A stretch of DNA of 64,000 bases, from positions 1-64,000 of the forward strand of contig NZ_KB907128.1 in NCBI RefSeq assembly GCF_000381825.1, read 5' to 3'. A program made the position numbers and the translations under genes. The DNA comes from Thioalkalivibrio sp. ALJT. GTDB taxonomy: Bacteria > Pseudomonadota > Gammaproteobacteria > Ectothiorhodospirales > Ectothiorhodospiraceae. Every line of letters begins with the position of its first letter. Position 1 is the stretch's first letter. Below are positions 1 to 64,000 of this stretch, piece by piece. The notes under the pieces are model-generated. The model worked only from the letters and a program-made list of their open reading frames with translations, was not told the origin of the DNA and did not search any database.

Positions 1-212
1 AAACGCCTTCGCCATTTGGAAACCGTTTGCACCGACACCTGGTGCCGGGCCGCGATGTCTCGCCCGGAAAGGCCCTCGGAACTGTCCAGAATCAGCTCCG
101 CGCGTTGCTTTTCGGCCGCTGGCGTTTTGCGGCGCCGCACCCACTGCTGCAACTCGGCACGCTCAGCATCCGACAGGTCCAGCTTGATCGGTTTGCGACC
201 ACGTTGAGCCAT
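1..212 (-). CDS. IS630-family transposase, N-terminal part (cut by window edge)
   Basis: Read on the minus strand from an ATG at 212, this frame stays open to the window edge (70 codons). It begins MAQRGRKPIKLDLSDAERAE and continues with an Arg/Lys-rich helix and a helix-turn-helix (residues about 45-70, 'GLSGRDIAARHQVSVQTVSKW'-like, cut here), typical of the N-terminal DNA-binding domain of IS630/Tc1-mariner transposases. The DDE catalytic domain lies outside the window, so completeness cannot be judged. The terminal inverted repeat should lie between 213 and about 300, in an AT-rich stretch, but I could not fix its end with only one side visible. Confidence 0.8.
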   Translation of the reverse strand, partial: MAQRGRKPIKLDLSDAERAELQQWVRRRKTPAAEKQRAELILDSSEGLSGRDIAARHQVSVQTVSKWRRR

Positions 213-513
213 AACGCCCCCTCTCAAATGGAGATCAACCCATGGCCTATATTGTATAACGAACTAATGTTAAAGCACACTAAGTGCCATGCATGATCGG
301 GTTGGTAACCCGGTTTCACCCGGTCCGGTTCCGGTGCGCATGAACGGATGCTTCCCTGACGAGGAAGAAACGCCAGAAAAATTGTACCTCCGCACTGCAG
401 TGACTTTCGAGTGCGAACCATACGGGGTATCGCGGTGCCGTCAAGGAAACACCGAGTACCGTTCATCCTCGCGTGGCACCCCGGCTTCGGCCGCCTGGTG
501 TGCACGGTCCGGG
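213..513. other. Non-coding stretch beside the insertion sequence
   Basis: No convincing gene is visible. Bases about 240-290 are conspicuously AT-rich against a GC-rich genome and probably contain the outer end of the IS630 element. The rest shows no clear promoter, repeat or terminator. Confidence 0.5.
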
Positions 514-1140
514 TCATGGTGCAGGCGGGCCCGGGTCGTGTCCGCCAGGGGCGTCCCGGGTGTCGTCGGGACCCCGTGACCGCAGGTACAGGTGGATCAC
601 GATCCAGTCATAAAGGGCGTGGGTGACGATCACCACCAGCAGGTTTCCGGTGATGTGATAGAGCACGCCGAGATAAAGGCCGACCAGGGTCGCGAAGAAG
701 AAGTAGAAGCGGCTGATGCCGTGGGCCAGTCCGAATACCAGCGCCGCGACCAGGATCGCCGACACAGGGCCCCAGCGCGTCTCCAGCCAGCCCTGCAGAA
801 CGCCCCGCACCAGCAGTTCCTCGCCGACCCCGGCAAGAATGGAAAGCAGCAGCACGGCACCCGGCAGGGCACCATGGAATAACTGGCGGACGAAGCCGCG
901 TACCTGCTGTTCCAGCTTCCGGTAGGGCGCCCAGCCGCTGGCCGCCAGCACGGCCAGTAGTGCGAGCATCGGGAGTACTGCCAGAGCACCAAGGGTTGCG
1001 GCCTCGAGCGACCAGTGCAACTGGTCAGCCAGGGGGATGCCGGCGAAGCGGGCGAGGATCAGGGCCAGCGGAATCAGTGCAGCCTGGAACGCGATACCTG
1101 CCAGCAACGGATGCCTTGCGATGGCGCGGTGCAGGCTCAT
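514..1140 (-). CDS. CPBP-family intramembrane metalloprotease (CAAX/Abi type)
   Basis: A 208-residue, strongly hydrophobic protein. Motif 1 of the CPBP family is seen as G-EE-LLVRG at residues about 106-112 (paired Glu and Arg), motif 2 as FGLAH at about 136-140, and a last conserved His in THALYD near residue 173. These residues form the glutamate/histidine metal site of Rce1-like membrane proteases. Several membrane helices precede and surround the motifs, and the last 20 residues are a charged, Pro-rich tail. Substrates of most bacterial members are unknown; some mature bacteriocins or anchor proteins. The start has no strong ribosome binding site, so it may be somewhat off. Confidence 0.85.
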   Translation of the reverse strand: MSLHRAIARHPLLAGIAFQAALIPLALILARFAGIPLADQLHWSLEAATLGALAVLPMLALLAVLAASGWAPYRKLEQQVRGFVRQLFHGALPGAVLLLSILAGVGEELLVRGVLQGWLETRWGPVSAILVAALVFGLAHGISRFYFFFATLVGLYLGVLYHITGNLLVVIVTHALYDWIVIHLYLRSRGPDDTRDAPGGHDPGPPAP

Positions 1141-1229
1141 CGGCGCACGCGCACAGGAGGCGATGGATGATCGGTCGGTTTCATCGACCGCAGGATGCCC
1201 GATTACGGCTTTGTCTGTCGCGTCGGCAC

Positions 1230-1262
1230 AAAAAACCCCGCGCCGCCGGAGCGGACGCGGGG
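1230..1262 (-). terminator. Rho-independent terminator after the BCCT gene
   Basis: CCCCGCG (1236-1242) pairs with CGCGGGG (1256-1262). On the minus strand the stem is followed directly by a run of six T, 40 bases after the stop codon of the BCCT transporter. Confidence 0.85.
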
Positions 1263-1303
1263 TGTCGGGTCTGTGGCCGCGGGCCCAGCCCGCGACCGCA
1301 GGG

Positions 1304-2926
1304 TCAGGCCTTGGCTTCCTCGATCCGGACCAGGGCCAGTTCGTGGAAGAGCCCCTTCAACAGGCTCACGCTCATCAGAAGCAGCACGATGACGAATGGC
1401 AGCCCGGTACTGACGGCTCCGGCCTGCAGGGCCGTGAGGGCCGTGGCGCCACCGACCGCAAGCAGGACACCGGCGACGATCCCTTCAAAGGTGGCCCAGA
1501 ACAGCCGTTGCGACTGCGGAGCGTCGGTCTTGCCGCCGGAGGTGATCGAGTCGATCACCAGGGAGCCGGAATCCGACGAGGTCACGAAGAACACCAGCAC
1601 CAGTGCAATCGCCAGGAACGAAGTGATGGCGGTGAACGGCAGGTGCTCCAGCATCTGGAACAGCGCGAGGGACGAGTCCGTGATGCCTTCCGAGGCCAGG
1701 GCGCCGATGTTGTCGCGCACCTGATCCAGGCCCGAGCCGCCGAAGGCGCTCATCCAGATGACCGTGACCAGGGTCGGGACCAGCAGCACGGCCGTCACAA
1801 ACTGGCGCACGGTACGTCCACGCGAGACCCGCGCGATGAACATGCCGACAAACGGTGACCAGGAGATCCACCAGGCCCAGAAGAAGATGGTCCAGCTGTG
1901 GTAGAAGGTCTCGTCCTCGCGTCCGACCGGATTGGACAGGGGCAGGATGTACTGGGCGTATCCGCTCGCCGTGGTGCCCACGTTGGCCAGGAATGCGAGG
2001 ATCCCGCCAGCGATCATTACAAAGATCAGCAGCAGCGCGGCGAACATCAGGTTGATGTTGCTGAGTACCTTCACGCCCCCATTGATGCCGCGCATGATCG
2101 ACAGCAGGGCCACAATGGTGACCCCGATGATGATGGCGATCTGGGTGTTCAGGCCGGCTTCAATACCAAACAGGAACTCCAGGCCCGATGCGGCCTGCTG
2201 AGCCCCGAGTCCAAGAGACGTCGCCAGACCGAACATGGTGGCCAGTACGGCCAGGGTGTCGATCACGTGACCCAGCGGGCCCCAGACGCGTTCGCCGAAG
2301 ATCGGATAGAACGCCGAGCGGATGGTGAGCGGCAGGCCCTTGTTATATGCAAAGAAGGCCAGTGACAGGCCGACTACCGCGTAGATGGCCCAGGGGTGAA
2401 GGCCCCAGTGGTACATGGTCGCGCCCAGGGCGGCCTGGCGCGCTTCTTCGGTGCCGCCTTCAATGCCCAGCGGGGTGCCGAACCATTCAGTGAAGTAGCC
2501 CACCGGCTCCGCGACACTCCAGAACATCAGGCCGATGCCCATGCCGGCGGCGAACAGCATGGAGAACCAGGAGATGACGGAGAAGTCCGGTTTCGCATCC
2601 TGGCCACCGATGCGGATGCGCCCGATGGGCAGCACGATCAGGGCCAGGCAGAGCAGTACGAAGATATTGCCGGCGGACAGGAACAGCCAGTCGAAGGTGC
2701 GGCCGATCCATTGGCGTGTGGCGTCGAGGTTCGCGTTGGCCTGTTCCGGAAACACCAGGGACAGGATGACGAAGGCGATGATCAGAATGGCGCTGACGAC
2801 GAACACGGGATTGTGCAGGTCCAGCCCCAGCGGGTTGATGTTCTGTTCGCCGATTTCGTGTTCAGTGTCGTATTCGGCTTCCAGTTCTTTCTTTTGTTCT
2901 TCGAGGTTGTGAGGGTTTTCGCTCAA
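1304..2926 (-). CDS. BCCT-family betaine/carnitine/choline transporter
   Basis: A 540-residue secondary transporter with about 12 membrane helices. The family glycine motif GMGIGLMFW lies at about residues 128-136, and the signature helix with the aromatic box (WAWWISWSPFVG) followed by the conserved SRGRTVRQF loop lies at about 350-377. These make it a sodium- or proton-coupled importer of a quaternary ammonium osmolyte, most likely glycine betaine. The acidic N-terminal tail (about 30 residues rich in Glu) is long for the family and may sense ionic strength; that is inference. The start is a TTG with a strong AGGAG site (2931-2938 region) at good spacing. It fits an osmoadapted host and is transcribed alone, ending at the terminator near 1236-1262. 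Confidence 0.95.
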   Translation of the reverse strand: MSENPHNLEEQKKELEAEYDTEHEIGEQNINPLGLDLHNPVFVVSAILIIAFVILSLVFPEQANANLDATRQWIGRTFDWLFLSAGNIFVLLCLALIVLPIGRIRIGGQDAKPDFSVISWFSMLFAAGMGIGLMFWSVAEPVGYFTEWFGTPLGIEGGTEEARQAALGATMYHWGLHPWAIYAVVGLSLAFFAYNKGLPLTIRSAFYPIFGERVWGPLGHVIDTLAVLATMFGLATSLGLGAQQAASGLEFLFGIEAGLNTQIAIIIGVTIVALLSIMRGINGGVKVLSNINLMFAALLLIFVMIAGGILAFLANVGTTASGYAQYILPLSNPVGREDETFYHSWTIFFWAWWISWSPFVGMFIARVSRGRTVRQFVTAVLLVPTLVTVIWMSAFGGSGLDQVRDNIGALASEGITDSSLALFQMLEHLPFTAITSFLAIALVLVFFVTSSDSGSLVIDSITSGGKTDAPQSQRLFWATFEGIVAGVLLAVGGATALTALQAGAVSTGLPFVIVLLLMSVSLLKGLFHELALVRIEEAKA

Positions 2927-3042
2927 CGGTTTCTCCTGGTCCTTTGGATTTCGTGGGGCGTGTACTCAACCCGGTATCGGGAAATATCGATCAACAGGCA
3001 TGCTCGCGACGATCGTCCGAACTTCACCGGTTCCCGGTCGTG

Positions 3043-3231
3043 TCACGCAGCGAGCAGGCGTTTGGCCCGGTCGTCTGGATGGCCTCGCCATTGCCGATCT
3101 CCTGGCGCAATATCGGACCGGAGCCCCGACAGGGTCCGGAGCCCCTGACGCAACCGCTCGTAGCAATCGACAGTGCGCTCGGAACCGGCGTTGCGGCCCC
3201 CATGCAGCAGAAATACTGTCTTCTCGGCCAT
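3043..3231 (-). CDS. Small hypothetical protein (62 residues)
   Basis: A minus-strand frame from an ATG at 3231 with gene-like third-position GC. It starts MAEKTVFLLHGGRNAGSE and has no motif I recognise. There is no convincing ribosome binding site, and it sits in a 700-base gap upstream of the BCCT gene, on the same strand. It may be a real small gene, a remnant, or chance. Confidence 0.3.
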   Translation of the reverse strand: MAEKTVFLLHGGRNAGSERTVDCYERLRQGLRTLSGLRSDIAPGDRQWRGHPDDRAKRLLAA

Positions 3232-3295
3232 GACCGCGACGGGGTGGCCCGCAAGCCACGCGGCCGCGAGCGTGTTTGTTGACCCTGGTCTCCCC

Positions 3296-3368
3296 GGGAG
3301 CCAGTCGGATTCGGGACGGATCTGCTGCCTCGCAGCGCGCGACGATCGCCCAGACCCGACAAGCTCCT
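3296..3368 (+). repeat. Short form of an inverted-repeat-ended intergenic element (copy 1)
   Basis: About 73 bases beginning GGGAGCCAGTCGGATTCGGG and ending with GACGATCGCCCAGACCCGAC then AAGCTCCTG. Both ends match the ends of the longer elements at 18532-18697 and 35712-35877, while the middle is missing. A second short copy lies in opposite orientation at 3974-4047, so the two flank the gene at 3663. Confidence 0.7.
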
Positions 3369-3662
3369 GTCAAGAGAGTAAAACTGTGCACATCCCGAAT
3401 TGCAAACGGGATCGTCGGTTACCGTTTTGGCGGTGTGATTTGGCGGCTGGACGCAGGTTGTTGCCGGACGGAGCGGGGCGTATGCAGCGAGGGCCGGTCT
3501 GTCGTCTCGACCAGGGCCATTGCGAATGGTGTACAGCCGCTGGTGGTATTGCGAGGGAGCGGCCCGAGGGCATACAGGGTATGCCGGATCGTGAGGTAGG
3601 CGGTACCGGGTGTCGGCCGCTACCATGACGAAACGTGGATGGATGGCTTGCGAGGAGAACGG

Positions 3663-3968
3663 ATGAAGGCCTTGTTGATTGACCCGGAACCGCAGACGAT
3701 TGAACCAGTAGAGGTGGAAGGGCGCGAGGATATCGCGCGGCTGATCGGCTTTGACACGCTCGAGTCGGACGTGATCGGGCCGGATGGAGATTGCCTGTAC
3801 TTCGACGAGGAGTGCTTCCTGCGCGGAACGAGCGGGCGGTTCCAGATCGACAGCGTGATCCCGGTCTCCGGCAAGGGCGTGGTCGTTGGCAGTACGGACG
3901 ATGGCGCCCGGTTGCAGGATGTGGTTTCCGATCCCGAGTCGCTGCGGGCACGGCTGAAGTATCTGTAG
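3663..3968 (+). CDS. Small acidic hypothetical protein (DUF3846-like)
   Basis: A 101-residue soluble, acidic protein beginning MKALLIDPEPQTIEPVEVEG. The pattern of an N-terminal beta strand, a 'reDIARLIGFDTLE' helix, a 'GDCLYFDEECFL' strand pair and a late 'GKGVVVGSTDDG' segment resembles DUF3846 domains found in phage and plasmid proteins; this match is from memory of the family pattern and is moderate. The ATG at 3663 has a GAGGAG site 6-11 bases upstream, better than the earlier in-frame ATG at 3639. Function unknown. It stands alone between two inverted copies of a short intergenic repeat (3296-3368 and 3974-4047). Confidence 0.7.
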   Translation: MKALLIDPEPQTIEPVEVEGREDIARLIGFDTLESDVIGPDGDCLYFDEECFLRGTSGRFQIDSVIPVSGKGVVVGSTDDGARLQDVVSDPESLRARLKYL

Positions 3969-3973
3969 TGAGC

Positions 3974-4047
3974 CGGTGCCTGGCGGGTTGGGGCGATCGT
4001 CGGGCGCGCGGGGCAGCAGATTCGTCCCGAATCCGACGGACTCCCGG
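3974..4047 (-). repeat. Short form of the inverted-repeat-ended intergenic element (copy 2)
   Basis: The reverse complement starts CGGGAGTCCGTCGGATTCGG and ends CCCAACCCGCCAGGCACCGG, matching copy 1 (3296-3368) over nearly its whole length, in opposite orientation. Confidence 0.7.
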
Positions 4048-4071
4048 GTCGGCAGGCGCCCGCGGGGCGAG

Positions 4072-4338
4072 TCAGCGTAGCTGGCTGTCCCTGGAGGCAC
4101 GGCGGTTATAGGGGCCGGATGACTGCTGGCGTGCATCCTGCGCCTCCTGGCAGGTCACGCACAGGCGAACCCCCGGCAGGGCCTGGCGCCGCCCTTCGGG
4201 GATCGCTGCGTTGCACGCCTCGCACGTGGTCAGGCTCGAGCCCGCCGGGATCCGGCTGCGTACGCGCTGCAGGGCATCTTCGACCGTGTGGTCGATCTGT
4301 TCCTGCTCGGCGCCATCTTTCGCCCATCCACCTGCCAT
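4072..4338 (-). CDS. ybiI: DksA/TraR-family C4 zinc-finger protein, YbiI-like
   Basis: An 88-residue protein with C-x2-C at 39-42 (CEAC) and C-x2-C at 60-63 (CVTC), spaced as in the zinc finger of DksA/TraR proteins. The N terminus (MAGGWAKDGA-EQ) and the C terminus (YNRRASRDSQLR) match E. coli YbiI closely. Unlike DksA it lacks the long coiled coil, so a role in the RNA polymerase secondary channel is possible but unproven. The start at 4338 has a GGAGG site 8-12 bases upstream. It lies 65 bases after trpB on the same strand and could be read with it. Confidence 0.9.
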   Translation of the reverse strand: MAGGWAKDGAEQEQIDHTVEDALQRVRSRIPAGSSLTTCEACNAAIPEGRRQALPGVRLCVTCQEAQDARQQSSGPYNRRASRDSQLR

Positions 4339-4403
4339 TGTGTCTGCCTCCGGGGCGCTGCCGGGCCCGAACTCGGGATACCCCAAGGACGGGCCCGGCT
4401 CCC

Positions 4404-5600
4404 TCAGCCGTGCCCGAACTCGCGGGCGACGTAGTCGATGTCCTTGTCGCCGCGCCCGGAGAGGTTGGCCAGGAGGGTTGTGCCCGGGTTTTCGCGGCCG
4501 TGTTTCATGGCCCAGGCCACGGCATGGGCACTTTCCAGTGCCGGGATGATCCCTTCGGTGCGCGAGAGCTGGTAGAACGCATTCAGGGTCTCGTCGTCGT
4601 TGATGGCGTGATAGATCACGCGCCCGGTGGTGTTCAGGTAGGAGTGTTCCGGGCCGACGCCGGGGTAGTCCAGGCCCGAGGCAATCGAGTGGACGGGCGC
4701 CGGGTTGCCTTCGTCGTCGGCCAGCAGCATGCACTTGAAACCGTGGATCATGCCGGGTTTGCCGTAGGTCATGGTGGCCGAATGCTCGCCCAGCTTCGTG
4801 CCGCGCCCCAGCGGCTCCACCCCGTTCAACTGTACCGCCTCGTCCTCGATAAAGCCGGAAAACATGCCCATCGCGTTGGAACCACCGCCGACGCAGGCGA
4901 CGACGTGATCGGGCAGTTCGCCGGCGCTCATTTCGAGATATTGTTCGCGAGCCTCGATGCCGACCACGGACTGGAAGTTGCGCACCATCTGCGGGAACGG
5001 ATGCGGCCCGACGACCGAGCCGATCGCGAACAGGGCTTCGTCGGCCTGCGCAAGATAGGACTGGAACGCCGAATCCACCGCCTCTTTCAACGAGCGCCCG
5101 CCGAAGGAGACCGGCACCACTCGGGCACCCATCAGCTTCATGCGGGTCACGTTGGGGGCCTCCTTGGCGATGTCGATCTCACCCATGTGGATCTCGCATT
5201 CCATGCCGAAATAGGCGGCAGCGGTGGCCAGGGCCACGCCGTGCTGACCGGCACCGGTCTCGGCGATCAGCTTCTTCTTGCCCATGTGTTTGGCCAGCAG
5301 GGCCTCGCCCATGCAGTGGTTCAGCTTGTGCGCGCCGGAATGGTTGAGGTCCTCGCGCTTGAGGTAGATGTGCGCGCCCACCGCCCGGCTCAGATTGTGG
5401 GCGTAGTAGACGGGGGTGGGGCGCCCCTGATAGTGCTTGCGGATGTAGCGCAGTTCGTTCAGGAAATCGCCGGAACGCGCCAGCGTGCGGTAGGCGCGGT
5501 TGATCTCCTCGAAGTGCGGCTCCAGTTCCGGTGGCAGGAAGGCGCCGCCAAAATCTCCGAAATAGCCCTCGGGGCTGGGAAAGTCCTTAAGATATGACAT
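4404..5600 (-). CDS. trpB: Tryptophan synthase beta chain, orphan and divergent
   Basis: A 398-residue PLP enzyme, the usual TrpB length. Visible are the Schiff-base lysine in GAHKLNH (about residue 84), the catalytic glutamate in AETGAGQHG, the phosphate-binding GGGSNA loop and the LSGRGDKD motif near the C terminus. TrpB condenses indole with serine to make tryptophan. No trpA or other trp gene is near. Normally conserved positions differ: [14 protein letters not shown] replaces the usual HK(I/T)N-x-LGQALLAK, and the N terminus reads GAFLPPEL instead of QYVPE. It may be a second, stand-alone TrpB paralogue working without TrpA. The start is placed at 5600 (MSYLKDF) because the in-frame upstream extension (to 5684) is not TrpB-like. 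Confidence 0.93.
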
Positions 5601-5730
5601 GGGCAGTCTCGATCCATTGCGGTGGTGGCGGCCCGCAGGGGTGGGGCGCGGTCCTATGATCCTTTTCCCGGCCCGGCTTGCCAACCCGGTCGGGGTGGGA
5701 TACCCGCAAGGCCGGACGAGCGTCGGCGGC

Positions 5731-6264
5731 TCACCCGGTCAGTTCCGTCAGGATGCGCTCGTGAAGCTCGCGATCGTCCGGGCTGTGCAGTACGAAGCGC
5801 ACATGCCCGACCGTGTCCAGCCGCGGGGTGGCGTCGATCACGGTCTGCAGGGCGATGCGGGCGGCCTCCTCGATCGGATAGCCGAAGGCTCCGGTGGACA
5901 GCGCGGGGAAGGCGACACTGTAGACCCCGGCCTCCTCGGCGCGGGTCAGCGCATTGCGGTAGCAGGCGCACAGCAGACGGCTGGCGGGCTCGTCGCGCCC
6001 GTAGACCGGGCCCAGGCAGTGGATCACGAAGCGATTGGGCAGGTTATGGCCCTTGGTCAGGACGGCCTGTCCGGGTTCGATGGGGGCCAGCGGCTGACAC
6101 TCGCGCTCGAGCCCGGGGCCGGCCGCCCGGTGGATGGCACCGGCTACCCCGCCGCCCGGCCGCAGCCAGGCATTGGCGGCATTGACCACCGCGTCCATGT
6201 CGTGTTGCGCCGCGATATCGCCGCTGAGGCACTCGATGATGATCCCGTGGACCTTGATACGCAT
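5731..6264 (-). CDS. Macro-domain protein, probable O-acetyl-ADP-ribose deacetylase
   Basis: A 177-residue macro domain. The ADP-ribose-binding features are visible: GDIAAQ-HD near residue 15, [19 protein letters not shown] (residues about 24-42) and the phosphate loop [15 protein letters not shown] (about 116-130). The family, with E. coli YmdB, removes ADP-ribose or O-acetyl groups from ADP-ribose adducts. The start at 6264 has a GGGGAAG stretch upstream. A tiny open frame (6299-6418) sits 34 bases upstream on the same strand. Confidence 0.92.
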
Positions 6265-6298
6265 GCGCTTCCCCCGGTTCAGCCGTGACGCTCGTGCC

Positions 6299-6418
6299 TC
6301 AAGCATAGGGTACGCAGGTGAGGCGGTCACGGACCGGGGCGGTGAGTTCCAGCGAGCACCGGCGCGCGTCATGGTCGAACGTCGTGGTGGTGATGATCAG
6401 TTCGTTGAAGGTCGGCAT
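6299..6418 (-). CDS. Possible 39-residue protein upstream of the macro-domain gene
   Basis: A short frame on the minus strand from an ATG at 6418, MPTFNELIITTTTF at its start and ending TCVPYA. Third codon positions are mostly G or C like the neighbours, and an AAGGA ribosome binding site lies 6 bases upstream. It ends 34 bases before the macro-domain start, so the two could form an operon. I do not recognise it. Confidence 0.5.
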   Translation of the reverse strand: MPTFNELIITTTTFDHDARRCSLELTAPVRDRLTCVPYA

Positions 6419-6543
6419 CGCGGTCCTTGCAAGACCGGGCGTCCAGGATGCAGGCGCCGGCAGTTCGCACGGGGTCTATAGTTGAAAGATGTCCGGACGG
6501 GCGATTCACGCGCTCCCGGCCGGGATCGCGAGGGAGGTCTTCC

Positions 6544-7017
6544 ATGACGATTTCCAGAACCCTTGAAACCTTTCTCGACGCGCATGCGGTGGCGTATCAG
6601 CTGGTGCGTCACCCGCACTCCGATTCGGCCAGTCGTTCTGCCGAGGCCGCCCATGTCCCCGGTGACGAGGTGGCCAAGGCGGTGCTGCTGGTCGAGGAGG
6701 ACGGGCAGTATCGGCTGGTGATTGTTCCCGCGACACGGCGGGTAAAGCTGGGGCGGCTGCACCGCCTGCTGGGCGAGCACGTGGGGCTGGCGACCGAGGA
6801 CGAGGTGGCCGATGTGTTTGCCGACTGCGAGCGAGGCGCGATCCCGGCCCTTGGTCCCGCTTTCGGGCTGGAAACCCTGGTGGATGAGAGCCTGCTTGAA
6901 CAGCGCCACGTCTATCTCGAGGCGGGCGACCATGAATGCCTGGTACGACTGCGCGAGCCCGATTTCCGCTTTCTGTTGGGGCAGCCGCGGCGGGGGCAGT
7001 TCAGCGCGCACGTCTGA
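6544..7017 (+). CDS. YbaK/EbsC-family aminoacyl-tRNA deacylase-like protein
   Basis: A 157-residue YbaK-fold protein: early HPHSDSASRSAEAAHVPGDE (residues 20-39), a lysine in DEVAKAVLLV (about 43), and a late ALGPAFGLETLVDESLL segment as in the trans-editing domain family. Members hydrolyse mischarged tRNA (for example Cys-tRNA-Pro or Ala-tRNA-Pro) or are of unknown target; which one applies cannot be told here. The ATG at 6544 has GGGAGG 5 bases upstream. It converges on the next minus-strand operon across a strong palindrome at 7091-7113. Confidence 0.88.
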   Translation: MTISRTLETFLDAHAVAYQLVRHPHSDSASRSAEAAHVPGDEVAKAVLLVEEDGQYRLVIVPATRRVKLGRLHRLLGEHVGLATEDEVADVFADCERGAIPALGPAFGLETLVDESLLEQRHVYLEAGDHECLVRLREPDFRFLLGQPRRGQFSAHV

Positions 7018-7090
7018 CGACTGTGCCCCGGCCGGCGAGGCCGTCCAGTGCCGGTCCCGGGACGGGCGGTGCTGACGAAGGCTCCGGGGT

Positions 7091-7113
7091 GACCGGGCGC
7101 TGAGCGCCCGGTC
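7091..7113. terminator. Strong hairpin between converging genes
   Basis: GACCGGGCGC (7091-7100), a 3-base loop and GCGCCCGGTC (7104-7113) form a perfect 10-bp stem between the ends of the YbaK-like gene and the desuccinylase gene. No T run follows, so termination is inferred from position and stem strength. Confidence 0.5.
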
Positions 7114-7150
7114 GTCCTCGGCTTCGATGCGAGGACAAGCACTTGTGCGA

Positions 7151-8227
7151 CTACGCCTGTGGTGCCTCCCGCGAGGGTTCGTCGGCGTAGGGATAGTCGC
7201 TGGCCTCGAGGCTTTCCTGGAACGTCTCCAGACGTTCGACGGCGAGATCGGTGCGGTTGAACTGGGCGATGTGGAACAGCGCGTCGCCTTCGTTGATCAG
7301 CGGCAGGTTGAGCTCACCGATGATGATGCCCGAGGCCGGGGCGAGGATCTCGGTCTCGGTCTCGCCAAAGGGGTCGGAGATGATGGCCAGCCGGGTCTGG
7401 TCCCGCGTGACCCGGTCGCCCTGGCGGACAAAGGTGCGCAGGATGCCACTTTGCGGCGCGCGCACCCAGCCGCTGCTGCGCGCGAGGATGGGCTCCTTGC
7501 GCGCGCGCCGCCGGCTGGCCGGGAGCATCTCCAGGTGACGCATGACCTCGATAATGCCGTGCACGCCACCGCGGATGGAGAGTTCGTCGAAGCGCAGGGC
7601 CTCGCCAGCCTCGTACAGCAGAATCGGGATCTGGCGCTCCGCCGCGGCTTCGCGCAGGGATCCGTCGCGCAGTGCGGAGTTGAGCACCACCGGGGTGCCA
7701 AAGGCCCGTGCCAGCTCGCGGGTCTCGCGATGGTCCAGGTTGGCCCGGATCTGCGGCAGATTGGAACGGTGGATGGCGCCGGTATGCAGGTCGATGCCGT
7801 GGGTGCTGCGTTGCACGATCTCGCGCATGAACAGGCGCGCCACGCGCGCGCCCAGCGAGCCCTTCTGCGAACCCGGAAAGCAGCGGTTCAGGTCACGGCG
7901 GTCGGGCAGGTAGCGGCTCTGGTTGATGAATCCGTGCATGTTGACCACCGGAACCGCCAGCAGGGTGCCCTTCATGCGCCGCAGGGCCGGGACCTTCAGC
8001 AGGCGGCGAATGATCTCCACCCCGTTAATCTCGTCCCCGTGGATGGCGGCACTGACGAACAGGACCGGGCCCTTGCGCCGACCGCATAGCACCTGTACCG
8101 GCATTTGGGTGGGGGTGTGGGTGTACAGAGCGCCGAGCTGAAGTTCCACGGTGCGCCTTTCGCCGGGCTGCACCGTGGTGCCGCCAAGGGTGATCGGGTC
8201 GTTGCGCAGGGCGCGGGGTGTGGCCAT
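7151..8227 (-). CDS. Succinylglutamate desuccinylase/aspartoacylase-family zinc hydrolase
   Basis: A 358-residue M14-like protein. The zinc ligands are seen in SAAIHGDEINGVEI (His-x2-Glu, residues about 60-73) and a later His in GIDLHTGAIHRSN; DLNRCFPG and an R-x-N motif bind substrate. The C-terminal third (from about residue 250) is a separate beta-rich, lipoyl/biotinyl-like domain (SSGWVRAPQSGIL ... APASGIIIGE). It is the third gene of the rimB-rimK-hydrolase operon and starts one base after rimK ends. In that setting it may trim glutamate or another acyl group added by the RimK ligase; that is inference. Confidence 0.88.
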   Translation of the reverse strand: MATPRALRNDPITLGGTTVQPGERRTVELQLGALYTHTPTQMPVQVLCGRRKGPVLFVSAAIHGDEINGVEIIRRLLKVPALRRMKGTLLAVPVVNMHGFINQSRYLPDRRDLNRCFPGSQKGSLGARVARLFMREIVQRSTHGIDLHTGAIHRSNLPQIRANLDHRETRELARAFGTPVVLNSALRDGSLREAAAERQIPILLYEAGEALRFDELSIRGGVHGIIEVMRHLEMLPASRRRARKEPILARSSGWVRAPQSGILRTFVRQGDRVTRDQTRLAIISDPFGETETEILAPASGIIIGELNLPLINEGDALFHIAQFNRTDLAVERLETFQESLEASDYPYADEPSREAPQA

Positions 8228-8228
8228 G

Positions 8229-9134
8229 TCAGCCGCGACCCTTGGTCTTGGTCCGGTTGGGTTTGGCGTTCTTCTCGATGAACTCGATGATCATGCCGGC
8301 CACGTCCTTGCCGGAGGCGTTTTCGATGCCCTCCAGTCCCGGTGAGGAGTTCACCTCCATCACCACTGCACCGTGGTTGGAGCGCAGCAGATCCACGCCG
8401 CAGACGTTCAGGCCCATGACCTTGGCCGCGCGCACCGCGGTGGCGCGTTCCTCCGGGGTGATGCGGCACAGGGTTGCGCTGCCCCCGCGGTGGAGGTTGG
8501 AGCGGAACTCGCCCTCCTTGGCCTGGCGCTTCATCGAGGCGACGACCTTGTCGCCGATCACCAGGCAGCGGATGTCGGAACCCTTGGCCTCCTTGATGTA
8601 TTCCTGCACCAGAATGTGCTGCTTCAGGCCCATGAAGGCCTGAATCACGCTCTCGGCGGCCTGTGTCGTTTCGGCCAGCACGACCCCCAGGCCCTGGGTG
8701 CCTTCCAGCAGCTTGATCACGCAGGGGGCCCCGCCGACTGTCGCCAGCAGGTCGTCGATGTCGTCCGGCGAATGGGCGAAGCCGGTGACCGGCAGGCCGA
8801 TACCGCGGCGCGACAGCAATTGCAGACTGCGCAGCTTGTCGCGCGAGCGCGAGATGGCCACGGATTCGTTCAGCGGGTAGACGTTCATCATTTCGAACTG
8901 ACGCAGCACGGCCGTACCGTAGAAGGTGATCGAGGCCCCGATGCGCGGGATGACCGCGTTGAACTGATCGAGGATGTCGCCCTTGTAGTGGATCTGCGGA
9001 TTGTGCGAGGTGATGTTCATGTAGCAGCGCAGCGGGTCCACCACGCGCACCTCGTGGCCGCGTTGTTCGGCGGCCTCGACCAGACGGCGGGTGGAGTAGA
9101 GCTTGCTGTTGCGCGAGAGGATGCCGAGTTTCAT
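8229..9134 (-). CDS. rimK: RimK, ribosomal protein S6 glutamate ligase
   Basis: A 301-residue ATP-grasp ligase that adds glutamate to the C terminus of ribosomal protein S6 and can make poly-glutamate. N-terminal [18 protein letters not shown], the ATP-grasp lysine in [27 protein letters not shown] and the metal-binding [14 protein letters not shown] motif all match RimK closely. Its ATG overlaps the stop of the upstream protease gene by 4 bases, which implies translational coupling. The C-terminal tail is basic ([14 protein letters not shown]). Confidence 0.96.
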
Positions 9135-9637
9135 TCCGGGTCCTGTTCCGGGGTTGCGGGAATGCCGGCCGGCCGGCCGAGCACAAAGGATCGCTGCGGG
9201 TCTACCAGGAAGCGACCCCGCATGGCCTCGCGCCCGAGGAGCATGCGAAACAGCATGGTATCGCGACTGGTCAGAGACAGTTCCAGAGGCAGTATCCAGT
9301 CGCCGATCCGGGCCTGGGTGGCGATGAAATAACGTTCCGAGCTATGCCCGCCGGAGTCGGTCACGTTGCGGACATCGAGTACCGGGGCCTCGCACCAGAC
9401 TTCGGTCTGGTTGTCATGCTGATGTGGGTGGATGCCGAAGCGGACCCAGTGGCTGCCGTCGCGGGTGAAGCGCTCGACCTGAAACGCATGCAGGGCCGAA
9501 CTGCGCGCACCGGTATCCACCTTGCATTTCACGGCGTCGATCCCGAGATCGGGCAGGCCCACCCATTCGCGCCAGCCCAGGGTTGTGGAGCGGGGCGCGG
9601 CCAATGCGGCGGGGCTGGAGGGGGGTGAAGCGTTCAC
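9131..9637 (-). CDS. rimB: RimB-like ATP-dependent zinc protease (retropepsin fold)
   Basis: A 168-residue protein with a retropepsin-like core: [13 protein letters not shown] carries the D-T-G-A motif (aspartyl-protease-like), and [15 protein letters not shown] closes the domain. In Pseudomonas the equivalent RimB is encoded with RimK and counteracts or tunes its glutamylation. The chosen start is a GTG at 9637 with GGAG 5 bases before it; the frame extends further upstream but loses family-like sequence. First gene of the rimB-rimK-desuccinylase operon. Confidence 0.85.
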
Positions 9638-9744
9638 GCTAGCTCCGACGGCAAGATGGGCACTCACTATACCGAATCCGGCCCCTGCCGCGACAAGCGC
9701 AACAGGCGCAGCGGACGCGGTCCGCCGCGCCCGGAACGGGCCGC

Positions 9745-10251
9745 TTACTGCATCAGTTGATAGCCCTCGTGCTGCAGCTCGATGATTTCGGCGTCGGCCA
9801 TCGGAACCACGTTCACAAAACCGTGGATATCGGGCAGTTCGATGCCGCGCAGGCGTGCGGAGGCTTCGCACATGCGGAATTCGATGTTGCCGGCCTGCGT
9901 GAGTGAGCGAGCGCGACGCATCAGTTCTTCGTGCTCCTCGAACTTCTCGCGCGTGAACAGCGGGACTTCGGCACCGTGCAGGACCATCACGATGTGCGAT
10001 TCGAAGGGGTCGGCGTTATAGACGTTGTTCAGCATGCTGACACGGTCGAGGACCATGTCCAGTTCGCGGGCGGCGTTGCGGGTGTACACGTCGTACACCA
10101 CTTTGCGCGGTTCGTACTGGCGATCCATCTTCTCTGCCGAACCCCAGGGCATGTCAGCGTCGGCGCTGGATACAATCGGTGCGCCAAGCAGGGCAACGCT
10201 GGTGAGCAGGATCAGAAGAACGTGGGTCAGGGGACGCTTCGTCCGGATCAT
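9745..10251 (-). CDS. Periplasmic DsrE-family protein
   Basis: 168 residues with a clear signal peptide (MIRTKR then a hydrophobic stretch to about residue 25, A-x-A-like cleavage near SSADA). The mature part has the DsrE/DsrF fold pattern: KVVYDVYT..AARELDMVLDRVSMLNNVY, HIVMVLHGAEVPLF and a single cysteine in IEFRMCEASARLRG at the position of the DsrE active cysteine. DsrE-type proteins carry sulfur or regulate sulfur oxidation; exported members are common in sulfur-oxidising bacteria. AGGAG lies just upstream of the ATG at 10251. Confidence 0.85.
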   Translation of the reverse strand: MIRTKRPLTHVLLILLTSVALLGAPIVSSADADMPWGSAEKMDRQYEPRKVVYDVYTRNAARELDMVLDRVSMLNNVYNADPFESHIVMVLHGAEVPLFTREKFEEHEELMRRARSLTQAGNIEFRMCEASARLRGIELPDIHGFVNVVPMADAEIIELQHEGYQLMQ

Positions 10252-10417
10252 CGGGAGCTCCTTGTTGCGGGGGTGAATACTGGGGGGACGCACGAGGCCG
10301 GCGCGCTCTTCCCCGGTGCTCTGCTCAACGGCCCGCGGCAGCGCTGAACAAGGCCATGCCGGCGCCCGCGGTGTTGTCCTGTGCCGCAGGGAGCCACCGA
10401 TTCCTCGGCGCGTTTCC

Positions 10418-11524
10418 CTAAACGCGGGTCTCCGGGGACTGGCTGCGCAGGACGCGCTCGAGCATCGACTCCATCGCGAGGGTGATCCGCCGGCCCAGGG
10501 TCTTCGGGTGGTGATAGGTCAGCTCGAAGACATCCGCCTCGCGGGTCAGTGTCAGCAGCAGGTCGTCGCTGGTGCCCAGCTCATCGGCCAGACCCAGCGT
10601 ACGGGCCTGTTCGCCGTACCAGTGTTCGCCGGTGGCGACCTGGTCCAGGTCCAGTTGCGGGCGGTAGCGGGCCAGGAAGGTCTTGAACAGCTCATGCGCT
10701 TCTTCCAATTGTTCGCGGAATTTCTTGCGGCCCTCGTCGGTGTTCTCGCCCAGCATGGTCAGGGTGCGTTTGTACTCGCCGGCGGTCAGGAGTTCGATAT
10801 CGATGTCGTTGCGCGCAAGCCAGCGGTGAAAGTTGGGGATCTGCGCGACCACGCCGATGGAGCCGAGCACCGCGAATGGCGCGGCCACGATGCGATGGCC
10901 TACCGCGGCCATCATGTAGCCACCACTGGCGGCGACGCGGTCGACGGCGATGGTCAGGTCCATTCCGGCCTCGCGCAGGCGCGCCAGCTGGGCAGCGGCC
11001 AGGCCGTAGGAGGGCACCAGTCCTCCCGGACTCTCCAGGCAGACCACGGCGCGATCCTGCTGTGGTCGCGCCAGGGTGAGGATGGCCGTGATCTCCTCAC
11101 GCAGGTTCTCGACACTGGAGGCGCGGATGTCGCCCACGAAACGCAGCACATAGACCCGCGGTCGTTCGGCGCGGTCCCGGTCATCGAATGCGGGATCCGC
11201 CTCGGTGCCGGCTCCTGCAGGGTCGCGGGTGGCGCCCTGGTTCGCATCGTCCTCGGGCGGGGTTACGCGGGTTGTGCGTGTGCGCTTGCGCATGGCCCAG
11301 TCACGCAGGCGCGCGATGCGCCCGCGCGGGCTTTCTACGGCACGCCGTACGGTCTCTTCCAGGCGTTCGTAGCGATCGTTCAGGCGTTTGACCTGCAGCC
11401 GATCCGGCCGCTCTTCGCGCGTGCGAGCGAGCATGCTGGCCGCAAAACCGATGACGACCACGACGGCAATGGCGGCCGTGGCCGCTTTGGCGAGGAAGAG
11501 TCCGAATTCGTGGATAAATTCCAT
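10418..11524 (-). CDS. sohB: SohB-like S49 membrane peptidase
   Basis: A 368-residue signal-peptide-peptidase-type protein. One N-terminal membrane helix (residues about 8-30) is followed by a charged linker and the S49 domain; the nucleophilic serine lies in VAASGGYMMA and the catalytic lysine in TAGEYKRTL. SohB sits in the inner membrane with its catalytic domain in the periplasm and degrades peptides. The start at 11524 (MEFIHEFGLF) is chosen because the membrane helix begins right there; the longer upstream frame is not protein-like. Confidence 0.93.
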   Translation of the reverse strand: MEFIHEFGLFLAKAATAAIAVVVVIGFAASMLARTREERPDRLQVKRLNDRYERLEETVRRAVESPRGRIARLRDWAMRKRTRTTRVTPPEDDANQGATRDPAGAGTEADPAFDDRDRAERPRVYVLRFVGDIRASSVENLREEITAILTLARPQQDRAVVCLESPGGLVPSYGLAAAQLARLREAGMDLTIAVDRVAASGGYMMAAVGHRIVAAPFAVLGSIGVVAQIPNFHRWLARNDIDIELLTAGEYKRTLTMLGENTDEGRKKFREQLEEAHELFKTFLARYRPQLDLDQVATGEHWYGEQARTLGLADELGTSDDLLLTLTREADVFELTYHHPKTLGRRITLAMESMLERVLRSQSPETRV

Positions 11525-11642
11525 TGATTCTGTCCTGTGGACACCTTTGCGGGGGCGTGAACGCAACCGGAGGCCGCGGATCACGGTTCGGGTTTTGCTT
11601 GACCACCCGGGCCTCGGGCCTGATGAGCCGGGAGGTCTGCGC

Positions 11643-12038
11643 GTGCATAATGCCACCATGGATACCAATACAGTTGAAGACCCTCGAAGCGCGGGTCGGT
11701 TTCACGGTCGCGAGGACGCTGCCGGGGCGGTACCTGAACCGGTCATTCATGCCGGGTACGCGACGCTCAGCCTGCGGCAGGTCGACGAATGGAATGCTGT
11801 GTCCAAGGGCACGGCCTTTCGCCTGTTCAAGGCTCGCAAGGACCAGTTGCGCGAAGGCGTGGATTTTTTCTACATCCCGGAGGGCCGCGACCCGGAACTG
11901 ACCGAGACCCTGCGTCTGGACGGCCGGATCTATCCCTCGACCGTGCACCTCGTTCTGCTGACCACGACTGCGTATGCCCGTATGCGCGAGGAGTGGCATG
12001 CGCGTACCCATAACCCGGGCTGCGGATGCCCCGAGTAA
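11643..12038 (+). CDS. Hypothetical protein with possible DNA-binding fold
   Basis: A 131-residue protein I do not recognise. The middle reads YATLSLRQVDEWNAVSKGTAF then RLFKARKDQLREGVDFFYIP, a helix-turn-helix-like arrangement followed by a strand resembling phage-type regulatory domains, and the C terminus has a Cys cluster (NPGCGCPE). The GTG at 11643 is preferred over the ATG at 11658 because GGAGGT at 11631-11636 is 6 bases from the GTG. Its end overlaps the start of the LysR gene by 13 bases, so the two are probably co-translated. Confidence 0.7.
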   Translation: MHNATMDTNTVEDPRSAGRFHGREDAAGAVPEPVIHAGYATLSLRQVDEWNAVSKGTAFRLFKARKDQLREGVDFFYIPEGRDPELTETLRLDGRIYPSTVHLVLLTTTAYARMREEWHARTHNPGCGCPE

Positions 12039-12931
12039 CCCTCGAACAGTGGCGCATGCTGCAGGCGGTCGTGGAGGCGGGAGGTTTTGCACGGGCCGCG
12101 GAACGCGTGCACAAGAGTCCCTCGAGCATCAATCACGCGGTGCAGCAACTGGAAGCACGCCTGGGCGTGGAGGTCTTCGAGATACAGGGGCGGCGGGCGG
12201 TACTCACCGCGGCTGGCGAGGCCCTGCTGCGACGCGCCGGGCACCTGCTGGAGGAGGCCGCGGAGATCGAGACCCTGGCCGGGGCGCTGGCGGCGGGGGT
12301 GGAGTCCGAGATCCGGCTGGCGCTGGATCAGCTCCTGCCGCGTGCCCCCGTGATTGCGGCACTGGAGGATTTTTCGCGCGCGTACCCCGCGACCCGTATC
12401 CAGTTGCACGAGGTCGTGCTGAGCGGCGGACCGGATATGCTGCGCAGTGCGGCGGCCGATATCCTGCTGGCGCCGGAGTTGCCTTCCGGCTATCTGGGGG
12501 GCTGCGTTGGCGAGTTGTCCATGATCTGTGTGGCGCACCCCGGGCATCCGCTGGCACGGTCGGATCAGCCCCTAACACGCCGCGACCTGCAGGCACAGCG
12601 CCAGATCGTGGTGCGCGATTCGGGCGCGGAGTCGGCCGGGGAGGGCGGCTGGGTCGAGGCCGATCAGCGCTGGACGGTCTCGCACATGAGCACCGCCTGC
12701 GAGATCCTGCGCTCGGGCATTGGTTTTGCCTGGATGCCGGAGGACCGCATTGCCGCGGATCTTGCGGCCGGTCGCCTGGTCGAACTGCCACTTGAGGCCG
12801 GAGGGCGGCACAACGTGCCATTCTACATCGCCCATGCCGATCGTGATCGCGCCGGCGCGGCCGCGCGGGCCCTGATGGCGGCCCTGGAGGCCGCCTTCGG
12901 CGGAAGCTCGTCAGAGCCCCCTGAACGGTAG
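12026..12931 (+). CDS. LysR-family transcriptional regulator
   Basis: 301 residues with an N-terminal winged helix-turn-helix (TLEQWRMLQAVVEAGGFARA and HKSPSSINHAVQQLEARLGV, residues about 5-55) and a C-terminal substrate-binding domain of the LysR type. The second domain is slightly short and the effector is unknown. It overlaps the upstream hypothetical gene, and a REP palindrome begins at its stop codon. A regulator for the downstream amidotransferase gene is possible but unsupported by any visible operator. Confidence 0.92.
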   Translation: MPRVTLEQWRMLQAVVEAGGFARAAERVHKSPSSINHAVQQLEARLGVEVFEIQGRRAVLTAAGEALLRRAGHLLEEAAEIETLAGALAAGVESEIRLALDQLLPRAPVIAALEDFSRAYPATRIQLHEVVLSGGPDMLRSAAADILLAPELPSGYLGGCVGELSMICVAHPGHPLARSDQPLTRRDLQAQRQIVVRDSGAESAGEGGWVEADQRWTVSHMSTACEILRSGIGFAWMPEDRIAADLAAGRLVELPLEAGGRHNVPFYIAHADRDRAGAAARALMAALEAAFGGSSSEPPER

Positions 12932-12953
12932 GAGCCTGCTTGCAGGCGAAGCC
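12928..12953 (+). repeat. REP palindrome, GTAGGAGC type
   Basis: GTAGGAGCCTGCTTGCAGGC followed by GAAGCC: a GTAGGAGC head and a GCCTGC/GCAGGC stem with a 2-base loop. It overlaps the end of the LysR gene. Related copies lie at 24938-25010 and 50269-50294. Confidence 0.85.
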
Positions 12954-13019
12954 CCTGCCCGCGCCGGAAAGGACCCGGCCGGTTCCAAACCCAAGCCACT
13001 AACCAGCAAGGAAAGAATC

Positions 13020-14804
13020 ATGTGCGGGATCGCAGGAGAATTCGTCTGGGGTGAACGGCGTGCCAGCGGCGAGGCCGTGGCGCTGATGCTGCCTTGCCTG
13101 GAACGGCGCGGGCCGGATGCCGACGGGCTGTGGGCCTCGGGGCGCGTCGCGCTGGGCCACCGGCGCCTGTCGATCCTGGACCTGTCGCAGCGTGCTCACC
13201 AGCCGATGTTCGACCCGGAGACCGGGCTTGCGCTGGTGTTCAACGGCGCGATCTACAACTTCCGCGCCCTGCGCAGCGAGCTGGAAGGCCGCGGCCATCG
13301 CTTCTTCTCTACCGGCGATACCGAGGTCATCCTGCGCGGTTATGCCGAGTGGGGCGAGGGTATCGTCGCCCGGCTGCACGGCATGTTTGCCTTTGCGCTG
13401 TATGACGGCCACGCCCAGCGTCTGCTGCTGGCGCGCGACCGCATGGGCATCAAGCCGCTGTATCTGGCGCGCAGCGGCGATGGCATCCGCTTCGCCTCGA
13501 ATACCCAGGCGCTGCTGGCGGCGGGCGACCTGGACACCGAGCTGGATGCCGAGGCCCTGCACATGCTGTTCTCGCTGCACGCGGTGGTGCCCGCGCCGCG
13601 CACGGTGCTGCGCGGTATCCGCAAGCTGGAGCCGGGGCATTACCTGAGTATCGATGCCCGCGGCCAGGAGCGGCTGCAGCGCTACTGGACGCTGTATGCC
13701 CACCGCCCGGACGCGGCCGTGTCCGACGCCGAGTGGCAGGAGCGTATCGAGCACAGCCTGCGCAGCGCCGTGCGCAGGCGCCTGGAGGTCGCCGACGTGC
13801 CGGTGGGCGTGCTGCTCTCCGGCGGGCTGGACTCCTCCCTGCTGGTCGCGCTGGCGATGGAGGAGGGGGCGCAGGACCTGCGCACCTTTACCGTTGGCTT
13901 CGAGGACCAGCCGGAGGAGAAGGGCTCGGAGTTCGAGTACTCCGACCCGGTCGCCGAGCGCTACGCCACCGACCACCAGGCGACGCTGATCCCCAACGAC
14001 CAGGTGCTGGCCCGGTTGCCGGAGGCGGTGGGGGCGATGGCCGAGCCGATGTTCGGCCAGGACGCGGTGGCCTTCTACCTGCTGTCCGAGCAGGTCTCGC
14101 AGCATGTGAAGGTGGTGCAGTCCGGCCAGGGCGCGGACGAGGTCTTCGGCGGCTACTTCTGGTATCCGCAGATGGCCGAGGACCGCCACGGTGACTGGGT
14201 GGAACGCTTCCGCCGCCACTACTTCGACCGCGACCACCCCGAGATGGCCGAGATGCTGCGCCACCCGCCGGCGAACGACGTCACCGGCGACTGGCTGCGC
14301 GAACAGTTCGCCGAGCTCGAGACCGACCGTGCGGACTCCTTCATCGATGCGGTGCTGGCGCTGGATGTGACCACGCTGATCGTGGACGACCCGGTCAAGC
14401 GCGTGGACAACATGACCATGGCCTTCGGCCTGGAGGCGCGGGTCCCGTTCCTGGATCACGAGCTGGTGGAGACGGCCGCCGCGATGCCGCCGCACCTGAA
14501 GCTCGGCGACGGCGGCAAGGACGTGCTGCGCCGCATCGCCCGCGGGCGCCTGCCGGACGCCGTGCTGGACCGGCCCAAGGGCTACTTCCCGGTGCCGGCG
14601 CTGAAGTTCGTACGCGGCGACTTCCTCGAGTTCATGCGCGACATCCTCACCTCGCGCGCCTCGCGTGATCGCGGGCTGTACCAGCCGGCCTACATCGACA
14701 AGCTGCTGGACGCCCCGGACCAGTACTTCACCCGCATCCAGGGCTCCAAGCTGTGGCACGCGGCCCTGCTGGAATACTGGCTGCAGACCCACGTCGACCG
14801 CTGA
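13020..14804 (+). CDS. asnO: Asparagine-synthase-type amidotransferase, probable NAGGN synthesis enzyme
   Basis: A 594-residue class II glutamine amidotransferase: Cys2 nucleophile (MCGIAGEF), glutaminase domain to about residue 200, then the AsnB synthetase domain with the PP-loop SGGLDSS at about 265-271. Details such as GYFWYPQM, YFDRDHPEM, LIVDDPVKRVDNMTMAFGLE and PKGYFPVPALKFVRG match the amidotransferases that convert N-acetylglutaminylglutamine to its amide, a compatible solute of halotolerant bacteria, rather than plain AsnB. The usual partners (a GNAT/ATP-grasp ligase and an M42-type peptidase) are not next to it. A long opposite frame over the whole gene is an artefact of codon bias. 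Confidence 0.85.
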   Translation: MCGIAGEFVWGERRASGEAVALMLPCLERRGPDADGLWASGRVALGHRRLSILDLSQRAHQPMFDPETGLALVFNGAIYNFRALRSELEGRGHRFFSTGDTEVILRGYAEWGEGIVARLHGMFAFALYDGHAQRLLLARDRMGIKPLYLARSGDGIRFASNTQALLAAGDLDTELDAEALHMLFSLHAVVPAPRTVLRGIRKLEPGHYLSIDARGQERLQRYWTLYAHRPDAAVSDAEWQERIEHSLRSAVRRRLEVADVPVGVLLSGGLDSSLLVALAMEEGAQDLRTFTVGFEDQPEEKGSEFEYSDPVAERYATDHQATLIPNDQVLARLPEAVGAMAEPMFGQDAVAFYLLSEQVSQHVKVVQSGQGADEVFGGYFWYPQMAEDRHGDWVERFRRHYFDRDHPEMAEMLRHPPANDVTGDWLREQFAELETDRADSFIDAVLALDVTTLIVDDPVKRVDNMTMAFGLEARVPFLDHELVETAAAMPPHLKLGDGGKDVLRRIARGRLPDAVLDRPKGYFPVPALKFVRGDFLEFMRDILTSRASRDRGLYQPAYIDKLLDAPDQYFTRIQGSKLWHAALLEYWLQTHVDR

Positions 14805-14806
14805 GC

Positions 14807-15343
14807 TCAGGTCTCCTTCAGACGCGGCATCAGCATGGTCAGGTTGCAGGGCATGGTGCGGTCGTCGAGCTGGGCCTGGATGATGCGATCCCAGGCGGTG
14901 CGGCAGGCGCCGGTGGAGCCGGGCAGCACGAAGATGTAGGTGCCGTTGGCCACGCCGGACAGGGCGCGCGACTGCAGGCTGGAGGTGCCGATCTCTTCAT
15001 AGGAGAGCATGCGGAACAGCTCGCCGAAGCCCTCGATGGTCTTGTCCAGCAGCACCGAGGCGGCCTCCGGGGTGCCGTCGCGGCCGGTGATGCCGGTGCC
15101 GCCAGTGGTCAGCACCGCGTCGATCTCGGGCTCGGCAATCCAGCGCGCGAGTTCGGCGCGGATCGCGTAGATGTCGTCCTTCACCAGCTGGCGGTCGGCC
15201 AGCCGGTGACCGGCACCCTCGAGACGTTCCACCAGGGCGTCGCCGGAGCGATCCTCGGCCAGTTCGCGGCTGTCGGAAACGGTCAGAACGGCAATGTTCA
15301 GCGGGGTGCGAACCGGGGCCGGCGCCGGGGTCGAATCGGTCAT
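14807..15343 (-). CDS. moaB: Molybdenum cofactor protein MoaB
   Basis: 178 residues of the MoaB/MogA molybdopterin-binding family: [37 protein letters not shown] and [20 protein letters not shown] are all in place. MoaB/MogA adenylylates molybdopterin before molybdenum insertion. The ATG at 15343 has AGGAC upstream and leaves a 20-residue Pro/Ala-rich N-terminal tail. No other Moco gene is nearby. It converges on the amidotransferase gene with only 2 bases between the stops. Confidence 0.93.
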
Positions 15344-15402
15344 GGTCACGTCCTGTTGGTGTATCGTGGCGCCCATCTTAATGAGTTGCTGGGGTTCCGG
15401 GA

Positions 15403-16401
15403 ATGTCGGAGCGGATACAGAAGGTGCTGGCGGCACGCGGGCTGGGTTCGCGGCGCGAGATCGAGGGCTGGATCGAACGTGGCGAGGTTCAAGTCAACAA
15501 CCGGACGGCGCAACTGGGCGACCAGGTGGACCCGGATGACGTGATCCGGGTGCGCGGGCGGGTGGTGCGGCGTCCCGATCATCCCCATCGCTGGATCGTG
15601 TATCACAAGCCGGTGGGAGAGATCTGCAGCCGATCCGACCCCGAGGGTCGCCGTCCGGTATTTGCGAGTCTGCCCCGACTGAAGGGACAGCGCTGGGTGG
15701 CCGTCGGCCGACTGGACCTGAATACCTCCGGCCTGTTGTTGTTCACCACCGATGGCGAACTGGCCAACCGGCTGATGCACCCGAGCATGGCGCTGGAACG
15801 CGAATACGCCGTGCGCGTGCTGGGTGAGGTGCCCGCCGCCACGCTGGATATGTTGCGCGAGGGGGTCGAACTGGAAGACGGCCCCGCGCGTTTCGATGGC
15901 CTGGAGGAACAGGGAGGAGACGGTGCGAATCACTGGTATCACGTCATTGTCAGCGAGGGCCGCAACCGGCTGGTACGCCGGCTCTGGGATGCGGTCGGGG
16001 TCACGGTCAGTCGCCTGATCCGGGTGCGGTACGGGCCGGTGGTGCTGGGTCGGGGGTTGAAGACCGGAGCCGTGCGCGACCTGGAAACGCGCGAGGTGGT
16101 CGAGTTGTACAACGCGGTGGAATTGCCGGTGCCGGAATCGGTGCGTCCGCGCGGTCGTGGGGGCGCGCGCCGCGCGCCCCGGAGCAAGCGGTCCGGCAAG
16201 CCGCTGGCTGCGGGCAAGTCGCGCAACAGCCGTGCCGCGCGCGAGGAAGGCTGGAGCTCGTCGCCCCCGAAAAAAGGGGGCGGCAAGTCGACACCCTCCG
16301 GCGGTCGTGGGGGTGGCCGGGGGGCGAAGCCCGCGGGCGGCCGCTCCGGTCGTCGGTCTCCGGATGGCGGCAGCAAACCGGGTGGACGTCGGCCGCGGTA
16401 G
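15403..16401 (+). CDS. rluB: 23S rRNA pseudouridine synthase RluB
   Basis: 332 residues: an N-terminal S4 RNA-binding domain (RIQKVLAARGLGSRREIEGW), then the RsuA/RluB catalytic domain with the active-site aspartate in VGRLDLNTSGLLLFT (about residue 104) and GRNRLVRRLWDAVG. RluB makes pseudouridine 2605 in 23S rRNA. From about residue 245 the protein ends in an unusual low-complexity, strongly basic tail of some 85 residues rich in Gly, Arg, Ser and Lys, probably disordered and RNA-binding. Confidence 0.93.
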   Translation: MSERIQKVLAARGLGSRREIEGWIERGEVQVNNRTAQLGDQVDPDDVIRVRGRVVRRPDHPHRWIVYHKPVGEICSRSDPEGRRPVFASLPRLKGQRWVAVGRLDLNTSGLLLFTTDGELANRLMHPSMALEREYAVRVLGEVPAATLDMLREGVELEDGPARFDGLEEQGGDGANHWYHVIVSEGRNRLVRRLWDAVGVTVSRLIRVRYGPVVLGRGLKTGAVRDLETREVVELYNAVELPVPESVRPRGRGGARRAPRSKRSGKPLAAGKSRNSRAAREEGWSSSPPKKGGGKSTPSGGRGGGRGAKPAGGRSGRRSPDGGSKPGGRRPR

Positions 16402-16407
16402 GGACGC

Positions 16408-17061
16408 GTGCGGATTCCCGATCTCCTGGAGGCGCTGCGCGGGGAGTATGGCGACCTGAAGTGGTGGCCGGCGGATACCGCGTTCGAGGTGATGGTCGGT
16501 GCCGTGCTGACCCAGAACACCAGCTGGACCAACGTCGAGAAGGCGCTGGCCAACCTGCGTGCCCGTGACGCCCTGTCGCCCGAGGGGCTGATGGCGCTCG
16601 GCCAGGAAGAACTGGCTGAACAGATCCGCCCCAGTGGCTATTTCAACGTGAAGGCCGACCGGCTGCGGCATCTGCTGCATTTTCTGGAGGCATCCGGAGG
16701 GATCGAAACCCTGGCTGCGCTGGAAACGACGGACCTGCGTTCGGCGTTGCTGGGCGTCAAGGGTGTGGGGCCGGAAACGGCCGACGATATCGTGCTGTAT
16801 GCCTTCGAACGCCCGGTATTCGTGGTGGATGCCTATACCCGACGCCTGTTCGAGCGTCTGGAGATGGCGCAAGCGCGGGAGCCTTACGATGTGCTGCGTG
16901 AACAGGTCGAAGCGGCGCTGGGAGCGGACGTGGCCGCCCTGAATGACCTGCATGCGCTAATCGTGGAGCATGGCAAGGAGCGCTGCCGCCCGCGGCCGCG
17001 TTGTGAAAGTTGCCCGCTGCGCCTGCATTGCAGGTATCCCGGTACTACGGCACATCCTTGA
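16408..17061 (+). CDS. HhH-GPD DNA glycosylase, MagIII-like endonuclease III relative
   Basis: 217 residues of the endonuclease III superfamily. The helix-hairpin-helix reads LLGVKGVGPETADDIVLYA, the catalytic aspartate is in VFVVDAYTRRL, and a C-terminal iron-sulfur motif has C-x5-C-x2-C-x5-C spacing (residues about 195-210). The lysine that gives Nth its AP-lyase activity is replaced by glutamate in the hairpin, so this is likely a monofunctional base-removing glycosylase of the 3-methyladenine (MagIII) type rather than true Nth. GTG start, 6 bases after rluB, so co-transcribed with it. Confidence 0.85.
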   Translation: MRIPDLLEALRGEYGDLKWWPADTAFEVMVGAVLTQNTSWTNVEKALANLRARDALSPEGLMALGQEELAEQIRPSGYFNVKADRLRHLLHFLEASGGIETLAALETTDLRSALLGVKGVGPETADDIVLYAFERPVFVVDAYTRRLFERLEMAQAREPYDVLREQVEAALGADVAALNDLHALIVEHGKERCRPRPRCESCPLRLHCRYPGTTAHP

Positions 17062-17159
17062 GCCTGCAATCCGGTGGCGTCGGTGCCATGCCCCGCGATT
17101 CAGGCGGCGGGCCCGCTGGTTCTGGGGTGGATTCCGGGAACAAGCTGTAACCCCTTTCT

Positions 17160-17858
17160 TCAGGATTTCCCGAGAAGGGCCTGTGCTCGGCGCAGAAGTT
17201 CGTCGGCCTCGTCCGGACGTTCTCTCAGGGCGCGGCTCCAGTGGGGGAACAGGTTCTGCTCCTCGCGTCCCTCGTGCTTGGCCAGCGCGCCAGAGATCAG
17301 GGCGAAAAACGGGGCCACGGCCCAGGCCTCGTCGACCCCTTCGCTGAATTCATGCTCCAGCATCGTGGTCTGTTCCAGGATCTCGTCGTGCTCGCGCAGC
17401 ATGATCGAGGTCGGATCCTGGCCGTTCGGGCTTCGGGGCAGATCCAGCAGGGGCACGATCAGTTCGTTTTCCACCTCCACGTGGCGGCGCAGGCCATCCA
17501 CGTAGGAGTGGAAATCCGGTGCGGCCCCCTCGAGATCGCCGGCGTTCACCTTGTGCAGGGCGCTGGCGAACAGGCGGTCGATGCGCAGGTGGTCGCGCTC
17601 CAGCAGGTCGACCAGATCTACCGGGGCGACATCCTCGCGCCGCTGTACCGTGAGCTTCCACAGCGGCGGCCCCTGTTCGCGCGTCTCCCAGTGGATCGCA
17701 TGGCGTAGCTGCAGGCTGACGGCATCCATCAAGAGCTTCGGCTCCTGATCCAGCCAGACCTCGAAGACCTGTCCCGTGCGCAGCTCGCGCAGGGTGTAGT
17801 AGGCGCGGGTGTGGGCATGTTCGGCCAGGCCGCGCAGATCGAGCACGAAGTCAGCCAT
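17160..17858 (-). CDS. DUF2249-hemerythrin fusion protein
   Basis: 232 residues in two parts: an N-terminal DUF2249 domain (FVLDLRGLAEHAHTRAYYTL ... WLDQEPKLLM, residues 1-70) and a C-terminal hemerythrin four-helix bundle with metal-binding His/Glu residues (LERDHLRIDRLF, HVEVENELIVPLL, LREHDEILEQ, KHEGREEQNLFPHW). Hemerythrin-type di-iron proteins bind oxygen or nitric oxide or repair iron centres, and DUF2249 proteins cluster with denitrification genes. Its start overlaps the end of the upstream hemerythrin gene by 8 bases; both lie downstream of a perfect FNR-type box. Confidence 0.88.
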   Translation of the reverse strand: MADFVLDLRGLAEHAHTRAYYTLRELRTGQVFEVWLDQEPKLLMDAVSLQLRHAIHWETREQGPPLWKLTVQRREDVAPVDLVDLLERDHLRIDRLFASALHKVNAGDLEGAAPDFHSYVDGLRRHVEVENELIVPLLDLPRSPNGQDPTSIMLREHDEILEQTTMLEHEFSEGVDEAWAVAPFFALISGALAKHEGREEQNLFPHWSRALRERPDEADELLRRAQALLGKS

Positions 17859-18408
17859 GGGCGTTGTCCCCCGTAACGGGGCTGATACCGCGGCGCGCGG
17901 CCATGGATGCGCCGATGGTGTGGCGCTCTTCCGGGCTCAGCAGTCGCTCGGCGAACGGCAGGATGGCGCGTTCCTCGAGGTCGAGGTGAAGGCGGTACTG
18001 GCGGATCCACGGGCCGGGATCGGGGAGATCCGTGGTTCTGCGATCGACAACCCGCTGCAGGGCCGGTCGTTGCCGGTCCCAGCCGGCCTCGAGTACTTCG
18101 TGTTCGGCGCTCAGGCGGTCCAGCCATGTGCACAGCCGGGGTGGGCTGTCCGCGGCATCGCGATGCCGGCGGAGCAGGGGAAAAAGATCTTCGTCTTCGT
18201 CCGCGTGGTGATGGGGGGCCGCCTTGTGGAAATAGTCCAGCACGCGTTGCGCGGCCGCACGCGCATCGGCGTCGGCGCCTTTTGTGGAGAGATGGGCGGG
18301 CAGGCGCTCGAGGATGTCCAGGGTGTTCAGGATCCGCCGATGGCAGGCGCGCAGCAGTTCAATGGGTTGCTGGAATCCGGGCGCGGTTTCGTGGAATTGC
18401 AGGTGCAT
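17851..18408 (-). CDS. Hemerythrin-domain protein
   Basis: 185 residues from the chosen ATG at 18408 (MHLQFHETAPG), with the hemerythrin ligands in CHRRILNTLDIL, HHHADEDEDLFPLL, SAEHEVLEAGW and LHLDLEERAILPFAERLL. The 18408 start is preferred to the ATG at 18441 because GAGG lies 9 bases upstream and because an FNR box centred at 18481 would put the transcription start near 18440. First gene of a two-gene operon with the DUF2249-hemerythrin fusion. Expected to act in the cytoplasm, since no signal peptide is visible. Confidence 0.87.
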   Translation of the reverse strand: MHLQFHETAPGFQQPIELLRACHRRILNTLDILERLPAHLSTKGADADARAAAQRVLDYFHKAAPHHHADEDEDLFPLLRRHRDAADSPPRLCTWLDRLSAEHEVLEAGWDRQRPALQRVVDRRTTDLPDPGPWIRQYRLHLDLEERAILPFAERLLSPEERHTIGASMAARRGISPVTGDNAHG

Positions 18409-18474
18409 CGTGCTTGTGGCCTCGGACGGTTGCCCTGTCATGGGGACTTTTATCTGAAGGGACGGCAAAGGGGC

Positions 18475-18488
18475 TTGATCTCAATCAA
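18475..18488 (-). promoter_or_regulatory. FNR/Anr-type operator
   Basis: TTGAT-CTCA-ATCAA is a perfect match to the FNR/Anr/Dnr consensus TTGAT-N4-ATCAA. Its centre is about 41 bases upstream of a transcription start expected near 18440, the class II activating position, in front of the hemerythrin pair. Confidence 0.8.
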
Positions 18489-18531
18489 TTGCTATTCGAC
18501 GGACCGGCATTATGCCTCTTGATTCGCCACC

Positions 18532-18697
18532 AGGAGCCTGTCGGGTTTGGGTGATCGTCGCGAGCGCCGGGCAGGAGAGCGGGGCCTTTTTTCGGTCTCT
18601 CGACGCGCATCGTGGGGACGATATAACGAGACAGAGCGGCACAAGGGACGCCTGTCCCGAGCGCGCAGCCGATCCGTCCCGGATCCGACAGGCTCCC
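18532..18697 (-). repeat. Long inverted-repeat-ended intergenic element (copy 3)
   Basis: About 166 bases with inverted ends: AGGAGCCTGTCGGGT at one side and ATCCGACAGGCTCCC at the other. In reverse complement it aligns over its full length with 35712-35877 (shared blocks include GACGGATCGGCTG, ATCGTCCCCAC and CTCGCGACGATC). It fills the gap between the hemerythrin operon and rnk. Confidence 0.8.
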
Positions 18698-18941
18698 AGG
18701 GTCCGCCCTTCGCCGGGGCGCAGGATAGGATGAGCGCTGCGAATCCCATCAAGGGAGGTGCGCCAATGGGGCGTGCGGACAGACTGCGAGTCAGGGTGTC
18801 CACGAGTACGTGACGTGCTGGATCGCTTTTTGGGCGAGACTTGGCTAATCTCGAGACGTGTTTCCGGGTTTCCGGAGAATCCCTTTATTTCCTGTTTGAC
18901 GCGCCTCCCGGGGGGGTGCGTGTTGCCTTTGGAGTGTGAAC

Positions 18942-19352
18942 GTGAACAAGCCGCAGATCACTGTCTCTGCTACCGACGTGGAACGTCTGGACAAGCTGCT
19001 GGAGTCGATGCCGGCCGATGCCTTTCCGGGCAAGGCGGATCTCGAGGCCGAGCTGGAACGGGCCGAGGTTGTGGAGTCGAAGTCGATCCCGCCGACGGTG
19101 GTGACCATGAATTCGCGTGTGCGCTTCCGCGTCATCGAATCCGACGAGGTCTTCGAGATGACGCTGGTCTACCCCCGCGACATGGACGAGAGCGGAGGGA
19201 CGCTGTCGATTCTGGCCCCGGTGGGCAGTGCCCTGCTGGGGTTGTCCGAGGGGAACGAGATCGAATGGCCGCGTCCGGGTGGCGGCCGAATGCACGTGCG
19301 TATCGACGCGGTGCTCTACCAGCCCGAGCGCGCTGGCGAATACCACCGGTAA
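18942..19352 (+). CDS. rnk: Nucleoside diphosphate kinase regulator Rnk
   Basis: 136 residues, exactly the length of E. coli Rnk. A short N-terminal helical pair (VERLDKLLESM) precedes a GreA/GreB C-terminal-like FKBP domain (VTMNSRVRFRV ... VYPRDMDESGGTLSILAPVG ... LLGLSEGNEIEW). Rnk binds RNA polymerase near the secondary channel but lacks the Gre coiled coil. The GTG at 18942 has GGAG (18931-18934) 7 bases upstream, better spaced than the GTG at 18936. Confidence 0.9.
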   Translation: MNKPQITVSATDVERLDKLLESMPADAFPGKADLEAELERAEVVESKSIPPTVVTMNSRVRFRVIESDEVFEMTLVYPRDMDESGGTLSILAPVGSALLGLSEGNEIEWPRPGGGRMHVRIDAVLYQPERAGEYHR

Positions 19353-19413
19353 ATGCGCGGACTGTCGTGGCGCCGGGCGGATTGGGTGTCAGTCCCGAAA
19401 TCCGCATGGCCCA

Positions 19414-20982
19414 CTAGCCCCAATAGCCCTGATGAAACCACCGGCCGCTGCGCAGGCAACGGAACAGCCACAAGCGGCGCCCGTGTGGGTCCCGGGCGAG
19501 GGCATAGTCACGGCGCTGGTCGTGGCCGTGATCCCACCAGCCATCTTCCAGACGTCCCAGCGGTTGCGGCGCCACCGGGGGCGCAATGGACACCGGCTCC
19601 TGTACCCAGAAGGCATTGCCACAGACCCCCTGGGCGGCGGGCAGGGTGTCCGTGTGGTGCAGGGCCTCGGGTTGCGGGCAGGGCCGTTGGGCGGCTTCCG
19701 GCAACGGGGTCCGGCGGTTTTCCAGACCGCATACGGCTGCGTTGCCCAGGCGCGCGCGGATGCGGGCCGGGGCGGTGGGTAGGGTTGCCGTAGCGTGGTC
19801 GCCGGGGGCCGTGGTCAGCAGGGCCGCGCTCGTGGTTGGCGGGTCGAGCAGCCGGTCCGCGTGCAGGCGCAGGCCGATGACCGGGGCCTTCAGGGTGACG
19901 CGTTCCAGTCGAGTCTGCCACAGCTCCAGCCACTGTGTGGCGCGGATATCGGGTTCCCCGAGCGCCAGTTCCAGCCGGGTGCGGGTCTCGCGATGCTGCA
20001 GCTCCAGGGCCATGCCCTGCAGACTGCGGCCGATGCCGCGCAGTTGTGCCTCCGCCTGGCGCAGCAGGCGCTTGAGCGGGAAGGCCAGTGCGGTGGTTGC
20101 GTGAATCTCGTGCTCCAGGCGCAGAGGCAGATCCAGTTCCGCCGCCGGGCTGAACCGAGGCAGGGTTTCCGGCTGACGGCCCAGCAGCTGGTCCAGTAGC
20201 CGGATCAGTTCGGCGCCGTGGCGCTGCGCCAGGGCCTCGCGTGACAGTCGCAGCAGGTCTTCCAGCCGCCGCAGCCCGGTGGCCTGCAGGGCCTCGCAGG
20301 TGGCGGCGGACAGTGGCAGGGCCTGCAGTGGTATCGGGCCCAGGGTGCGGCGCAGGGCCTCTGCGGTCTCCGGGATCTCCGGATGCCGCAGCCCGGCCAG
20401 CAGGCGTGCGGCGGCCGGGCTGCGTGCCAGCCCGATACGGGCGTGGAATCCGAGTGCGGCCAGGGTCTGGCGGGTCTGCTCCCGCAGTGCCTCCAGCCCG
20501 CCGAACAGGCGCCGGCTGCGCCCGACCTCGAGCATGATGCGCTGCGCTGCCGGTTCCGGATGGACGTGGTCGCTGAACTGCAGCAGTACCCCGGCGAGGC
20601 GTTCGACCTGGGCATGCAGTGCTGCCGGATCGTAGTCGACCAGGTGCGGGGTATCCAGCACGGCCAGGGCATCGGCCAGGGCGATGCCGGGCCGCGCCCC
20701 GGCGCGGCGTGCGGCCCGGCTGGCTGCGTGTACCCGCTGGCGCGGGCCGGATTCTACTATCAGCAGTGGCGTACCGCGCGCCGGGGTGGGTTCGCTGCGG
20801 GCCAGCTGTTCCAGGGCCAGGTGCGGCAGCTCGACCGCCATCCAGTGATCGTGTCCGGTGGCGTCGGGAGGCGGCGGGCGGGACGGCTCGGGGGCGGGCA
20901 GCGGGGAGGTGTCCGGGATCAGGCTCAGCTGGTGCCGGGGTGGAGGCGTGCCGGGGGGTGAATGGCGGGCAGGGCGGCCCAT
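19414..20982 (-). CDS. imuB: ImuB, Y-family DNA polymerase-like protein
   Basis: A 522-residue Y-family polymerase relative: WMAVELPHLALEQLAR, ARRAGARPGIALADALAV and later VGRSRRLFGGLEALRE and IGLARSPAAARLLA follow the palm/finger pattern, but the catalytic carboxylates of active Y polymerases are absent, as in ImuB. ImuB links the sliding clamp to ImuA and DnaE2 in damage-induced mutagenesis. The first 40 residues are Pro-rich. It begins 2 bases after imuA ends. Downstream, where dnaE2 usually lies, the next gene is the convergent rnk, so the polymerase partner is missing from this locus. Confidence 0.9.
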   Translation of the reverse strand: MGRPARHSPPGTPPPRHQLSLIPDTSPLPAPEPSRPPPPDATGHDHWMAVELPHLALEQLARSEPTPARGTPLLIVESGPRQRVHAASRAARRAGARPGIALADALAVLDTPHLVDYDPAALHAQVERLAGVLLQFSDHVHPEPAAQRIMLEVGRSRRLFGGLEALREQTRQTLAALGFHARIGLARSPAAARLLAGLRHPEIPETAEALRRTLGPIPLQALPLSAATCEALQATGLRRLEDLLRLSREALAQRHGAELIRLLDQLLGRQPETLPRFSPAAELDLPLRLEHEIHATTALAFPLKRLLRQAEAQLRGIGRSLQGMALELQHRETRTRLELALGEPDIRATQWLELWQTRLERVTLKAPVIGLRLHADRLLDPPTTSAALLTTAPGDHATATLPTAPARIRARLGNAAVCGLENRRTPLPEAAQRPCPQPEALHHTDTLPAAQGVCGNAFWVQEPVSIAPPVAPQPLGRLEDGWWDHGHDQRRDYALARDPHGRRLWLFRCLRSGRWFHQGYWG

Positions 20983-20984
20983 GC

Positions 20985-21626
20985 TCAGGTACCGGGCAGC
21001 GGCTGTGGATCGGGGATATGCAGGGGCTGCCCCGAACGCGTCCAGCCTCCCCGGCCCTTGAGGCTGTGCAGTCGCAGCCCGTTGCCGGCCGGCTGCCACT
21101 GCAGGCGTTGATGGGCGGGGGAGGGCTGCTGTGCGGCCTGTGGCGGACGGTACAGGATGGCGCAGGCCCGGCTTTCCGCGGCGGCGAGACGCAGGCGGCG
21201 CAGCAGGGCGATCTCCACCGGGCCCTGCAGCCAGGCGAGCAGGGCGCCGAAGGCCGGGTCGCGCAGGCACTGCTCGCTGGCCCAAAGGCGATCACGGTCC
21301 GCGTCGGCACGGATCAGCAGCACGCGTTCGGCAGGGATGCCGAGTGCCTGCCAGCCGGGCAGCCAGGGCGTGGCCGGTGGTGCGATTAGCGCAATCCTGT
21401 AGCCCGCCTGGCCGCAGGCCGCCAGCATCGGGGCCAGCAGCCGGGTCTCGCCGCAGCCGAACGGGGCGCCCAGTAACTCGACCAGTTGGCCGCGTGGCCA
21501 GCCACCCCCCAGGGCGTGATCCAGCGGGGGGTGGCCGCTGGGCCAGACCGGGGTGCCGGCGGGCGGAACCGTGCTGCGGCCACGCCAGAGGGCCGGGTGC
21601 TCGAGCAGGGCGTCCAGCGCAGCCAT
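20985..21626 (-). CDS. imuA: ImuA, SOS mutagenesis RecA-like protein
   Basis: 213 residues resembling the RecA/SulA-like ImuA family: PLDHALGGGWPRGQLVELLG followed by GCGETRLLAPMLAA takes the place of a Walker A region, with GCGET rather than GKT, and IALIAPPATPWLPGWQALGI is the usual second block. ImuA interacts with ImuB in translesion synthesis. It begins 3 bases after lexA ends, in a lexA-imuA-imuB operon behind a LexA box. Confidence 0.9.
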   Translation of the reverse strand: MAALDALLEHPALWRGRSTVPPAGTPVWPSGHPPLDHALGGGWPRGQLVELLGAPFGCGETRLLAPMLAACGQAGYRIALIAPPATPWLPGWQALGIPAERVLLIRADADRDRLWASEQCLRDPAFGALLAWLQGPVEIALLRRLRLAAAESRACAILYRPPQAAQQPSPAHQRLQWQPAGNGLRLHSLKGRGGWTRSGQPLHIPDPQPLPGT

Positions 21627-21629
21627 GTC

Positions 21630-22247
21630 CTAGTCCCGTGGTTCCAGGTCTCGCAGGACGCCAACCCCGATCCCTTCGATGGCCAGTTCCTGGTGTTCCA
21701 GGTCGATCTCGATGGGGGTGAAGTCGGGATTCTCCGGGAGCAGGCGCACCTGCGGGCCGTCCTGCGCGAAGCGCTTCACGGTGACCTCGTCCTCGATGCG
21801 GGCGACCACGATCTGACCGGGCCGGGCCTCCGGGGTCTGGCGCACGGCCAGCAGATCGCCGTCGAGGATGCCGGCGTCGCGCATGCTCTCGCCATGCACG
21901 CGCAGGAGGTAGTCGGGGTGGGCACGAAACAGGGCGTCGTCGATGCGGTAGTGGCGCTCGATGTGTTCGGTAGCAAGGATCGGCAGGCCGGCGGCGACGC
22001 GCCCGACCAGGGGCAGCTCGCGCGGGATGCCGCGCGCCGCCCCCGGCAGGCGGATACCGCGCGAGGTGCCGCCCAGCAGTTCGATGGCGCCCTTTTTTGC
22101 CAGCGCCTTCAGGTGGCATTCGGCCGCGTAGGGGGAGCGAAAGCCGAAGGCCCGGGCGATCTCGTTGCGGGTGGGCGCCGTGCCCTGAGTGGCAACGGTC
22201 TCGGTGATGTAGTCGAGGATGGCCTGCTGGCGTTCAGTAAGCGACAC
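21630..22247 (-). CDS. lexA: LexA SOS repressor
   Basis: 205 residues. The winged helix domain reads [20 protein letters not shown], the self-cleavage site is Ala86-Gly87 ([10 protein letters not shown]), and the catalytic pair is Ser121 (HGESMRDAG) and Lys158 (EVTVKRF). On RecA activation it cleaves itself and derepresses SOS genes. GTG start at 22247 with GGAGG at 22255-22259. It is autoregulated through the operator at 22265-22280 and heads the imuA-imuB operon, so the operon encodes its own repressor. Confidence 0.96.
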
Positions 22248-22264
22248 AAGGCGCCCTCCGGTAT

Positions 22265-22280
22265 CTGTTTATATATACAG
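22265..22280 (-). promoter_or_regulatory. LexA box (SOS operator)
   Basis: CTGT-TTATATAT-ACAG, a full match to the gammaproteobacterial CTGT-N8-ACAG consensus, 17 bases upstream of the lexA start codon. On the minus strand TACTGT/TATATA within it can serve as the -10 of a promoter with TTGCCC about 18 bases upstream. Confidence 0.93.
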
Positions 22281-22488
22281 TATCCGGATGACTCGCTACA
22301 GGGCAAGGGCGATTTGCAGGCAGGCCGGAAGGTCGGGGTGGTTTCAGGGGAAAGACCCTGTCGGACAGGTATGCATATTCGCTTCTGACCTTCGTGCCCG
22401 GCGCCGCCCGGCATCACGCTAGCTGTCTTCCAGCCTTCTTTTCTTCCTGCTGCCTGCGTGGGTCTGGTGGTGAACTCGCGCCGGGTTT

Positions 22489-22980
22489 TCAGGCGGGGGT
22501 GTAGTCCAGCGGCAGGGCGGTGCGGTCGACGACGCGGCGCAGGACGAAGCTGGAGTGCACGCTGTCCACGCCCTCCAGGCGGGTGATGCGCCGCAACAGG
22601 AAGTCCTGATAGGCATCCATGTCGGGGACTACCACCTGCAGCATGTAGTCGGCGGACTGCCCGGTGATCAGGTAGCAGTGCTGGACCTCGGGGTAGCCGG
22701 CCACGGTTTCCTCGAAATGCGCGAAGCGTTCCGGGGTGTGGCGGTCCATGCCGATGTGGATCAGGGCGGTCAGCTCCAGGCCCAGGGCGCGCCGGTCCAG
22801 CAGGGCCACGCGGCGCAGCAGGATGCCGGCCTGCTCCAGTGCGCGTACCCGGCGCAGGCAGGGCGAGGGGCTGAGTCCGACGCGATCGGCCAGGGCCTGG
22901 TTCGACAGGCTGGCATCCTCCTGCAGGATTTCGAGGATGCGGCGATCAAAGCGGTCCAGTGAGTGCGGTTGCGGTTTCAT
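22489..22980 (-). CDS. Lrp/AsnC-family transcriptional regulator
   Basis: 163 residues: an N-terminal helix-turn-helix (LDRFDRRILEILQEDASLSN, then ALADRVGLSPSPCLRRVRAL) and a C-terminal RAM domain (HCYLITGQSADYMLQVVVPD ... VHSSFVLRRVV) that binds amino acids and builds octamers. The start at 22980 (MKPQPH) is chosen over 22998 because a repeated TTATTGCGCA motif, probably the operator, overlaps the upstream candidate. Divergent from leuA, so leucine-pathway control is plausible. Confidence 0.92.
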   Translation of the reverse strand: MKPQPHSLDRFDRRILEILQEDASLSNQALADRVGLSPSPCLRRVRALEQAGILLRRVALLDRRALGLELTALIHIGMDRHTPERFAHFEETVAGYPEVQHCYLITGQSADYMLQVVVPDMDAYQDFLLRRITRLEGVDSVHSSFVLRRVVDRTALPLDYTPA

Positions 22981-22987
22981 GGGTGGA

Positions 22988-23018
22988 TTATTGCGCATAT
23001 GAAGCTTTATTGCGCAAT
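22988..23018. promoter_or_regulatory. Candidate operator between lrp and leuA
   Basis: The 10-mer TTATTGCGCA occurs twice, at 22988-22997 and 23007-23016, 19 bases apart; the second is part of the palindrome ATTGCGCAAT. It lies just before the regulator's start, as expected for an autoregulatory Lrp-type site. Confidence 0.5.
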
Positions 23019-23159
23019 GATAGATCCCTTCTAAGGCCTTGATAGGGAAAAACGCAAGGTTATGCTCGGGTGGATGCGTTAGGATAATGCACAGACCGAA
23101 ATCCGGAGCGTGGTGGTCGCCTCCATGGCGAGGCCGCGCCCTTACAGGAGACAAGCACC

Positions 23160-24845
23160 ATGGCCTTCGATCACACCAAATACGCCCCGTTCCCGCCGAT
23201 CGACAAGGCGGACCGCCGCTGGCCGGCGCAGCGCACCACGGTTGCGCCGCGTTTCTGCGCGGTGGACCTGCGCGACGGCAACCAGGCGCTGGTGCACCCG
23301 ATGAGTGTCGAGCAGAAGATGCGCTTCTTCGAGGTGCTGGTGGATATCGGCCTGACCGAGATCGAGATCGGCTTTCCCTCTGCCTCGCAGATCGACTACG
23401 ACTTCACCCGGCGCCTGATCGAGGAGGACCGTATTCCCGAGGGCGTCTATGTTCAGGTGCTGACGCAGGCCCGCGAGGACCTGATCCAGAAGACCTTCGC
23501 GGCGCTGGAGGGTGCGCCGCGCGCGGTGGTGCACGTGTACAACTCCACCAACCCGGCGCAGCGCGAGCAGGTCTTCCGCATGGACCGCGCCGGCATCCGC
23601 GGCATCGCCGAGAACGGCGCGCGCTGGGTGCGTGACTACGCGGCGAAGTATCCGCAGACGGACTGGATCTTCCAGTACTCGCCGGAGAGCTTCTCCACCA
23701 CCGAGCTGGACTACGCGGTCGAGGTCGTGGACGCGGTCAACGCGATCTGGCGCCCGGATCAGGGCCAGAAGGTGGTGATCAACCTGCCGGCCACGGTCGA
23801 GTCCGCCACGCCGAACGTCTTCGCCGACCAGGTCGAGTGGTTCTGCGATCACGTGCAGTATCGCGAGCACTTCTGTGTGTCGCTGCATACGCACAACGAT
23901 CGCGGGACTGGTGTGGCCGCGGCCGAGCTGGGCCTGTTGGCCGGGGCCGATCGCCTGGAAGGCACGCTGTTCGGCAACGGCGAGCGCACCGGCAACATGG
24001 ATCTGGTCACGGTCGGCATGAACCTGTACTCGCAGGGGATCGACCCGACCATCGATCTGTCCGACATGGAACGGCTGATGGACGTGTACAAGGAGTGCAC
24101 CGACATGCCGATCCACCCGCGCCACCCGTGGGCCGGCGAGCTGGTGTACACCGCGTTTTCCGGCAGCCACCAGGATGCGATTCGCAAGGGGCTGGCGCAT
24201 TACAAGGAGCAGGGTGGTCACTGGAACGTGCCTTACCTGCCGATCGACCCGGGCGATCTGGGCCGGCGCTACGAGGAGGTCGTGCGCATTAACAGTCAGT
24301 CCGGCAAGGGCGGCGTGACGCATGTGCTGGAGCGCGATTACGGCATCGAGCTGCCGCGCTGGCTGGCGATCGAATTTGCCCGCATCGTGCAGAAGGATGC
24401 CGAGACCTCGCAGGTCGAGGTCTCCTCGAAGCGCATCCACGAGCTGTTCGAGCAGCACTATCTGACGCCGGTCGCCGGCTGGGATCTGGTGCGCTACGAG
24501 ATCGAGAAGGAAGGCCCGGTGGTGCGGCTGGACGCGACCATGGGCCCGCCGGGGCGCGAGTCGCGCCTGCAGGGCGAGGGTCATGGCGCGGTCGAGGCCT
24601 TGACCGCTGCGATGAAGGCCGACCGGGGTGTGGAGGTCAAGGTGAACCACTTTGACGAGCACGCGATGGAGTCCGGCACCGAGGCGTACGCGATGGCCGC
24701 GGTTGATGTGCAGGTCGATGGCGAGCGCTCAGTGGGGGTTGCCCTGGGTGAGGACACGACCGCCGCCACATTGCAGGCCGTACTGAACGCTACCGGTCGC
24801 CGTCTGGGCGAACGCGCCGCCGAACCGGTTGCCGCCAACGCCTGA
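23160..24845 (+). CDS. leuA: 2-isopropylmalate synthase, long (LeuA2) form
   Basis: A 561-residue enzyme making 2-isopropylmalate from acetyl-CoA and 2-ketoisovalerate, the first step of leucine synthesis. The TIM-barrel has the DLRDGNQAL metal/substrate motif (about residue 36), the HxH pair in SLHTHNDRG and GNGERTGN. The C-terminal regulatory domain (from about residue 440) is of the type found in the longer actinobacterial/yeast-like IPMS. AGGAG precedes the ATG. No leuBCD is in the window, and no leader peptide with leucine codons was seen upstream. Confidence 0.95.
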   Translation: MAFDHTKYAPFPPIDKADRRWPAQRTTVAPRFCAVDLRDGNQALVHPMSVEQKMRFFEVLVDIGLTEIEIGFPSASQIDYDFTRRLIEEDRIPEGVYVQVLTQAREDLIQKTFAALEGAPRAVVHVYNSTNPAQREQVFRMDRAGIRGIAENGARWVRDYAAKYPQTDWIFQYSPESFSTTELDYAVEVVDAVNAIWRPDQGQKVVINLPATVESATPNVFADQVEWFCDHVQYREHFCVSLHTHNDRGTGVAAAELGLLAGADRLEGTLFGNGERTGNMDLVTVGMNLYSQGIDPTIDLSDMERLMDVYKECTDMPIHPRHPWAGELVYTAFSGSHQDAIRKGLAHYKEQGGHWNVPYLPIDPGDLGRRYEEVVRINSQSGKGGVTHVLERDYGIELPRWLAIEFARIVQKDAETSQVEVSSKRIHELFEQHYLTPVAGWDLVRYEIEKEGPVVRLDATMGPPGRESRLQGEGHGAVEALTAAMKADRGVEVKVNHFDEHAMESGTEAYAMAAVDVQVDGERSVGVALGEDTTAATLQAVLNATGRRLGERAAEPVAANA

Positions 24846-24937
24846 TCCCGTGCCCTCCCGTGCGTCCGAGGGCGCGCAGGGGAGGCGTTGAGGGCCACGC
24901 AAGCGCCGGTCGTTGAGGTGGGGCGGGCTTTGGCGGG

Positions 24938-25010
24938 GGCTTCGCCTGCAAGCAGGCTCCTACCGGGGGTGCGGTTCTGTAGGAGCCGCCCTGGCGGCGA
25001 AGCCCGCGCC
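24938..25010. repeat. Pair of REP palindromes in opposite orientation
   Basis: GGCTTCGCCTGCAAGCAGGC then TCCTAC at 24938-24963 is the reverse form of the GTAGGAGC element; GTAGGAGCCGCCCTGGCGGC followed by GAAGCCCGCGCC at 24979-25010 is a second copy in plus orientation with a different stem. The head-to-head arrangement, 15 bases apart, is that of a bacterial interspersed mosaic element. Confidence 0.85.
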
Positions 25011-25084
25011 GGAGCGCCGCAGCCGGGTTCCGTCCCGGGCTCTTTGCTTCACCCGCTTCTACAGCGCGTCGGGTGCCGGAGACT

Positions 25085-25525
25085 TCAGAATCGACGAACG
25101 GTCAGGCCCATTGATGAAGCCGCATCCGCCAGGGCGTTGTCTGCGGTGGCAATCACTGGAATCTCGTGATGACGCGCAGTTGCGATGTGCAGGGCGTCCA
25201 GCGTCCGTAGCGGGTGTTCGGGGTAGCGGGTGATCAGGTTGGTTGCTTCCTCGAAGAGTGAGTCGTCGAAGGGATAAAGCTGTAACGAGGCGCTGGAGAT
25301 GTCGTCCTGGAAGGTGGCGAAGATGATCGTTTCCAGCTCCTGCGGCAGTTCGCCCACGCGTCGGCGCCGTGCGAGCAGGGACCGCAGTTCTGTGGCCACC
25401 AGGCGACTGATGATGGCGATGTCAACCTTTTTCAGGTAGTCGACAAAGGCCTCGGAGCCCGGTTCGTTCAGGTACCACTTGGCCAGGGCACTGGTGTCGA
25501 GGTAGCACCGTTCATCCGCGCTCAT
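25085..25525 (-). CDS. vapC: VapC-like PIN-domain toxin
   Basis: 146 residues of the PIN ribonuclease fold. Acidic residues expected at the metal site are visible in CYLDTSALAKWY (Asp near residue 9), SRLVATELRSLL (Glu), RTLDALHIATA (Asp) and VIATADNALADAA (Asp). It should cleave RNA (often initiator tRNA or rRNA) when not held by its antitoxin. Its start lies inside the end of the antitoxin gene (14-base overlap), the classic coupled toxin-antitoxin arrangement. Confidence 0.9.
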   Translation of the reverse strand: MSADERCYLDTSALAKWYLNEPGSEAFVDYLKKVDIAIISRLVATELRSLLARRRRVGELPQELETIIFATFQDDISSASLQLYPFDDSLFEEATNLITRYPEHPLRTLDALHIATARHHEIPVIATADNALADAASSMGLTVRRF

Positions 25526-25739
25526 CGCGCTCTTCCCTGAGGAGGGTCTCCGAGGGAATCAGCTGCGAGGTGCGCTGGCGAAGCTCGTGGTGGTCGGGAC
25601 GCTGACGCCCGCGACGAACGGGCAGAACCCGTGCAATGGGTTTTCCGTGACGGGTGATGGTGATTTCGCCGGACGCCTGTACGATTTCGTCCAGGTGGCC
25701 GATGGAGGCCCGCATCTCGCGGACGTTGAGCTCTTTCAT
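25512..25739 (-). CDS. Phd/YefM-family antitoxin
   Basis: 75 residues: MKELNVREMRASIGHLDEIV, then SGEITITRHGKPIARVLPV, the N-terminal DNA-binding fold of Phd/YefM antitoxins, followed by a charged C terminus that would wrap the toxin. ATG at 25739 with AAGGGGG before it. It neutralises the PIN toxin encoded by the overlapping downstream gene and probably represses the operon. Confidence 0.88.
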   Translation of the reverse strand: MKELNVREMRASIGHLDEIVQASGEITITRHGKPIARVLPVRRGRQRPDHHELRQRTSQLIPSETLLREERDERG

Positions 25740-25831
25740 GGCGCCCCCTTGGGTGTGCTTCATTTTCTGATATTGAAGCACGCGGCTGTGTGTTCGGCAA
25801 TGACGGGGGCCATTGGGGCACGCAAAGGCGT

Positions 25832-26674
25832 TTACTTTGGCCGCTTCTCCAGCATGCTTTGCATGCGGATCAGGCGTTCCTGGAGCTGGACCATTTCCTG
25901 TTGCAGCTGGTGGATCTCCGAATGCAACGCCTTGTTTTCCTCGTGCACGCTGTCGTGGATCACCTGCTGTTCGATCTCGACCGCGCGGTCATGCATGCGC
26001 TGCATCGCGTCCACGATGATCGCGATGAACAGGTTCAGTACGGTGAAGGTGGCGATCAGGATGAAGGGCACGAAGAAGGCCCAGGCCCAGGGGTGTTCCT
26101 CCATGACCGGGCGGCTGATGCCCATGGACCAGCTTTCCAGCGTCATGACCTGGAACAGGGTGTACATGGAGGCCCCCAGGGTGCCGAACCATTCCGGATG
26201 GCTTTCGCGGAACAGGCCGGTGGCGATGATCGCGAAGACGTAGAAGATCAGCGCCAGCAGACCGATGATCGACACGATGCCGGGGATGGCGCGCAGCAGT
26301 GCCTCGACGATAAAGCGCAGCTTCGGCACCATCGAGACCAGGCGCAGCAGACGCAGTACGCGCAGCACCGAGAACGGTCCGGAGGCCGGGATCAGTGCGA
26401 TTCCCACCACGAAGAAGTCGAACACATTCCAGGGGTTGCGCCAGAAGGCCAGGCGGTAAACGAACAGCTTGGCCAGTACCTCGGCGGTGAAGATCGTCAG
26501 GATGATGACATCGGCACTCTGGATAACCGGGGCCATCCAGCCCATCACGGTCGCGGATGTCTCCAGGCCCAGGGTCAGGGCGTTCAGCAGGATCAGGCCG
26601 ATGATGAAGCGCTGGGTCAGCCGGGCCTCGATAAAGCCTTGCAGTCGGGTGCGCAGCGTGGGGGTCTCGCTCAT
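25832..26674 (-). CDS. NaChBac-type voltage-gated sodium channel
   Basis: A 280-residue single-domain ion channel with six membrane helices. The S4 voltage sensor reads VLRVLRLLRLVSMVPKLR, with arginines at 105, 108 and 111. The pore selectivity filter is TLESWSM (residues 178-184), identical in type to bacterial sodium channels such as NavAb. After S6 (FTVLNLFIAIIVDAMQ) a C-terminal coiled coil (residues about 232-275, heptads of His/Ile/Leu/Gln) should tetramerise the channel. In alkaliphiles such channels return sodium for motility and pH homeostasis. Start at 26674 (MSETPT) fits the family; upstream frame extension is spurious. Confidence 0.95.
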   Translation of the reverse strand: MSETPTLRTRLQGFIEARLTQRFIIGLILLNALTLGLETSATVMGWMAPVIQSADVIILTIFTAEVLAKLFVYRLAFWRNPWNVFDFFVVGIALIPASGPFSVLRVLRLLRLVSMVPKLRFIVEALLRAIPGIVSIIGLLALIFYVFAIIATGLFRESHPEWFGTLGASMYTLFQVMTLESWSMGISRPVMEEHPWAWAFFVPFILIATFTVLNLFIAIIVDAMQRMHDRAVEIEQQVIHDSVHEENKALHSEIHQLQQEMVQLQERLIRMQSMLEKRPK

Positions 26675-26842
26675 GGTTTTGCGGTTCGTTGCAGTGCTCG
26701 GGGAGGCGCAAGAGTAGGGTAAAGAAGGGGCTCCGGCAATCGACGGCCGCGTGGTGCAGAGCCGTCTAACGCGCAGGCATTCGCATGGTTGGTGGCTGTG
26801 GTAGAACGTGCGGCTGCCGACCGGACCCGGAGGAGACAGGTA

Positions 26843-27427
26843 ATGTGGAACGAACGCTACGCCACGGACGACTACGTCTACGGCACCGAACCGAATGATT
26901 TTCTGCGTGCCGCGGTGGCCAGTGTGCCCCCCGGAAGAGCTCTGTGCCTGGGCGAGGGTGAAGGTCGCAATGCGGTTTATCTGGCGCAACAGGGCTTTGA
27001 CGTGCTGGCAGTGGACAGCTCCGCGGTTGGGCTGCAGAAGGCCCAACGCCTGGCGGAGGATCGCGGCGTGCGGATCGAGACCCTGGTAGCTGATCTTGCC
27101 GATTATGCGATCGAGCCCGATGCCTGGGACTTGATCACCTCGATCTTCTGCCATGTGCCGGCGTCGATCCGGAAGCGCCTGCATGCGGAGGTGGTGACGG
27201 GGCTGCGTCCCGGCGGGGTATTCATCCTTGAGGCCTACACGCCGGCGCAACTGGAATGGGGCACCGGCGGTCCGCCGACTGCGGAGCTGATGATGACCCT
27301 GGACGGCCTGGTCGAGGAGCTGGACGGGCTGGATTTCGAGGAGGCCGTCGAGCGTGAACGCGACGTGGTCGAGGGGCGGCTTCACACCGGGCGCGGCGCC
27401 GTTGTGCAAATCCTGGGCAGACGCTGA
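26843..27427 (+). CDS. Class I SAM-dependent methyltransferase
   Basis: 194 residues. Begins MWNERYATDDYVYGTEPNDF, as in the TehB/thiopurine-type small methyltransferases; the SAM-binding loop is ALCLGEGEGRNAVYLA (residues about 32-48) with the acidic motif II VLAVDSSAVGLQKA. The YGTEPNDFL start is shared with bacterial methyltransferases of unknown substrate, often linked to tellurite or thiol resistance. AGGAG lies 10 bases upstream. Divergent from the sodium channel gene. Confidence 0.88.
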   Translation: MWNERYATDDYVYGTEPNDFLRAAVASVPPGRALCLGEGEGRNAVYLAQQGFDVLAVDSSAVGLQKAQRLAEDRGVRIETLVADLADYAIEPDAWDLITSIFCHVPASIRKRLHAEVVTGLRPGGVFILEAYTPAQLEWGTGGPPTAELMMTLDGLVEELDGLDFEEAVERERDVVEGRLHTGRGAVVQILGRR

Positions 27428-27529
27428 TGGACCCGCGTCCCCCTGGCCCGCAAGCCGTGGCAGGACCGGGGCCAGGAGGCTGCGGGTTTGCGGGGGCTCC
27501 CGGGCGCGCCTGGTTGTAATGGCAGCTTG

Positions 27530-28132
27530 TCAGGGCGCGGCGGGTGGTACTGCAACTCCTGCCGCGCGCAGCCAGTGGCCCAGGGTGATCAGCGGCAGTC
27601 CGATCAGCGCCGTGGGGTCGTCCCCGGCCATGCGGGTGAACAGGCTGATGCCCAGGCCTTCGGACTTGAAGCTGCCGGCGCAGTCCAGGGGCTGATCCAG
27701 CGCGACATAGTGGCGGATCTCGTCCGCGGCGAGTGGGCGGAAGGTCACGGTGAACGGCACCTGATCGACGCGGGCCCGACCGGTTACGGTATCGAGCAGG
27801 CACAGGCCGGTATGGAAGGTGACCGTTTCCCCTGACAGGGCGGCCAGTTGTGCCTCGGCGCGGGCCGGATCGCCGGGCTTGCCGAGGATGTGGCCGGCAT
27901 GGCTGGCATTCTGGTCGGAGCCGATCACCAGATGGTCGGGGAAGGCGGGGGCCACCGCACGGGCCTTGGCCTCTGCCAGGCGCATGACCATGGCCGCGGG
28001 GGACTCCTGTGGCAGTGGGTTCTCGTCGATCTCGGGGCGCGCGGTTGCAAATGCGAGCCGCAGGCGCCCGAGCAGCTCGGCCCGATAGGTCGATGTCGAG
28101 GCGAGGACCAGCGGGCGCGGGGTCTCAGCCAT
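27530..28132 (-). CDS. Maf-family nucleotide pyrophosphatase
   Basis: 200 residues: PLVLASTSTYRAELLGRL (substrate loop), EAKARAVA, the catalytic GSDQNA (Asp near residue 73), GKPGDPARAEAQLAALSG and SFKSEGLG. The GSDQ motif and the C-terminal pattern favour the YceF-type m7GTP pyrophosphatase. YceF genes often lie beside yceD-rpmF; here the carboxylase genes separate them. Start overlaps the end of the oxaloacetate-decarboxylase-like gene by 8 bases. Confidence 0.92.
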   Translation of the reverse strand: MAETPRPLVLASTSTYRAELLGRLRLAFATARPEIDENPLPQESPAAMVMRLAEAKARAVAPAFPDHLVIGSDQNASHAGHILGKPGDPARAEAQLAALSGETVTFHTGLCLLDTVTGRARVDQVPFTVTFRPLAADEIRHYVALDQPLDCAGSFKSEGLGISLFTRMAGDDPTALIGLPLITLGHWLRAAGVAVPPAAP

Positions 28133-29957
28133 CGTCGGCGTCGATCTCGATCAGTGCGTCGTCCGGGTTGGCGGCGGCGCCCTTGCTGGTGTTGACCGCG
28201 GTGACGGTCCCGGCAACCGGTGCGGCGATCTCCGACTCCATCTTCATGGCCTCCAGTACCAGCACCGGCTGGCCGGCCTCGACCCGGTCGCCCGCGGCCA
28301 CCAGGACATCGATGATGGTGCCGGGCATGGAGGTGGTGACATCGCCGGGGCGCGTCGCGCGGCGGGACCCCTTGCGGTTGCTACCGCCGCCTGCGGCATG
28401 GTTGTCAGCCGTCTCGATGGTGTCCAGGGTTTCGATCTGCACCTCTTCCGGTATGCCATCCACTGTCACATACATCGGGCGGGTGTCCTCCCGGTGATGG
28501 CCGGAGCCGGTGACCTGGATGTGGTAGGTCTCGCCGTGGAAGGTGACGTTGAACTCGACCGGGGCCGGACAGCCGACCTGAGTGTTCTCGGGCGGGTGCA
28601 GCGGCTCCGGGGTCAGGGTGCCGTCGCGGCGCTGCTCCAGGAACTGGCGCCCGATTTCCGGGAACAGGGCGCAGGTGAGCACGTCCTCGGTGGACTCGGC
28701 GCGTTCGCCAATCTCGCGCACGAGCGTGTCCATTTCGGGGGCGATGCGATCGGCCGGGCGGCAGTCGATGACCTCGGCATTGCCGATGGCCTGCTGCCGT
28801 ACGACCGTGTTGATCGGGCCGGGGGCACGGCCGTAGTGCCCGCTCAGATACTGCTTGACCTCATTGGTGATGGTCTTGTAGCGCTCGCCGGAAAGGACGT
28901 TCATTACGGCCTGGGTGCCCACGATCTGCGAGCTGGGCGTGACCAGCGGGGGGTAGCCAAGGTCTTCGCGAACCCTGGGGATCTCGTCCAGCACCGCGTC
29001 GAAATGTTCCAGTGCATTCTGATCGCGTAGCTGATTGGCGAGGTTGGAGATCATCCCGCCGGGGACCTGATTGACCTGAACGCGGGTATCCACGCCGGTG
29101 TATTCGCTTTCGAAGCGATGGTACTTCTTGCGTACCCCGTGGAAGTACAGACCGATCTCCTGCAGCGCCACCAGGTCCAGGCCGGTGGCGTATTCGGTAT
29201 CGGCCAGTGCGGCCACCAGGCTTTCGGTAGGCGGGTGGCTGGTCCCGCCGGCGAATGCGGAGATCGCGGTTTCGATATGGCGGCAGCCGGCCTCGATCGC
29301 CCGCCAGTGACAAAGTTCGGACAACCCCGAGGTGGCATGGGCATGCAGATGGATGGGTACGTCCACGGCCGCTACCAGTTCGCTCACCAGTTCGTGGGTG
29401 GCAGTCGGGGTCAGCAGGCCTGCCATGTCCTTGATGGCGATGCTTTGTGCGCCCATGGCTACCAGCTCGCGCGCCAGACCCACGAACTCGGCCGCCGAGT
29501 GCACCGGGCCGGTGGTGTAGCACAGCGTGCCCTGGGCGTGGCCACCCGCCGCGCGCGTGGCCTCGATCGCGGTCCGCAGGTTGCGGGCATCATTCATCGC
29601 GTCAAATATGCGGATGATCTCGATGCCCCCGGCGATCGAGCGCTCGACGAAGGCGCGCACCACATCGTCGCCGTAATGGCGGTAGCCCAGCAGGTTCTGG
29701 CCCCGCAGCAGCATCTGCAACGGTGTATTCGGCAGGGCGGCCTTCAACTGATGCAGGCGCTCCCAGGGGTCTTCCTTCAAAAAGCGAAGGCAGGCGTCAA
29801 AGGTGGCGCCGCCCCAGACCTCCAGCGAGTGGAACCCGATCGCGTCCAGCTGTGGGCAGATCGGCAGCATGTCCTCGGTGCGCATGCGGGTCGCGATCAG
29901 ACTCTGGTGGCCATCGCGCAGGGTGACATCGGTGATGTGAACTGGATCCATGGTCAT
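28125..29957 (-). CDS. pycB: Pyruvate carboxylase subunit B (OadA-like carboxyltransferase with biotin domain)
   Basis: A 610-residue protein: N-terminal carboxyltransferase barrel (ITDVTLRDGHQSLIATRMRT), with the metal ligands DA..IHLHAHATSG, then a PYC/OadA domain and a C-terminal biotinyl domain whose lysine is in VLEAMKMESEIAAP (about residue 575). With the biotin carboxylase gene 30 bases upstream it forms a two-subunit pyruvate carboxylase making oxaloacetate. OadA of the sodium-pumping decarboxylase looks the same, but no OadB or OadG gene is present, which favours the anaplerotic carboxylase. Confidence 0.9.
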   Translation of the reverse strand: MTMDPVHITDVTLRDGHQSLIATRMRTEDMLPICPQLDAIGFHSLEVWGGATFDACLRFLKEDPWERLHQLKAALPNTPLQMLLRGQNLLGYRHYGDDVVRAFVERSIAGGIEIIRIFDAMNDARNLRTAIEATRAAGGHAQGTLCYTTGPVHSAAEFVGLARELVAMGAQSIAIKDMAGLLTPTATHELVSELVAAVDVPIHLHAHATSGLSELCHWRAIEAGCRHIETAISAFAGGTSHPPTESLVAALADTEYATGLDLVALQEIGLYFHGVRKKYHRFESEYTGVDTRVQVNQVPGGMISNLANQLRDQNALEHFDAVLDEIPRVREDLGYPPLVTPSSQIVGTQAVMNVLSGERYKTITNEVKQYLSGHYGRAPGPINTVVRQQAIGNAEVIDCRPADRIAPEMDTLVREIGERAESTEDVLTCALFPEIGRQFLEQRRDGTLTPEPLHPPENTQVGCPAPVEFNVTFHGETYHIQVTGSGHHREDTRPMYVTVDGIPEEVQIETLDTIETADNHAAGGGSNRKGSRRATRPGDVTTSMPGTIIDVLVAAGDRVEAGQPVLVLEAMKMESEIAAPVAGTVTAVNTSKGAAANPDDALIEIDADDG

Positions 29958-29987
29958 TCCGGTGTCCGTGCGGGGCAGGGTGTTTCC

Positions 29988-31406
29988 TTAAAGCCCGTGG
30001 TGGGCGGCGATGGCGGCGGCCACGGCGACCGCCAGTTGGCGGTCCGAGCGTTTGCCGGGGAAATGCGTCAGTTCCGGGTGGGCGGCGACGAATCCGGTAT
30101 CGAAGCGGCCGCTGCGAAAGGTCGGGTGGTTCACGATGGCCAGATGAAACGGGATGGTCGTTCGCACCCCGAACACGCCGATATCCCGCAGCGCCCGGCT
30201 GGCACGTGCCAGGAGGTCATCCCATTCCAGCGCCCAGCAGATCAGCTTGGCGCACATCGAATCGTAATGTGGCGGGATGGTGTAGCCGGTATAGATCGCG
30301 CCGTCGGTGCGTACCCCCGGGCCGCCCGGGGCGAAATAGCGCGTGATGCGGCCGAAACTCGGCAGGAAGTCGTTCTTCGGATCCTCCGCGTTGATGCGGA
30401 ACTCCATGGCGTAGCCGCGGCGGGTAATGTCCGATTGGGTATGGCGCAGCGGCTCGCCGGCGGCGATGCGCAGCTGTTCCTGCACGATATCGATCCCGGT
30501 GATCATCTCGGTCACCGGATGTTCGACCTGAAGACGGGTGTTCATCTCCATGAAATAAAAGGAGTCGTCGGAGTCCATCAGGAACTCGACGGTCCCCGCG
30601 TTCTGATAGCCGACGGCCTTCGCGGCACGCACGGCCAGCTCGCCCAGGTGTTCGCGCTGGGCCTCGTTGAGTTGCGGCGAGGGCGCGATCTCCACCAGTT
30701 TCTGGTGGCGCCGCTGTACCGAGCAGTCGCGCTCGAACAGGTGGATTGCATGACCGTGCGCATCGCCGAGGATCTGCACCTCGATGTGCCGCGGGTTGAC
30801 TACGGCCTTCTCGAGGAAGATCTCCGTGCTGCCGAAGGCGCGGGTTGCCTCCGAACGTACGCGCTCGAAGTTGTGTGCAAGTGCCGCGGCGTCCTCGCAC
30901 AGCCGGATCCCGCGCCCGCCGCCGCCATTGGTGGCCTTCAGCATGACCGGATAGCCGATGCGTTCGGCGACCTCCAGTGCCGCCGCGGCATCCTCCAGGT
31001 TGCCGTCGGAGCCGGGCGTGACCGGAACACCGGCCTCGATCATGGCCTGGCGTGCCGCGACCTTGTCGCCCATGCGGCGGATCACGCCGGCATCCGGCCC
31101 CACCCAGATCAGGTTGCGCGCGGCGCAGGCGGCGGCGAAATCCGGGTTCTCGGACAGAAATCCGTAGCCCGGATGCACGGCATCGCAGCCGGCCGCGCTC
31201 GCCACGCCGATCAGACGATGGATGCTGAGATAGCCACCCATGGAATCGGGGCCGATGGCGTAGGCCTCGTCCGCCTTCTTCACGTGCAGGGCGTGGCGGT
31301 CGGCATCGGTGTAGACCGCGACCGAGATGATCCCGAGTTCGCTGCAGGCCCGGATCAGCCGTACGGCGATTTCGCCCCGGTTGGCAATGAGCAACTTGCG
31401 TATCAA
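29988..31406 (-). CDS. pycA: Biotin carboxylase, pyruvate carboxylase subunit A
   Basis: 472 residues, the usual PycA length: KLLIANRGEIAVRLIRAC, the ATP-grasp loop KATNGGGGRGIRLCED, the catalytic FMEMNTRLQVEHPVTEMITG and HYDSMCAKLI near the C terminus. It carboxylates biotin on the partner subunit encoded next. The start is taken as a TTG at 31406 (read as MIRKLLIANRG), since no ATG or GTG fits the highly conserved N terminus. Divergent from yceD across a 129-base gap. Confidence 0.92.
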   Translation of the reverse strand: MIRKLLIANRGEIAVRLIRACSELGIISVAVYTDADRHALHVKKADEAYAIGPDSMGGYLSIHRLIGVASAAGCDAVHPGYGFLSENPDFAAACAARNLIWVGPDAGVIRRMGDKVAARQAMIEAGVPVTPGSDGNLEDAAAALEVAERIGYPVMLKATNGGGGRGIRLCEDAAALAHNFERVRSEATRAFGSTEIFLEKAVVNPRHIEVQILGDAHGHAIHLFERDCSVQRRHQKLVEIAPSPQLNEAQREHLGELAVRAAKAVGYQNAGTVEFLMDSDDSFYFMEMNTRLQVEHPVTEMITGIDIVQEQLRIAAGEPLRHTQSDITRRGYAMEFRINAEDPKNDFLPSFGRITRYFAPGGPGVRTDGAIYTGYTIPPHYDSMCAKLICWALEWDDLLARASRALRDIGVFGVRTTIPFHLAIVNHPTFRSGRFDTGFVAAHPELTHFPGKRSDRQLAVAVAAAIAAHHGL

Positions 31407-31481
31407 ACGGAAGGCCCCGGGCAGGTCGACAAGACCCGAGTATTGACGTCGTTTGCGGAGCCTGCAAGTTTCTGTTTCGCT

Positions 31482-31510
31482 TTGACACTCGTCCCGCGCG
31501 CGCGTATATT
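31482..31510 (+). promoter_or_regulatory. Sigma-70 promoter of the yceD-rpmF operon
   Basis: TTGACA (31482-31487), a 17-base spacer and TATATT (31505-31510), a near-perfect sigma-70 promoter. A start near 31517 gives a 19-base leader before the yceD ATG. Confidence 0.85.
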
Positions 31511-31535
31511 CCGCGCCCTTGCAAGCGAGCCGTTT

Positions 31536-32057
31536 ATGAGCCGTATTCCCGTCTCCCTCGATCCATGGCAACCGCGTGCCCGGCACCTCGAATTCGAGGG
31601 CGGGTTGCGTCCCGAGGACTTGCCGCGATTGAGCGCTGACGCGTTGCCGGGACATCCGCTGCGGGTCCATGCGCAGTTCCGGCTGGAGCGCGGGCCGCTG
31701 AACGAGATGCGATTGAGCGGCACGATTACCGGTGAGCTGTGGCTCACCTGCCAGCGCTGCCTGCAGCCCATGGCCTGGGCGTTCCGTCTGCAGCCGGATG
31801 CGGTGCTGCAGTCGTCGGAGGGCATGCCGGCCGGGGTCGGCGAGGATGACGACCGCGTTGAACTCGAGGCCGACGGGCTGCTGCGTCCGGCGGTGTGGGT
31901 CGAGGAAGAGATCCTGCTGGCCTGGCCGCTGGTGCCACGCCACGAGGACTGCGAGCCCGCCGCCGGACCCGAGTTCGAGGCCGGCGAGCGCGGCGACAAC
32001 CCGTTTGCGGTGCTCGAACAACTCAAGAAGAGCGGTCCCGGAGGGGATAGCTCCTGA
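31536..32057 (+). CDS. yceD: YceD family (DUF177) 23S rRNA accumulation protein
   Basis: 173 residues with the DUF177 signature LWLTCQRCLQPMAW (C-x2-C) in the middle and a C-terminal AERGDNPFAVLEQLKK motif, as in E. coli YceD and its plant relatives needed for 23S rRNA accumulation. First gene of yceD-rpmF-plsX-fabH, a conserved order linking ribosome assembly to lipid synthesis. Confidence 0.93.
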   Translation: MSRIPVSLDPWQPRARHLEFEGGLRPEDLPRLSADALPGHPLRVHAQFRLERGPLNEMRLSGTITGELWLTCQRCLQPMAWAFRLQPDAVLQSSEGMPAGVGEDDDRVELEADGLLRPAVWVEEEILLAWPLVPRHEDCEPAAGPEFEAGERGDNPFAVLEQLKKSGPGGDSS

Positions 32058-32193
32058 AGAAAGCGCGGACTGGCGTTTTCCGAATGTGAACGCGGACCGG
32101 GGCATTGCCCTGATCAAACCGTTATACTTGCGCCCGTTTCCGTATCGGGCTTACTCCCGTCGCCACGGGATTTGATTAATCTGGAGATCCATC

Positions 32194-32391
32194 ATGGCTG
32201 TTCAGCAACGCCGCAAGACCCGTTCCAAGCGCGATATGCGCCGGTCCCACGACGGGCTCAAGGGCGCTACCCTGTCCACCGACCCGACCACTGGCGAGAT
32301 CCATCGCCGGCATCACCTGACCCCCGACGGCTTCTACCGCGGTCGTCAGGTGATCCAGAAGGACGTCGAAGTCGACGAAGACGAAGATTAA
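32194..32391 (+). CDS. rpmF: 50S ribosomal protein L32
   Basis: 65 residues: [20 protein letters not shown], then [18 protein letters not shown]. It matches the zinc-free type of L32, with no cysteines, but with an added acidic tail (DVEVDEDED). Such acidity is common in proteins of halophiles. A GGAG site precedes the ATG. Confidence 0.96.
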
Positions 32392-32417
32392 AACGGTCCA
32401 GGACATGACCGTCCCGG

Positions 32418-32447
32418 GGCCACGGCTGCACCTGCACCGTGGCCTTT
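32418..32447 (+). terminator. Weak terminator or attenuator between rpmF and plsX
   Basis: GGCCACGG (32418-32425) pairs with CCGTGGCC (32437-32444), followed by only three T. It may reduce read-through from rpmF into plsX. Confidence 0.5.
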
Positions 32448-32493
32448 CCGTGTTTGAATCCGGTCGTGTAGCGGCCGAGCGTCGGACCCGAAG

Positions 32494-33522
32494 ATGACAG
32501 CCAGCTTTACCATCGCACTGGACGTGATGGGCGGCGACCATGGAGCCCCCGTTGTCCTGCCGGCGGCGCAGCGAGCCCTGAAGGGCGCGGATGATTTCCG
32601 ACTGCTGCTGGTCGGTGATCAGGAGACCATCGAGTCGGGCCTGTCGGAGTGGTCGGCAGCCGAACGCGAGCGCGTCGAGATCGTCCATGCCAGCCAGGTG
32701 GTCGGCATGGAAGAGCTCCCGGCTGTTGCATTGCGCAACAAGCGTGACTCCTCCATGCGCGTGGCCATCGATCAGGTCAAGAATGGCAGCGCCCAGGCCT
32801 GTGTCTCGGCCGGCAACACCGGCGGGCTGATGGCCACTGCGCGCTATGTCCTGAAGACCCTTCCCGGTATTGATCGCCCGGCTATCGCCACGGCCCTGCC
32901 GTCCATGGTGGGGCATACCCACATGCTGGACCTGGGTGCGAATGTCGACGTCGAGGCCTCCCATCTCTACCAGTTTGCGGTGATGGGTTCGGTACTGGCG
33001 AATGCCGTGGACGGTCTCGAGGCCCCGCGCGTCGGCCTGCTGAACATCGGTTCCGAGGCCATCAAGGGCAACGACCGCGTGCGTGAAGCCGGACGCATGC
33101 TGGAGACGTCCAGCCTCAACTATATCGGTTTCGTAGAAGGCAACGACGTCTACTGTGGCGATGTGGACGTGGTGGTCTGTGACGGCTTTGTTGGCAACGT
33201 TGCGCTGAAGACCAGCGAAGGTGTCGCCAAGATGATTTCCGCGAACATGAAGGCCGAATTCCGCGCCTCGGTTTATTCGCGGCTGGCCGGTTTGTTCGCG
33301 TTGCCGGTGCTGCGGCGCCTGCGTCATCGTTTTGATCACCGGCGCTACAACGGCGCCTCGCTGCTGGGGCTGCAGGGCGTTGTGATCAAGAGCCACGGCA
33401 GTGCGGACGAACTGGCCTTTGAACACGCCATCCGGATTGCCCGCATCGAGGCCGAGGCGAATATCTCGCGGCGTATCGACAAGCAGCTGGGGCAGTTGCT
33501 GGGGCAGGAGAGCAGCGAGTGA
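32494..33522 (+). CDS. plsX: Phosphate acyltransferase PlsX
   Basis: 342 residues: [19 protein letters not shown] at the N terminus, [19 protein letters not shown] and [20 protein letters not shown]. PlsX converts acyl-ACP to acyl-phosphate for phospholipid synthesis at the membrane. Its stop overlaps the start codon of fabH by 4 bases. Confidence 0.96.
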
Positions 33523-34481
33523 AGCATGCACGTATCAGCGGAACAGGGAGCTACCTGCCGGAACGAATTCTGACCAACGCCGAGCTGGAGGCGATGGTGG
33601 ATACCTCGGATGCCTGGATCCGCGAGCGCACCGGGATTCGCGAGCGGCACATCGTGGCGGAAAACGAGGTGACCTCCGACCTCGCGCTGAAGGCCGCGGA
33701 ACGCGCGCTGGATGCAGCCGGGGTTCGCGCCGCCGATCTGGACCTGATCCTGGTGGCGACCACGACCCCGGACCAGATCTTTCCCAGCACCGCGTGCATC
33801 CTGCAGGCCAAGCTGGGGGTTGGTGGGTGCCCGGCGTTCGATATCCAGGCGGTTTGCAGCGGTTTCGTGTATGCCCTGGCCACCGCCGATCGCTTCATGC
33901 AGAGCGACGAGATCCGGCATGTGCTGGTGGTCGGTGCGGAGACGCTGTCACGCATTACCGATTACACCGACCGCAGCAACTGCATCCTGTGGGGTGATGG
34001 CGCGGGCGCGGTGGTGCTGTCGCGTTCGCCCGACCCGGGCATCATCTCCACCCATCTGCATGCCGATGGCCACCACAAGGGCCTGCTGGAGGTGCCGGGT
34101 GGCGTCTCCCAGCCCAGCGAGAATCCGGACCTCGAGTTTATCCGCATGGAGGGCCGGGCAGTCTTTCGCGTGGCGGTGAACACGCTGGACCAGATCGTCG
34201 ACGAGACGCTGGAATACAACGGCATCGACAAATCCGAGCTGGACTGGCTGGTGCCGCATCAGGCGAACATCCGCATCATCCAGGCGACCGCGAAGAAGCT
34301 GAACATGTCCATGGACAACGTGGTCGTGACGGTGGACCGGCACGGGAACACCTCCGCTGCGTCCATCCCGCTGGCGCTGGATACCGCCGTGCGCGACGGG
34401 CGGATCAAGAAGGGGGATCTGATCCTGACCGAGGCCTTTGGTGGCGGCTTCACCTGGGGTTCCGCACTGATCCGGATGTAG
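33519..34481 (+). CDS. fabH: 3-oxoacyl-ACP synthase III FabH
   Basis: 320 residues. The catalytic cysteine is in [14 protein letters not shown], the histidine in [12 protein letters not shown] and the asparagine in [10 protein letters not shown], the complete FabH triad. It starts fatty acid chains by condensing acetyl-CoA with malonyl-ACP. GTG start (GTGAAGCATGCA) coupled to plsX. The usual next genes fabD, fabG and acpP do not follow; a CYTH gene does. Confidence 0.96.
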
Positions 34482-34560
34482 TGCGCACCAGGGGCAACAC
34501 GGGTCCGTGGCTCCCGGGAAGGATCACCGGGGAGGTCGCCGCAAGAAGGGAGTCCATTAG

Positions 34561-35037
34561 ATGGGTCGCGAGATCGAACGCAAGTTCCTGCTGAACAGTG
34601 ATGCCTGGCGCGAGGGGGTCGTGCGCTCCCGGCGCATGCGTCAGGGCTACCTCTGCGGCAACGACCGCGCCTCCATTCGCGTGCGCGTGGACGACGAGGG
34701 CGCCAACCTGAACATCAAGAGCGCGACCCTGGGTGTCGAGCGGGACGAGTACCAGTACCCGATCCCGGCAGAGGAGGCGCACCGTTTGCTCGACACCCTG
34801 GCCGGCCCGCAGGTCGAGAAGACCCGTTACTGGGTCGATGTCGAAGGCTGGGAATACGAGATCGACGTGTTCGAGGGGGCCAACGCCGGGCTGATCGTGG
34901 CCGAACTGGAATTGCCGAGCAGCGATGCCGAGTTCCCGCGCCCGGCCTGGCTGGGGGATGAGGTCTCCCACGACCCGCGCTACTACAACACCGAGCTCGC
35001 CCGTAACCCTTACCGCGGCTGGCCGGATGCCCCCTGA
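34561..35037 (+). CDS. CYTH-domain protein, probable inorganic triphosphatase
   Basis: 158 residues of the CYTH triphosphate-tunnel family: the defining ExExK motif is in GREIERKFLL (residues 3-8) and the rest has the alternating charged strands (SIRVRVDDEGANLNIKSA, EYEIDVFEG, IVAELEL). Short CYTH proteins hydrolyse tripolyphosphate or act on thiamine triphosphate. ATG at 34561; its end overlaps the UdgB-like gene by 11 bases. Confidence 0.9.
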   Translation: MGREIERKFLLNSDAWREGVVRSRRMRQGYLCGNDRASIRVRVDDEGANLNIKSATLGVERDEYQYPIPAEEAHRLLDTLAGPQVEKTRYWVDVEGWEYEIDVFEGANAGLIVAELELPSSDAEFPRPAWLGDEVSHDPRYYNTELARNPYRGWPDAP

Positions 35038-35668
35038 GCCACCCGCAATCTTCGCGGCGGACTGCCGGGCCTGTTCGCGCCTGGCCACGTTCCTGGCGGA
35101 TGTCCGGGCGCAGCACCCTGACTACCATGCCGCACCGGTGCCCTCCTTCGGGCCGTTGACGGCACGTCTGTTGATCGTGGGGCTGGCGCCCGGGATGCAC
35201 GGTGCCAATGCGACCGGGCGCCCGTTCACCGGAGATTACGCAGGGGTGCTGCTGTACGAGACCCTGCACGCGCACGGCTTTGCCAGCGCGCCGGAGAGCA
35301 CACGGGCAGACGACGGACTGGAGCTCATCGACTGCCGCATTACCAACGCGGTGAAATGCCTGCCGCCGCAGAACAAGCCCACCACCGCGGAGATCCGTAC
35401 CTGCAACGGCTTCCTTGCCGCCGAGATGGCGGCCATGCAGCCGCAGGTGATCTTGGCGCTGGGCAAGATCGCGCATGATGCCATCCTGCGTGCAAAGGGC
35501 CTGCCGTTGTCCAGCCTGCGGTTCGCCCATGGCGCGGAGCACGAGCTGGACGCGAACACCCTCCTGGTCGACTCTTACCACTGCTCGCGCTACAACACCC
35601 AGACCCGCCGCCTGACCCCGGCGATGTTCCGCGACCTGTTCGCCCGTATCCGCCGCGACCTCGGCTAA
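35027..35668 (+). CDS. Family 5 uracil-DNA glycosylase (UdgB-like)
   Basis: 213 residues. Motif A reads GLAPGMHGANATGRPFTGD, where family 5 enzymes lack the polar catalytic residue of family 1; a middle NAVKCLPPQNKPTTAE and late SYHCSRYNTQTRRLT motif follow. Cysteines at DCRACSRL, DCRITNAVKC and TCNG would ligate an iron-sulfur cluster. It removes uracil and deaminated bases from DNA. Overlap with the CYTH gene implies one transcript. Confidence 0.88.
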   Translation: MPPEPPAIFAADCRACSRLATFLADVRAQHPDYHAAPVPSFGPLTARLLIVGLAPGMHGANATGRPFTGDYAGVLLYETLHAHGFASAPESTRADDGLELIDCRITNAVKCLPPQNKPTTAEIRTCNGFLAAEMAAMQPQVILALGKIAHDAILRAKGLPLSSLRFAHGAEHELDANTLLVDSYHCSRYNTQTRRLTPAMFRDLFARIRRDLG

Positions 35669-35711
35669 CCGGTCCAGCCATTGTCCCGCCAGGCCCCGTT
35701 GCATCGCTCGT

Positions 35712-35877
35712 GGAGCCTGTCGGAGTGGGGACGGATCGGCTGTGCGTGCGGGACAGCGCTCCCTTTTCCGCGCGCGCTCTCGGTCCATCGTCCCCACTAT
35801 GCGCCCCGAGAGACCCCCAAAAAGCCTCGCTTTCCTGCCCGACACTCGCGACGATCGCTCCGACCCGCCAGGCTCCC
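35712..35877 (+). repeat. Long inverted-repeat-ended intergenic element (copy 4)
   Basis: About 166 bases starting GGAGCCTGTCGGAGTGGGGA and ending GACCCGCCAGGCTCCC. It aligns with the reverse complement of 18532-18697 over the whole length. It fills most of the gap between the glycosylase gene and uvrC. Confidence 0.8.
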
Positions 35878-35994
35878 GGGCCGGCCAGCGTCCATTCGGC
35901 ACATCCTCAGGTTGCCCCTGGCGGCGGTTCTTGCACGCACCGGGCGCGGTATTGATGCCGGAGCAGGGGGCAGTTCCGGTATCCTGAGGGCACC

Positions 35995-37824
35995 ATGAGT
36001 ACCCCCGAGACTGGATTCGACCCCAAGGCCTTTCTGCAGACGCTGACGCAGTCGCCGGGCGTCTACCAGATGCTGGATAGCGCCGGTACAGTGCTCTACG
36101 TGGGCAAGGCGCGCAACTTGAAAAGCCGCGTGGCCAGCTACTTCCGTGGCAGTGATGATCGCGGGCCGCGCATCCGTTCGATGGTGCGCCAGATCGCCGA
36201 TATCCGCGTGGCGGTGACGCACACCGAGGCCGAGGCGTTACTGCTGGAGGCCAACCTGATCAAGCGCCACCGGCCGCGCTACAACGTGCTGTTGCGTGAT
36301 GACAAGAGCTATCCCTATATCTTTGTCTCCAACCAGGAGTACCCGCGTCTTGGCTTCCACCGTGGTGCGAAGAAGAAAGGGGTGCGCTACTTCGGTCCGT
36401 ACCCGTCAGCGGGTGCGGTGCGCGAGAGCCTGGCGCTGTTGCAGAAGCTGTTTCAGGTGCGCCAGTGCGAGGACAGCGTCTTCGCCCACCGCTCGCGGCC
36501 CTGCCTGCAGTATCAGATCGGCCGCTGCACGGCGCCCTGCGTGGAGTACATCACCCCCGAGGAATATGCCCGCGATGTCGAGTCCTCGGTGCAGTTCCTG
36601 CAGGGCAAGAGCGATGCCGTCATCGCGGATCTGATGCAGCGTATGGAGGCGGCCTCACAACGGCTGGACTTCGAACATGCCGCGCGCCTGCGCGATCAGA
36701 TCGCGCGGCTGCGCCAGATCTCGGAACAGCAGTTTGTCGCCGGCGGAGAGGGCGAGGCCGATGTATTCGCCCTGGCTCGCGCGGGCGGCACGGTCGCGGT
36801 AGAGATCTTCTTCGTGCGAGGTGGCCAGAATCTGGGCAACGCCGAGCTGTTTCCGAATGTGCCCGATGCCACCGGGACGGACGAGGTCATGGCGGCCGTG
36901 CTGGCACAGTACTACGCCGAGCGCGAGCCGCCGGCGCGGGTGCTGTTGTCGCACGCGCCCGACGGCGCCGAAGGCCTGGAGGCCTTCCTGGCGGAGCGCC
37001 GCGGCGGGCGCAAGGTCAACCTGGCGTGGTCGCTGCGCGGGGAACGCGCACGCTGGCTGGAAATGGCGCAGCGCAATGCGGAGCTGGCCCTGAAGACACG
37101 CATGGCCAGCCAGGCCGGGCAAAGCGTGCGCCTGGACGCGCTGACCGCTGCCCTGAATCTGGAGGCCCCGCCCCGGCGCATGGAGTGCTTCGATATCTCG
37201 CATACCGGGGGCGAGGGTACCGTGGCCTCCTGTGTGGTGTTCGGGCCCGAGGGGCCCCTCAAGTCGGATTACCGCCGGTTCAATATCGAGGGCATTGAGC
37301 CGGGGGATGACTACGCCGCGATGCATCAGGCCCTTGGCCGTCGTTTCGCGCGGCTGAAGAAGGGGGAGGGTCAGGAACCCGATATCCTCTTTATCGATGG
37401 TGGCAAGGGCCAGGTGACTCAGGCCCTGAACGTGCTGGAAGATCTTGGCCTCGATCACATTCGTGTGGTCGGTGTGGCCAAGGGCGAGGAGCGCAAGCCG
37501 GGCATGGAAACCCTGATATTGAGCGGGGTAGAGGCCCCCTCTATACTGCCTGCGCACTCGGGCGCACTGCATTTGATCCAGCAGATCCGCGACGAGGCAC
37601 ACCGCTTTGCGATCACCGGGCACCGTGCTCGCCGCGCGAAGGCGCGCCGGGAATCCACGCTGGAGGCCATTCCCGGTCTGGGGCCGAAGCGTCGGAGCGC
37701 CCTGCTGCGGCACTTCGGCGGGTTGCGCGGGGTGAGCCGGGCCGGGGTGGACGAGCTCGCCAAGGTGCCGGGTATCCATCGCCGCCTGGCGCAGGCCATT
37801 CACGACCAGTTTCACGAGGGCTGA
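35995..37824 (+). CDS. uvrC: UvrC, excinuclease subunit
   Basis: 609 residues with all parts of UvrC: the GIY-YIG nuclease (GVYQMLDSAGTVLYVGKARN, residues 20-39), a UVR motif near residue 205-240, the C-terminal RNase H-like endonuclease (ECFDISHTGGEGTVASCVVF and LFIDGGKGQVTQAL) and terminal helix-hairpin-helix motifs (AIPGLGPKRRSALLRHFGG). UvrC makes both cuts in nucleotide excision repair. GAGGG precedes the ATG at 35995. pgsA follows after 9 bases, the usual gammaproteobacterial order. Confidence 0.97.
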   Translation: MSTPETGFDPKAFLQTLTQSPGVYQMLDSAGTVLYVGKARNLKSRVASYFRGSDDRGPRIRSMVRQIADIRVAVTHTEAEALLLEANLIKRHRPRYNVLLRDDKSYPYIFVSNQEYPRLGFHRGAKKKGVRYFGPYPSAGAVRESLALLQKLFQVRQCEDSVFAHRSRPCLQYQIGRCTAPCVEYITPEEYARDVESSVQFLQGKSDAVIADLMQRMEAASQRLDFEHAARLRDQIARLRQISEQQFVAGGEGEADVFALARAGGTVAVEIFFVRGGQNLGNAELFPNVPDATGTDEVMAAVLAQYYAEREPPARVLLSHAPDGAEGLEAFLAERRGGRKVNLAWSLRGERARWLEMAQRNAELALKTRMASQAGQSVRLDALTAALNLEAPPRRMECFDISHTGGEGTVASCVVFGPEGPLKSDYRRFNIEGIEPGDDYAAMHQALGRRFARLKKGEGQEPDILFIDGGKGQVTQALNVLEDLGLDHIRVVGVAKGEERKPGMETLILSGVEAPSILPAHSGALHLIQQIRDEAHRFAITGHRARRAKARRESTLEAIPGLGPKRRSALLRHFGGLRGVSRAGVDELAKVPGIHRRLAQAIHDQFHEG

Positions 37825-37833
37825 TACACACCG

Positions 37834-38385
37834 ATGATGTCGCAATTGCCAACCTGGCTGACCTGGTCACGGATCGTCATGATCCCGCTGCTGGTGCTCG
37901 TGTTCTACGGCCTGTCGATGCCGACTGCAGGGATCACCGCAGCGGTCATCTTTGCCCTTGCCGGGGCGACGGACTGGCTGGATGGCTACCTGGCCCGGCG
38001 CTGGGAGGTAACCAGCCGTTTCGGGGCGTTCCTGGACCCGGTGGCGGACAAGCTGATCGTGGCCGCCGCGCTGGTGCTGGTGGTCAGCCACAATCCCGGA
38101 GTGGGTCTGGCTCTGGCGGCCATCGTGATCATTGGCCGCGAGATCGCGATCTCCGCGCTGCGTGAGTGGATGGCGGAGATTGGGGCCAGCGCAAAGGTCG
38201 CCGTGTCCTGGATCGGCAAGGTCAAGACCACTGCGCAGATGCTCGCGATCTTCCTGTTGCTGTGGGCCGAGCCGGTGGCGGGGCTTCCCACCTTCCTGAT
38301 CGGCGAATGGTTGCTGTATCTGGCGGCTGCGCTCACGCTGGTGTCGATGATTCAGTACATGCTGGCGGCCGCGCGCGAACAGTAG
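37834..38385 (+). CDS. pgsA: Phosphatidylglycerophosphate synthase
   Basis: 183 residues, four to six membrane helices, and the CDP-alcohol phosphotransferase motif: ATDWLDGYLARRWEVTSRFG followed by AFLDPVADKL, giving the D-x2-DG-x2-AR-x8-G-x3-D-x3-D pattern at residues about 48-70. It makes phosphatidylglycerophosphate from CDP-diacylglycerol. Follows uvrC and precedes tRNA-Gly. Confidence 0.96.
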   Translation: MMSQLPTWLTWSRIVMIPLLVLVFYGLSMPTAGITAAVIFALAGATDWLDGYLARRWEVTSRFGAFLDPVADKLIVAAALVLVVSHNPGVGLALAAIVIIGREIAISALREWMAEIGASAKVAVSWIGKVKTTAQMLAIFLLLWAEPVAGLPTFLIGEWLLYLAAALTLVSMIQYMLAAAREQ

Positions 38386-38445
38386 TCGCCCCGGGCCTTT
38401 GGTGTCGCTTCTTCAGGGGGGCGCAATTTTCGGGCCGTCAGGGTG

Positions 38446-38473
38446 TTGACGTGTCCGAATTCTGCGGTAGAAT
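38446..38473 (+). promoter_or_regulatory. Sigma-70 promoter of tRNA-Gly
   Basis: TTGACG (38446-38451), a 16-base spacer and TAGAAT (38468-38473), 18 bases before the mature tRNA. Confidence 0.8.
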
Positions 38474-38491
38474 ACGCGGCGTTAATGGAGA

Positions 38492-38567
38492 GCGGGAATA
38501 GCTCAGCTGGTAGAGCACAACCTTGCCAAGGTTGGGGTCGCGAGTTCGAATCTCGTTTCCCGCTCCA
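38492..38567 (+). tRNA. tRNA-Gly (GCC)
   Basis: Full cloverleaf: acceptor GCGGGAA (38492-38498) pairs with TTCCCGC (38557-38563), discriminator T and encoded CCA. The anticodon arm CAACC-TTGCCAA-GGTTG carries GCC; GTTCGAA in the T arm is standard. Confidence 0.98.
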
Positions 38568-38580
38568 ACAGACTTCTGAA

Positions 38581-38602
38581 ACCCCGGTTCAGCCGGGGTT
38601 TT
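38581..38602 (+). terminator. Rho-independent terminator after tRNA-Gly
   Basis: ACCCCGG (38581-38587) and CCGGGGT (38593-38599) with TTTT following. Confidence 0.88.
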
Positions 38603-38655
38603 CTGTTTCGGCCACGGGAATGGTAATGTTTCCCGGTCCGGAACCCGCCGCTCAA

Positions 38656-38729
38656 GGCTGGGTGGCAGAGTGGTTATGCAGCGGACTGCAAATCCGTGTA
38701 CGCCGGTTCGATTCCGACCCCAGCCTCCA
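38656..38729 (+). tRNA. tRNA-Cys (GCA)
   Basis: Acceptor GGCTGGG (38656-38662) pairs with CCCAGCC (38719-38725), discriminator T and encoded CCA. The anticodon loop CTGCAAA carries GCA. It follows the terminator of tRNA-Gly, so it needs its own promoter or read-through. Confidence 0.97.
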
Positions 38730-38737
38730 GTTGCAGT

Positions 38738-38777
38738 AAACGCACAGGGCCGCCCTTTGGGGCGGCCCTGTGCGTTT
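38738..38777 (+). terminator. Very strong terminator after tRNA-Cys
   Basis: AAACGCACAGGGCCGCC pairs with GGCGGCCCTGTGCGTTT, a stem of some 17 base pairs with a short loop and flanking A and T runs, likely working in both directions. Confidence 0.9.
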
Positions 38778-38994
38778 GGAGAGGCACGCCGGATTCACCT
38801 GGTCGCGCGCGAGCACGCTTTTGCGGGCGAATTCAGCATGCCATTGCATTGGATCCACGCGGGGGTGGAGGCCGCGGTATTTTCGAGGCTATGCGATCGA
38901 CTTAGTCCAAAAGTACCGTCCATCGCTCAAAAACGACCGCTCATCGGTTTTCGCGGCGAGTGACTGGATTTCCTCACGGGGTTTGCTAGTTTTG

Positions 38995-39056
38995 TGACCG
39001 GGGCAGGGAAGCCCCTCAAGGGTCGTCCGGGAAGGGAATCCGGGACGGCCCTTTTC
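38995..39056 (+). ncRNA. Candidate small RNA 3' end with terminator, no adjacent gene
   Basis: Two hairpins in a row: GGGGC/GCCCC (39000-39015) and a longer stem from AAGGGTCGTCCGG to CCGGGACGGCCCTT (39018-39053) ending in TTTT. No gene ends nearby on the plus strand apart from tRNA-Cys, which already has a terminator at 38738-38777, so the hairpins may end an unannotated RNA starting somewhere in 38780-38990. No clear promoter was found. Between 39057 and 39234 I see no gene. Confidence 0.35.
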
Positions 39057-39234
39057 TGTTTCGCGTGTCGGGCAGCTTTGACCCGACACCGTCGCGCTCC
39101 GCGACTGCTCCGTGCTCTTCCCGGCCAGGGTGCGGGCAGACCTCGGCCCGACGGGCCGCGCTCGGGTTCGAGAGCCTCCCCCTTTCTCCCTCACTCTTTC
39201 GGCGCATAGGCGCCGCGAGGGGACGAACATGGTG

Positions 39235-39282
39235 TCGTTTTCCCGCCACGCTCGCGACGATTACCCAAACCCGCCAGGCTCG
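39235..39282 (+). repeat. Partial copy of the inverted-repeat-ended element (right end only)
   Basis: CGCTCGCGACGATTACCCAA then ACCCGCCAGGCTCG matches the right ends of the elements at 18532-18697 and 35712-35877. No left end was found within 200 bases. Confidence 0.6.
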
Positions 39283-39454
39283 CTGGTCGCGATAGAAGCC
39301 GCGATCACCCTCCGGCCGTACCCGAAAGCGCGCGGTACAAGGCATGGACAACGCGGAATAACAATATTTAGACTCAGTTTACAGTGGGTAATACGGCGAC
39401 GGCCTGGAACCCATGCGTTGCGCACAGGCCGCCGAGACAAGGACGGGGGTCAGG

Positions 39455-40648
39455 ATGGTCGAACGGTTACTCGATCAGCACATACGCTACGGGACCTTTG
39501 TGCTGCGGCACCCGGATGGCCGCGAGCAGCGTTTCGGTAGCGGTACGCCGGAGATCACGATGCAGCTGCATGACCGGGCGGCGCTGCGCAAGATCGGCCG
39601 CGACCCGGGGTTTCAGCTGGGCGAGACCTACATGAACGGCATGTGGTCGCCTGGCCCCGAGGGCCTGCAGGTGTTCCTGGATGTGGCCATGCGCAACTTC
39701 GCGCCGATGTTCCAGCGGCGCGTCAATCCGGCGGTGCGCATGCTGCGCGCGCTGATCGAGCAGGGCAACAAGGTGGCGCGCTGCTACCAGAACATCGCCC
39801 ATCACTATGACGTCGATGAATGGCTTTATCGCCAATTCCTGGACGAGGGCATGTTCTACAGCTGCGCCTATTTCGAACGGCCCGATATGACGCTGGAGGA
39901 AGCGCAGCAGGCCAAGTGCGCGATGCTGCGCAGGAAGCTGCGCCTGGAACCCGGTATGCGGGTCCTTGATATCGGTTGCGGCTGGGGCGGCCTGGCTTTC
40001 CATCTGGCCGAGCACGCGGACGTGCAGGTCGACGGCGTGACGCTATCCCGGGAGCAGCTGCGGGTGGCCCGGGAGGAGGCCGGGCGACGCGGGCTGGAGG
40101 ATCGGGTGCGGTTTCTCTACCAGGATTACCGCGAGCACGAGGACCAGTACGACCGGATTGTCAGCGTCGGCATGTTCGAGCATGTCGGCACACCCAACTA
40201 CGGTACGTTCTTCCAGCGGGTACACGACCTCCTGCCGCCCGACGGCATTGCCGTGCTGCATACCATCGGGCGGCAGGGGCCGCCGGGCACCTCCAACCCG
40301 TGGCTCAGCAAGTACATCTTTCCGGGTGGGTACACCCCGGCGCTGTCCGAGGTGATGAGTGCGCTGGAACCCACCCCGCTGTACACCACGGATGTTGAGC
40401 TGTGGCGGTTGCACTATGCAGATACGCTGGCCGAGTGGTATCGCCGCTTCCAGAAGGTCCGGGCCGAGGCCGTGACGCGCTTTGACGAGCGCTTCTGCCG
40501 GATGTGGGAGTTCTATCTGGCCAGCTGCGAGGGCACCTTCCGCTGGTGGGGGCAGGTGGTCTTCCACGTGCAGATGGCCAGGCAGCAGGACGCGGTGCCG
40601 CTGACGCGCGACTACCTCTACCGCGACGATGTCTCCAAGGTGGTCTGA
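39455..40648 (+). CDS. cfa: Cyclopropane-fatty-acyl-phospholipid synthase family enzyme
   Basis: 397 residues. The SAM-binding motif is MRVLDIGCGWGGLAFHLAE (residues about 168-186), preceded by the family block IAHHYDVDEWLYRQFLDEGM and FYSCAYF and followed by SVGMFEHVG. C-terminal FPGGYTPALSEV and FRWWGQVVFHVQMA agree with Cfa. It methylenates unsaturated fatty acids in membrane phospholipids, a stress adaptation. Start at 39455 is preferred to 39413 on family alignment and because the extra 14 residues are not Cfa-like. Stands alone. Confidence 0.93.
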   Translation: MVERLLDQHIRYGTFVLRHPDGREQRFGSGTPEITMQLHDRAALRKIGRDPGFQLGETYMNGMWSPGPEGLQVFLDVAMRNFAPMFQRRVNPAVRMLRALIEQGNKVARCYQNIAHHYDVDEWLYRQFLDEGMFYSCAYFERPDMTLEEAQQAKCAMLRRKLRLEPGMRVLDIGCGWGGLAFHLAEHADVQVDGVTLSREQLRVAREEAGRRGLEDRVRFLYQDYREHEDQYDRIVSVGMFEHVGTPNYGTFFQRVHDLLPPDGIAVLHTIGRQGPPGTSNPWLSKYIFPGGYTPALSEVMSALEPTPLYTTDVELWRLHYADTLAEWYRRFQKVRAEAVTRFDERFCRMWEFYLASCEGTFRWWGQVVFHVQMARQQDAVPLTRDYLYRDDVSKVV

Positions 40649-40810
40649 GGCCCGGGCACGGCGCAGCGACGCGGCCTGAAGGGGGCGCGAATGCGCCTGG
40701 AAGGGCGCGAAAACGGGGGCCGGAGCGCGCGAACCGAACGCACTTTCCTTACACTAATGGGAATGTTGCGGCCATGCCGGCGGTGACCATCCATTCCGGA
40801 GCAGGGGCGC

Positions 40811-42709
40811 GTGTTCGGTCGCTTTCGTAAACGCAGGGAGGCATCGGGTCAGGAAGACCCGCAGGCCGTCGGGCCGTCGCAGGAGAACGTCCTGATCGAG
40901 GCGGCCGGCCGCAGCCGCATCACCGAGGTGGCGGCCACCGCGCGGCGCGTCCCCTGGTCGCTCAATTTCCTCCAGCTGCTGTGGGCGGCGGGACCGGTCA
41001 CGTTCCTGGCGATGCAGGGCGGGTATTTTCTGGGCTTCGGGCATGCGGCCCCGACACAGAATTTCATCTTCTTCGCCGTCTATACCTTGCTGTTCGGGGT
41101 GATCGGCCTGGTGGCGCGCTTTGTCGCCGATGCCACCCGGGGCAAACGCCAGGAACAGTCGCGCGACCAGCTGCGCAACACGATCGACCTGCTGCCGGAC
41201 CTGCTGTTCGTGACCCGTGATCTGGCCATGAGCGAGCTCGCACCGGACATGCGCCGGCGCAAGGCGGCCGAGGTGCTGCTCCACGAGGTGGATATCTCGC
41301 CCGAGGGGGTGGCCGTCGCGGTGCGCGAGATGACCGGCGAGACCAGCCTGGCGGCTGCCGCGGAGCAGATCGAGATCTATCGCCGCCTGGGCCTGCGCTC
41401 GCGCGTGGGCGATCTGGTGGGCGCGACCGAGGATTCCCGGCTCGCGGCCCTGGAAAAGCTGCACCACGAGGCCCCGGAGGTCGCCGACCTGTTGCGTGAT
41501 CGGCTGCGCGGCGTGGCGCCGACCCAGGAGGATGGCGTGCGTCGCGTGGATCAGTTCCTGGACCGCCTGTTTTCTGCCGCCGATGCCGACGACCTGGCCC
41601 GGTGCACCCTCGACGATGTGCAGGCGATCTTCGTGCTCGCGTTCGAGCTCGTGAACGGGCGTCAGATCAAGCGCCTGAGCTTCGAATGGTCCGGTGGCTG
41701 GCGGCTCGGGGCCGCCCTGGATCGGCTGGAATCCCAGGGCAACCGCTTTCGTGTGGCGCAGGCCGGGGTGGTCAGCCGCCTGCGCTCGCTCGGTATTCTG
41801 CTGTCCCAGAGCGATGCCTCGGGGCTGGACCCGCAGGTCCTGCGCGAGCCCGTAACGGACCTGGGGCGCCAGATCCTGGAGGCCCTTCGTACTCTGGAGG
41901 ACCGGGAGCCGGACGAGCATTCGTCGGAAGGGCAGCTCCTGGGGCTGGCACTGCGGCGGGTCGAGGACCTGCGCGAGGCGCGCGACCAGCTGATGCAGGC
42001 GCAGAGCCGTTATGCCAATGCGGTGGAGCGCTGGGAGGCCCTGCGCCGCGCCCAGGTGGAGAAGCGGGGCGAGAAGCGCTGGTTCAAGCGCAGTGTGCGC
42101 GGTATCCGGGTCAGCGAGGAGCTGATCGAGCTGACCGATGACCAGAAGCTGAAGCTGGCCAACGACTTCTGCAACTTCCTTAAGGAGTTGAAGATCCAGC
42201 GTGAGGGCGACCTGTTCTACTTCGGAGGGGCAGCGCTGGACGCCGAGACGGCCAAGCGCATCGGCATCCAGCTGGCCCTGATCCTGGAGCCGCTGGTGGA
42301 CCTCACCAACCCGAGCATCCAGCGTGCGATCTACGCCAACCCGGCCGCGTATCTCGGGGGGCTGTATGTGGGCATGAGCGCGGATGCCAAGGCGGGTCTG
42401 GGCTCGGCCATGGTGCGCAAGGTGCGGCAGGACCTCGGGCGCACGGCCGAGTGGCTCGCCTTGCGGCTTACGCGCATCTACCACCTGCCGCTGAGTGAGC
42501 CGATGCAGGCCTTCCTGGTGAATCACTACGGGGCCAATCCGGAACGTCTGGCCATGCTGGCCACGCACGCGGGGGAGGAATCGCAACCGGTGGCGCTGCG
42601 TGCAGAACGCTCGCCCGAATTTGATGCGATGCTCCAGGACAAGACCTGGGGACGCCTGCTCAAACGTGGCACCCGTTACCTGCAGGCGGAAGAGCGCCGC
42701 CGGCGCTGA
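40811..42709 (+). CDS. Large membrane-anchored protein of unknown function
   Basis: 632 residues from a GTG at 40811. After a charged N terminus it has two membrane helices (about residues 50-75 and 83-106), then some 520 soluble, mostly helical residues with many Arg/Glu pairs and coiled-coil tendency (for example residues 380-430). No catalytic motif is visible. The topology would put the long C-terminal part in the cytoplasm if the two helices form a hairpin. I do not recognise the family. It lies directly upstream of the cobalamin riboswitch but its own stop comes before that leader. Confidence 0.75.
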   Translation: MFGRFRKRREASGQEDPQAVGPSQENVLIEAAGRSRITEVAATARRVPWSLNFLQLLWAAGPVTFLAMQGGYFLGFGHAAPTQNFIFFAVYTLLFGVIGLVARFVADATRGKRQEQSRDQLRNTIDLLPDLLFVTRDLAMSELAPDMRRRKAAEVLLHEVDISPEGVAVAVREMTGETSLAAAAEQIEIYRRLGLRSRVGDLVGATEDSRLAALEKLHHEAPEVADLLRDRLRGVAPTQEDGVRRVDQFLDRLFSAADADDLARCTLDDVQAIFVLAFELVNGRQIKRLSFEWSGGWRLGAALDRLESQGNRFRVAQAGVVSRLRSLGILLSQSDASGLDPQVLREPVTDLGRQILEALRTLEDREPDEHSSEGQLLGLALRRVEDLREARDQLMQAQSRYANAVERWEALRRAQVEKRGEKRWFKRSVRGIRVSEELIELTDDQKLKLANDFCNFLKELKIQREGDLFYFGGAALDAETAKRIGIQLALILEPLVDLTNPSIQRAIYANPAAYLGGLYVGMSADAKAGLGSAMVRKVRQDLGRTAEWLALRLTRIYHLPLSEPMQAFLVNHYGANPERLAMLATHAGEESQPVALRAERSPEFDAMLQDKTWGRLLKRGTRYLQAEERRRR

Positions 42710-42796
42710 GCCGCTGCATTGCCGGGCATGGCCGCCCCCGAAATGGCGCGGGTTGGTATTTTTGTGCCCAATTGTGTACTCTTCGCGGCGTTTCCT

Positions 42797-43006
42797 GGTA
42801 CCCGACCGGCTGCTGCAGGCGGGTTAAACGGGAAGTTCGGTGGGTCCGTCTCGCGCCAGCGAGGGATGAATCCGACGCTGCCCCCGCAACGGTGATCGAG
42901 CGGGGACCGCTCTCGGCGGTTCCCCACGGTCGCGGCATACCGCCACTGAGCAGACGCTCGGGAAGGCGCCGCGCCCGCAGCTCGTCAGCCCGGAGACCGG
43001 CCAGGG
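42797..43006 (+). promoter_or_regulatory. Cobalamin riboswitch (btuB leader)
   Basis: All conserved parts are present: GGTACCC at the 5' end, TTAAACGGGAAGTTCGGTG, GCTGCCCCCGCAACGGTGA (the core with CCCCGCAAC), CACTG with CGGGAAGGCG, and the B12 box GTCAGCCCGGAGACCGGCC at the 3' end. It lies 155 bases upstream of the btuB start and should shut the operon off when cobalamin is plentiful. The expression platform lies in 43007-43161; I could not assign it to transcription or translation. Confidence 0.95.
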
Positions 43007-43161
43007 AATGATCGCGCGGCATGCGGTGGGCATGCGAGGCGGATGATCGCGCCTGGCTGCGAGCCGATGGTGGCCGATCCCCCTCGTGTCCGTATTCCCC
43101 TGTCCGCACGATCCCGACGAATCAACGGCGTGCGGGCGGCTCGCCGGGAGACACGGACGAC

Positions 43162-44976
43162 ATGAAACGCACAGCACTTTCCACGGCCATCCTGCTGGCC
43201 ACCAGTCCCGCTCTGGCGGATACGCCGGATACCAACGACGCGCAAGCCCTGGAAACCGTCCAGGTCACCGCCTCTCGCATCGCGCAGACCGTCGACGAGA
43301 CGCTCGCTTCGGTGACCATCATCGACCGCGAAGAGATCGAGCGCCTGCAGCCCCAGCAGTTCACCGATCTGCTGGAGGGTCGAGCGGGTATCGAAACCGC
43401 ACAGAACAGCGCCTTCGGCAAGACCACTTCGGTGTTCACCCGCGGCACCAGTTCCGATCACACCTTGTTGCTGATCGACGGCGTGCGCATGGGATCGGCC
43501 ACCAGTGGCGGGGCAAGCTGGCAATTCCTGCCACCCGAAGAGATCGAACGCGTCGAGATCGTCCGCGGGCCACGTACCAGTATCTACGGCTCCGATGCCA
43601 TTGGCGGTGTCGTTCAGGTCTTTACCCGGGAAGGGCGCAAGGGCCCGCCAAAGGTCAATGCCTTCGTCGGAGGTGGGAGTTTTAATACCCGGGAAGCCGG
43701 GGTCGGTGTGGCCGGCGGTACTGAAAGTACCGACTACAGTCTCTCGCTCAGCCACTTTGCGACCGACGGTATCAATGTGCAGGATGCTGTCGGCGACGAT
43801 GACCGGGACGGCTACGACAACACCTCGCTGGCGAGCAGGGTTGCGCACCGCCTGGATAACGGCGTCGAATTCTTCGGAAACATCCTGTATTCGGAAGGTA
43901 CAACGGCGTTCGACAGCGGCTCGGCCTTTTCGCCAGATGAATCCGATTTCGTGCATGCGGCACTCCGTGGCGGCGTGCGCATCCCCGTCACGCAACGCTG
44001 GGACACCGAGCTGGCCCTGGGGCACAGCCGCGACGAATCGGATAATTTTCTTGAGGGTGAATTCTTTTCCCGGTTCGATACCCGTCGCGATATGGTCGAC
44101 TGGCGCAACGATATCGAAATTGCGGATGACGTTTATGTAATTGCCGGCATCGACGCGTACGAGGACCGGGTAGAAAGTACAACCGACTACGATGAGGACG
44201 CTCGATACAACGTCGGTGCGTACTCCGTGCTGAGTGTGGATCTCGGGCGGCATCACCTGGAAGGCAGCCTGCGCTACGACGACAACGAACAGTTCGGCGA
44301 CAAGACCACCGGTCAGCTGGCCTGGGGTTTACAGCTGAATGATCCGCTGCGGCTGCGTGCGTCCGTCGGTACCGCCTTCAAGGCGCCCACGTTCAACGAC
44401 CTTTATTTCCCCGGTTTCGGGAACCCCGATCTTGAGCCGGAGACCTCGCGCACCCTGGAGCTCGGTGCGCGTTATAGCACCGGTCCGTACTATGCCGATG
44501 TTGCCATTTTCCAGACCGATCTCGACCAGATGATCACCTTTGATCCCGTGGAATTTCGAGCCGAAAACCTGGACGAGGCCCGGATTCGTGGTATTGAGCT
44601 TGAGGGGGGGTACGCAACGACCCGCTGGGTCTCCCGCGCCTCGCTGACATTGCTGGATGCCGAAGATCGCGAAACCGGCAACGAGCTCCAGCGCCGTGCA
44701 CCCGTGACGGCTCGTGTGGATCTCGATCGCCAGTTTCAGCGTTTCTCCGTGGGTGGCTCGGTCATCGCGAAGAGCCGTTCGTTTAACGACCCCGGCAATG
44801 CCGATCGTCTCTCGGGTTACGGTCTGCTGAACCTGCGTGCGAGCTATCAGATTGCGCCGGAATGGCAGATTCAGGCGACGGTCAATAACGTATTCGACAA
44901 GGACTACGAAACGGCACTCGGCTACAACCAGCCGGGCCGGGCCGCGTTCGTGAAGCTGCGTTACCAGCAGAGGTGA
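43162..44976 (+). CDS. btuB: TonB-dependent outer-membrane corrinoid receptor BtuB
   Basis: 604 residues with a signal peptide (MKRTALSTAILLATSPALA), a TonB box (LETVQVTAS) directly after it, a plug domain (SVTIIDREEIERLQPQQFTD ... FTRGTSSDHTLLLIDGVRM ... IEIVRGP-like, IYGSDAIGGVVQV) and a 22-strand barrel ending in an aromatic-basic strand (FVKLRYQQR). Control by the cobalamin riboswitch and the corrinoid genes downstream identify the substrate as cobalamin or a precursor. First gene of the operon; the adenosyltransferase starts 3 bases after it. Confidence 0.95.
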   Translation: MKRTALSTAILLATSPALADTPDTNDAQALETVQVTASRIAQTVDETLASVTIIDREEIERLQPQQFTDLLEGRAGIETAQNSAFGKTTSVFTRGTSSDHTLLLIDGVRMGSATSGGASWQFLPPEEIERVEIVRGPRTSIYGSDAIGGVVQVFTREGRKGPPKVNAFVGGGSFNTREAGVGVAGGTESTDYSLSLSHFATDGINVQDAVGDDDRDGYDNTSLASRVAHRLDNGVEFFGNILYSEGTTAFDSGSAFSPDESDFVHAALRGGVRIPVTQRWDTELALGHSRDESDNFLEGEFFSRFDTRRDMVDWRNDIEIADDVYVIAGIDAYEDRVESTTDYDEDARYNVGAYSVLSVDLGRHHLEGSLRYDDNEQFGDKTTGQLAWGLQLNDPLRLRASVGTAFKAPTFNDLYFPGFGNPDLEPETSRTLELGARYSTGPYYADVAIFQTDLDQMITFDPVEFRAENLDEARIRGIELEGGYATTRWVSRASLTLLDAEDRETGNELQRRAPVTARVDLDRQFQRFSVGGSVIAKSRSFNDPGNADRLSGYGLLNLRASYQIAPEWQIQATVNNVFDKDYETALGYNQPGRAAFVKLRYQQR

Positions 44977-44979
44977 TCC

Positions 44980-45534
44980 ATGGGTAATCGACTGTCGAAG
45001 ATTGCGACCCGTACGGGTGACGAAGGCCGGACTGGGCTGGGCGATGGCTCGCGGGTGGACAAGGACAGCCACCGCGTCGAGGCGTTTGGTGACGTGGACG
45101 AGTTGAACAGTGTCGTGGGCCGGGTACTGGTCCACGACCTGCCCGAAGAGGTCCGTCGCTCGCTGGCGCTGGTGCAGCACGAGCTGTTTGATCTCGGAGC
45201 GGAACTGGCCGTGCCGGGGCATCAGGCCCTCCCGGAGGCTTCTGTGGAACGTCTGGACGTGGAGCTGGAGTCCTTCAACGATGATCTGCCCGCCCTGAAG
45301 GAGTTCATCCTTCCGGGCGGGGGTCCCGCTACGGCCGACTGTCACATTGCGCGTACCGTCTGCCGGCGTGCGGAACGGCGTCTGGTGGCACTCAATCACC
45401 ACGAGGCATTGCGTCCGGCGTCGCTGGCCTATATCAACCGGTTGTCGGATCTCCTGTTCGTGCTTTGCCGCGTGCTGGCTCGCCACGAAAACGGTGCCGA
45501 GGTCCTCTGGCAACCGGCCAACCAGCGCGGCTGA
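44980..45534 (+). CDS. PduO-type cob(I)alamin adenosyltransferase
   Basis: 184 residues of the PduO/EutT-like family: TRTGDEGRTGLGDGSRV binds ATP (residues 8-24), HRVEAFGDVDELNSVVGRV and RAERRLVALN complete the active site. It adds the adenosyl group to reduced corrinoids in the cytoplasm. A second, unrelated adenosyltransferase (CobO) is encoded 7 kb downstream in the same cluster. Starts 3 bases after btuB, so under the same riboswitch. Confidence 0.94.
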   Translation: MGNRLSKIATRTGDEGRTGLGDGSRVDKDSHRVEAFGDVDELNSVVGRVLVHDLPEEVRRSLALVQHELFDLGAELAVPGHQALPEASVERLDVELESFNDDLPALKEFILPGGGPATADCHIARTVCRRAERRLVALNHHEALRPASLAYINRLSDLLFVLCRVLARHENGAEVLWQPANQRG

Positions 45535-45645
45535 CGGGCCTTCTTGGGGGCGCCGCAGTGGCGGCGTCCCATTCCCATTGCAACGGTCGAGGCGTGTCGA
45601 GTACACGCCTGGCGCCCTATTGCACCTGTTTATCGGGAAGTTTCC

Positions 45646-48600
45646 ATGCGTTTTCGTTGCACGATCCTGAGCGTTTTCGCGCTTTTTCTTTTCGCAATGG
45701 CCCCGGCGCATGCGGGTCCGCTCGTGGTGGGGGTGGTCTCCGATCGCTCGGCGGCGGAGGTGGCCGCTGGCGCGCATCGTTTCCTCGAGGCCCATCCGCA
45801 GGCGGAGGTGATCCTGCGGACGCCGGAGCAGCTCACGGACAAGTCGGATGAGGCGGTATCGGCACTGTGGCGCGAGGCCGACGCGGTGCTGGTGGCCGCG
45901 GTATTCGGGGATCAGGCCGCGCGCCTCGACCGTCTGTTGCGGGAGAGCCCGCCGCCCGAGGCGGCCCCGATTCTGGCGATCAACAGCGTGCGTCACCTGA
46001 CGGCCCTGTCGCGGATCGGCGGCGAGGCCGTACTCGTGGGTCTCGATGACGAGAAGCGCACCGAACTGGCGGCCAATCCCGACCCGGGTAAAGACCCGCG
46101 CGTGCACCTGGCCCAACAGCGGGAGCGTTTCCCCGAGCAGGCGGACTGGCTGACGGGGCGCGCGTTTTACCAGGGGCGCACGCCAGAGAATATGGAGGGG
46201 CTGATGCGCTGGCTGGCCGCGCGCGGCGGGCACGAGATCGACGTGCCGGAGCCGGACCCGCGCGAGACCATCCGCTATTACCGGCATGGGGACTCCAGTC
46301 CCGACCCGGACGATCTCGAGCTGGACGACGGGCCTGCCGTGGCGTTGCTGGATCTGGATACCGGCGACCGTCCAGGCGATCGGGAGCTGCTGGATGCGGC
46401 CTGCGAGGCCCTGGGGGCACGGGATATCCAGTGCTTCGCGGTGCTGGCGCGCTGGGGCGGGGCCAGCCGCGAGGCGGTCGAGACGCCGGCCGAGGCGGCC
46501 GGCCCGGCGGATCTGGCGGGGATCGTCAGCCTGCAGGACTTCGTGGTCGGTGGGGGCGGTAATCGCGAGGCGGTGGCCGAGGCCTTCGGCGAGCTGGATG
46601 TCCCGGTGATCAAGGGGATCCGCCTGGCGGATGTGAGCGCGACCCAGTGGCGGCTCTCGCACGAGGGCATTCCCTGGGACAAGGTCCACTATCACGTGGC
46701 GATGCCGGAGTTGCAGGGCGCCAGCCAGCCGCTGGTGCTCGCGACCGCGGGCGAGCCCGAACAGGATGCACGCACCGGCGTGCGTCTGACCCTGAGCGAG
46801 CCGGTGGGCGAGCGGGTGGAGGCCCTGGCCGACCGGGTGGCGCGCTGGCAGAGGCTGCGCCGCCTCGACAACGCGGACAAGCGCGTGGCGGTGGTCTACT
46901 ACAACCATCCGCCGGGTCGCCAGAACATCGGTGCGGACAAGCTGGATGTCCCCGAGTCGCTGCTGGAGATCCTGCAGCGACTCGAAGCCGCCGGATACGA
47001 CCTGGGCGACGAGGTGCCGGAGGATACCGAGGGCCTGATGGACATGATCCAGGACCGCGCCGTGAACCTGCCAGAACAGGCGGATGCGCTGGATGCGATC
47101 GCCGGCCGGGTTGCCTCGCTGGATCGCGACCAGTATCAGGCGTATTTCGATAGCCTGCCGGAGTCGGTCCGGGCCGAACTGGTCGACGGCCCGATCGGCT
47201 ATCTGCAGACACGCCTGGAGGCCGCCAGGGAGGCGGACAAGCACGAACTGGCGGCAGGCGCGCTGGAGGCCGGCGTCGGCGACCTGCGCCACATGCTGGA
47301 GAGTTATCCGCACGCTGCCCAGGAACGGGCCCTGGACCTGCTCGCCCAGTACCGGGCCGCCTGGGAGGCCACGTTGTCCGGTAATGACGCGCTCGCGACG
47401 ACCGAGCAACTGCGCCGCGCCCTGGTCCGTACGGGCATCCCCGGCCTGACCGGCTGGGGCGACCCGCCGGGAGAGGCGATGACCCGATACGGCGAGATGC
47501 TGTTCCCGGGGATCGAGTTCGGCAATGTATTCATCGGTCCGCAGCCGCCGCGCGGCTGGGAGGTCAGCGAGCGCCTGCTGCACGCGAATACCACGTTCCC
47601 GCCGACCCACCAGTATGTCGGCTTCTACCAATGGATCCGCGATCACTTCGAGGCGGATGCGCTGGTCTACGTGGGGCGTCATTCGACCCGCGAATTCCTG
47701 CCGCGCCGGCGTGCGGGCCTGGCCCCGGACGACTACCCGGAAATCCTTGGTGATGATCTGCCGATCATCTATCCCTACATCGTCGATGGCGTGGGTGAGG
47801 GCATCCAGGCCAAGCGCCGCGCCATGGGCGTGATGATCAGCCACCTGACCCCGCCGCTGGCGGCCACCGAGCTGTACGACAGCCTGCTGGAGCTGCGTCA
47901 GCTGGTGGAGACCTACGAGGCCGCAGCCCAGCCGGATGCGGCGACGCGCTCGCGGGCCGTCCAGACCCTGCGCGAGCGTATCGAGGACCTTGGCCTGACC
48001 GAGACCATCGAGCGTGAACTGGCGCGGGGCCATCACCACGATCACGGGCATCACCACGACGATCACCGCGATGGGCATCACGAGGGGCATCACGACGAAT
48101 CCGACTCCGGGCATGGCGAAGGGCATGCGGATGAACACGGCGACGAACATCGCCACGCGGACCATCACCGCGAACACGGGGATGAAGCCCACGAACATGC
48201 CAACGAACACGGTCATCATGAGGCTCATGCGGGGCATGGCGATGATGATCACGGGCATTCGGGCGATCATCACGACCACCATGGCCATGATCACAGTCAC
48301 GGGGATACCCCGCTGGCGGAGATGGACGAGGAGTTGCTGGTCCACGAGATCGGGCATTACCTGACCGACATGCAGGAAGACCAGATGCCGCTGGGGCTGC
48401 ATGTGTTCGGGCGCGACTGGAGCGACGAGGCCGTGGACACGATGCTCGAGTCGATGGCGGGTGACGCCGCGGTCGGCGACGGCTGGGACGCCAGGCTGCG
48501 TGGATCCCCGGCCAGCGAGCGCGCGCATCTGCTGGCGGCGCTGGAAGGCCGTTTCGTGCCGCCAGGGCAGGGCAACGATCCGATCCGCACGCCGGAGGTA

Positions 48601-50247
48601 TTGCCGACCGGGCGCAACTTCCACGCGCTGGCGGCGGATCTCGTGCCCACGCGTATCGCTTGGGGGATCGGTCAGGAGCTGGCCGTGGATGCCCGCGAAC
48701 ACGGCGATCCCGAGGCGGATGGCAGCGAGGCGATCATCCTCTGGGCATCGGATACCGTGCGCGACGAGGGTGTGATGATCGCCTTCGGCATGGACATGCT
48801 GGGCATTCGTCCGGCCTGGAACAGTCGCGGGATCGTCCAGGGTCTGGAGCGCATGGACCTCGACGAGGCCAAGCGCGACCGCCGTCGCGATGCGCTGTTT
48901 ACTACCTCCGGTCTGTTTCGCGACCTCTACGAGGATCAGCTGGTGTGGCTGGATCGTGCCGCCCGCCTCGCGCTGGACGGATCGTCCGAGACCATTCTTG
49001 CCGAGTACCCCGAGCTGGAAGAGGCACTGGAAGCGGCGTTGGCCCCGCTGGGGCAGGACCTGCGCGATCCGGGCGCCGAGCCGCTGGCGCGCAACGACGT
49101 GGCCGCGCAATGGGTGGAGGACACCCAGGCCCTGCGCGCCGCAGGCCTCGATGGCCTCGAGGCGGGTCAGCAGGCCGCGCTGCGGGTGTTCGGTACCGCC
49201 CCCGGGGCCTATGGGGCCGGGGTCAATCGTCTGGCGGACCGTTCCGGCGCCTGGGAGGACCGTGCCGAACTGGGCGCGGCCTATATGCGCCGGATGGGCC
49301 ACGCCTACGGGGCGGACGAATCCGGCGGCTCCGCGCACGAGGCCTTCGAGGCCCGGCTGGGCCAGGTCGGGCGCACCTACCTCGGGCGCGCCTCGCACCT
49401 CTACGGTCTGCTGGACAACGACGACGGTTTTGACTTCCAGGGCGGGCTCTCGACCGCGGTCGAGAGCATCCGTGGTGAGGTGCCGGACAACCGCGTGCTG
49501 CAGCACGCCGATCCGGAAAACCCGCAGGTGGAGACACTGGGCCGCGCGCTGATGCGCGAGCTGCAGGGGCAGAACCTGAACCCGCAGTGGATCGGGCCGC
49601 TGATGGATCACGGTTATGCCGGGGCCCGCACCATGGCCCGCGACTTCGTCGACAACCTGTGGGGCTGGCAGGCCACCAATCCCGAGATCATCCGCTCCTG
49701 GGTCTGGGACGAGGTACATGACGTGTACCTGCAGGACCGGCACGGACTGGGCGTGGACGAATTCCTCGCCGACGGCCACAACGTACATGTGAAGACCCAC
49801 CTGCAGGCCGTGCATCTGGTGGCCGCCAGTCGCGGGTTCTGGGAGGCCGATCCGGAGGTACTGGAGGCCCTGTCCGAACGCTTTGCCGTACTGGTGGCGG
49901 AACACGGCCTGCCGGGCAGTGGGCACACGCGCCCCGACCACCCGATGCTGGACGAGGTGGCCGAGCGCCTGGAGGACCCCGAACTGCGCGAGGCCTTCGA
50001 GGCCGTGCGCGCGTCCGCGCAGATCGATCGGGCGGAGCCCGAACCCGACCCCAGTCGTGTCACCGAGATCCAGCCGCTGGAAGACCCGGCGGCGCAAGAG
50101 ACGCCGGAGATCCCCGAACCGGCCGAGGCCGACGGCGGGCAGGAGGCTGGCGACGAGGCGGCGGGCATGCGCTGGCTCCCGTGGCTGGTTGCTGGCGTGC
50201 TGTTCCTGCTGCTGCTTGGCGGTATCGCCACGGGTCGGAGGCGATAA
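45646..50247 (+). CDS. Exported, membrane-anchored CobN-like chelatase with histidine-rich insert
   Basis: 1,533 residues, longer than the roughly 1,250 of cytoplasmic CobN. It has a signal peptide (MRFRC then a hydrophobic stretch ending APAHA, about residue 24), the CobN/BchH/ChlH-family body (for example VVYYNHPPGRQNIGADKLD near 423, HSTREFLP, DDLPIIYPYIVDGVGEGIQA, and a C-terminal NPQWIGPLMDHGYAGARTMA), a histidine/aspartate-rich insert at about 794-886 with dozens of His, and a C-terminal membrane helix (WLPWLVAGVLFLLLLGGI) plus RRR stop. The catalytic body would face the periplasm. Together with the ExbB-like and DUF2149 genes downstream it resembles HmuS-type systems, here under B12 control. 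Leader 45535-45645 holds two small hairpins. Confidence 0.9.
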   Translation: MRFRCTILSVFALFLFAMAPAHAGPLVVGVVSDRSAAEVAAGAHRFLEAHPQAEVILRTPEQLTDKSDEAVSALWREADAVLVAAVFGDQAARLDRLLRESPPPEAAPILAINSVRHLTALSRIGGEAVLVGLDDEKRTELAANPDPGKDPRVHLAQQRERFPEQADWLTGRAFYQGRTPENMEGLMRWLAARGGHEIDVPEPDPRETIRYYRHGDSSPDPDDLELDDGPAVALLDLDTGDRPGDRELLDAACEALGARDIQCFAVLARWGGASREAVETPAEAAGPADLAGIVSLQDFVVGGGGNREAVAEAFGELDVPVIKGIRLADVSATQWRLSHEGIPWDKVHYHVAMPELQGASQPLVLATAGEPEQDARTGVRLTLSEPVGERVEALADRVARWQRLRRLDNADKRVAVVYYNHPPGRQNIGADKLDVPESLLEILQRLEAAGYDLGDEVPEDTEGLMDMIQDRAVNLPEQADALDAIAGRVASLDRDQYQAYFDSLPESVRAELVDGPIGYLQTRLEAAREADKHELAAGALEAGVGDLRHMLESYPHAAQERALDLLAQYRAAWEATLSGNDALATTEQLRRALVRTGIPGLTGWGDPPGEAMTRYGEMLFPGIEFGNVFIGPQPPRGWEVSERLLHANTTFPPTHQYVGFYQWIRDHFEADALVYVGRHSTREFLPRRRAGLAPDDYPEILGDDLPIIYPYIVDGVGEGIQAKRRAMGVMISHLTPPLAATELYDSLLELRQLVETYEAAAQPDAATRSRAVQTLRERIEDLGLTETIERELARGHHHDHGHHHDDHRDGHHEGHHDESDSGHGEGHADEHGDEHRHADHHREHGDEAHEHANEHGHHEAHAGHGDDDHGHSGDHHDHHGHDHSHGDTPLAEMDEELLVHEIGHYLTDMQEDQMPLGLHVFGRDWSDEAVDTMLESMAGDAAVGDGWDARLRGSPASERAHLLAALEGRFVPPGQGNDPIRTPEVLPTGRNFHALAADLVPTRIAWGIGQELAVDAREHGDPEADGSEAIILWASDTVRDEGVMIAFGMDMLGIRPAWNSRGIVQGLERMDLDEAKRDRRRDALFTTSGLFRDLYEDQLVWLDRAARLALDGSSETILAEYPELEEALEAALAPLGQDLRDPGAEPLARNDVAAQWVEDTQALRAAGLDGLEAGQQAALRVFGTAPGAYGAGVNRLADRSGAWEDRAELGAAYMRRMGHAYGADESGGSAHEAFEARLGQVGRTYLGRASHLYGLLDNDDGFDFQGGLSTAVESIRGEVPDNRVLQHADPENPQVETLGRALMRELQGQNLNPQWIGPLMDHGYAGARTMARDFVDNLWGWQATNPEIIRSWVWDEVHDVYLQDRHGLGVDEFLADGHNVHVKTHLQAVHLVAASRGFWEADPEVLEALSERFAVLVAEHGLPGSGHTRPDHPMLDEVAERLEDPELREAFEAVRASAQIDRAEPEPDPSRVTEIQPLEDPAAQETPEIPEPAEADGGQEAGDEAAGMRWLPWLVAGVLFLLLLGGIATGRRR

Positions 50248-50268
50248 CGCTCGCCGGATATGTCTGCT

Positions 50269-50294
50269 GTAGGAGCCTGCAAGCAGGCTCCTGC
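50269..50294. repeat. REP palindrome, GTAGGAGC type
   Basis: GTAGGAGCCTGCAAGCAGGC followed by TCCTGC. AGGAGCCTGC and GCAGGCTCCT form a perfect 10-bp stem with a 2-base loop, 22 bases after the CobN-like stop. It may also stop or stabilise transcripts inside the operon. Confidence 0.85.
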
Positions 50295-50306
50295 GGGGTC
50301 GGGTTC

Positions 50307-50331
50307 ATGAATGAATGAATGAATGAATGAA
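50307..50331 (+). repeat. Tetranucleotide microsatellite (ATGA)6
   Basis: Six exact copies of ATGA followed by one more A, 20 bases upstream of the start codon of the ExbB-like gene and just before its GAGG ribosome binding site. Copy number could change by slippage and would alter spacing from upstream signals, not the reading frame. Confidence 0.95.
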
Positions 50332-50351
50332 GGGTAACGAGGTAAACGCGA

Positions 50352-50795
50352 ATGCCGTTCTCGATCACGATGGAACTGATGGACACCGTAGTGCGCTGGC
50401 TGCTGGAGCCGGTGATCATCGGTCTGCTGGTGCTGGTCGCGGTCGCCGTGTGGGAGCTTGGGCTCGCACTGGGCGAACGCTCCGGGGGGGTGCGGCGACT
50501 GGAGGCCACCGGTGACGCCGAGCGCCTGGCCTGTCGTGCACGGCGCCGCATTGACCGCGCGGATCTGCTGGCACGCATCGGCCCGATGCTCGGGCTGATG
50601 GGGACGCTGATCCCGCTGGGTCCAGGGCTGGCCGCGATGGGCCGGGGCGAACTGGAAATCCTCGCCCAGGCCGTTACGGTGGCGTTCAACACCACGGTGC
50701 TGGGGCTGCTGGTCGGCATCCTCGGCTTCCTGCTCGGGCGACTGCGGCGGCGCTGGTACGACGCCGCGATGGAGCGCCTGGATGCGGCGGCATGA
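50352..50795 (+). CDS. MotA/TolQ/ExbB-like proton channel protein
   Basis: 147 residues with three membrane helices: VVRWLLEPVIIGLLVLVAVA (about 13-33), RIGPMLGLMGTLIPLGPGLA (about 75-95) and AVTVAFNTTVLGLLVGILGF (about 108-128). The second and third match the conserved pore-forming part of MotA/TolQ/ExbB. It should form the stator pentamer that, with the DUF2149 protein, converts proton flow into mechanical work on a partner. GAGG at 50339-50342 precedes the start. Overlaps DUF2149 by 4 bases. Confidence 0.88.
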   Translation: MPFSITMELMDTVVRWLLEPVIIGLLVLVAVAVWELGLALGERSGGVRRLEATGDAERLACRARRRIDRADLLARIGPMLGLMGTLIPLGPGLAAMGRGELEILAQAVTVAFNTTVLGLLVGILGFLLGRLRRRWYDAAMERLDAAA

Positions 50796-51082
50796 GGGTC
50801 CCGCACTACCGCGCCAGCCGCTTCGATGCCCCCGACGAAGAGCCGATGGGCCCGTTGGCCAATCTGGCCGACATCATGCTGGTGTTCGCCGTCGGTCTGA
50901 TGGTGGTGATGGCCGCCTCGGGCAGCGGCCTTGAGCCGGCCAGTGGCGGCGCCGAGGTCCAACCCGGGCGCGAGATCCCGGAACCGCCCGAGGGTGCCGG
51001 CGAGGCCGGCTCCGGTTACGAGTCCATGGGGCAGGTGTACCGCGACCCGGACACCGGTCGCATGATCCTGATCGGCGAGTGA
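50792..51082 (+). CDS. DUF2149 protein, ExbD-like partner
   Basis: 96 residues with one membrane helix, LANLADIMLVFAVGLMVVMA (residues about 22-41). The aspartate at the start of the helix sits as the protonatable Asp of ExbD/TolR/MotB does. After a Gly/Pro/Glu-rich linker comes a short conserved end (GYESMGQVYRDPDTGRMILI). DUF2149 proteins occur with MotA/TolQ/ExbB and CobN-like genes. Start overlaps the ExbB-like gene by 4 bases, so the two are translationally coupled. Confidence 0.88.
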   Translation: MRVPHYRASRFDAPDEEPMGPLANLADIMLVFAVGLMVVMAASGSGLEPASGGAEVQPGREIPEPPEGAGEAGSGYESMGQVYRDPDTGRMILIGE

Positions 51083-51134
51083 ATGCGGTTGCGTACCGTG
51101 TTGGCCCGCGGGCAGTAAACAAGGGGAGTTTCGG

Positions 51135-52007
51135 ATGATCACTCAGGTCTGCCGATGCACGCGCGCTTTCGGTTGCAGCTTGCCCTGGGCCCCGGGGACC
51201 GGGTTTCTGGGCCTTGTCCTGACCGCGGGGTTGGTGTTTCCGGTAACGGCGACAGCGGGTGAGTGCCCGCGGATCGTCAGCCAGTCACCGTACATTACGC
51301 ACTCGCTGGAGTACCTGGGCCTGACCGCCTGCATCGTGGGGGCGAGCCGCTACGACGATCTCGACGTGGAGGATACGGGCGGCATTCTGGACCCGGACGC
51401 GCAGGCGATCGGCCGCGTCGAACCGGATCTGGCGTTTACCTCGAGCTGGGTCGAGCGCGATGACTGGGCCGATACCGTGCCGGCCGGGACCCGGGCCATC
51501 GTGCTGGGCGGCTTCGAAGGGATGGATGCCGTGCGCGAAAATCTCGAACGCATTGCGGATGCGGCGGGCCTGGACGACGGTGCCGTGCGCGCCGCCGGAT
51601 TCGACGATGCGTGGAAGGAGGCGGCCGATGCCGTGGGGGCCTCCGGCGAGCGTGCGGTCCTGATGTCCTCGTGCAGCGCGCAAGCTTACGTGTACGGCCC
51701 GAAGACCTGGCTGCATGATGCCTTCACCCGCGCGGGATTCGACGTCGTTGCGAACCAGCCAGGTGTGCATCACCTGAGGCTGTCGGAGGACACCGACGAA
51801 CTGGCCGATCTCATCAACCAGTATGACGCTGACGTGGTGTTCACCTTCTCCGGGGCCGAGGCGCGCAGCTGCCGAGCGGTGGTCGCATCGAGCCCGGTGA
51901 GGGTGGTGAATCTGGCAAGCGGGTATTTCTCGCACCCGGCGCCGGTGATCCTGGATGGACTGGCCGAGCTTCAAACGCGGCACACCGAGTGGGCGGCGTC
52001 CCAGTAG
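51135..52007 (+). CDS. Periplasmic corrinoid-type binding protein (BtuF-like)
   Basis: 290 residues with a signal peptide ending near residue 41 (VFPVTATAG). The mature protein is a class III periplasmic binding protein: PRIVSQSPYITHSLEYLGL ... IVGASRYDD ... EPDLAFTSS ... and a long middle helix. The family carries B12, haem or siderophores to a BtuCD-type transporter. No BtuC or BtuD gene is found in the window, so it may serve a transporter elsewhere or hand substrate to the CobN-like protein. GGGAG precedes the ATG. Confidence 0.85.
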   Translation: MITQVCRCTRAFGCSLPWAPGTGFLGLVLTAGLVFPVTATAGECPRIVSQSPYITHSLEYLGLTACIVGASRYDDLDVEDTGGILDPDAQAIGRVEPDLAFTSSWVERDDWADTVPAGTRAIVLGGFEGMDAVRENLERIADAAGLDDGAVRAAGFDDAWKEAADAVGASGERAVLMSSCSAQAYVYGPKTWLHDAFTRAGFDVVANQPGVHHLRLSEDTDELADLINQYDADVVFTFSGAEARSCRAVVASSPVRVVNLASGYFSHPAPVILDGLAELQTRHTEWAASQ

Positions 52008-52064
52008 CTTGTCCGGCCACACCCGCACCGCGTTTTTTCATTACGAACTGCAGGAGAGAACGAC

Positions 52065-52679
52065 ATGACCAACGATACCGACGCAGCCAAGGCCGAACGC
52101 CACGCCCGGCGCATGGCGCGCAAGAAGGAAGTGGTGGACCGCAAGATCGCCGAGGCCCAGGACGAAAAGGGTGTGTTCCTGATCCTGACCGGCAACGGCA
52201 AGGGCAAGAGTTCTTCCGGATTCGGCATGGTGGCCCGCGCCCTGGGTCACGGCATGCAGGTGGGCATCGTGCAGTTCATCAAGGGCCAGTTCGCGACCGG
52301 CGAGGAGGCGTTTTTTCGCGCGCAGGATCGTGTGCAGTACCACGTGATGGGCGAGGGCTACACCTGGGAGACCCAGGACCGCGAGAAGGACGTGGCGGCG
52401 GCTCGCGAGGCCTGGGCGCATGCCCGCGACATGCTGCGCGACCCGAATGTTGACCTGGTGCTGCTCGACGAGCTGCATATCGCCCTGAAATACCAGTACC
52501 TGGATGTGGCCGAGGTGCTGGAAGACCTGGCGAACCGCCCACCCATGCAGCACGTGATAACGACCGGCCGCGCCGCGCCGAAGGCCCTGATCGAGGCGGC
52601 CGACACCGTAAGCGAGATCGGCGTGGTCAAGCACGCCTTTCAGGCCGGCATCAAGGCGCAGAAGGGGATCGAGCTGTGA
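52065..52679 (+). CDS. cobO: CobO, corrinoid adenosyltransferase
   Basis: 204 residues of the CobA/CobO family: Walker A GNGKGKSSSGFGMVARALG (residues about 45-63), VGIVQFIKGQF, LVLLDELHIALKY (Walker B-like) and VITTGRAAPKALIEAAD. It adenosylates cob(I)yrinic acid a,c-diamide or cobalamin. GGAG precedes the ATG. Its presence with a PduO-type enzyme in the same operon is a duplication of the step by two unrelated families. Confidence 0.95.
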   Translation: MTNDTDAAKAERHARRMARKKEVVDRKIAEAQDEKGVFLILTGNGKGKSSSGFGMVARALGHGMQVGIVQFIKGQFATGEEAFFRAQDRVQYHVMGEGYTWETQDREKDVAAAREAWAHARDMLRDPNVDLVLLDELHIALKYQYLDVAEVLEDLANRPPMQHVITTGRAAPKALIEAADTVSEIGVVKHAFQAGIKAQKGIEL

Positions 52680-52757
52680 GTGCCCGGGCGCTGCGGTTGG
52701 CCTCCGGGCTGCGCTATGATCGGGAAAGTGACGCGACCGCGAACCGGAGGCACCCGC

Positions 52758-53346
52758 ATGGCCAATCCCCAATCCGCGCGCATGGATGCCGAGGCCTTCC
52801 TGGCGTGGGAGACCGAGCAGCCGGGGAAACACCAGTTTGTGGCCGGCGAGGTCTTCGCGATGGGCGGTGCCTCAGACCGGCATGTGACCATCGCCGGGAA
52901 TGTATTTTCAGCGCTGCGCGAACACCTGCGCGGGGGGGGGCTGTCGCACCTTTATCGCCGCCATGAAGCTGCGGGTGGAGGCGGCCGATGCCTTCTTCTA
53001 TCCCGACGTGATGGTGACCTGCGATTCCGCCGACCGCGGGCGCGAGCAGTACAAGGAGGCGCCGGTGCTGGTGGTGGAGGTGCTGTCGCCGTCGACCGAG
53101 GCCTTCGATCGGGGCGCGAAATTTGCCGCGTATCGTGCGCTGGACTCGCTGCAGGAGTATCTGCTGATCGACCCGGCAAGCGGCGCGGTGGAACTCTACC
53201 GGCGCGATCCGGAGAACCACTGGGTGCTGTACAGCCACGCTCCGCTGGATACCGTCGACTTGCGCAGCGTCGGAGTGATGCTGGAGGGCGGACGTATCTT
53301 CGAAGACGCGCCTCCAGGCGGCCCTTCGCCCGCGGACGGGGACTGA
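52758..53346 (+). pseudogene. Uma2-family (DUF820) nuclease gene broken by a frameshift in a G tract
   Basis: The first part, MANPQSARMDAEAFLAWETE through SALREHLRGGG, reads in one frame up to a run of nine G (52932-52940). The rest, CRTFIAAMKLRVEAADAFFY, PDVMVTCDSADRGREQYKEA and PVLVVEVLSPSTEAFDRGAK, continues in the next frame to 53346. Removing one G restores a full Uma2 protein of about 195 residues with the PD-x-V and VVEVLSPST motifs of this PD-(D/E)xK-like fold. Could be a true mutation, a phase-variable tract, or a sequencing error. A GGAGG site precedes the ATG. Confidence 0.88.
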
Positions 53347-53404
53347 AGGCGGCAGAACCGCTCGCGAGCGGACCGACACGACGCCGTTCGGCGGTGGGTG
53401 CGGA

Positions 53405-54706
53405 ATGAGCGCTCCGGCGACCTGCCCCGCGGCGTTCGTGGCGGCCCCGGCCTCGGGTCAGGGCAAGACCACGATCACCGCCGCCATCGCCCGCTACCAC
53501 CGCAATCAGGGTTTGCGCGTCCGCGTGTTCAAGACCGGCCCCGACTTCCTCGACCCGATGATCCTGGAACAGGCCTCCGGGCATCCGGTGGACCCGCTGC
53601 ACCTTTGGATGGTGGGGGAGGCCGCGTGCAAGGCGAAGCTGTACGAGGCCGCACAGGAGGCCGACCTGATCCTCGTCGAGGGGTCGATGGGTCTGTTCGA
53701 TGGCGATCCTTCCGGCGCGGATCTGGCCGTGCGTTTTGGCCTTCCTGTATTGGCGCTGATTGATGCCGGAGGGATGGCCCAGACCTTCGGGGCGGTCGTT
53801 CACGGACTGGCGACCTACCGCTCTGACGTCTCGCTCACGGGCGTGATTGCCAATCGAACGGGTAGTGCTCGCCACGGGCAGATGCTGGCCGAGAGTATGC
53901 CGGAGGGCGTGCATTTCTACGGTGCCGTGCCCCGCAACGAGGGGCTCAGCGTGCCGGATCGCCACCTCGGTCTGGTGCAGGCCGGCGAGATCGAGGATCT
54001 CGATGCACGTTTGCAAGCGGCCGCCGAGGCGATTGCCGAGGCCGGAGTCACGGAACTCCCGGCACCGGTCACCTTCGAGCCCGAGCCAATGCCGGAGGTC
54101 ACGCGCGGTCTGGAAGGCGTTCGCATCGCGATCGCGCGGGATGCCGCGTTTGCGTTTACCTATCCCGGCAATGTGGATCTGCTGCGCGCGATGGGTGCCC
54201 GGCTGGAGTTCTTCTCTCCGGTGGCCGGTGACCGGCTGCCGGAAGTCGATGCCGTGTGGTTGCCCGGCGGGTACCCGGAACTGCATCTGGACGCCCTGGC
54301 GGCCAATGTCGGGCTCAAGCGGGATCTTGCCGAGCATCATGCGGCGGGGCGGCCGTTGCTCGCCGAATGTGGCGGGTTCCTCTATCTGCTGGATGAATTG
54401 ACCCATCGCGATGGGCATCCGGCATCCATGGCCGGTCTGATTTCAGGTCATGCCCGCCTGGAGCCCAAACTCCAGGGGCTGGGCCTCCAGAGTGCCCCAC
54501 TGCCCGAAGGCGAGCTGCGTGGCCACACCTTCCACCATACCCATGCCGAGGTGCACTGGGAGCCGATTGCACACTGTCGCCGAGCACGCGACGGCGGAAC
54601 CGCGTCCGAGGCCGTGTACCGTGAAGGGCGCCTGACGGCCGGATATTTGCACGCCTACTTCCCGTCCAATATTCGGGCCACTCTGGCCTTGTTTCGCCCG
54701 AACTGA
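53405..54706 (+). CDS. cobB: Cobyrinic acid a,c-diamide synthase
   Basis: 433 residues in two domains: an N-terminal ATP-binding dethiobiotin-synthetase-like domain (ASGQGKTTITAAIARYH, GPDFLDPMIL, VEGSMGLFDG) and a C-terminal class I glutamine amidotransferase with the nucleophilic cysteine in LLAECGGFLYLLDEL (about residue 320) and a late GYLHAYF. It amidates the a and c side chains of cobyrinic or hydrogenobyrinic acid. Its place with cobO shows that the host can process corrin rings beyond simple salvage. Confidence 0.95.
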   Translation: MSAPATCPAAFVAAPASGQGKTTITAAIARYHRNQGLRVRVFKTGPDFLDPMILEQASGHPVDPLHLWMVGEAACKAKLYEAAQEADLILVEGSMGLFDGDPSGADLAVRFGLPVLALIDAGGMAQTFGAVVHGLATYRSDVSLTGVIANRTGSARHGQMLAESMPEGVHFYGAVPRNEGLSVPDRHLGLVQAGEIEDLDARLQAAAEAIAEAGVTELPAPVTFEPEPMPEVTRGLEGVRIAIARDAAFAFTYPGNVDLLRAMGARLEFFSPVAGDRLPEVDAVWLPGGYPELHLDALAANVGLKRDLAEHHAAGRPLLAECGGFLYLLDELTHRDGHPASMAGLISGHARLEPKLQGLGLQSAPLPEGELRGHTFHHTHAEVHWEPIAHCRRARDGGTASEAVYREGRLTAGYLHAYFPSNIRATLALFRPN

Positions 54707-54719
54707 GCCGCGTAAGGGA

Positions 54720-54757
54720 AATCCCGGGGAAGTGGTTTTCTATTGTTCCCCGGGATT
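54720..54757. terminator. Bidirectional hairpin between cobB and the cytochrome gene
   Basis: AATCCCGGGGA (54720-54730) and TCCCCGGGATT (54747-54757) form an 11-bp stem with a T-rich loop, placed between two converging genes. Confidence 0.65.
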
Positions 54758-54796
54758 GATTGAGGAGCCGCCCCAGGGTCGAGGCAGCCAGTTCTC

Positions 54797-55357
54797 TCAG
54801 CGACGGCGATAGTTGTCGTGGCAGGCGAGGCACTGGTGGCGTACGCCGTTCAGGACCTCGGTGGCGCGTAGCTGAAAGCCCTCGTCCTCCAGGTCGTCGG
54901 CCGCGTCGACTTTTCGTTGCAGCTCGGCCGTGGCCTCGCGGAATGCCGCCTTGTATGCGGAGAACTCCGGGTCTTCCCAGGCCTTGGGGAGCGCCCCCGG
55001 TTCGCCTTCGCGAGCCGGTGTCTCCTGTGCGAACCCGGTTTCGATGTCGTCGCCCCTGCGCGCCAGTTCGCGGGCAAGGTCGGGCAGTTGCCCTGCGAAT
55101 GGTGCGCCATAACGCAGGATCTGCTCGATGCTGCGGTAGGTGGCCGATGTGCCCTGCATGCTCTGCTGACGGAAGCGCTGGAAGGCCTCGGTCGCATCCA
55201 CTTCGGCCGGATCGTCCAGGGTCTCGTCATAGTCGCCCCAGGGGCCCGGCATTGTGACAGTGACCTCCGCGGTGGCCGGGCTGCCGGTGGCAGCCAGCAA
55301 CAGGATCGCAAAGAGGGTGGTTCTCAACGGGTGATGGATCGGTTGCATCCGGTTCAT
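54797..55357 (-). CDS. Cytochrome c'-like exported haem protein
   Basis: 186 residues. Signal peptide MNRMQPIHHPLRTTLFAILL to about residue 30, then a helical domain with a single haem-binding CLACH (C-x2-CH) a few residues from the C terminus, followed by DNYRRR, as in cytochrome c'/c556-type four-helix cytochromes. These bind nitric oxide or carry electrons in the periplasm. Start at 55357 is chosen for a GGGAG site 6 bases upstream. It begins 22 bases after the porin gene and therefore lies on the same riboswitch-controlled transcript. Confidence 0.87.
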   Translation of the reverse strand: MNRMQPIHHPLRTTLFAILLLAATGSPATAEVTVTMPGPWGDYDETLDDPAEVDATEAFQRFRQQSMQGTSATYRSIEQILRYGAPFAGQLPDLARELARRGDDIETGFAQETPAREGEPGALPKAWEDPEFSAYKAAFREATAELQRKVDAADDLEDEGFQLRATEVLNGVRHQCLACHDNYRRR

Positions 55358-55378
55358 GTCGATTCTCCCGGTCATTTC

Positions 55379-56494
55379 TCAGAAGCGGAACTGGTGCTGC
55401 AGATGCAGCTCCCAATCCGAGGTATCGGTGTCGCGGTCCAGCCACATCAGCTGGGTCTTGTGCCGCTGGCCACGGTGATACCAGTTGAGGCCGGCACCCC
55501 ATTCACGCTGCCAGCGCTCGTCAGTGCCAAGATCGTCGCCTGCGTCGTGGCGCAATACGGCGTGGCGTGCGGCGAACTCCAGTCCCTCCATTGGCAGCGA
55601 CTGCGCCAGTTCCAGTTCGGCCCCCAGGTCGTGGTAGCTCGCGGTCCGGTCTGGCGAGACGTCGCGCCGGAATGCGGCCAGCGAGAGCGAGGTGTGACCG
55701 AACTTGATCACGGCATCGGCCGTGGTGGTCAACCAGTCGGCGCGCTGATTGGCCACGTTGTCTTGGAGGCCGCGGCTCCAGTCGCGCAGGTGGTTGCGGT
55801 TGGCGGTCTGTACGCCGGCGCCCAGTGCGACGGTGCGCTCCACGGCCTGGCCTAACGTGGTGTTGTCGCGCGGGACCGCGCCGACCGGGGCCCACGCGCC
55901 GCGCGCGCTGAACAGGTGGCCGGATGTGGAGGGGCGATCGTCGCGCTGATCCAGACGCCCGCGACCGTCGAACACGCCGATGGCCCATGCCCTGTCGTCG
56001 CCGGCGCCGCCCAGCAGGGCGATACCGGTGTCGCGGCCGGCCGGAACCTCGAACGGGTTGCCGGCGATGCTCAGTTCGGTGAACAGGCGGTTGGGGCCGC
56101 CGATATCCCGCGACAGGCCAAAGGGGACCGTAAACTGGCCAGCCCGCAGGCCCAGGTGTTCACCCATTGCGTACTGCAACCAGATGTCGCGCATGGACAC
56201 CTCGCCGCTGCTGAAGTCCGGTTGCAGGCGGAAACTCAGATCGGGGTGGAACAAAGTGCCCGAGGTGTCCAGCCAGGCGCGACGGAAGTCGAATTCGCTG
56301 CTGGAGCCATCCGGGTCTCGTTCGTAGCTGTAGCGGCCCTGGATCAGCGGATCCAGGGTGACGTGCAGGCCGTCTTCCGCGTCGCCAAACTCGAAACCGG
56401 CATGTGCCGGCGCGATGCCCGTGGCTGTCATCAGGCACAGGGTGGCCAGGACCGGAACGGCGTGTTGCCCCGGTCGGAGATGGGTATGGTTCAT
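55379..56494 (-). CDS. O/P-type outer-membrane porin under a cobalamin riboswitch
   Basis: 371 residues: signal peptide ending GIAPAHA (about residue 32), LIQGRYSYERDPDGSSSEFD near the start and FRRAWLDTSGTLFHPDLSFR, followed by repeated amphipathic strands and a C-terminal HLQHQFRF, all typical of phosphate-selective porin O/P relatives. The specificity cannot be read from sequence. Immediately upstream on the same strand lies a full cobalamin riboswitch (56634-56837), so it is expressed when cobalamin is scarce, which suggests passage of a corrinoid, a precursor or cobalt. Confidence 0.88.
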   Translation of the reverse strand: MNHTHLRPGQHAVPVLATLCLMTATGIAPAHAGFEFGDAEDGLHVTLDPLIQGRYSYERDPDGSSSEFDFRRAWLDTSGTLFHPDLSFRLQPDFSSGEVSMRDIWLQYAMGEHLGLRAGQFTVPFGLSRDIGGPNRLFTELSIAGNPFEVPAGRDTGIALLGGAGDDRAWAIGVFDGRGRLDQRDDRPSTSGHLFSARGAWAPVGAVPRDNTTLGQAVERTVALGAGVQTANRNHLRDWSRGLQDNVANQRADWLTTTADAVIKFGHTSLSLAAFRRDVSPDRTASYHDLGAELELAQSLPMEGLEFAARHAVLRHDAGDDLGTDERWQREWGAGLNWYHRGQRHKTQLMWLDRDTDTSDWELHLQHQFRF

Positions 56495-56633
56495 TGTCGG
56501 GTTGCTCCCTTGGACGCGCGACCCCGCACGCCGTGGATGAAACGACGCCGGGGACTGGACAGGGAGCAGGGAGGCCGGGCGATGCGGGCACGCCGGTCTG
56601 GCCCGCTCGGCCGCCCACCGCGGCGTCGGGTGT

Positions 56634-56837
56634 TCTCCAGGCCGGTCTCCGGACTCGCGGAGGAGATGCGCGATGCATCCAGGGTGGATCGCGTTCCCGC
56701 GGGCATCCCGGGGATGCGCCGCAGTGGCATTGGATCCGCCCGTCTCCGCCTACCGTTACGGGGGCAGTGCCGGCATTGCGAATGTCGATTCGCGCACCGG
56801 CTTCCCGATTATCCCCGGCGACTGAACGCCGGGGCAC
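56634..56837 (-). promoter_or_regulatory. Cobalamin riboswitch (porin leader)
   Basis: On the minus strand: GGTGCC at the 5' end with a CCGGCG/CGCCGG hairpin, GATAATCGGGAAGCCGGTG, GGCACTGCCCCCGTAACGGT (core, with GTAAC where GCAAC is usual), GCCACTG, and the B12 box GAGTCCGGAGACCGGCCTGG at the 3' end. It points to the porin gene at 56494, 140 bases away. Bases 56838-57096 on the other side hold no gene I can support. Confidence 0.93.
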
Positions 56838-57096
56838 CTGGAGAGGGGCGAACCGTAGTGGAGGGAAATGAGGGGGGCAAGTTTGTCGGAATCCGGGGAA
56901 ACGGTGCAGCGGGCGTACATTCGGGTTCCCCTGGAGGCCGCTGATTGATCCAGACCATCTCCCGGCCGGATTTTGATCGCGACCCGGTTCCCGCGTCTGC
57001 AGGGTGGGTTTCAGGTGGTTTGGACCGAGTCTGGTTCGGTCCGTGCCGATATCCATTCCTCCGAAGGATCGCTGGCGGGTCGGAGACGAGGGCGCG

Positions 57097-57348
57097 ATGA
57101 CCGAACAGCAGATGCGCGGGATGAAGCTGTTTGCCGACATTGGCTGTGTCGCCTGTCGGGCGGGCCCGGCGCTGACCTACCCCTACATGAACAACGGCGA
57201 GACCGCCACGCTGGACGAAGCGATCCGCATCATGGGGGAAGAGATGCCAGGGCAGGACTTCACGGACGATGAGGTTGCGGATATCGAAGCCTTCATGCAG
57301 GCCCTGCCGGGTGAGATGCCGCAGTTCGAGATCCCGGCGCTGCCGTAA
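57097..57348 (+). pseudogene. Remnant of a di-haem cytochrome c peroxidase
   Basis: Only the last 80 or so residues of a CcpA/MauG-type peroxidase remain: MRGMKLFADIGCVACRAGPA, then MNNGETATLDEAIRIM and TDDEVADIEAFMQALPGE, the usual C-terminal helix. The haem motif reads C-VA-CR, with arginine in place of the axial histidine, so it could not bind haem normally. No signal peptide or first domain is present. Clear remnant of a deleted gene. Confidence 0.75.
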
Positions 57349-57376
57349 GCAGCCGCATCCGGAGTCGACCAGACCC

Positions 57377-57406
57377 AGCCCCCTCCGTCTGTGGAGTGGG
57401 CTTTTT
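57377..57406 (+). terminator. Terminator between converging genes
   Basis: AGCCC/GGGCT with an inner CTCC/GGAG stem, followed by TTTTT at 57402-57406, at the end of the peroxidase remnant. Confidence 0.75.
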
Positions 57407-57416
57407 CGTGGGGCCC

Positions 57417-57860
57417 CTATTCGACCGTGATCGTGATTTTCTCGGAAACGACGGGCGGGTCGAAGCTGATGTGGCGGTAGTCCATGAACAGCAACTGCAG
57501 GGTGTATTCGCCGGGTTCCAGTTCCAGCTCGCCCTCGGTCTGCCCGCCGCCGAAATGACGCTTGTGGTCGGAGAACGGCAGGGAGGCATCCAGGTCCACT
57601 GCGTCGAGCGGCTTGTTCACCAGCAGGTGATGATGGCCGGTGTTATCCATCTCCACCCCGGCCGGGGCGACACCCATGCCGCGCAGTCCCATCCGGACCC
57701 GTACGGGGCTTTCGAGTGTTTCGCCATCCTGCGGACTGATGAAATAGGCCTTCGCGCCATCCGGAGGTGCAGTGCGATCGGTGGCCGTGGCGTTCCCGGC
57801 GAGCAGGAGGCCCCCGGTCAGCGCGAGCAGCGTAACGCAGCGAGTGAAGGCGGTCTTCAT
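57417..57860 (-). CDS. Exported DUF4399 protein
   Basis: 147 residues. Signal peptide MKTAFTRCVTLLALTGGLLL to about residue 27, then a single DUF4399 domain: AYFISPQDGETLESPVRVRM, GHHHLLVN (a His-rich motif) and LPFSDHKRHFGGGQTE followed by a beta strand LELEPGEYTLQLLFMD. The histidines suggest metal binding; function of the family is unknown. AAGGAG precedes the ATG at 57860. It is often found near cytochromes in other bacteria, which I recall but cannot check. Confidence 0.85.
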   Translation of the reverse strand: MKTAFTRCVTLLALTGGLLLAGNATATDRTAPPDGAKAYFISPQDGETLESPVRVRMGLRGMGVAPAGVEMDNTGHHHLLVNKPLDAVDLDASLPFSDHKRHFGGGQTEGELELEPGEYTLQLLFMDYRHISFDPPVVSEKITITVE

Positions 57861-57999
57861 GATGACTCCTTGAGCCCGCATGCGGGCAGTGGCTGTGCCT
57901 ATGCCGAGTATAGTCAGCCGTGCACGCGGCAGTACGGTGGCGTTCTGCTACCCTATGCGCCTTCGTTTTCCACCTCCCGATCGACGACGAGTAGCCCGC

Positions 58000-59406
58000 A
58001 TGAGTTTTCGTACCCGCTTTGCCCCCAGTCCGACCGGCTATCTGCATATTGGCGGTGCCCGCACCGCGCTGTTCTCGTGGCTTTATGCCCGTCACCATGG
58101 CGGCGAGTTCGTGCTGCGGATCGAGGACACCGATCTGGAGCGCAGCACCGCGGAGTCGGTGAACGCGATCCTCGAGGGCATGAACTGGCTGGGGCTGACC
58201 TACGATCATGGGCCGTTTTATCAGACGGAGCGTTTTGATCGGTACAAGGAAGTGATCGACCAGCTGATGGCCGCAGGCCATGCCTATCGCTGCTACTGCA
58301 CCAGGGAAGAGCTGGACGCGATGCGCGAGGAGCAGAAGGCGCGCAAGGAGAAGCCGCGTTACGACGGTCGCTGCCGAGCGCGCACCGAGCCGCGCGAGGG
58401 CGTGGACCCGGTGATCCGTTTTCGGACGCCGGACGAGGGCGTGACCGTTGTGGACGATATGGTGCGCGGCAAGGTCGCCTTTCAGAACAGTGAACTGGAC
58501 GACCTGATCATCGCCCGTTCCGATGGCTCGCCGACCTACAACCTCACGGTGGTGGTCGACGACATGGACATGGGGATTACCCACGTGGTCCGCGGCGACG
58601 ACCATCTGAACAACACCCCGCGCCAGATCAACATCCTGAAGGCGCTGGGCGTGGAGCCGCCGCGCTACGGCCACCTGCCGATGATCATGGGCCCGGATGG
58701 CGCCAAGCTGTCCAAGCGCCACGGCGCGGTCTCGGTGATGCAGTACCGCGACGAGGGCTACCTGCCGGAGGCGCTGTTGAACTACCTGGTGCGCCTGGGC
58801 TGGGCGCATGGCGACCAGGAGATCTTCTCGGTGGACGAACTGGTGCGCCTGTTCGACATCCAGGATGTGAACCAGTCCGCCTCCGCGATCAACCCGGACA
58901 AGCTCCTGTGGCTCAACCAGCACTACATCAAGACCCTGGACCCGGACCACGTGGCGCTGGAGTTCGGCTGGCACCTGGGTCAGCTGGGCATCGACCCAAC
59001 CAGTGGCCCGGCGATGCGCGACGTGGTGATCGCCCAGCGCGAACGGGCGCGTACCCTGCGCGAGATGGCCGAGAACAGCGTGTACTTTTATCGCGAGTTC
59101 GAGGACTACGACGAGAAGGCCGCACGCAAGCAGCTCACCGCCGAGGCCCTCCCGGTGCTGCAGACGTTGCATGACGGTTTCAGCGCGCTGGGCGCCTGGG
59201 AGAAGGAACCGCTGCACGAGGTGGTGGTGCACACCGGCGAGCGTCTGGAGCTCAAGCTGGGCAAGGTCGCGCAGCCGCTGCGTGTGGCGTTGACCGGGGG
59301 GACGGTATCGCCCCCCATCGATGATACGCTGGTGCTGATGGGTCGCGAACGCGCCCTGGCCCGTATCGAGCGGGCATTGCAGAAAATTTCTGCGGAGGTG
59401 GGTTGA
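58000..59406 (+). CDS. gltX: Glutamyl-tRNA synthetase
   Basis: 468 residues of a class I synthetase: [20 protein letters not shown] contains the HIGH-equivalent HIGG (residues 16-19), and KLSKRHG the KMSKS-equivalent (about 236). A partial zinc-binding knob ([12 protein letters not shown] ... RYDGRCR) is present as in E. coli GluRS. It charges tRNA-Glu, one of whose genes lies 390 bases downstream. The ATG at 58000 fits the conserved N terminus. The promoter of tRNA-Ala overlaps its stop codon. Confidence 0.97.
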
Positions 59407-59431
59407 CACATTTCGGGGGTCTGGCTACAGT
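59403..59431 (+). promoter_or_regulatory. Sigma-70 promoter of tRNA-Ala, overlapping the gltX stop
   Basis: TTGACA (59403-59408), a 17-base spacer and TACAGT (59426-59431). The TGA inside TTGACA is the gltX stop codon. Confidence 0.88.
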
Positions 59432-59448
59432 ACGCGCTCGCCTGACAC

Positions 59449-59524
59449 GGGGCCATAGCTCAGCTGGGAGAGCGCCTGCATGGCATGCAGGAGGTCGGCG
59501 GTTCGATCCCGCCTGGCTCCACCA
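59449..59524 (+). tRNA. tRNA-Ala (GGC)
   Basis: Acceptor GGGGCCA (59449-59455) pairs with TGGCTCC (59514-59520), discriminator A and encoded CCA. Anticodon loop ATGGCAT carries GGC; T arm GGTTCGATCC. Confidence 0.98.
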
Positions 59525-59548
59525 ACCAGGGGAAGTGTGAGAGCATCA

Positions 59549-59773
59549 ATGCATCGTTTTGGGGTCTTATTGATCTACATTGGATTGGTGCTTTCGATAG
59601 CTGGACTCATCGGCGGATTCGGACTGATGTTTACCGGGGAACAGACCTGGTCCAAGTTCCTGATCGCCATGGTTCCAACCGGGTTTGTGCTGGTTTTTAC
59701 CGGTATGGTGACAACGATCCTGCATCGTGCACCGGGTAGCGAAGCCAACCAGCCGAAAGGCCCACCGGAATAG
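59549..59773 (+). CDS. Small membrane protein of unknown function
   Basis: 74 residues, MHRFGVLLIYIGLVLSIAGL and then a second membrane helix FLIAMVPTGFVLVFTGMVTT, with a short hydrophilic tail. It sits between tRNA-Ala and tRNA-Glu and would be read on the same transcript. Base composition is lower in GC than the neighbours. Not recognised. Confidence 0.6.
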   Translation: MHRFGVLLIYIGLVLSIAGLIGGFGLMFTGEQTWSKFLIAMVPTGFVLVFTGMVTTILHRAPGSEANQPKGPPE

Positions 59774-59793
59774 CAACAAGACGTTGCCTCTAC

Positions 59794-59869
59794 GTCCCCA
59801 TCGTCTAGAGGCCTAGGACACCGCCCTTTCACGGCGGCGACCGGGGTTCGAATCCCCGTGGGGACGCCA
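59794..59869 (+). tRNA. tRNA-Glu (TTC)
   Basis: Acceptor GTCCCCA (59794-59800) pairs with TGGGGAC (59859-59865), discriminator G and encoded CCA. Anticodon loop CTTTCAC carries TTC. It lies close to gltX, the synthetase that charges it. Confidence 0.98.
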
Positions 59870-59880
59870 TATCAAATAAA

Positions 59881-59911
59881 AAGCCCGAACCTCATGGTTC
59901 GGGCTTTTTTG
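59881..59911. terminator. Strong terminator after tRNA-Glu
   Basis: AAGCCCGAACC (59881-59891) and GGTTCGGGCTT (59896-59906) with a T run after and an A run before, so it works for the tRNA transcript and for the minus-strand gene ending at 59979. Confidence 0.92.
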
Positions 59912-59978
59912 TATGCAAACGTTCGCTTGAAACCCTCGAGTTGACGAGCACGTCCATGTGCTCGCCTGGCGTTCGAAA

Positions 59979-60197
59979 CTAGAATTCGAACTGTGCTCGG
60001 GCAGCCAGCACGTGGTTGCCGTTCGCCACGCCACCGCGGCCCTCATAGTCGAAGTACATGTAGTTCAGCTTGAACACCATGTCCTGGTTCGGATACCAGT
60101 TCAGACCGAGGGTGTAGTGGTCCATCTTGTTGCCGCGCCCGACGCGTGTGTGCTCCATCGAGTCGGCATGGGCATAACGTGCTGCGATTTCCCAGCT
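59979..60197 (-). pseudogene. C-terminal fragment of an O/P-type porin fused to a permease remnant
   Basis: The last 72 codons encode SWEIAARYAHADSMEHTRVG and then LGLNWYPNQDMVFKLNYMYF, ending NHVLAARAQFEF, the terminal strands of a phosphate-selective porin with the outer-membrane C-terminal Phe. The reading frame continues without a stop into the ABC permease remnant upstream. Such a fusion is not a functional protein; it marks a deletion that joined two genes. Confidence 0.85.
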
Positions 60198-61230
60198 AGG
60201 GAGTGCTCCTTGCCATTGATCGGCCACGCTGGTCACCAGCATGGCGAAGTAGGGGAGCAGCGTGGACAGGAAAAACAGGCCGCCGAACCAGGTCAGTGCC
60301 AGCAACCGAGCGCTCCAGCCCAGCTGGAACTGATGGGGTGTTTCCGGCTCGTAGCGTCCGCCGCCCATGAAGTTCGCCAGCAGGCGCGATCCGTACAGCG
60401 CGATCAGGGCGACCAGGCACAGCAGGGAGGACAGGGCCGTCGCCAGCGCCAGGTCGAGAGGCCAGCTGGTGACCAGATAGAAGATCTCCGCTGGCAGCAA
60501 CGGGAGATTGGCGCGTGTACCCAGCACCGCCGGTACACCGAAGTTCGACAACGCCTCCAGAAACACCAGCAGGCCGGAGTTGAACAGCGCCGGCAGCATC
60601 AGCGGGATGATGATGGCGCGCAGGGTCTGGCCCCAGCTGGCGCCCAGCTGGATCGCGGCGATTTCCAGCCGTCGCGGGATGGATGCCAGCGCGGCCTCGG
60701 TGGCCAGTGCGACGTAGCCGAAGGAGGCCAGCGCCATGACCACGGTCACGCCCCAGAATGAAAAGAACCAGGCACGCAGCCCCTCGGGCATTGGGCCCAG
60801 CAGCTGGTCGAAGAACCCGCCGTCCTGCATCACCAGGATGTAGGAAAGCGCCGCGATGTAGGGCGGGGTCATGATCGGGACCAGCAGCGAGAGCCGGGCC
60901 CAGAGCTTCCCGGGCAGGTTGGTGTGTGCAAGCAGGTAGCCGCAGGGCACACCGAAGATCCAGCTGACGACCGTCGTTGCGGCCGCCCATGCGAAGGAAT
61001 TCCACAGCATGGCCCCGATGCCCTCGGTTTCGCCGATACGGCGATAGGCATCGAGAAAACCGTCGAAGCGCCCCCCCCAGGATTTCCGGGAAGATGCTGG
61101 TCAGGAACAGCAGAACCAGGGGGTAGCCGGCACCGATCAGCAGCAGGATCCCGACCAGCAGCACGGGGAGTCGGGTGCTGGCCCAGGACAGGATAAACGG
61201 CCGCACGGCTGGGCGGGTGGCGGCCATCAT
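60198..61230 (-). pseudogene. Ferric-type ABC permease, frameshifted and truncated
   Basis: The first 54 or so residues (MMAATRPAVRPFILSWASTR ... FLTSIFPEILGG) read in one frame; the rest (RFDGFLDAYRRIGETEGIGA, then MLWNSFAWAAATTVVSWIFG and the permease signature LEIAAIQLGASWGQTLRAII) reads in another. The break is a run of eight C (61071-61078; G on the coding strand), where nine would restore the frame. The second half of this FbpB/two-domain permease is missing after about helix 7. Start overlaps the binding-protein stop (ATGA). Confidence 0.85.
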
Positions 61231-62276
61231 GGCTGCCGGTTCCGCGGGGAGCGCGGGATCCGCGCGCGTTCGACCTCGAGCTGAAACTGCCGCAGCAGAC
61301 GATTCTGGGCGGCCAGTGCCTTGCTCCGGTTCAACTCGAGGACCGGGGGCACGCCAGTGTACGCCGCCTGGCGTGTGGGGTTGACATCCACACCATCGCG
61401 AGCGGGGATCAGGTGATGCTCGGCGACCGCCTGCTGCGCAGGTTCGGAGAAGTAGAAGTCGACAAAGGCTTCGGCCCGATCGGGTGCGCGCGTCTCTTCG
61501 AGAATCACGATCGGGCGCCGAACCATGGCCGCGCCGCTTGCCGGGTAGCGCATCTCGAGGTCGGCGTTGCGTTCCTGCTGGCGCAGGACGAGGTAGTCCA
61601 CCACACCCAGAATCGCATCGTAGGCGCCAGTCGCCAGGCCTCCGATGGCCTGGCTGTTGGCAGCGGCGAAATCGAGGCCGTGGGAGCGGGCTTCGATGAA
61701 CTCCGGCCACAGCGCCTCACCGCGAACCTGGGCGAAATTGACCAGAAAGTCGCCGGTCGCTCCAGAGCGGGAGGGTGACAGCATCACCGCGCGCTCTGCG
61801 TAGGGGGGATGCATCAGATCGGACCAGTCGATCTCCGCGGCCTCTGCCACGGCGCGATCCGCGCGGACGGCGATACCCACGAGGGCGGCGGCGGTCGCGT
61901 GGAAATAGCCGTCCGGGTCGTGCCAGTCGTCGGGGGTGCGTGCGATTTCGGCCGGACGGTAGGGGCGCAGGCGCCCGTCGCGCTTCAGTGCCTCGGCGGC
62001 AAGTTCCGAGGCGAACACCACCACATCCGCGCGGTTGCGGTAGCGCTCCGCCTCCAGCTTGGCCATGACCTGTCCGGTCGTTGCCGCAAACAGTTCGATC
62101 TCCACGCCTTGTCGGGTCTCGAACTCTCGAACGATATGTTCGATCAGCGGGCGCGGACCCGCGGAGTAGACCACTAGGGTGTTGTCATCAGAAGCAGATC
62201 CGGAGCACCCGCTGATCAGAGCTGTGAGTGTGATCGCGACCGCGGGAAGCCAAAGGGTCCACCGCATGGTCATCAT
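61227..62276 (-). CDS. ABC transporter substrate-binding lipoprotein, ferric-ion type
   Basis: 349 residues with a lipoprotein signal (ALISGCSG, lipid-bearing Cys near residue 24) and the FbpA/AfuA-type solute-binding fold: TLVVYSAGPRPLIEHIVREF, LEAERYRNRADVVVFAS, SPSRSGATGDFLVNF and SEPAQQAVAEHHLIP. Substrate is probably iron(III), though related proteins bind phosphonates or thiamine; the tyrosine pair of classical FbpA is not obvious. Overlaps the ATPase gene upstream and the permease downstream by 4 bases each. Confidence 0.88.
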   Translation of the reverse strand: MMTMRWTLWLPAVAITLTALISGCSGSASDDNTLVVYSAGPRPLIEHIVREFETRQGVEIELFAATTGQVMAKLEAERYRNRADVVVFASELAAEALKRDGRLRPYRPAEIARTPDDWHDPDGYFHATAAALVGIAVRADRAVAEAAEIDWSDLMHPPYAERAVMLSPSRSGATGDFLVNFAQVRGEALWPEFIEARSHGLDFAAANSQAIGGLATGAYDAILGVVDYLVLRQQERNADLEMRYPASGAAMVRRPIVILEETRAPDRAEAFVDFYFSEPAQQAVAEHHLIPARDGVDVNPTRQAAYTGVPPVLELNRSKALAAQNRLLRQFQLEVERARIPRSPRNRQP

Positions 62277-63355
62277 CCACGGACGACATGAGCGCGTTGC
62301 AAGTCCAGTCGGATGCCGACTTTCTCGCCACAGGAAAATCCGGAGCGGTGAAAGGCCCGCAGGCTGACGCCGCGCTCCAGATCCAACAGGATCTCGTGGC
62401 GGTCACCGAGGAAACGCGAGTGGCGGACGGCTCCCGGCAGGATGCCGTTGGGAGTCTTGTTGGCTGCTGTTGCCTCGCCGGGACACAGGTCGATATCTTC
62501 GCGCCGAACTACCAAGTGTCCGCTGGCTGGGAGGCCGTTGGTGGCGGCCATTCGGAGAGTGTCCTCAAGAACGATCTCGTCGCCTTGGCGCTGGAATGCC
62601 AGGACATTTGCGCTGCCGATGAACTCGGCGACGAAGCGACTGCTCGGGGTCTGGTAGATCGCCTCGGGAGTGCTGTTTTGCGCGATGCGGCCGTCCGACA
62701 TCAGCGCAATCCGGTCACCGAGTGCGAACGCCTCGCCCTGATCATGAGTTACATACAGTACGGTCTGTCCGGTATCGCGGATGAGCATTGCGATCTCGGA
62801 CTTCAGCTCCTCCTTGAGACGGGCATCCAGCGCCGAGAGGGGTTCGTCCATCAGCAATAGGCGCGGTTGGACTACCAGTGCGCGTGCGATCGCCACCCGC
62901 TGTTGTTGGCCTCCAGAAAGTGTCCCGATTGGCCGCTCGGCGAATTCCTCCATCTGAAGTCGCTCGAGGGTTCCCATTACCTGTTTGTGTCGTTCGGATG
63001 GATCGACACCACGCAGCTTCAATCCGAACTCCACGTTCTGTGAGACGTTCATGTGTGGCCAAAGAGAGTGGTGCTGAAACACCATCGCCAGACCGCGCTG
63101 CTGCATTGGCCGATGCATGCCTCGGGTCGGGTCATCAACGAGTTGACCGGCGATGGAGAGCGATCCAGCGTCGGCCTGGAGGGATCCAGCGACGAGATTG
63201 AGAAGGGTGGTCTTGCCGCAACCGGAGGGCCCAAGCAGTACCTGGCACTCCCCTGGTTGAACCGTTAGATCGATGGAGTCGAGGGCGGTTTTCGCCCCAA
63301 AGGTTTTCTTCAGCTGCCGACACTCAAGCAGCGGGGAACCGTTGGGCGTTTGCAT
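62273..63355 (-). CDS. ABC transporter ATP-binding protein, FbpC/PotA-like
   Basis: 360 residues: Walker A LLGPSGCGKTTLLNL, signature LSGGQQQRVAIARAL, Walker B LLLMDEPLSALD, and the H-loop YVTHDQGEA, followed by a C-terminal TOBE domain (from about 270) as in ferric, sulfate and polyamine importers. It should drive the permease of this operon, which is broken, so the ATPase may now be idle or shared. ATG at 63355 with GAGG upstream. Confidence 0.93.
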   Translation of the reverse strand: MQTPNGSPLLECRQLKKTFGAKTALDSIDLTVQPGECQVLLGPSGCGKTTLLNLVAGSLQADAGSLSIAGQLVDDPTRGMHRPMQQRGLAMVFQHHSLWPHMNVSQNVEFGLKLRGVDPSERHKQVMGTLERLQMEEFAERPIGTLSGGQQQRVAIARALVVQPRLLLMDEPLSALDARLKEELKSEIAMLIRDTGQTVLYVTHDQGEAFALGDRIALMSDGRIAQNSTPEAIYQTPSSRFVAEFIGSANVLAFQRQGDEIVLEDTLRMAATNGLPASGHLVVRREDIDLCPGEATAANKTPNGILPGAVRHSRFLGDRHEILLDLERGVSLRAFHRSGFSCGEKVGIRLDLQRAHVVRG

Positions 63356-63479
63356 GGCACGGCCTCGGAGCAAAAGCGAAGGCCTAGCTTAGGGCAGTAC
63401 CGTTACGACCAATTTTCGCCTTTGTTGCGCGGCAGTGAAGCTTTTGTTTCGGGGCGCTGGGATGTTGAAAGAGTGCGTT

Positions 63480-64000
63480 TCAGGCCAGGCGTGGGTCGTG
63501 CTGACGCGGTTCGTCGGGGTGCGGGCGCGGGATGATGCAGTGGTTGACACGCTGAAGTTCGCGCTCGGCCCAGGACCGAATCCGGGCATCGGTGGCGAGG
63601 CGTCCGTAGTCGAGCAGGGCCTGACGTTCGATGTTCGGGTTGCCTTGCTGATGGGCGATATCGCGGGCGCGTTCCAGCTCCTGCCAGCCTGCGTCCATGC
63701 ACTCATCGCCTGCTGCGAACAGCGCGGTCGCGCGCAGACGGCGAAGTGCTGGTTCAAAACATGCATCACCGTACTGTTTGCAGCCCGCAAGAGCCGCGTC
63801 GGCCAGTTCCAGGCGTCGGGTCGGGTCGGTGTCGCAGGCCTGCAGGGCGTCCAGTAGCAGCAACTGGAAGAGGGTGCTCACCCCGTCCATGATCTGCCGT
63901 ATCGCCTCGATCTGTTCCTCAATGACGGGGATGGGATCGGATTGCCCCAACCGCGCCAGGGCCCAGCTCTCGAGGGTGATGCCGGCGGCACGCCATAGCG
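63480..64000 (-). CDS. C-terminal end of a TPR-rich protein (cut by window edge)
   Basis: The frame is open from the window edge to a stop at 63480 and encodes 173 residues of alpha-helical repeats (LESWALARLG, ALQACDTDPTRRLELADAAL and GDECMDAGWQELERARDIAH-like segments), resembling the tetratricopeptide tail of large ATPase regulators and adenylate-cyclase-linked proteins. The N-terminal catalytic or DNA-binding part lies outside the window, so no function can be assigned. Confidence 0.65.
   Translation of the reverse strand, partial: LWRAAGITLESWALARLGQSDPIPVIEEQIEAIRQIMDGVSTLFQLLLLDALQACDTDPTRRLELADAALAGCKQYGDACFEPALRRLRATALFAAGDECMDAGWQELERARDIAHQQGNPNIERQALLDYGRLATDARIRSWAERELQRVNHCIIPRPHPDEPRQHDPRLA

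Follow-up and report, generated by a model that had tools for sequence, protein, structure and literature searches.

Our analysis of a 64,000-nucleotide stretch of DNA from Thioalkalivibrio sp. ALJT (the window) describes an operon in which a CobN-family protein, BtuS, is encoded behind a cobalamin riboswitch and next to an ExbB-like and a DUF2149 protein. Its sequence features support the view that BtuS is exported and membrane anchored and is not an ordinary cytoplasmic CobN. Our preferred reading, to which we give a little less than an even chance, is that BtuS and its motor act in the corrin pathway as a class I chelatase, anchored in the membrane and facing the periplasm, which would insert cobalt by means of proton-motor energy.

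The BtuS operon and its B12 control

The operon, of which an Uma2 ORF is also part, comprises the following features.

42779..43019, + strand: cobalamin riboswitch, 5' of the operon (Rfam RF00174, 81.1 bits; gathering threshold, 31.5)
43162..44976, + strand: btuB, TonB-dependent B12 receptor (best NCBIfam model TIGR01779, TonB-B12, 575.9 bits, just under its cut-off of 599.7; PF00593, PF07715)
44980..45534, + strand: PduO-type corrinoid adenosyltransferase (PF01923; TIGR00636, 197.4 bits; cut-off, 108.45)
45646..50247, + strand: BtuS-type exported CobN-family protein, 1,533 amino acids (PF02514, 803 bits, E 6e-241)
45646..45714, + strand: predicted signal peptide of BtuS, MRFRCTILSVFALFLFAMAPAHA (N-termini of relatives are hydrophobic too)
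47680..47682, + strand: codon of BtuS H679, equivalent to HmuS His-538
48001..48300, + strand: lineage-specific His-rich insert of BtuS (36 His per 100 residues)
49423..49425, + strand: codon of BtuS D1260, in the place of HmuS His-1209
50173..50235, + strand: predicted C-terminal membrane helix of BtuS, followed by RRR (from hydropathy; coupled with the motor genes)
50352..50795, + strand: ExbB-like three-helix protein (PF01618, MotA_ExbB, 38 bits; cut-off, 22.9)
50792..51082, + strand: DUF2149 protein with a putatively ExbD-like, Asp-bearing helix (PF09919, 36.1 bits; cut-off, 27.1)
51135..52007, + strand: BtuF/TroA-like substrate-binding protein, a weak assignment (TIGR04281, 38 bits, and NF038402, 24.5 bits; neither reaches its cut-off)
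52065..52679, + strand: cobO, corrinoid adenosyltransferase (TIGR00708, 229 bits; cut-off, 167.75)
53405..54706, + strand: cobB, (hydrogeno)cobyrinate a,c-diamide synthase (NF002204, 410 bits; cut-off, 254)

The coordinates and reading frames that the preliminary description had given for the genes between 45,646 and 51,082 were correct, and the riboswitch and btuB indeed lie 5' of the CobN-like gene. B12 control of this operon, also proposed there, is supported by cobalamin riboswitches at its own locus and at those of relatives: 25 of the 32 scanned BtuS loci have one, on the same strand upstream in 23 and immediately before BtuS in 7, and a scan based on a sequence motif and not on a covariance model was positive in 59 of 91 loci, compared to 0 of 91 after mononucleotide shuffling. 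Such a riboswitch is expected to turn its operon on at low B12. Other B12 genes are frequent around BtuS, with BtuB found in 71, BtuF in 49, BtuC in 47, and BtuD in 57 of the 91 loci.

BtuS, the only PF02514 gene of the ALJT genome, has a signal peptide and a C-terminal membrane helix that are predicted from its sequence and from hydropathy compared across relatives. The His-rich insert, taken at first for a part of the machine, is present in the ALJT protein and specific to certain lineages: His density does not exceed 9 per 100 residues in the 11 relatives first compared (one of them partial), and among 72 full-length BtuS proteins it reaches at least 16 in 18—from Thioalkalivibrio, Vreelandella utahensis, Halospina, Halovibrio, and three MAGs (Halomonadaceae, Aquisalimonas, and Alcanivorax)—and is at most 9 in the remainder. 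We therefore rejected the insert, absent in most relatives, as the functional core.

BtuS among CobN-type proteins, and its proposed motor

In a phylogeny with HmuS and cytoplasmic CobN, BtuS forms its own clade (100/100), placed with HmuS on the exported side (90/88) and apart from ordinary CobN. HmuS, the haem dechelatase of the Bacteroidota Hmu operon, resembles BtuS in being an exported, membrane-anchored CobN-type protein with an export signal and a C-terminal helix, in its ExbB-like and DUF2149 partners, and in the invariant chelatase His, and it also ranks first in a fold search with BtuS, whose structure model is partial (900 of 1,533 residues, mean pLDDT 73). The two nevertheless differ in that (i) they belong to separate clades; (ii) HmuS has a Met-rich insertion, whereas BtuS has none (12 proteins, one of them partial, have no more than 7 Met per 100 residues); (iii) of the His-538/His-1209 pair of HmuS (LSLDHxxEFMGG), BtuS keeps only the first and has Asp for the second in all 83 sequences; and (iv) HmuS belongs to an iron-regulated operon of the hmuY/hmuR type, whereas a B12 riboswitch and corrin genes surround BtuS. 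HmuS binds haem through Met-79 and His-254, in its N-terminal domains. In the alignment, the H679 position is His in 83/83 BtuS, in HmuS, in 7/7 CobN rows, and in 2/2 Chl/Bch rows, and the Asp at D1260 is shared with 6 of the 7 CobN rows. CobN of the CobNST complex is like BtuS in its PF02514 family, catalytic His, and Asp, as well as in having cobB and cobO as neighbors and, for some BtuS relatives, the aerobic pathway; BtuS differs by its export, its other branch of the tree, and proton-channel partners in place of the AAA+ CobS/CobT, and a CobW-like gene, found near ordinary CobN at 5/7 loci, occurs in 1/95 stretches of BtuS genomes. Our attempt to find a corrin-specific residue signature was indecisive: of 11 sites at which CobN and the porphyrin enzymes differ, BtuS resembles the porphyrin enzymes in 6, CobN in 2, and neither in 3. 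Given these porphyrin-leaning sites and PDB scores that are similar for HmuS, CobN, and ChlH, a corrin substrate is not proven by sequence.

Both partners turned out as initially described. The ExbB-like protein (PF01618) is modeled as three long helices (pLDDT 92.6), and its best 22 Foldseek matches, of which none is under E 0.001, are all ExbB or TolQ (the first at E 0.014, with probability 1.00). The DUF2149 protein (PF09919) carries a helix whose Asp is identical in 12/12 aligned sequences and falls on the ExbD Asp in an hhalign comparison, in a weak match (probability 1.4%, E 0.037). The pair may be a proton-channel-type motor that would use proton energy, similar to TonB-ExbB-ExbD and TolQR in PF01618, three helices, and a putatively ExbD-like Asp helix, but with DUF2149 replacing ExbD in the operon and with a proposed partner that is a chelatase carrying its own helix. 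Co-occurrence in relatives supports the tie between CobN-like protein and motor: both genes stand beside BtuS in 11/11 of the first relatives, and of the 83 evaluable loci, 61 have the ExbB-like gene, the DUF2149 gene, and the C-terminal helix, 22 have none of them, and no locus is mixed. All 22 are from Marinobacter. Since PF09919 missed a known DUF2149 positive (locus L098), we re-examined this absence with a second profile (A3), which found no DUF2149 in 8/8 Marinobacter genomes and was positive in 4/4 others.

Ring-making relatives and the function of BtuS

Cobalt insertion is favored by relatives that make corrin aerobically and have BtuS as their one CobN homologue. The BtuS operon of three relatives, like that of several Thioalkalivibrio loci, runs on into the aerobic (CobG) pathway, with CobG, CobI, CobJ, CobM, and CbiD all over cut-off in one relative (G236) and the same set assigned by similarity in two (G121 and G089). 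Searched whole, these three genomes contain BtuS as their only PF02514 gene, and CbiX was not found in them. There, BtuS may substitute for the enzyme that normally inserts cobalt, and cobalt may enter B12 outside the cytoplasm. In all 10 genomes in which the position after cbiD is visible, it is taken by the genes of an ABC-2 (YadGH-like) ATPase and permease, and in 9 of these cobG is seen beyond them. We found the permease in 0/79 BtuS loci without cbiD and in 0/9 ring clusters without BtuS; operons that combine ring genes and transporter come from two lineages only. In one of these loci (L085), four-base ATGA overlaps join cbiD to the ATPase, the ATPase to the permease, and cobG to cobH, whereas the permease and cobG do not overlap in this way, the ATG there being outside the cobG frame.

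Based on these data, we propose that the exported CobN-like body would bind the corrin ligand, while the ExbB-like/DUF2149 proton channel would grip the C-terminal helix and supply energy for cobalt insertion, standing in for CobS/CobT, which drive cytoplasmic CobNST with ATP. In ring-making relatives, the ABC-2 transporter would export metal-free corrin, and BtuFCD would return the cobalt corrin for CobO. The ALJT genome itself has only 2 tetrapyrrole methylases and hence no ring synthesis, so BtuS there would serve salvage, metallating or re-metallating corrin ligands that enter via BtuB. This genome has CobB, CobO, CobQ, CbiB, CobD, CobT, and BluB genes and, on contig C10, BtuF-, BtuC-, and BtuD-like genes, none of which reaches its Btu equivalog cut-off. 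These Btu-like genes, together with FecCD permeases in 17/17 genomes, led us to reject the idea that the motor replaces BtuCD, which is missing from the window operon. The complete route, in which metal-free corrin leaves via ABC-2, receives cobalt from proton-driven BtuS in the periplasm, and returns via BtuFCD, with salvagers metallating scavenged corrins, we put forward as possible but doubtful.

Several observations stand against the insertion reading. HmuS, the nearest characterized exported relative, takes iron out of haem (PMC12583661). The known substrate of CobN is the a,c-diamide (PMC7689651), which CobB makes in the cytoplasm; the order of steps is awkward in salvagers without the exporter. 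Against a motor-driven chelatase, the 22 Marinobacter loci manage without a motor. Among 11 clade genomes, the search for CobB itself was negative in 3 (G202, G256, and G143), and no cobalamin riboswitch was found at the loci of two of these (L052 and L053).

The preliminary description had left insertion, removal, and transport side by side. Transport survives best after insertion, although we consider it unlikely: BtuS would bind periplasmic corrinoids and the motor would drive their release to BtuF or their transfer between BtuB and the inner membrane, with no metal chemistry. The strong link to btuB and the riboswitch and the BtuFCD genes of many loci agree with such a hand-over, and the accessible part of one report suggests a transport role for a related Geobacter cluster (PMC3403914). 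However, the chelatase His is kept in 83/83 BtuS, BtuS replaces CobN in aerobic clusters, and BtuF-, BtuC-, and BtuD-like genes are already there in genomes such as that of ALJT. Removal, whereby BtuS would strip wrong metals or cobalt from periplasmic corrinoids as HmuS does from haem, is improbable. It draws on the architecture and branch common to both proteins and on the His-rich insert, which in some members lies between the same aligned blocks as a long unaligned stretch of HmuS, but it meets Asp in place of His-1209 throughout and leaves BtuS as the sole CobN homologue of aerobic clusters unexplained; cobalt harvest in particular fits poorly, since a B12 riboswitch should induce the operon when B12 is scarce. 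We regard as very improbable that BtuS is an HmuS orthologue, a haem-iron dechelatase placed by chance in a B12 regulon: hmu operons encode the same set of exported CobN, ExbB-like, and DUF2149 proteins (PMC10434189, in its accessible part), and a TonB receptor resembling that of the Trichlorobacter exported-CobN cluster lies near BtuS in 5/91 loci, yet the clade is separate, DUF2162 of that cluster occurs in 0/91 BtuS loci, the riboswitch is frequent, and the Met-rich insert is absent. Finally, an ordinary CobN that acts in the cytoplasm together with CobST, which PF02514 and the cobB and cobO neighbors would fit, is hardly credible and was rejected given the signal peptide, the membrane helix, the tree, the lack of a CobS over cut-off in the ALJT genome (TIGR01650, best 31 bits; cut-off, 558), and scores far below cut-off for all three NCBIfam CobN equivalogs (556 versus 1619, 530 versus 1248, and 506 versus 822 bits).

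Published relatives and implications

The claim that a corrin version of this machine would be new holds in part: exported relatives of CobN are already in print, whereas a B12-regulated, motor-linked corrin version was not found in the literature searched. The available text of PMC6460266 refers to Rodionov 2003 for a third type of CobN, "BtuS," with a predicted role in metalloporphyrin salvage; export is predicted for its Bacteroides members, as here, but Bacteroides BtuS1/2 are linked to haem iron, and that text mentions neither a motor nor an exporter nor a link to an aerobic operon. In 2012, a Geobacter (Trichlorobacter) lovleyi plasmid CobN without CobST was found among TonB genes and a role in cobalamin metabolism suggested (PMC3403914, in its accessible part). 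It likewise adjoins ExbB, DUF2149, and TonB receptors, but it belongs to another clade and has DUF2162 and a TonB-ExbB-ExbD set, and no exporter or B12 riboswitch is described in that part of the paper.

If the preferred insertion reading is true, BtuS would be a class I chelatase run by proton motive force instead of ATP, on a B12 route via the periplasm. This would give a reason why a bacterium unable to make the corrin ring retains cobB, an exported CobN, and cobO behind a B12 riboswitch, would predict microbial trade in metal-free corrins, and would suggest a mechanistic role for the ExbB-like/DUF2149 pairs of hmu operons. On a plasmid, one Marinobacter BtuS member is annotated as "cobaltochelatase subunit CobN," a label through which cobN-based predictions of B12 prototrophy could mislead.

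Phylogenetic position and distribution of BtuS

In a tree of 39 rows, the 26 BtuS rows formed one clade (support 100/100), and HmuS, the haem dechelatase of Bacteroidota, fell on the BtuS side together with three other exported CobN-like proteins (90/88), apart from the seven CobN and two Chl/BchH rows. This phylogenetic comparison with HmuS and CobN bears out the view of the preliminary description that BtuS is distinct from ordinary CobN; the exact place of HmuS is unsure because of its very long branch. Against solved structures (including 9fpc/9frc and 9uk9-9ukc, known here as PDB entries alone), the clade profile scored 486 bits with HmuS, 479 with CobN and 452 with ChlH, and the window's BtuS alone 343 with CobN, 326 with ChlH and 315 with HmuS. 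In a fold comparison, the BtuS model (mean pLDDT 73) matched HmuS best, then CobN and ChlH. Further deep clades of exported CobN-like proteins were seen in Trichlorobacter (L164, 4316-9321), a gammaproteobacterium (L054, 5369-10211) and Cupriavidus (L165, 5020-9093), the first two with ExbB-like and DUF2149-like neighbours.

BtuS was matched in 42 of 369 genomes of the class, namely, its own, 11 others whose protein belongs to its clade and is 44-66% identical across long segments, and 30 with weaker, piecewise matches, 6 of which are classed as CobN, BchH or other exported CobN; G223, of the same genus, gave no match in this search. From a GTDB genome scan with the clade profile, we took the best 80 of 293 confirmed loci, assigned by title to Gamma-, Alpha- and Betaproteobacteria, Nitrospirota, Nitrospinota and Myxococcota, with many MAGs; the closest relatives among these 80 are from Thioalkalivibrio (best-segment identity 84-92% in most). 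A few loci, such as L050/L139 and L051/L140, look like the same genome counted twice. In Marinobacter mobilis, the BtuS operon occurs on each of two contigs, with identical gene coordinates (L126, L135), and BtuS is broken into two or three ORFs in L111, L131, L138 and L146, by real breaks or sequencing errors.

Motor genes and active site

The window operon is ordered as follows:
42779-43019, cobalamin riboswitch, followed by btuB and pduO
45646-50247, plus strand, BtuS (CobN-like), with signal peptide and C-terminal helix
50352-50795, plus strand, exbB-like gene
50792-51082, plus strand, DUF2149 gene, followed by a weak btuF-like gene and cobO
52900-53346, Uma2-family ORF, also in 3 of 91 related loci, followed by cobB

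The exbB-like and DUF2149 genes adjoin BtuS in all 11 other genomes of the clade; at one locus, L051, a CbiE-like methyltransferase gene sits between the two. We tabulated helix and motor genes for 91 BtuS loci, of which 8 were not judgeable; among the 83 evaluated, helix, exbB-like and DUF2149 genes were all present in 61 and all missing in 22, with no mixed case. Seven non-BtuS control loci had neither helix nor motor genes, and L054 (other exported CobN) was also listed. Because all 22 motor-less loci are Marinobacter by title and Marinobacter BtuS (four rows) is nested beside Halomonas in the tree, the sequences suggest that motor and helix were probably lost once. Marinobacter BtuS retains the signal peptide and active-site residues (22 rows); DUF2149 was absent from all eight Marinobacter genomes searched and found in all four others. 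The confidently predicted ExbB-like model (pLDDT 92.6) best matched ExbB and TolQ, none passing an E value of 0.001. The DUF2149 helix motif, Asp-Ile-Met-Leu-Val, resembles that of the ExbD of the same genome, and the DUF2149-ExbD profile comparison was weak.

In the numbering of the window's protein, H679, equivalent to HmuS His-538, is histidine in 83 of 83 BtuS proteins, and the position of HmuS His-1209 is aspartate (D1260) in all 83, as it is in six of seven CobN. H733 is histidine in BtuS and CobN and tyrosine in HmuS and Chl/Bch. Of the 11 sites that distinguish CobN from the three porphyrin enzymes, BtuS resembles the porphyrin enzymes at 6, CobN at 2 and neither at 3; when CobN is compared with HmuS alone, the CobN-like sites of BtuS number 38, the HmuS-like 16 and those like neither 29, a ratio also seen in other exported CobN proteins. 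The substrate of BtuS is not settled by sequence alone.

The aerobic corrin route and a proposed export cycle

CobG is a marker of the late-cobalt (aerobic) route. In this route, CobNST inserts cobalt late, into hydrogenobyrinate a,c-diamide (PMC7689651). Three clade genomes, G236, G121 and G089, carry seven, eight and six tetrapyrrole methylases, and in each, BtuS is the sole PF02514 gene and a search for CbiX found none. Among other clade genomes, CbiX was clear in G072, G140 and G202 and below the cut-off in G155; in the window's genome it was marginal (21.7 bits versus a cut-off of 22). CobG, CobI, CobJ, CobM and CbiD of G236 exceed NCBIfam cut-offs, and its genes run BtuS, exbB-like, DUF2149, bluB, cobO, cobB, cobA, cbiD, ABC ATPase, ABC-2 permease, cobG, cobH, cobI, cobJ. 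The operon likewise extends into cbiD at eight Thioalkalivibrio loci (L084, L085, L088, L092, L093, L094, L102 and L114), and cobG was seen at all of them but L102 and L114; L083, L089 and L091 of that genus showed no cbiD within the available stretch. At L085, where CobA, CbiD, ABC-2 permease, CobG and CobH exceed cut-offs, ATGA overlaps join cbiD to the ATPase gene, ATPase to permease and cobG to cobH; the cobG frame overlaps the permease gene end, its start not being fixed.

The permease is an ABC2_membrane protein with ~50% identity to E. coli YadH. cbiD is present in 11 of 90 BtuS loci, and the permease in 9/9 of those with sequence reaching far enough; L102, which stops 26 bases after cbiD, was left out of this count, and L046 stops 95 bases after cbiD, its continuation (L171) holding the permease. 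Wherever visible, the permease follows cbiD (10/10 genomes), with cobG beyond it in nine (L114 ends first). None was found in the 79 BtuS loci without cbiD in the available stretch, nor in nine ring clusters without BtuS (three from genomes, six from plasmids; cobG detected in seven), three of which have CobN and CobW beside cobG. Among 95 stretches from BtuS genomes, one has a CobW-like gene, versus 5 of 7 ordinary-CobN loci (6 of 11 control stretches listed). The operons that combine ring genes with the transporter all belong to just two lineages.

Since ATP is not expected in the periplasm, an ExbB-type motor, coupled via the C-terminal helix of BtuS, would be a natural substitute for an ATP-driven one. 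Class I chelatases require a motor for reasons incompletely understood, ring distortion being one idea (PMC7689651). The ABC-2 pump would export the corrin, cobalt would be inserted after export, and the cobalt corrin would be re-imported by BtuFCD and adenosylated by CobO, which would make a consistent cycle in agreement with gene order. This cycle is weakened because the CobN substrate is the product of CobB, made inside the cell, because in salvagers without the pump the chelatase would need to act before CobB, and because Marinobacter manages without the motor. Further weak points are that searches of 3 of the 11 clade genomes (G202, G256 and G143) yielded no CobB and that the loci of G256 and G143 have no B12 riboswitch.

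Previous work covers HmuS (PMC12583661, PMC13227078, PMC6460266), hmu operons containing CobN, ExbB and DUF2149 (PMC10434189), Methanosarcina BtuS (PMC10846266), a CobN of Geobacter lovleyi that accompanies TonB genes and lacks CobST (PMC3403914) and chelatase evolution (PMC9227772). In the excerpts of the open-licence literature searched, we recognised no description of a corrin chelatase driven by a proton motor, nor of a cob operon that includes an exporter.

Host genome and cobalamin control

The window's genome (2.66 Mb; completeness 100%, the tool's figure) has one PF02514 gene, six MotA/ExbB genes, including that of the BtuS operon, and no CobS over the cut-off, with two weak matches at ~30 bits. 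With two tetrapyrrole methylases, it lacks corrin ring synthesis. A second cluster, on contig C10, encodes CobQ, BluB, CbiB, CobD and CobT, a CobC-like phosphatase that misses its cut-off, as well as BtuF-, BtuC- and BtuD-like proteins, all below the Btu equivalog cut-offs. Judged from this gene content, the organism can probably complete cobalamin from early cobalt corrins and not make the ring.

An Rfam scan found cobalamin riboswitches at 25 of 32 BtuS loci, upstream on the same strand at 23 and downstream only at L145 and L155. It found none at L052, L053, L024, L151, L141, L130 and L156, the upstream side being short or missing in L024, L151, L141 and L130. A motif scan found the riboswitch at 59 of 91 loci. 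At seven loci (L045, L046, L049, L149, L153, L157 and L162), the riboswitch lies upstream of the BtuS frame with a gap of about 40-155 bases. At three of these (L149, L153 and L162), it appears dedicated to the three-gene BtuS unit alone, since the available stretch gave no match to our queries for further B12 genes.

The window holds a second riboswitch unit (region 54797-56856):
56623-56856, minus strand, cobalamin riboswitch
55379-56494, minus strand, Porin_O_P-type porin
54797-55375, minus strand, cytochrome c'-like gene

The same riboswitch-porin-cytochrome order recurs in Thioalkalivibrio sp. ALJ7 (L083, riboswitch 19435-19656). A single ORF at 59979-61010 (minus strand), adjoining genes for a substrate-binding protein and an ABC ATPase, combines a BPD_transp_1 ABC permease domain with a Porin_O_P tail; it may have arisen by fusion or be the remnant of a gene.
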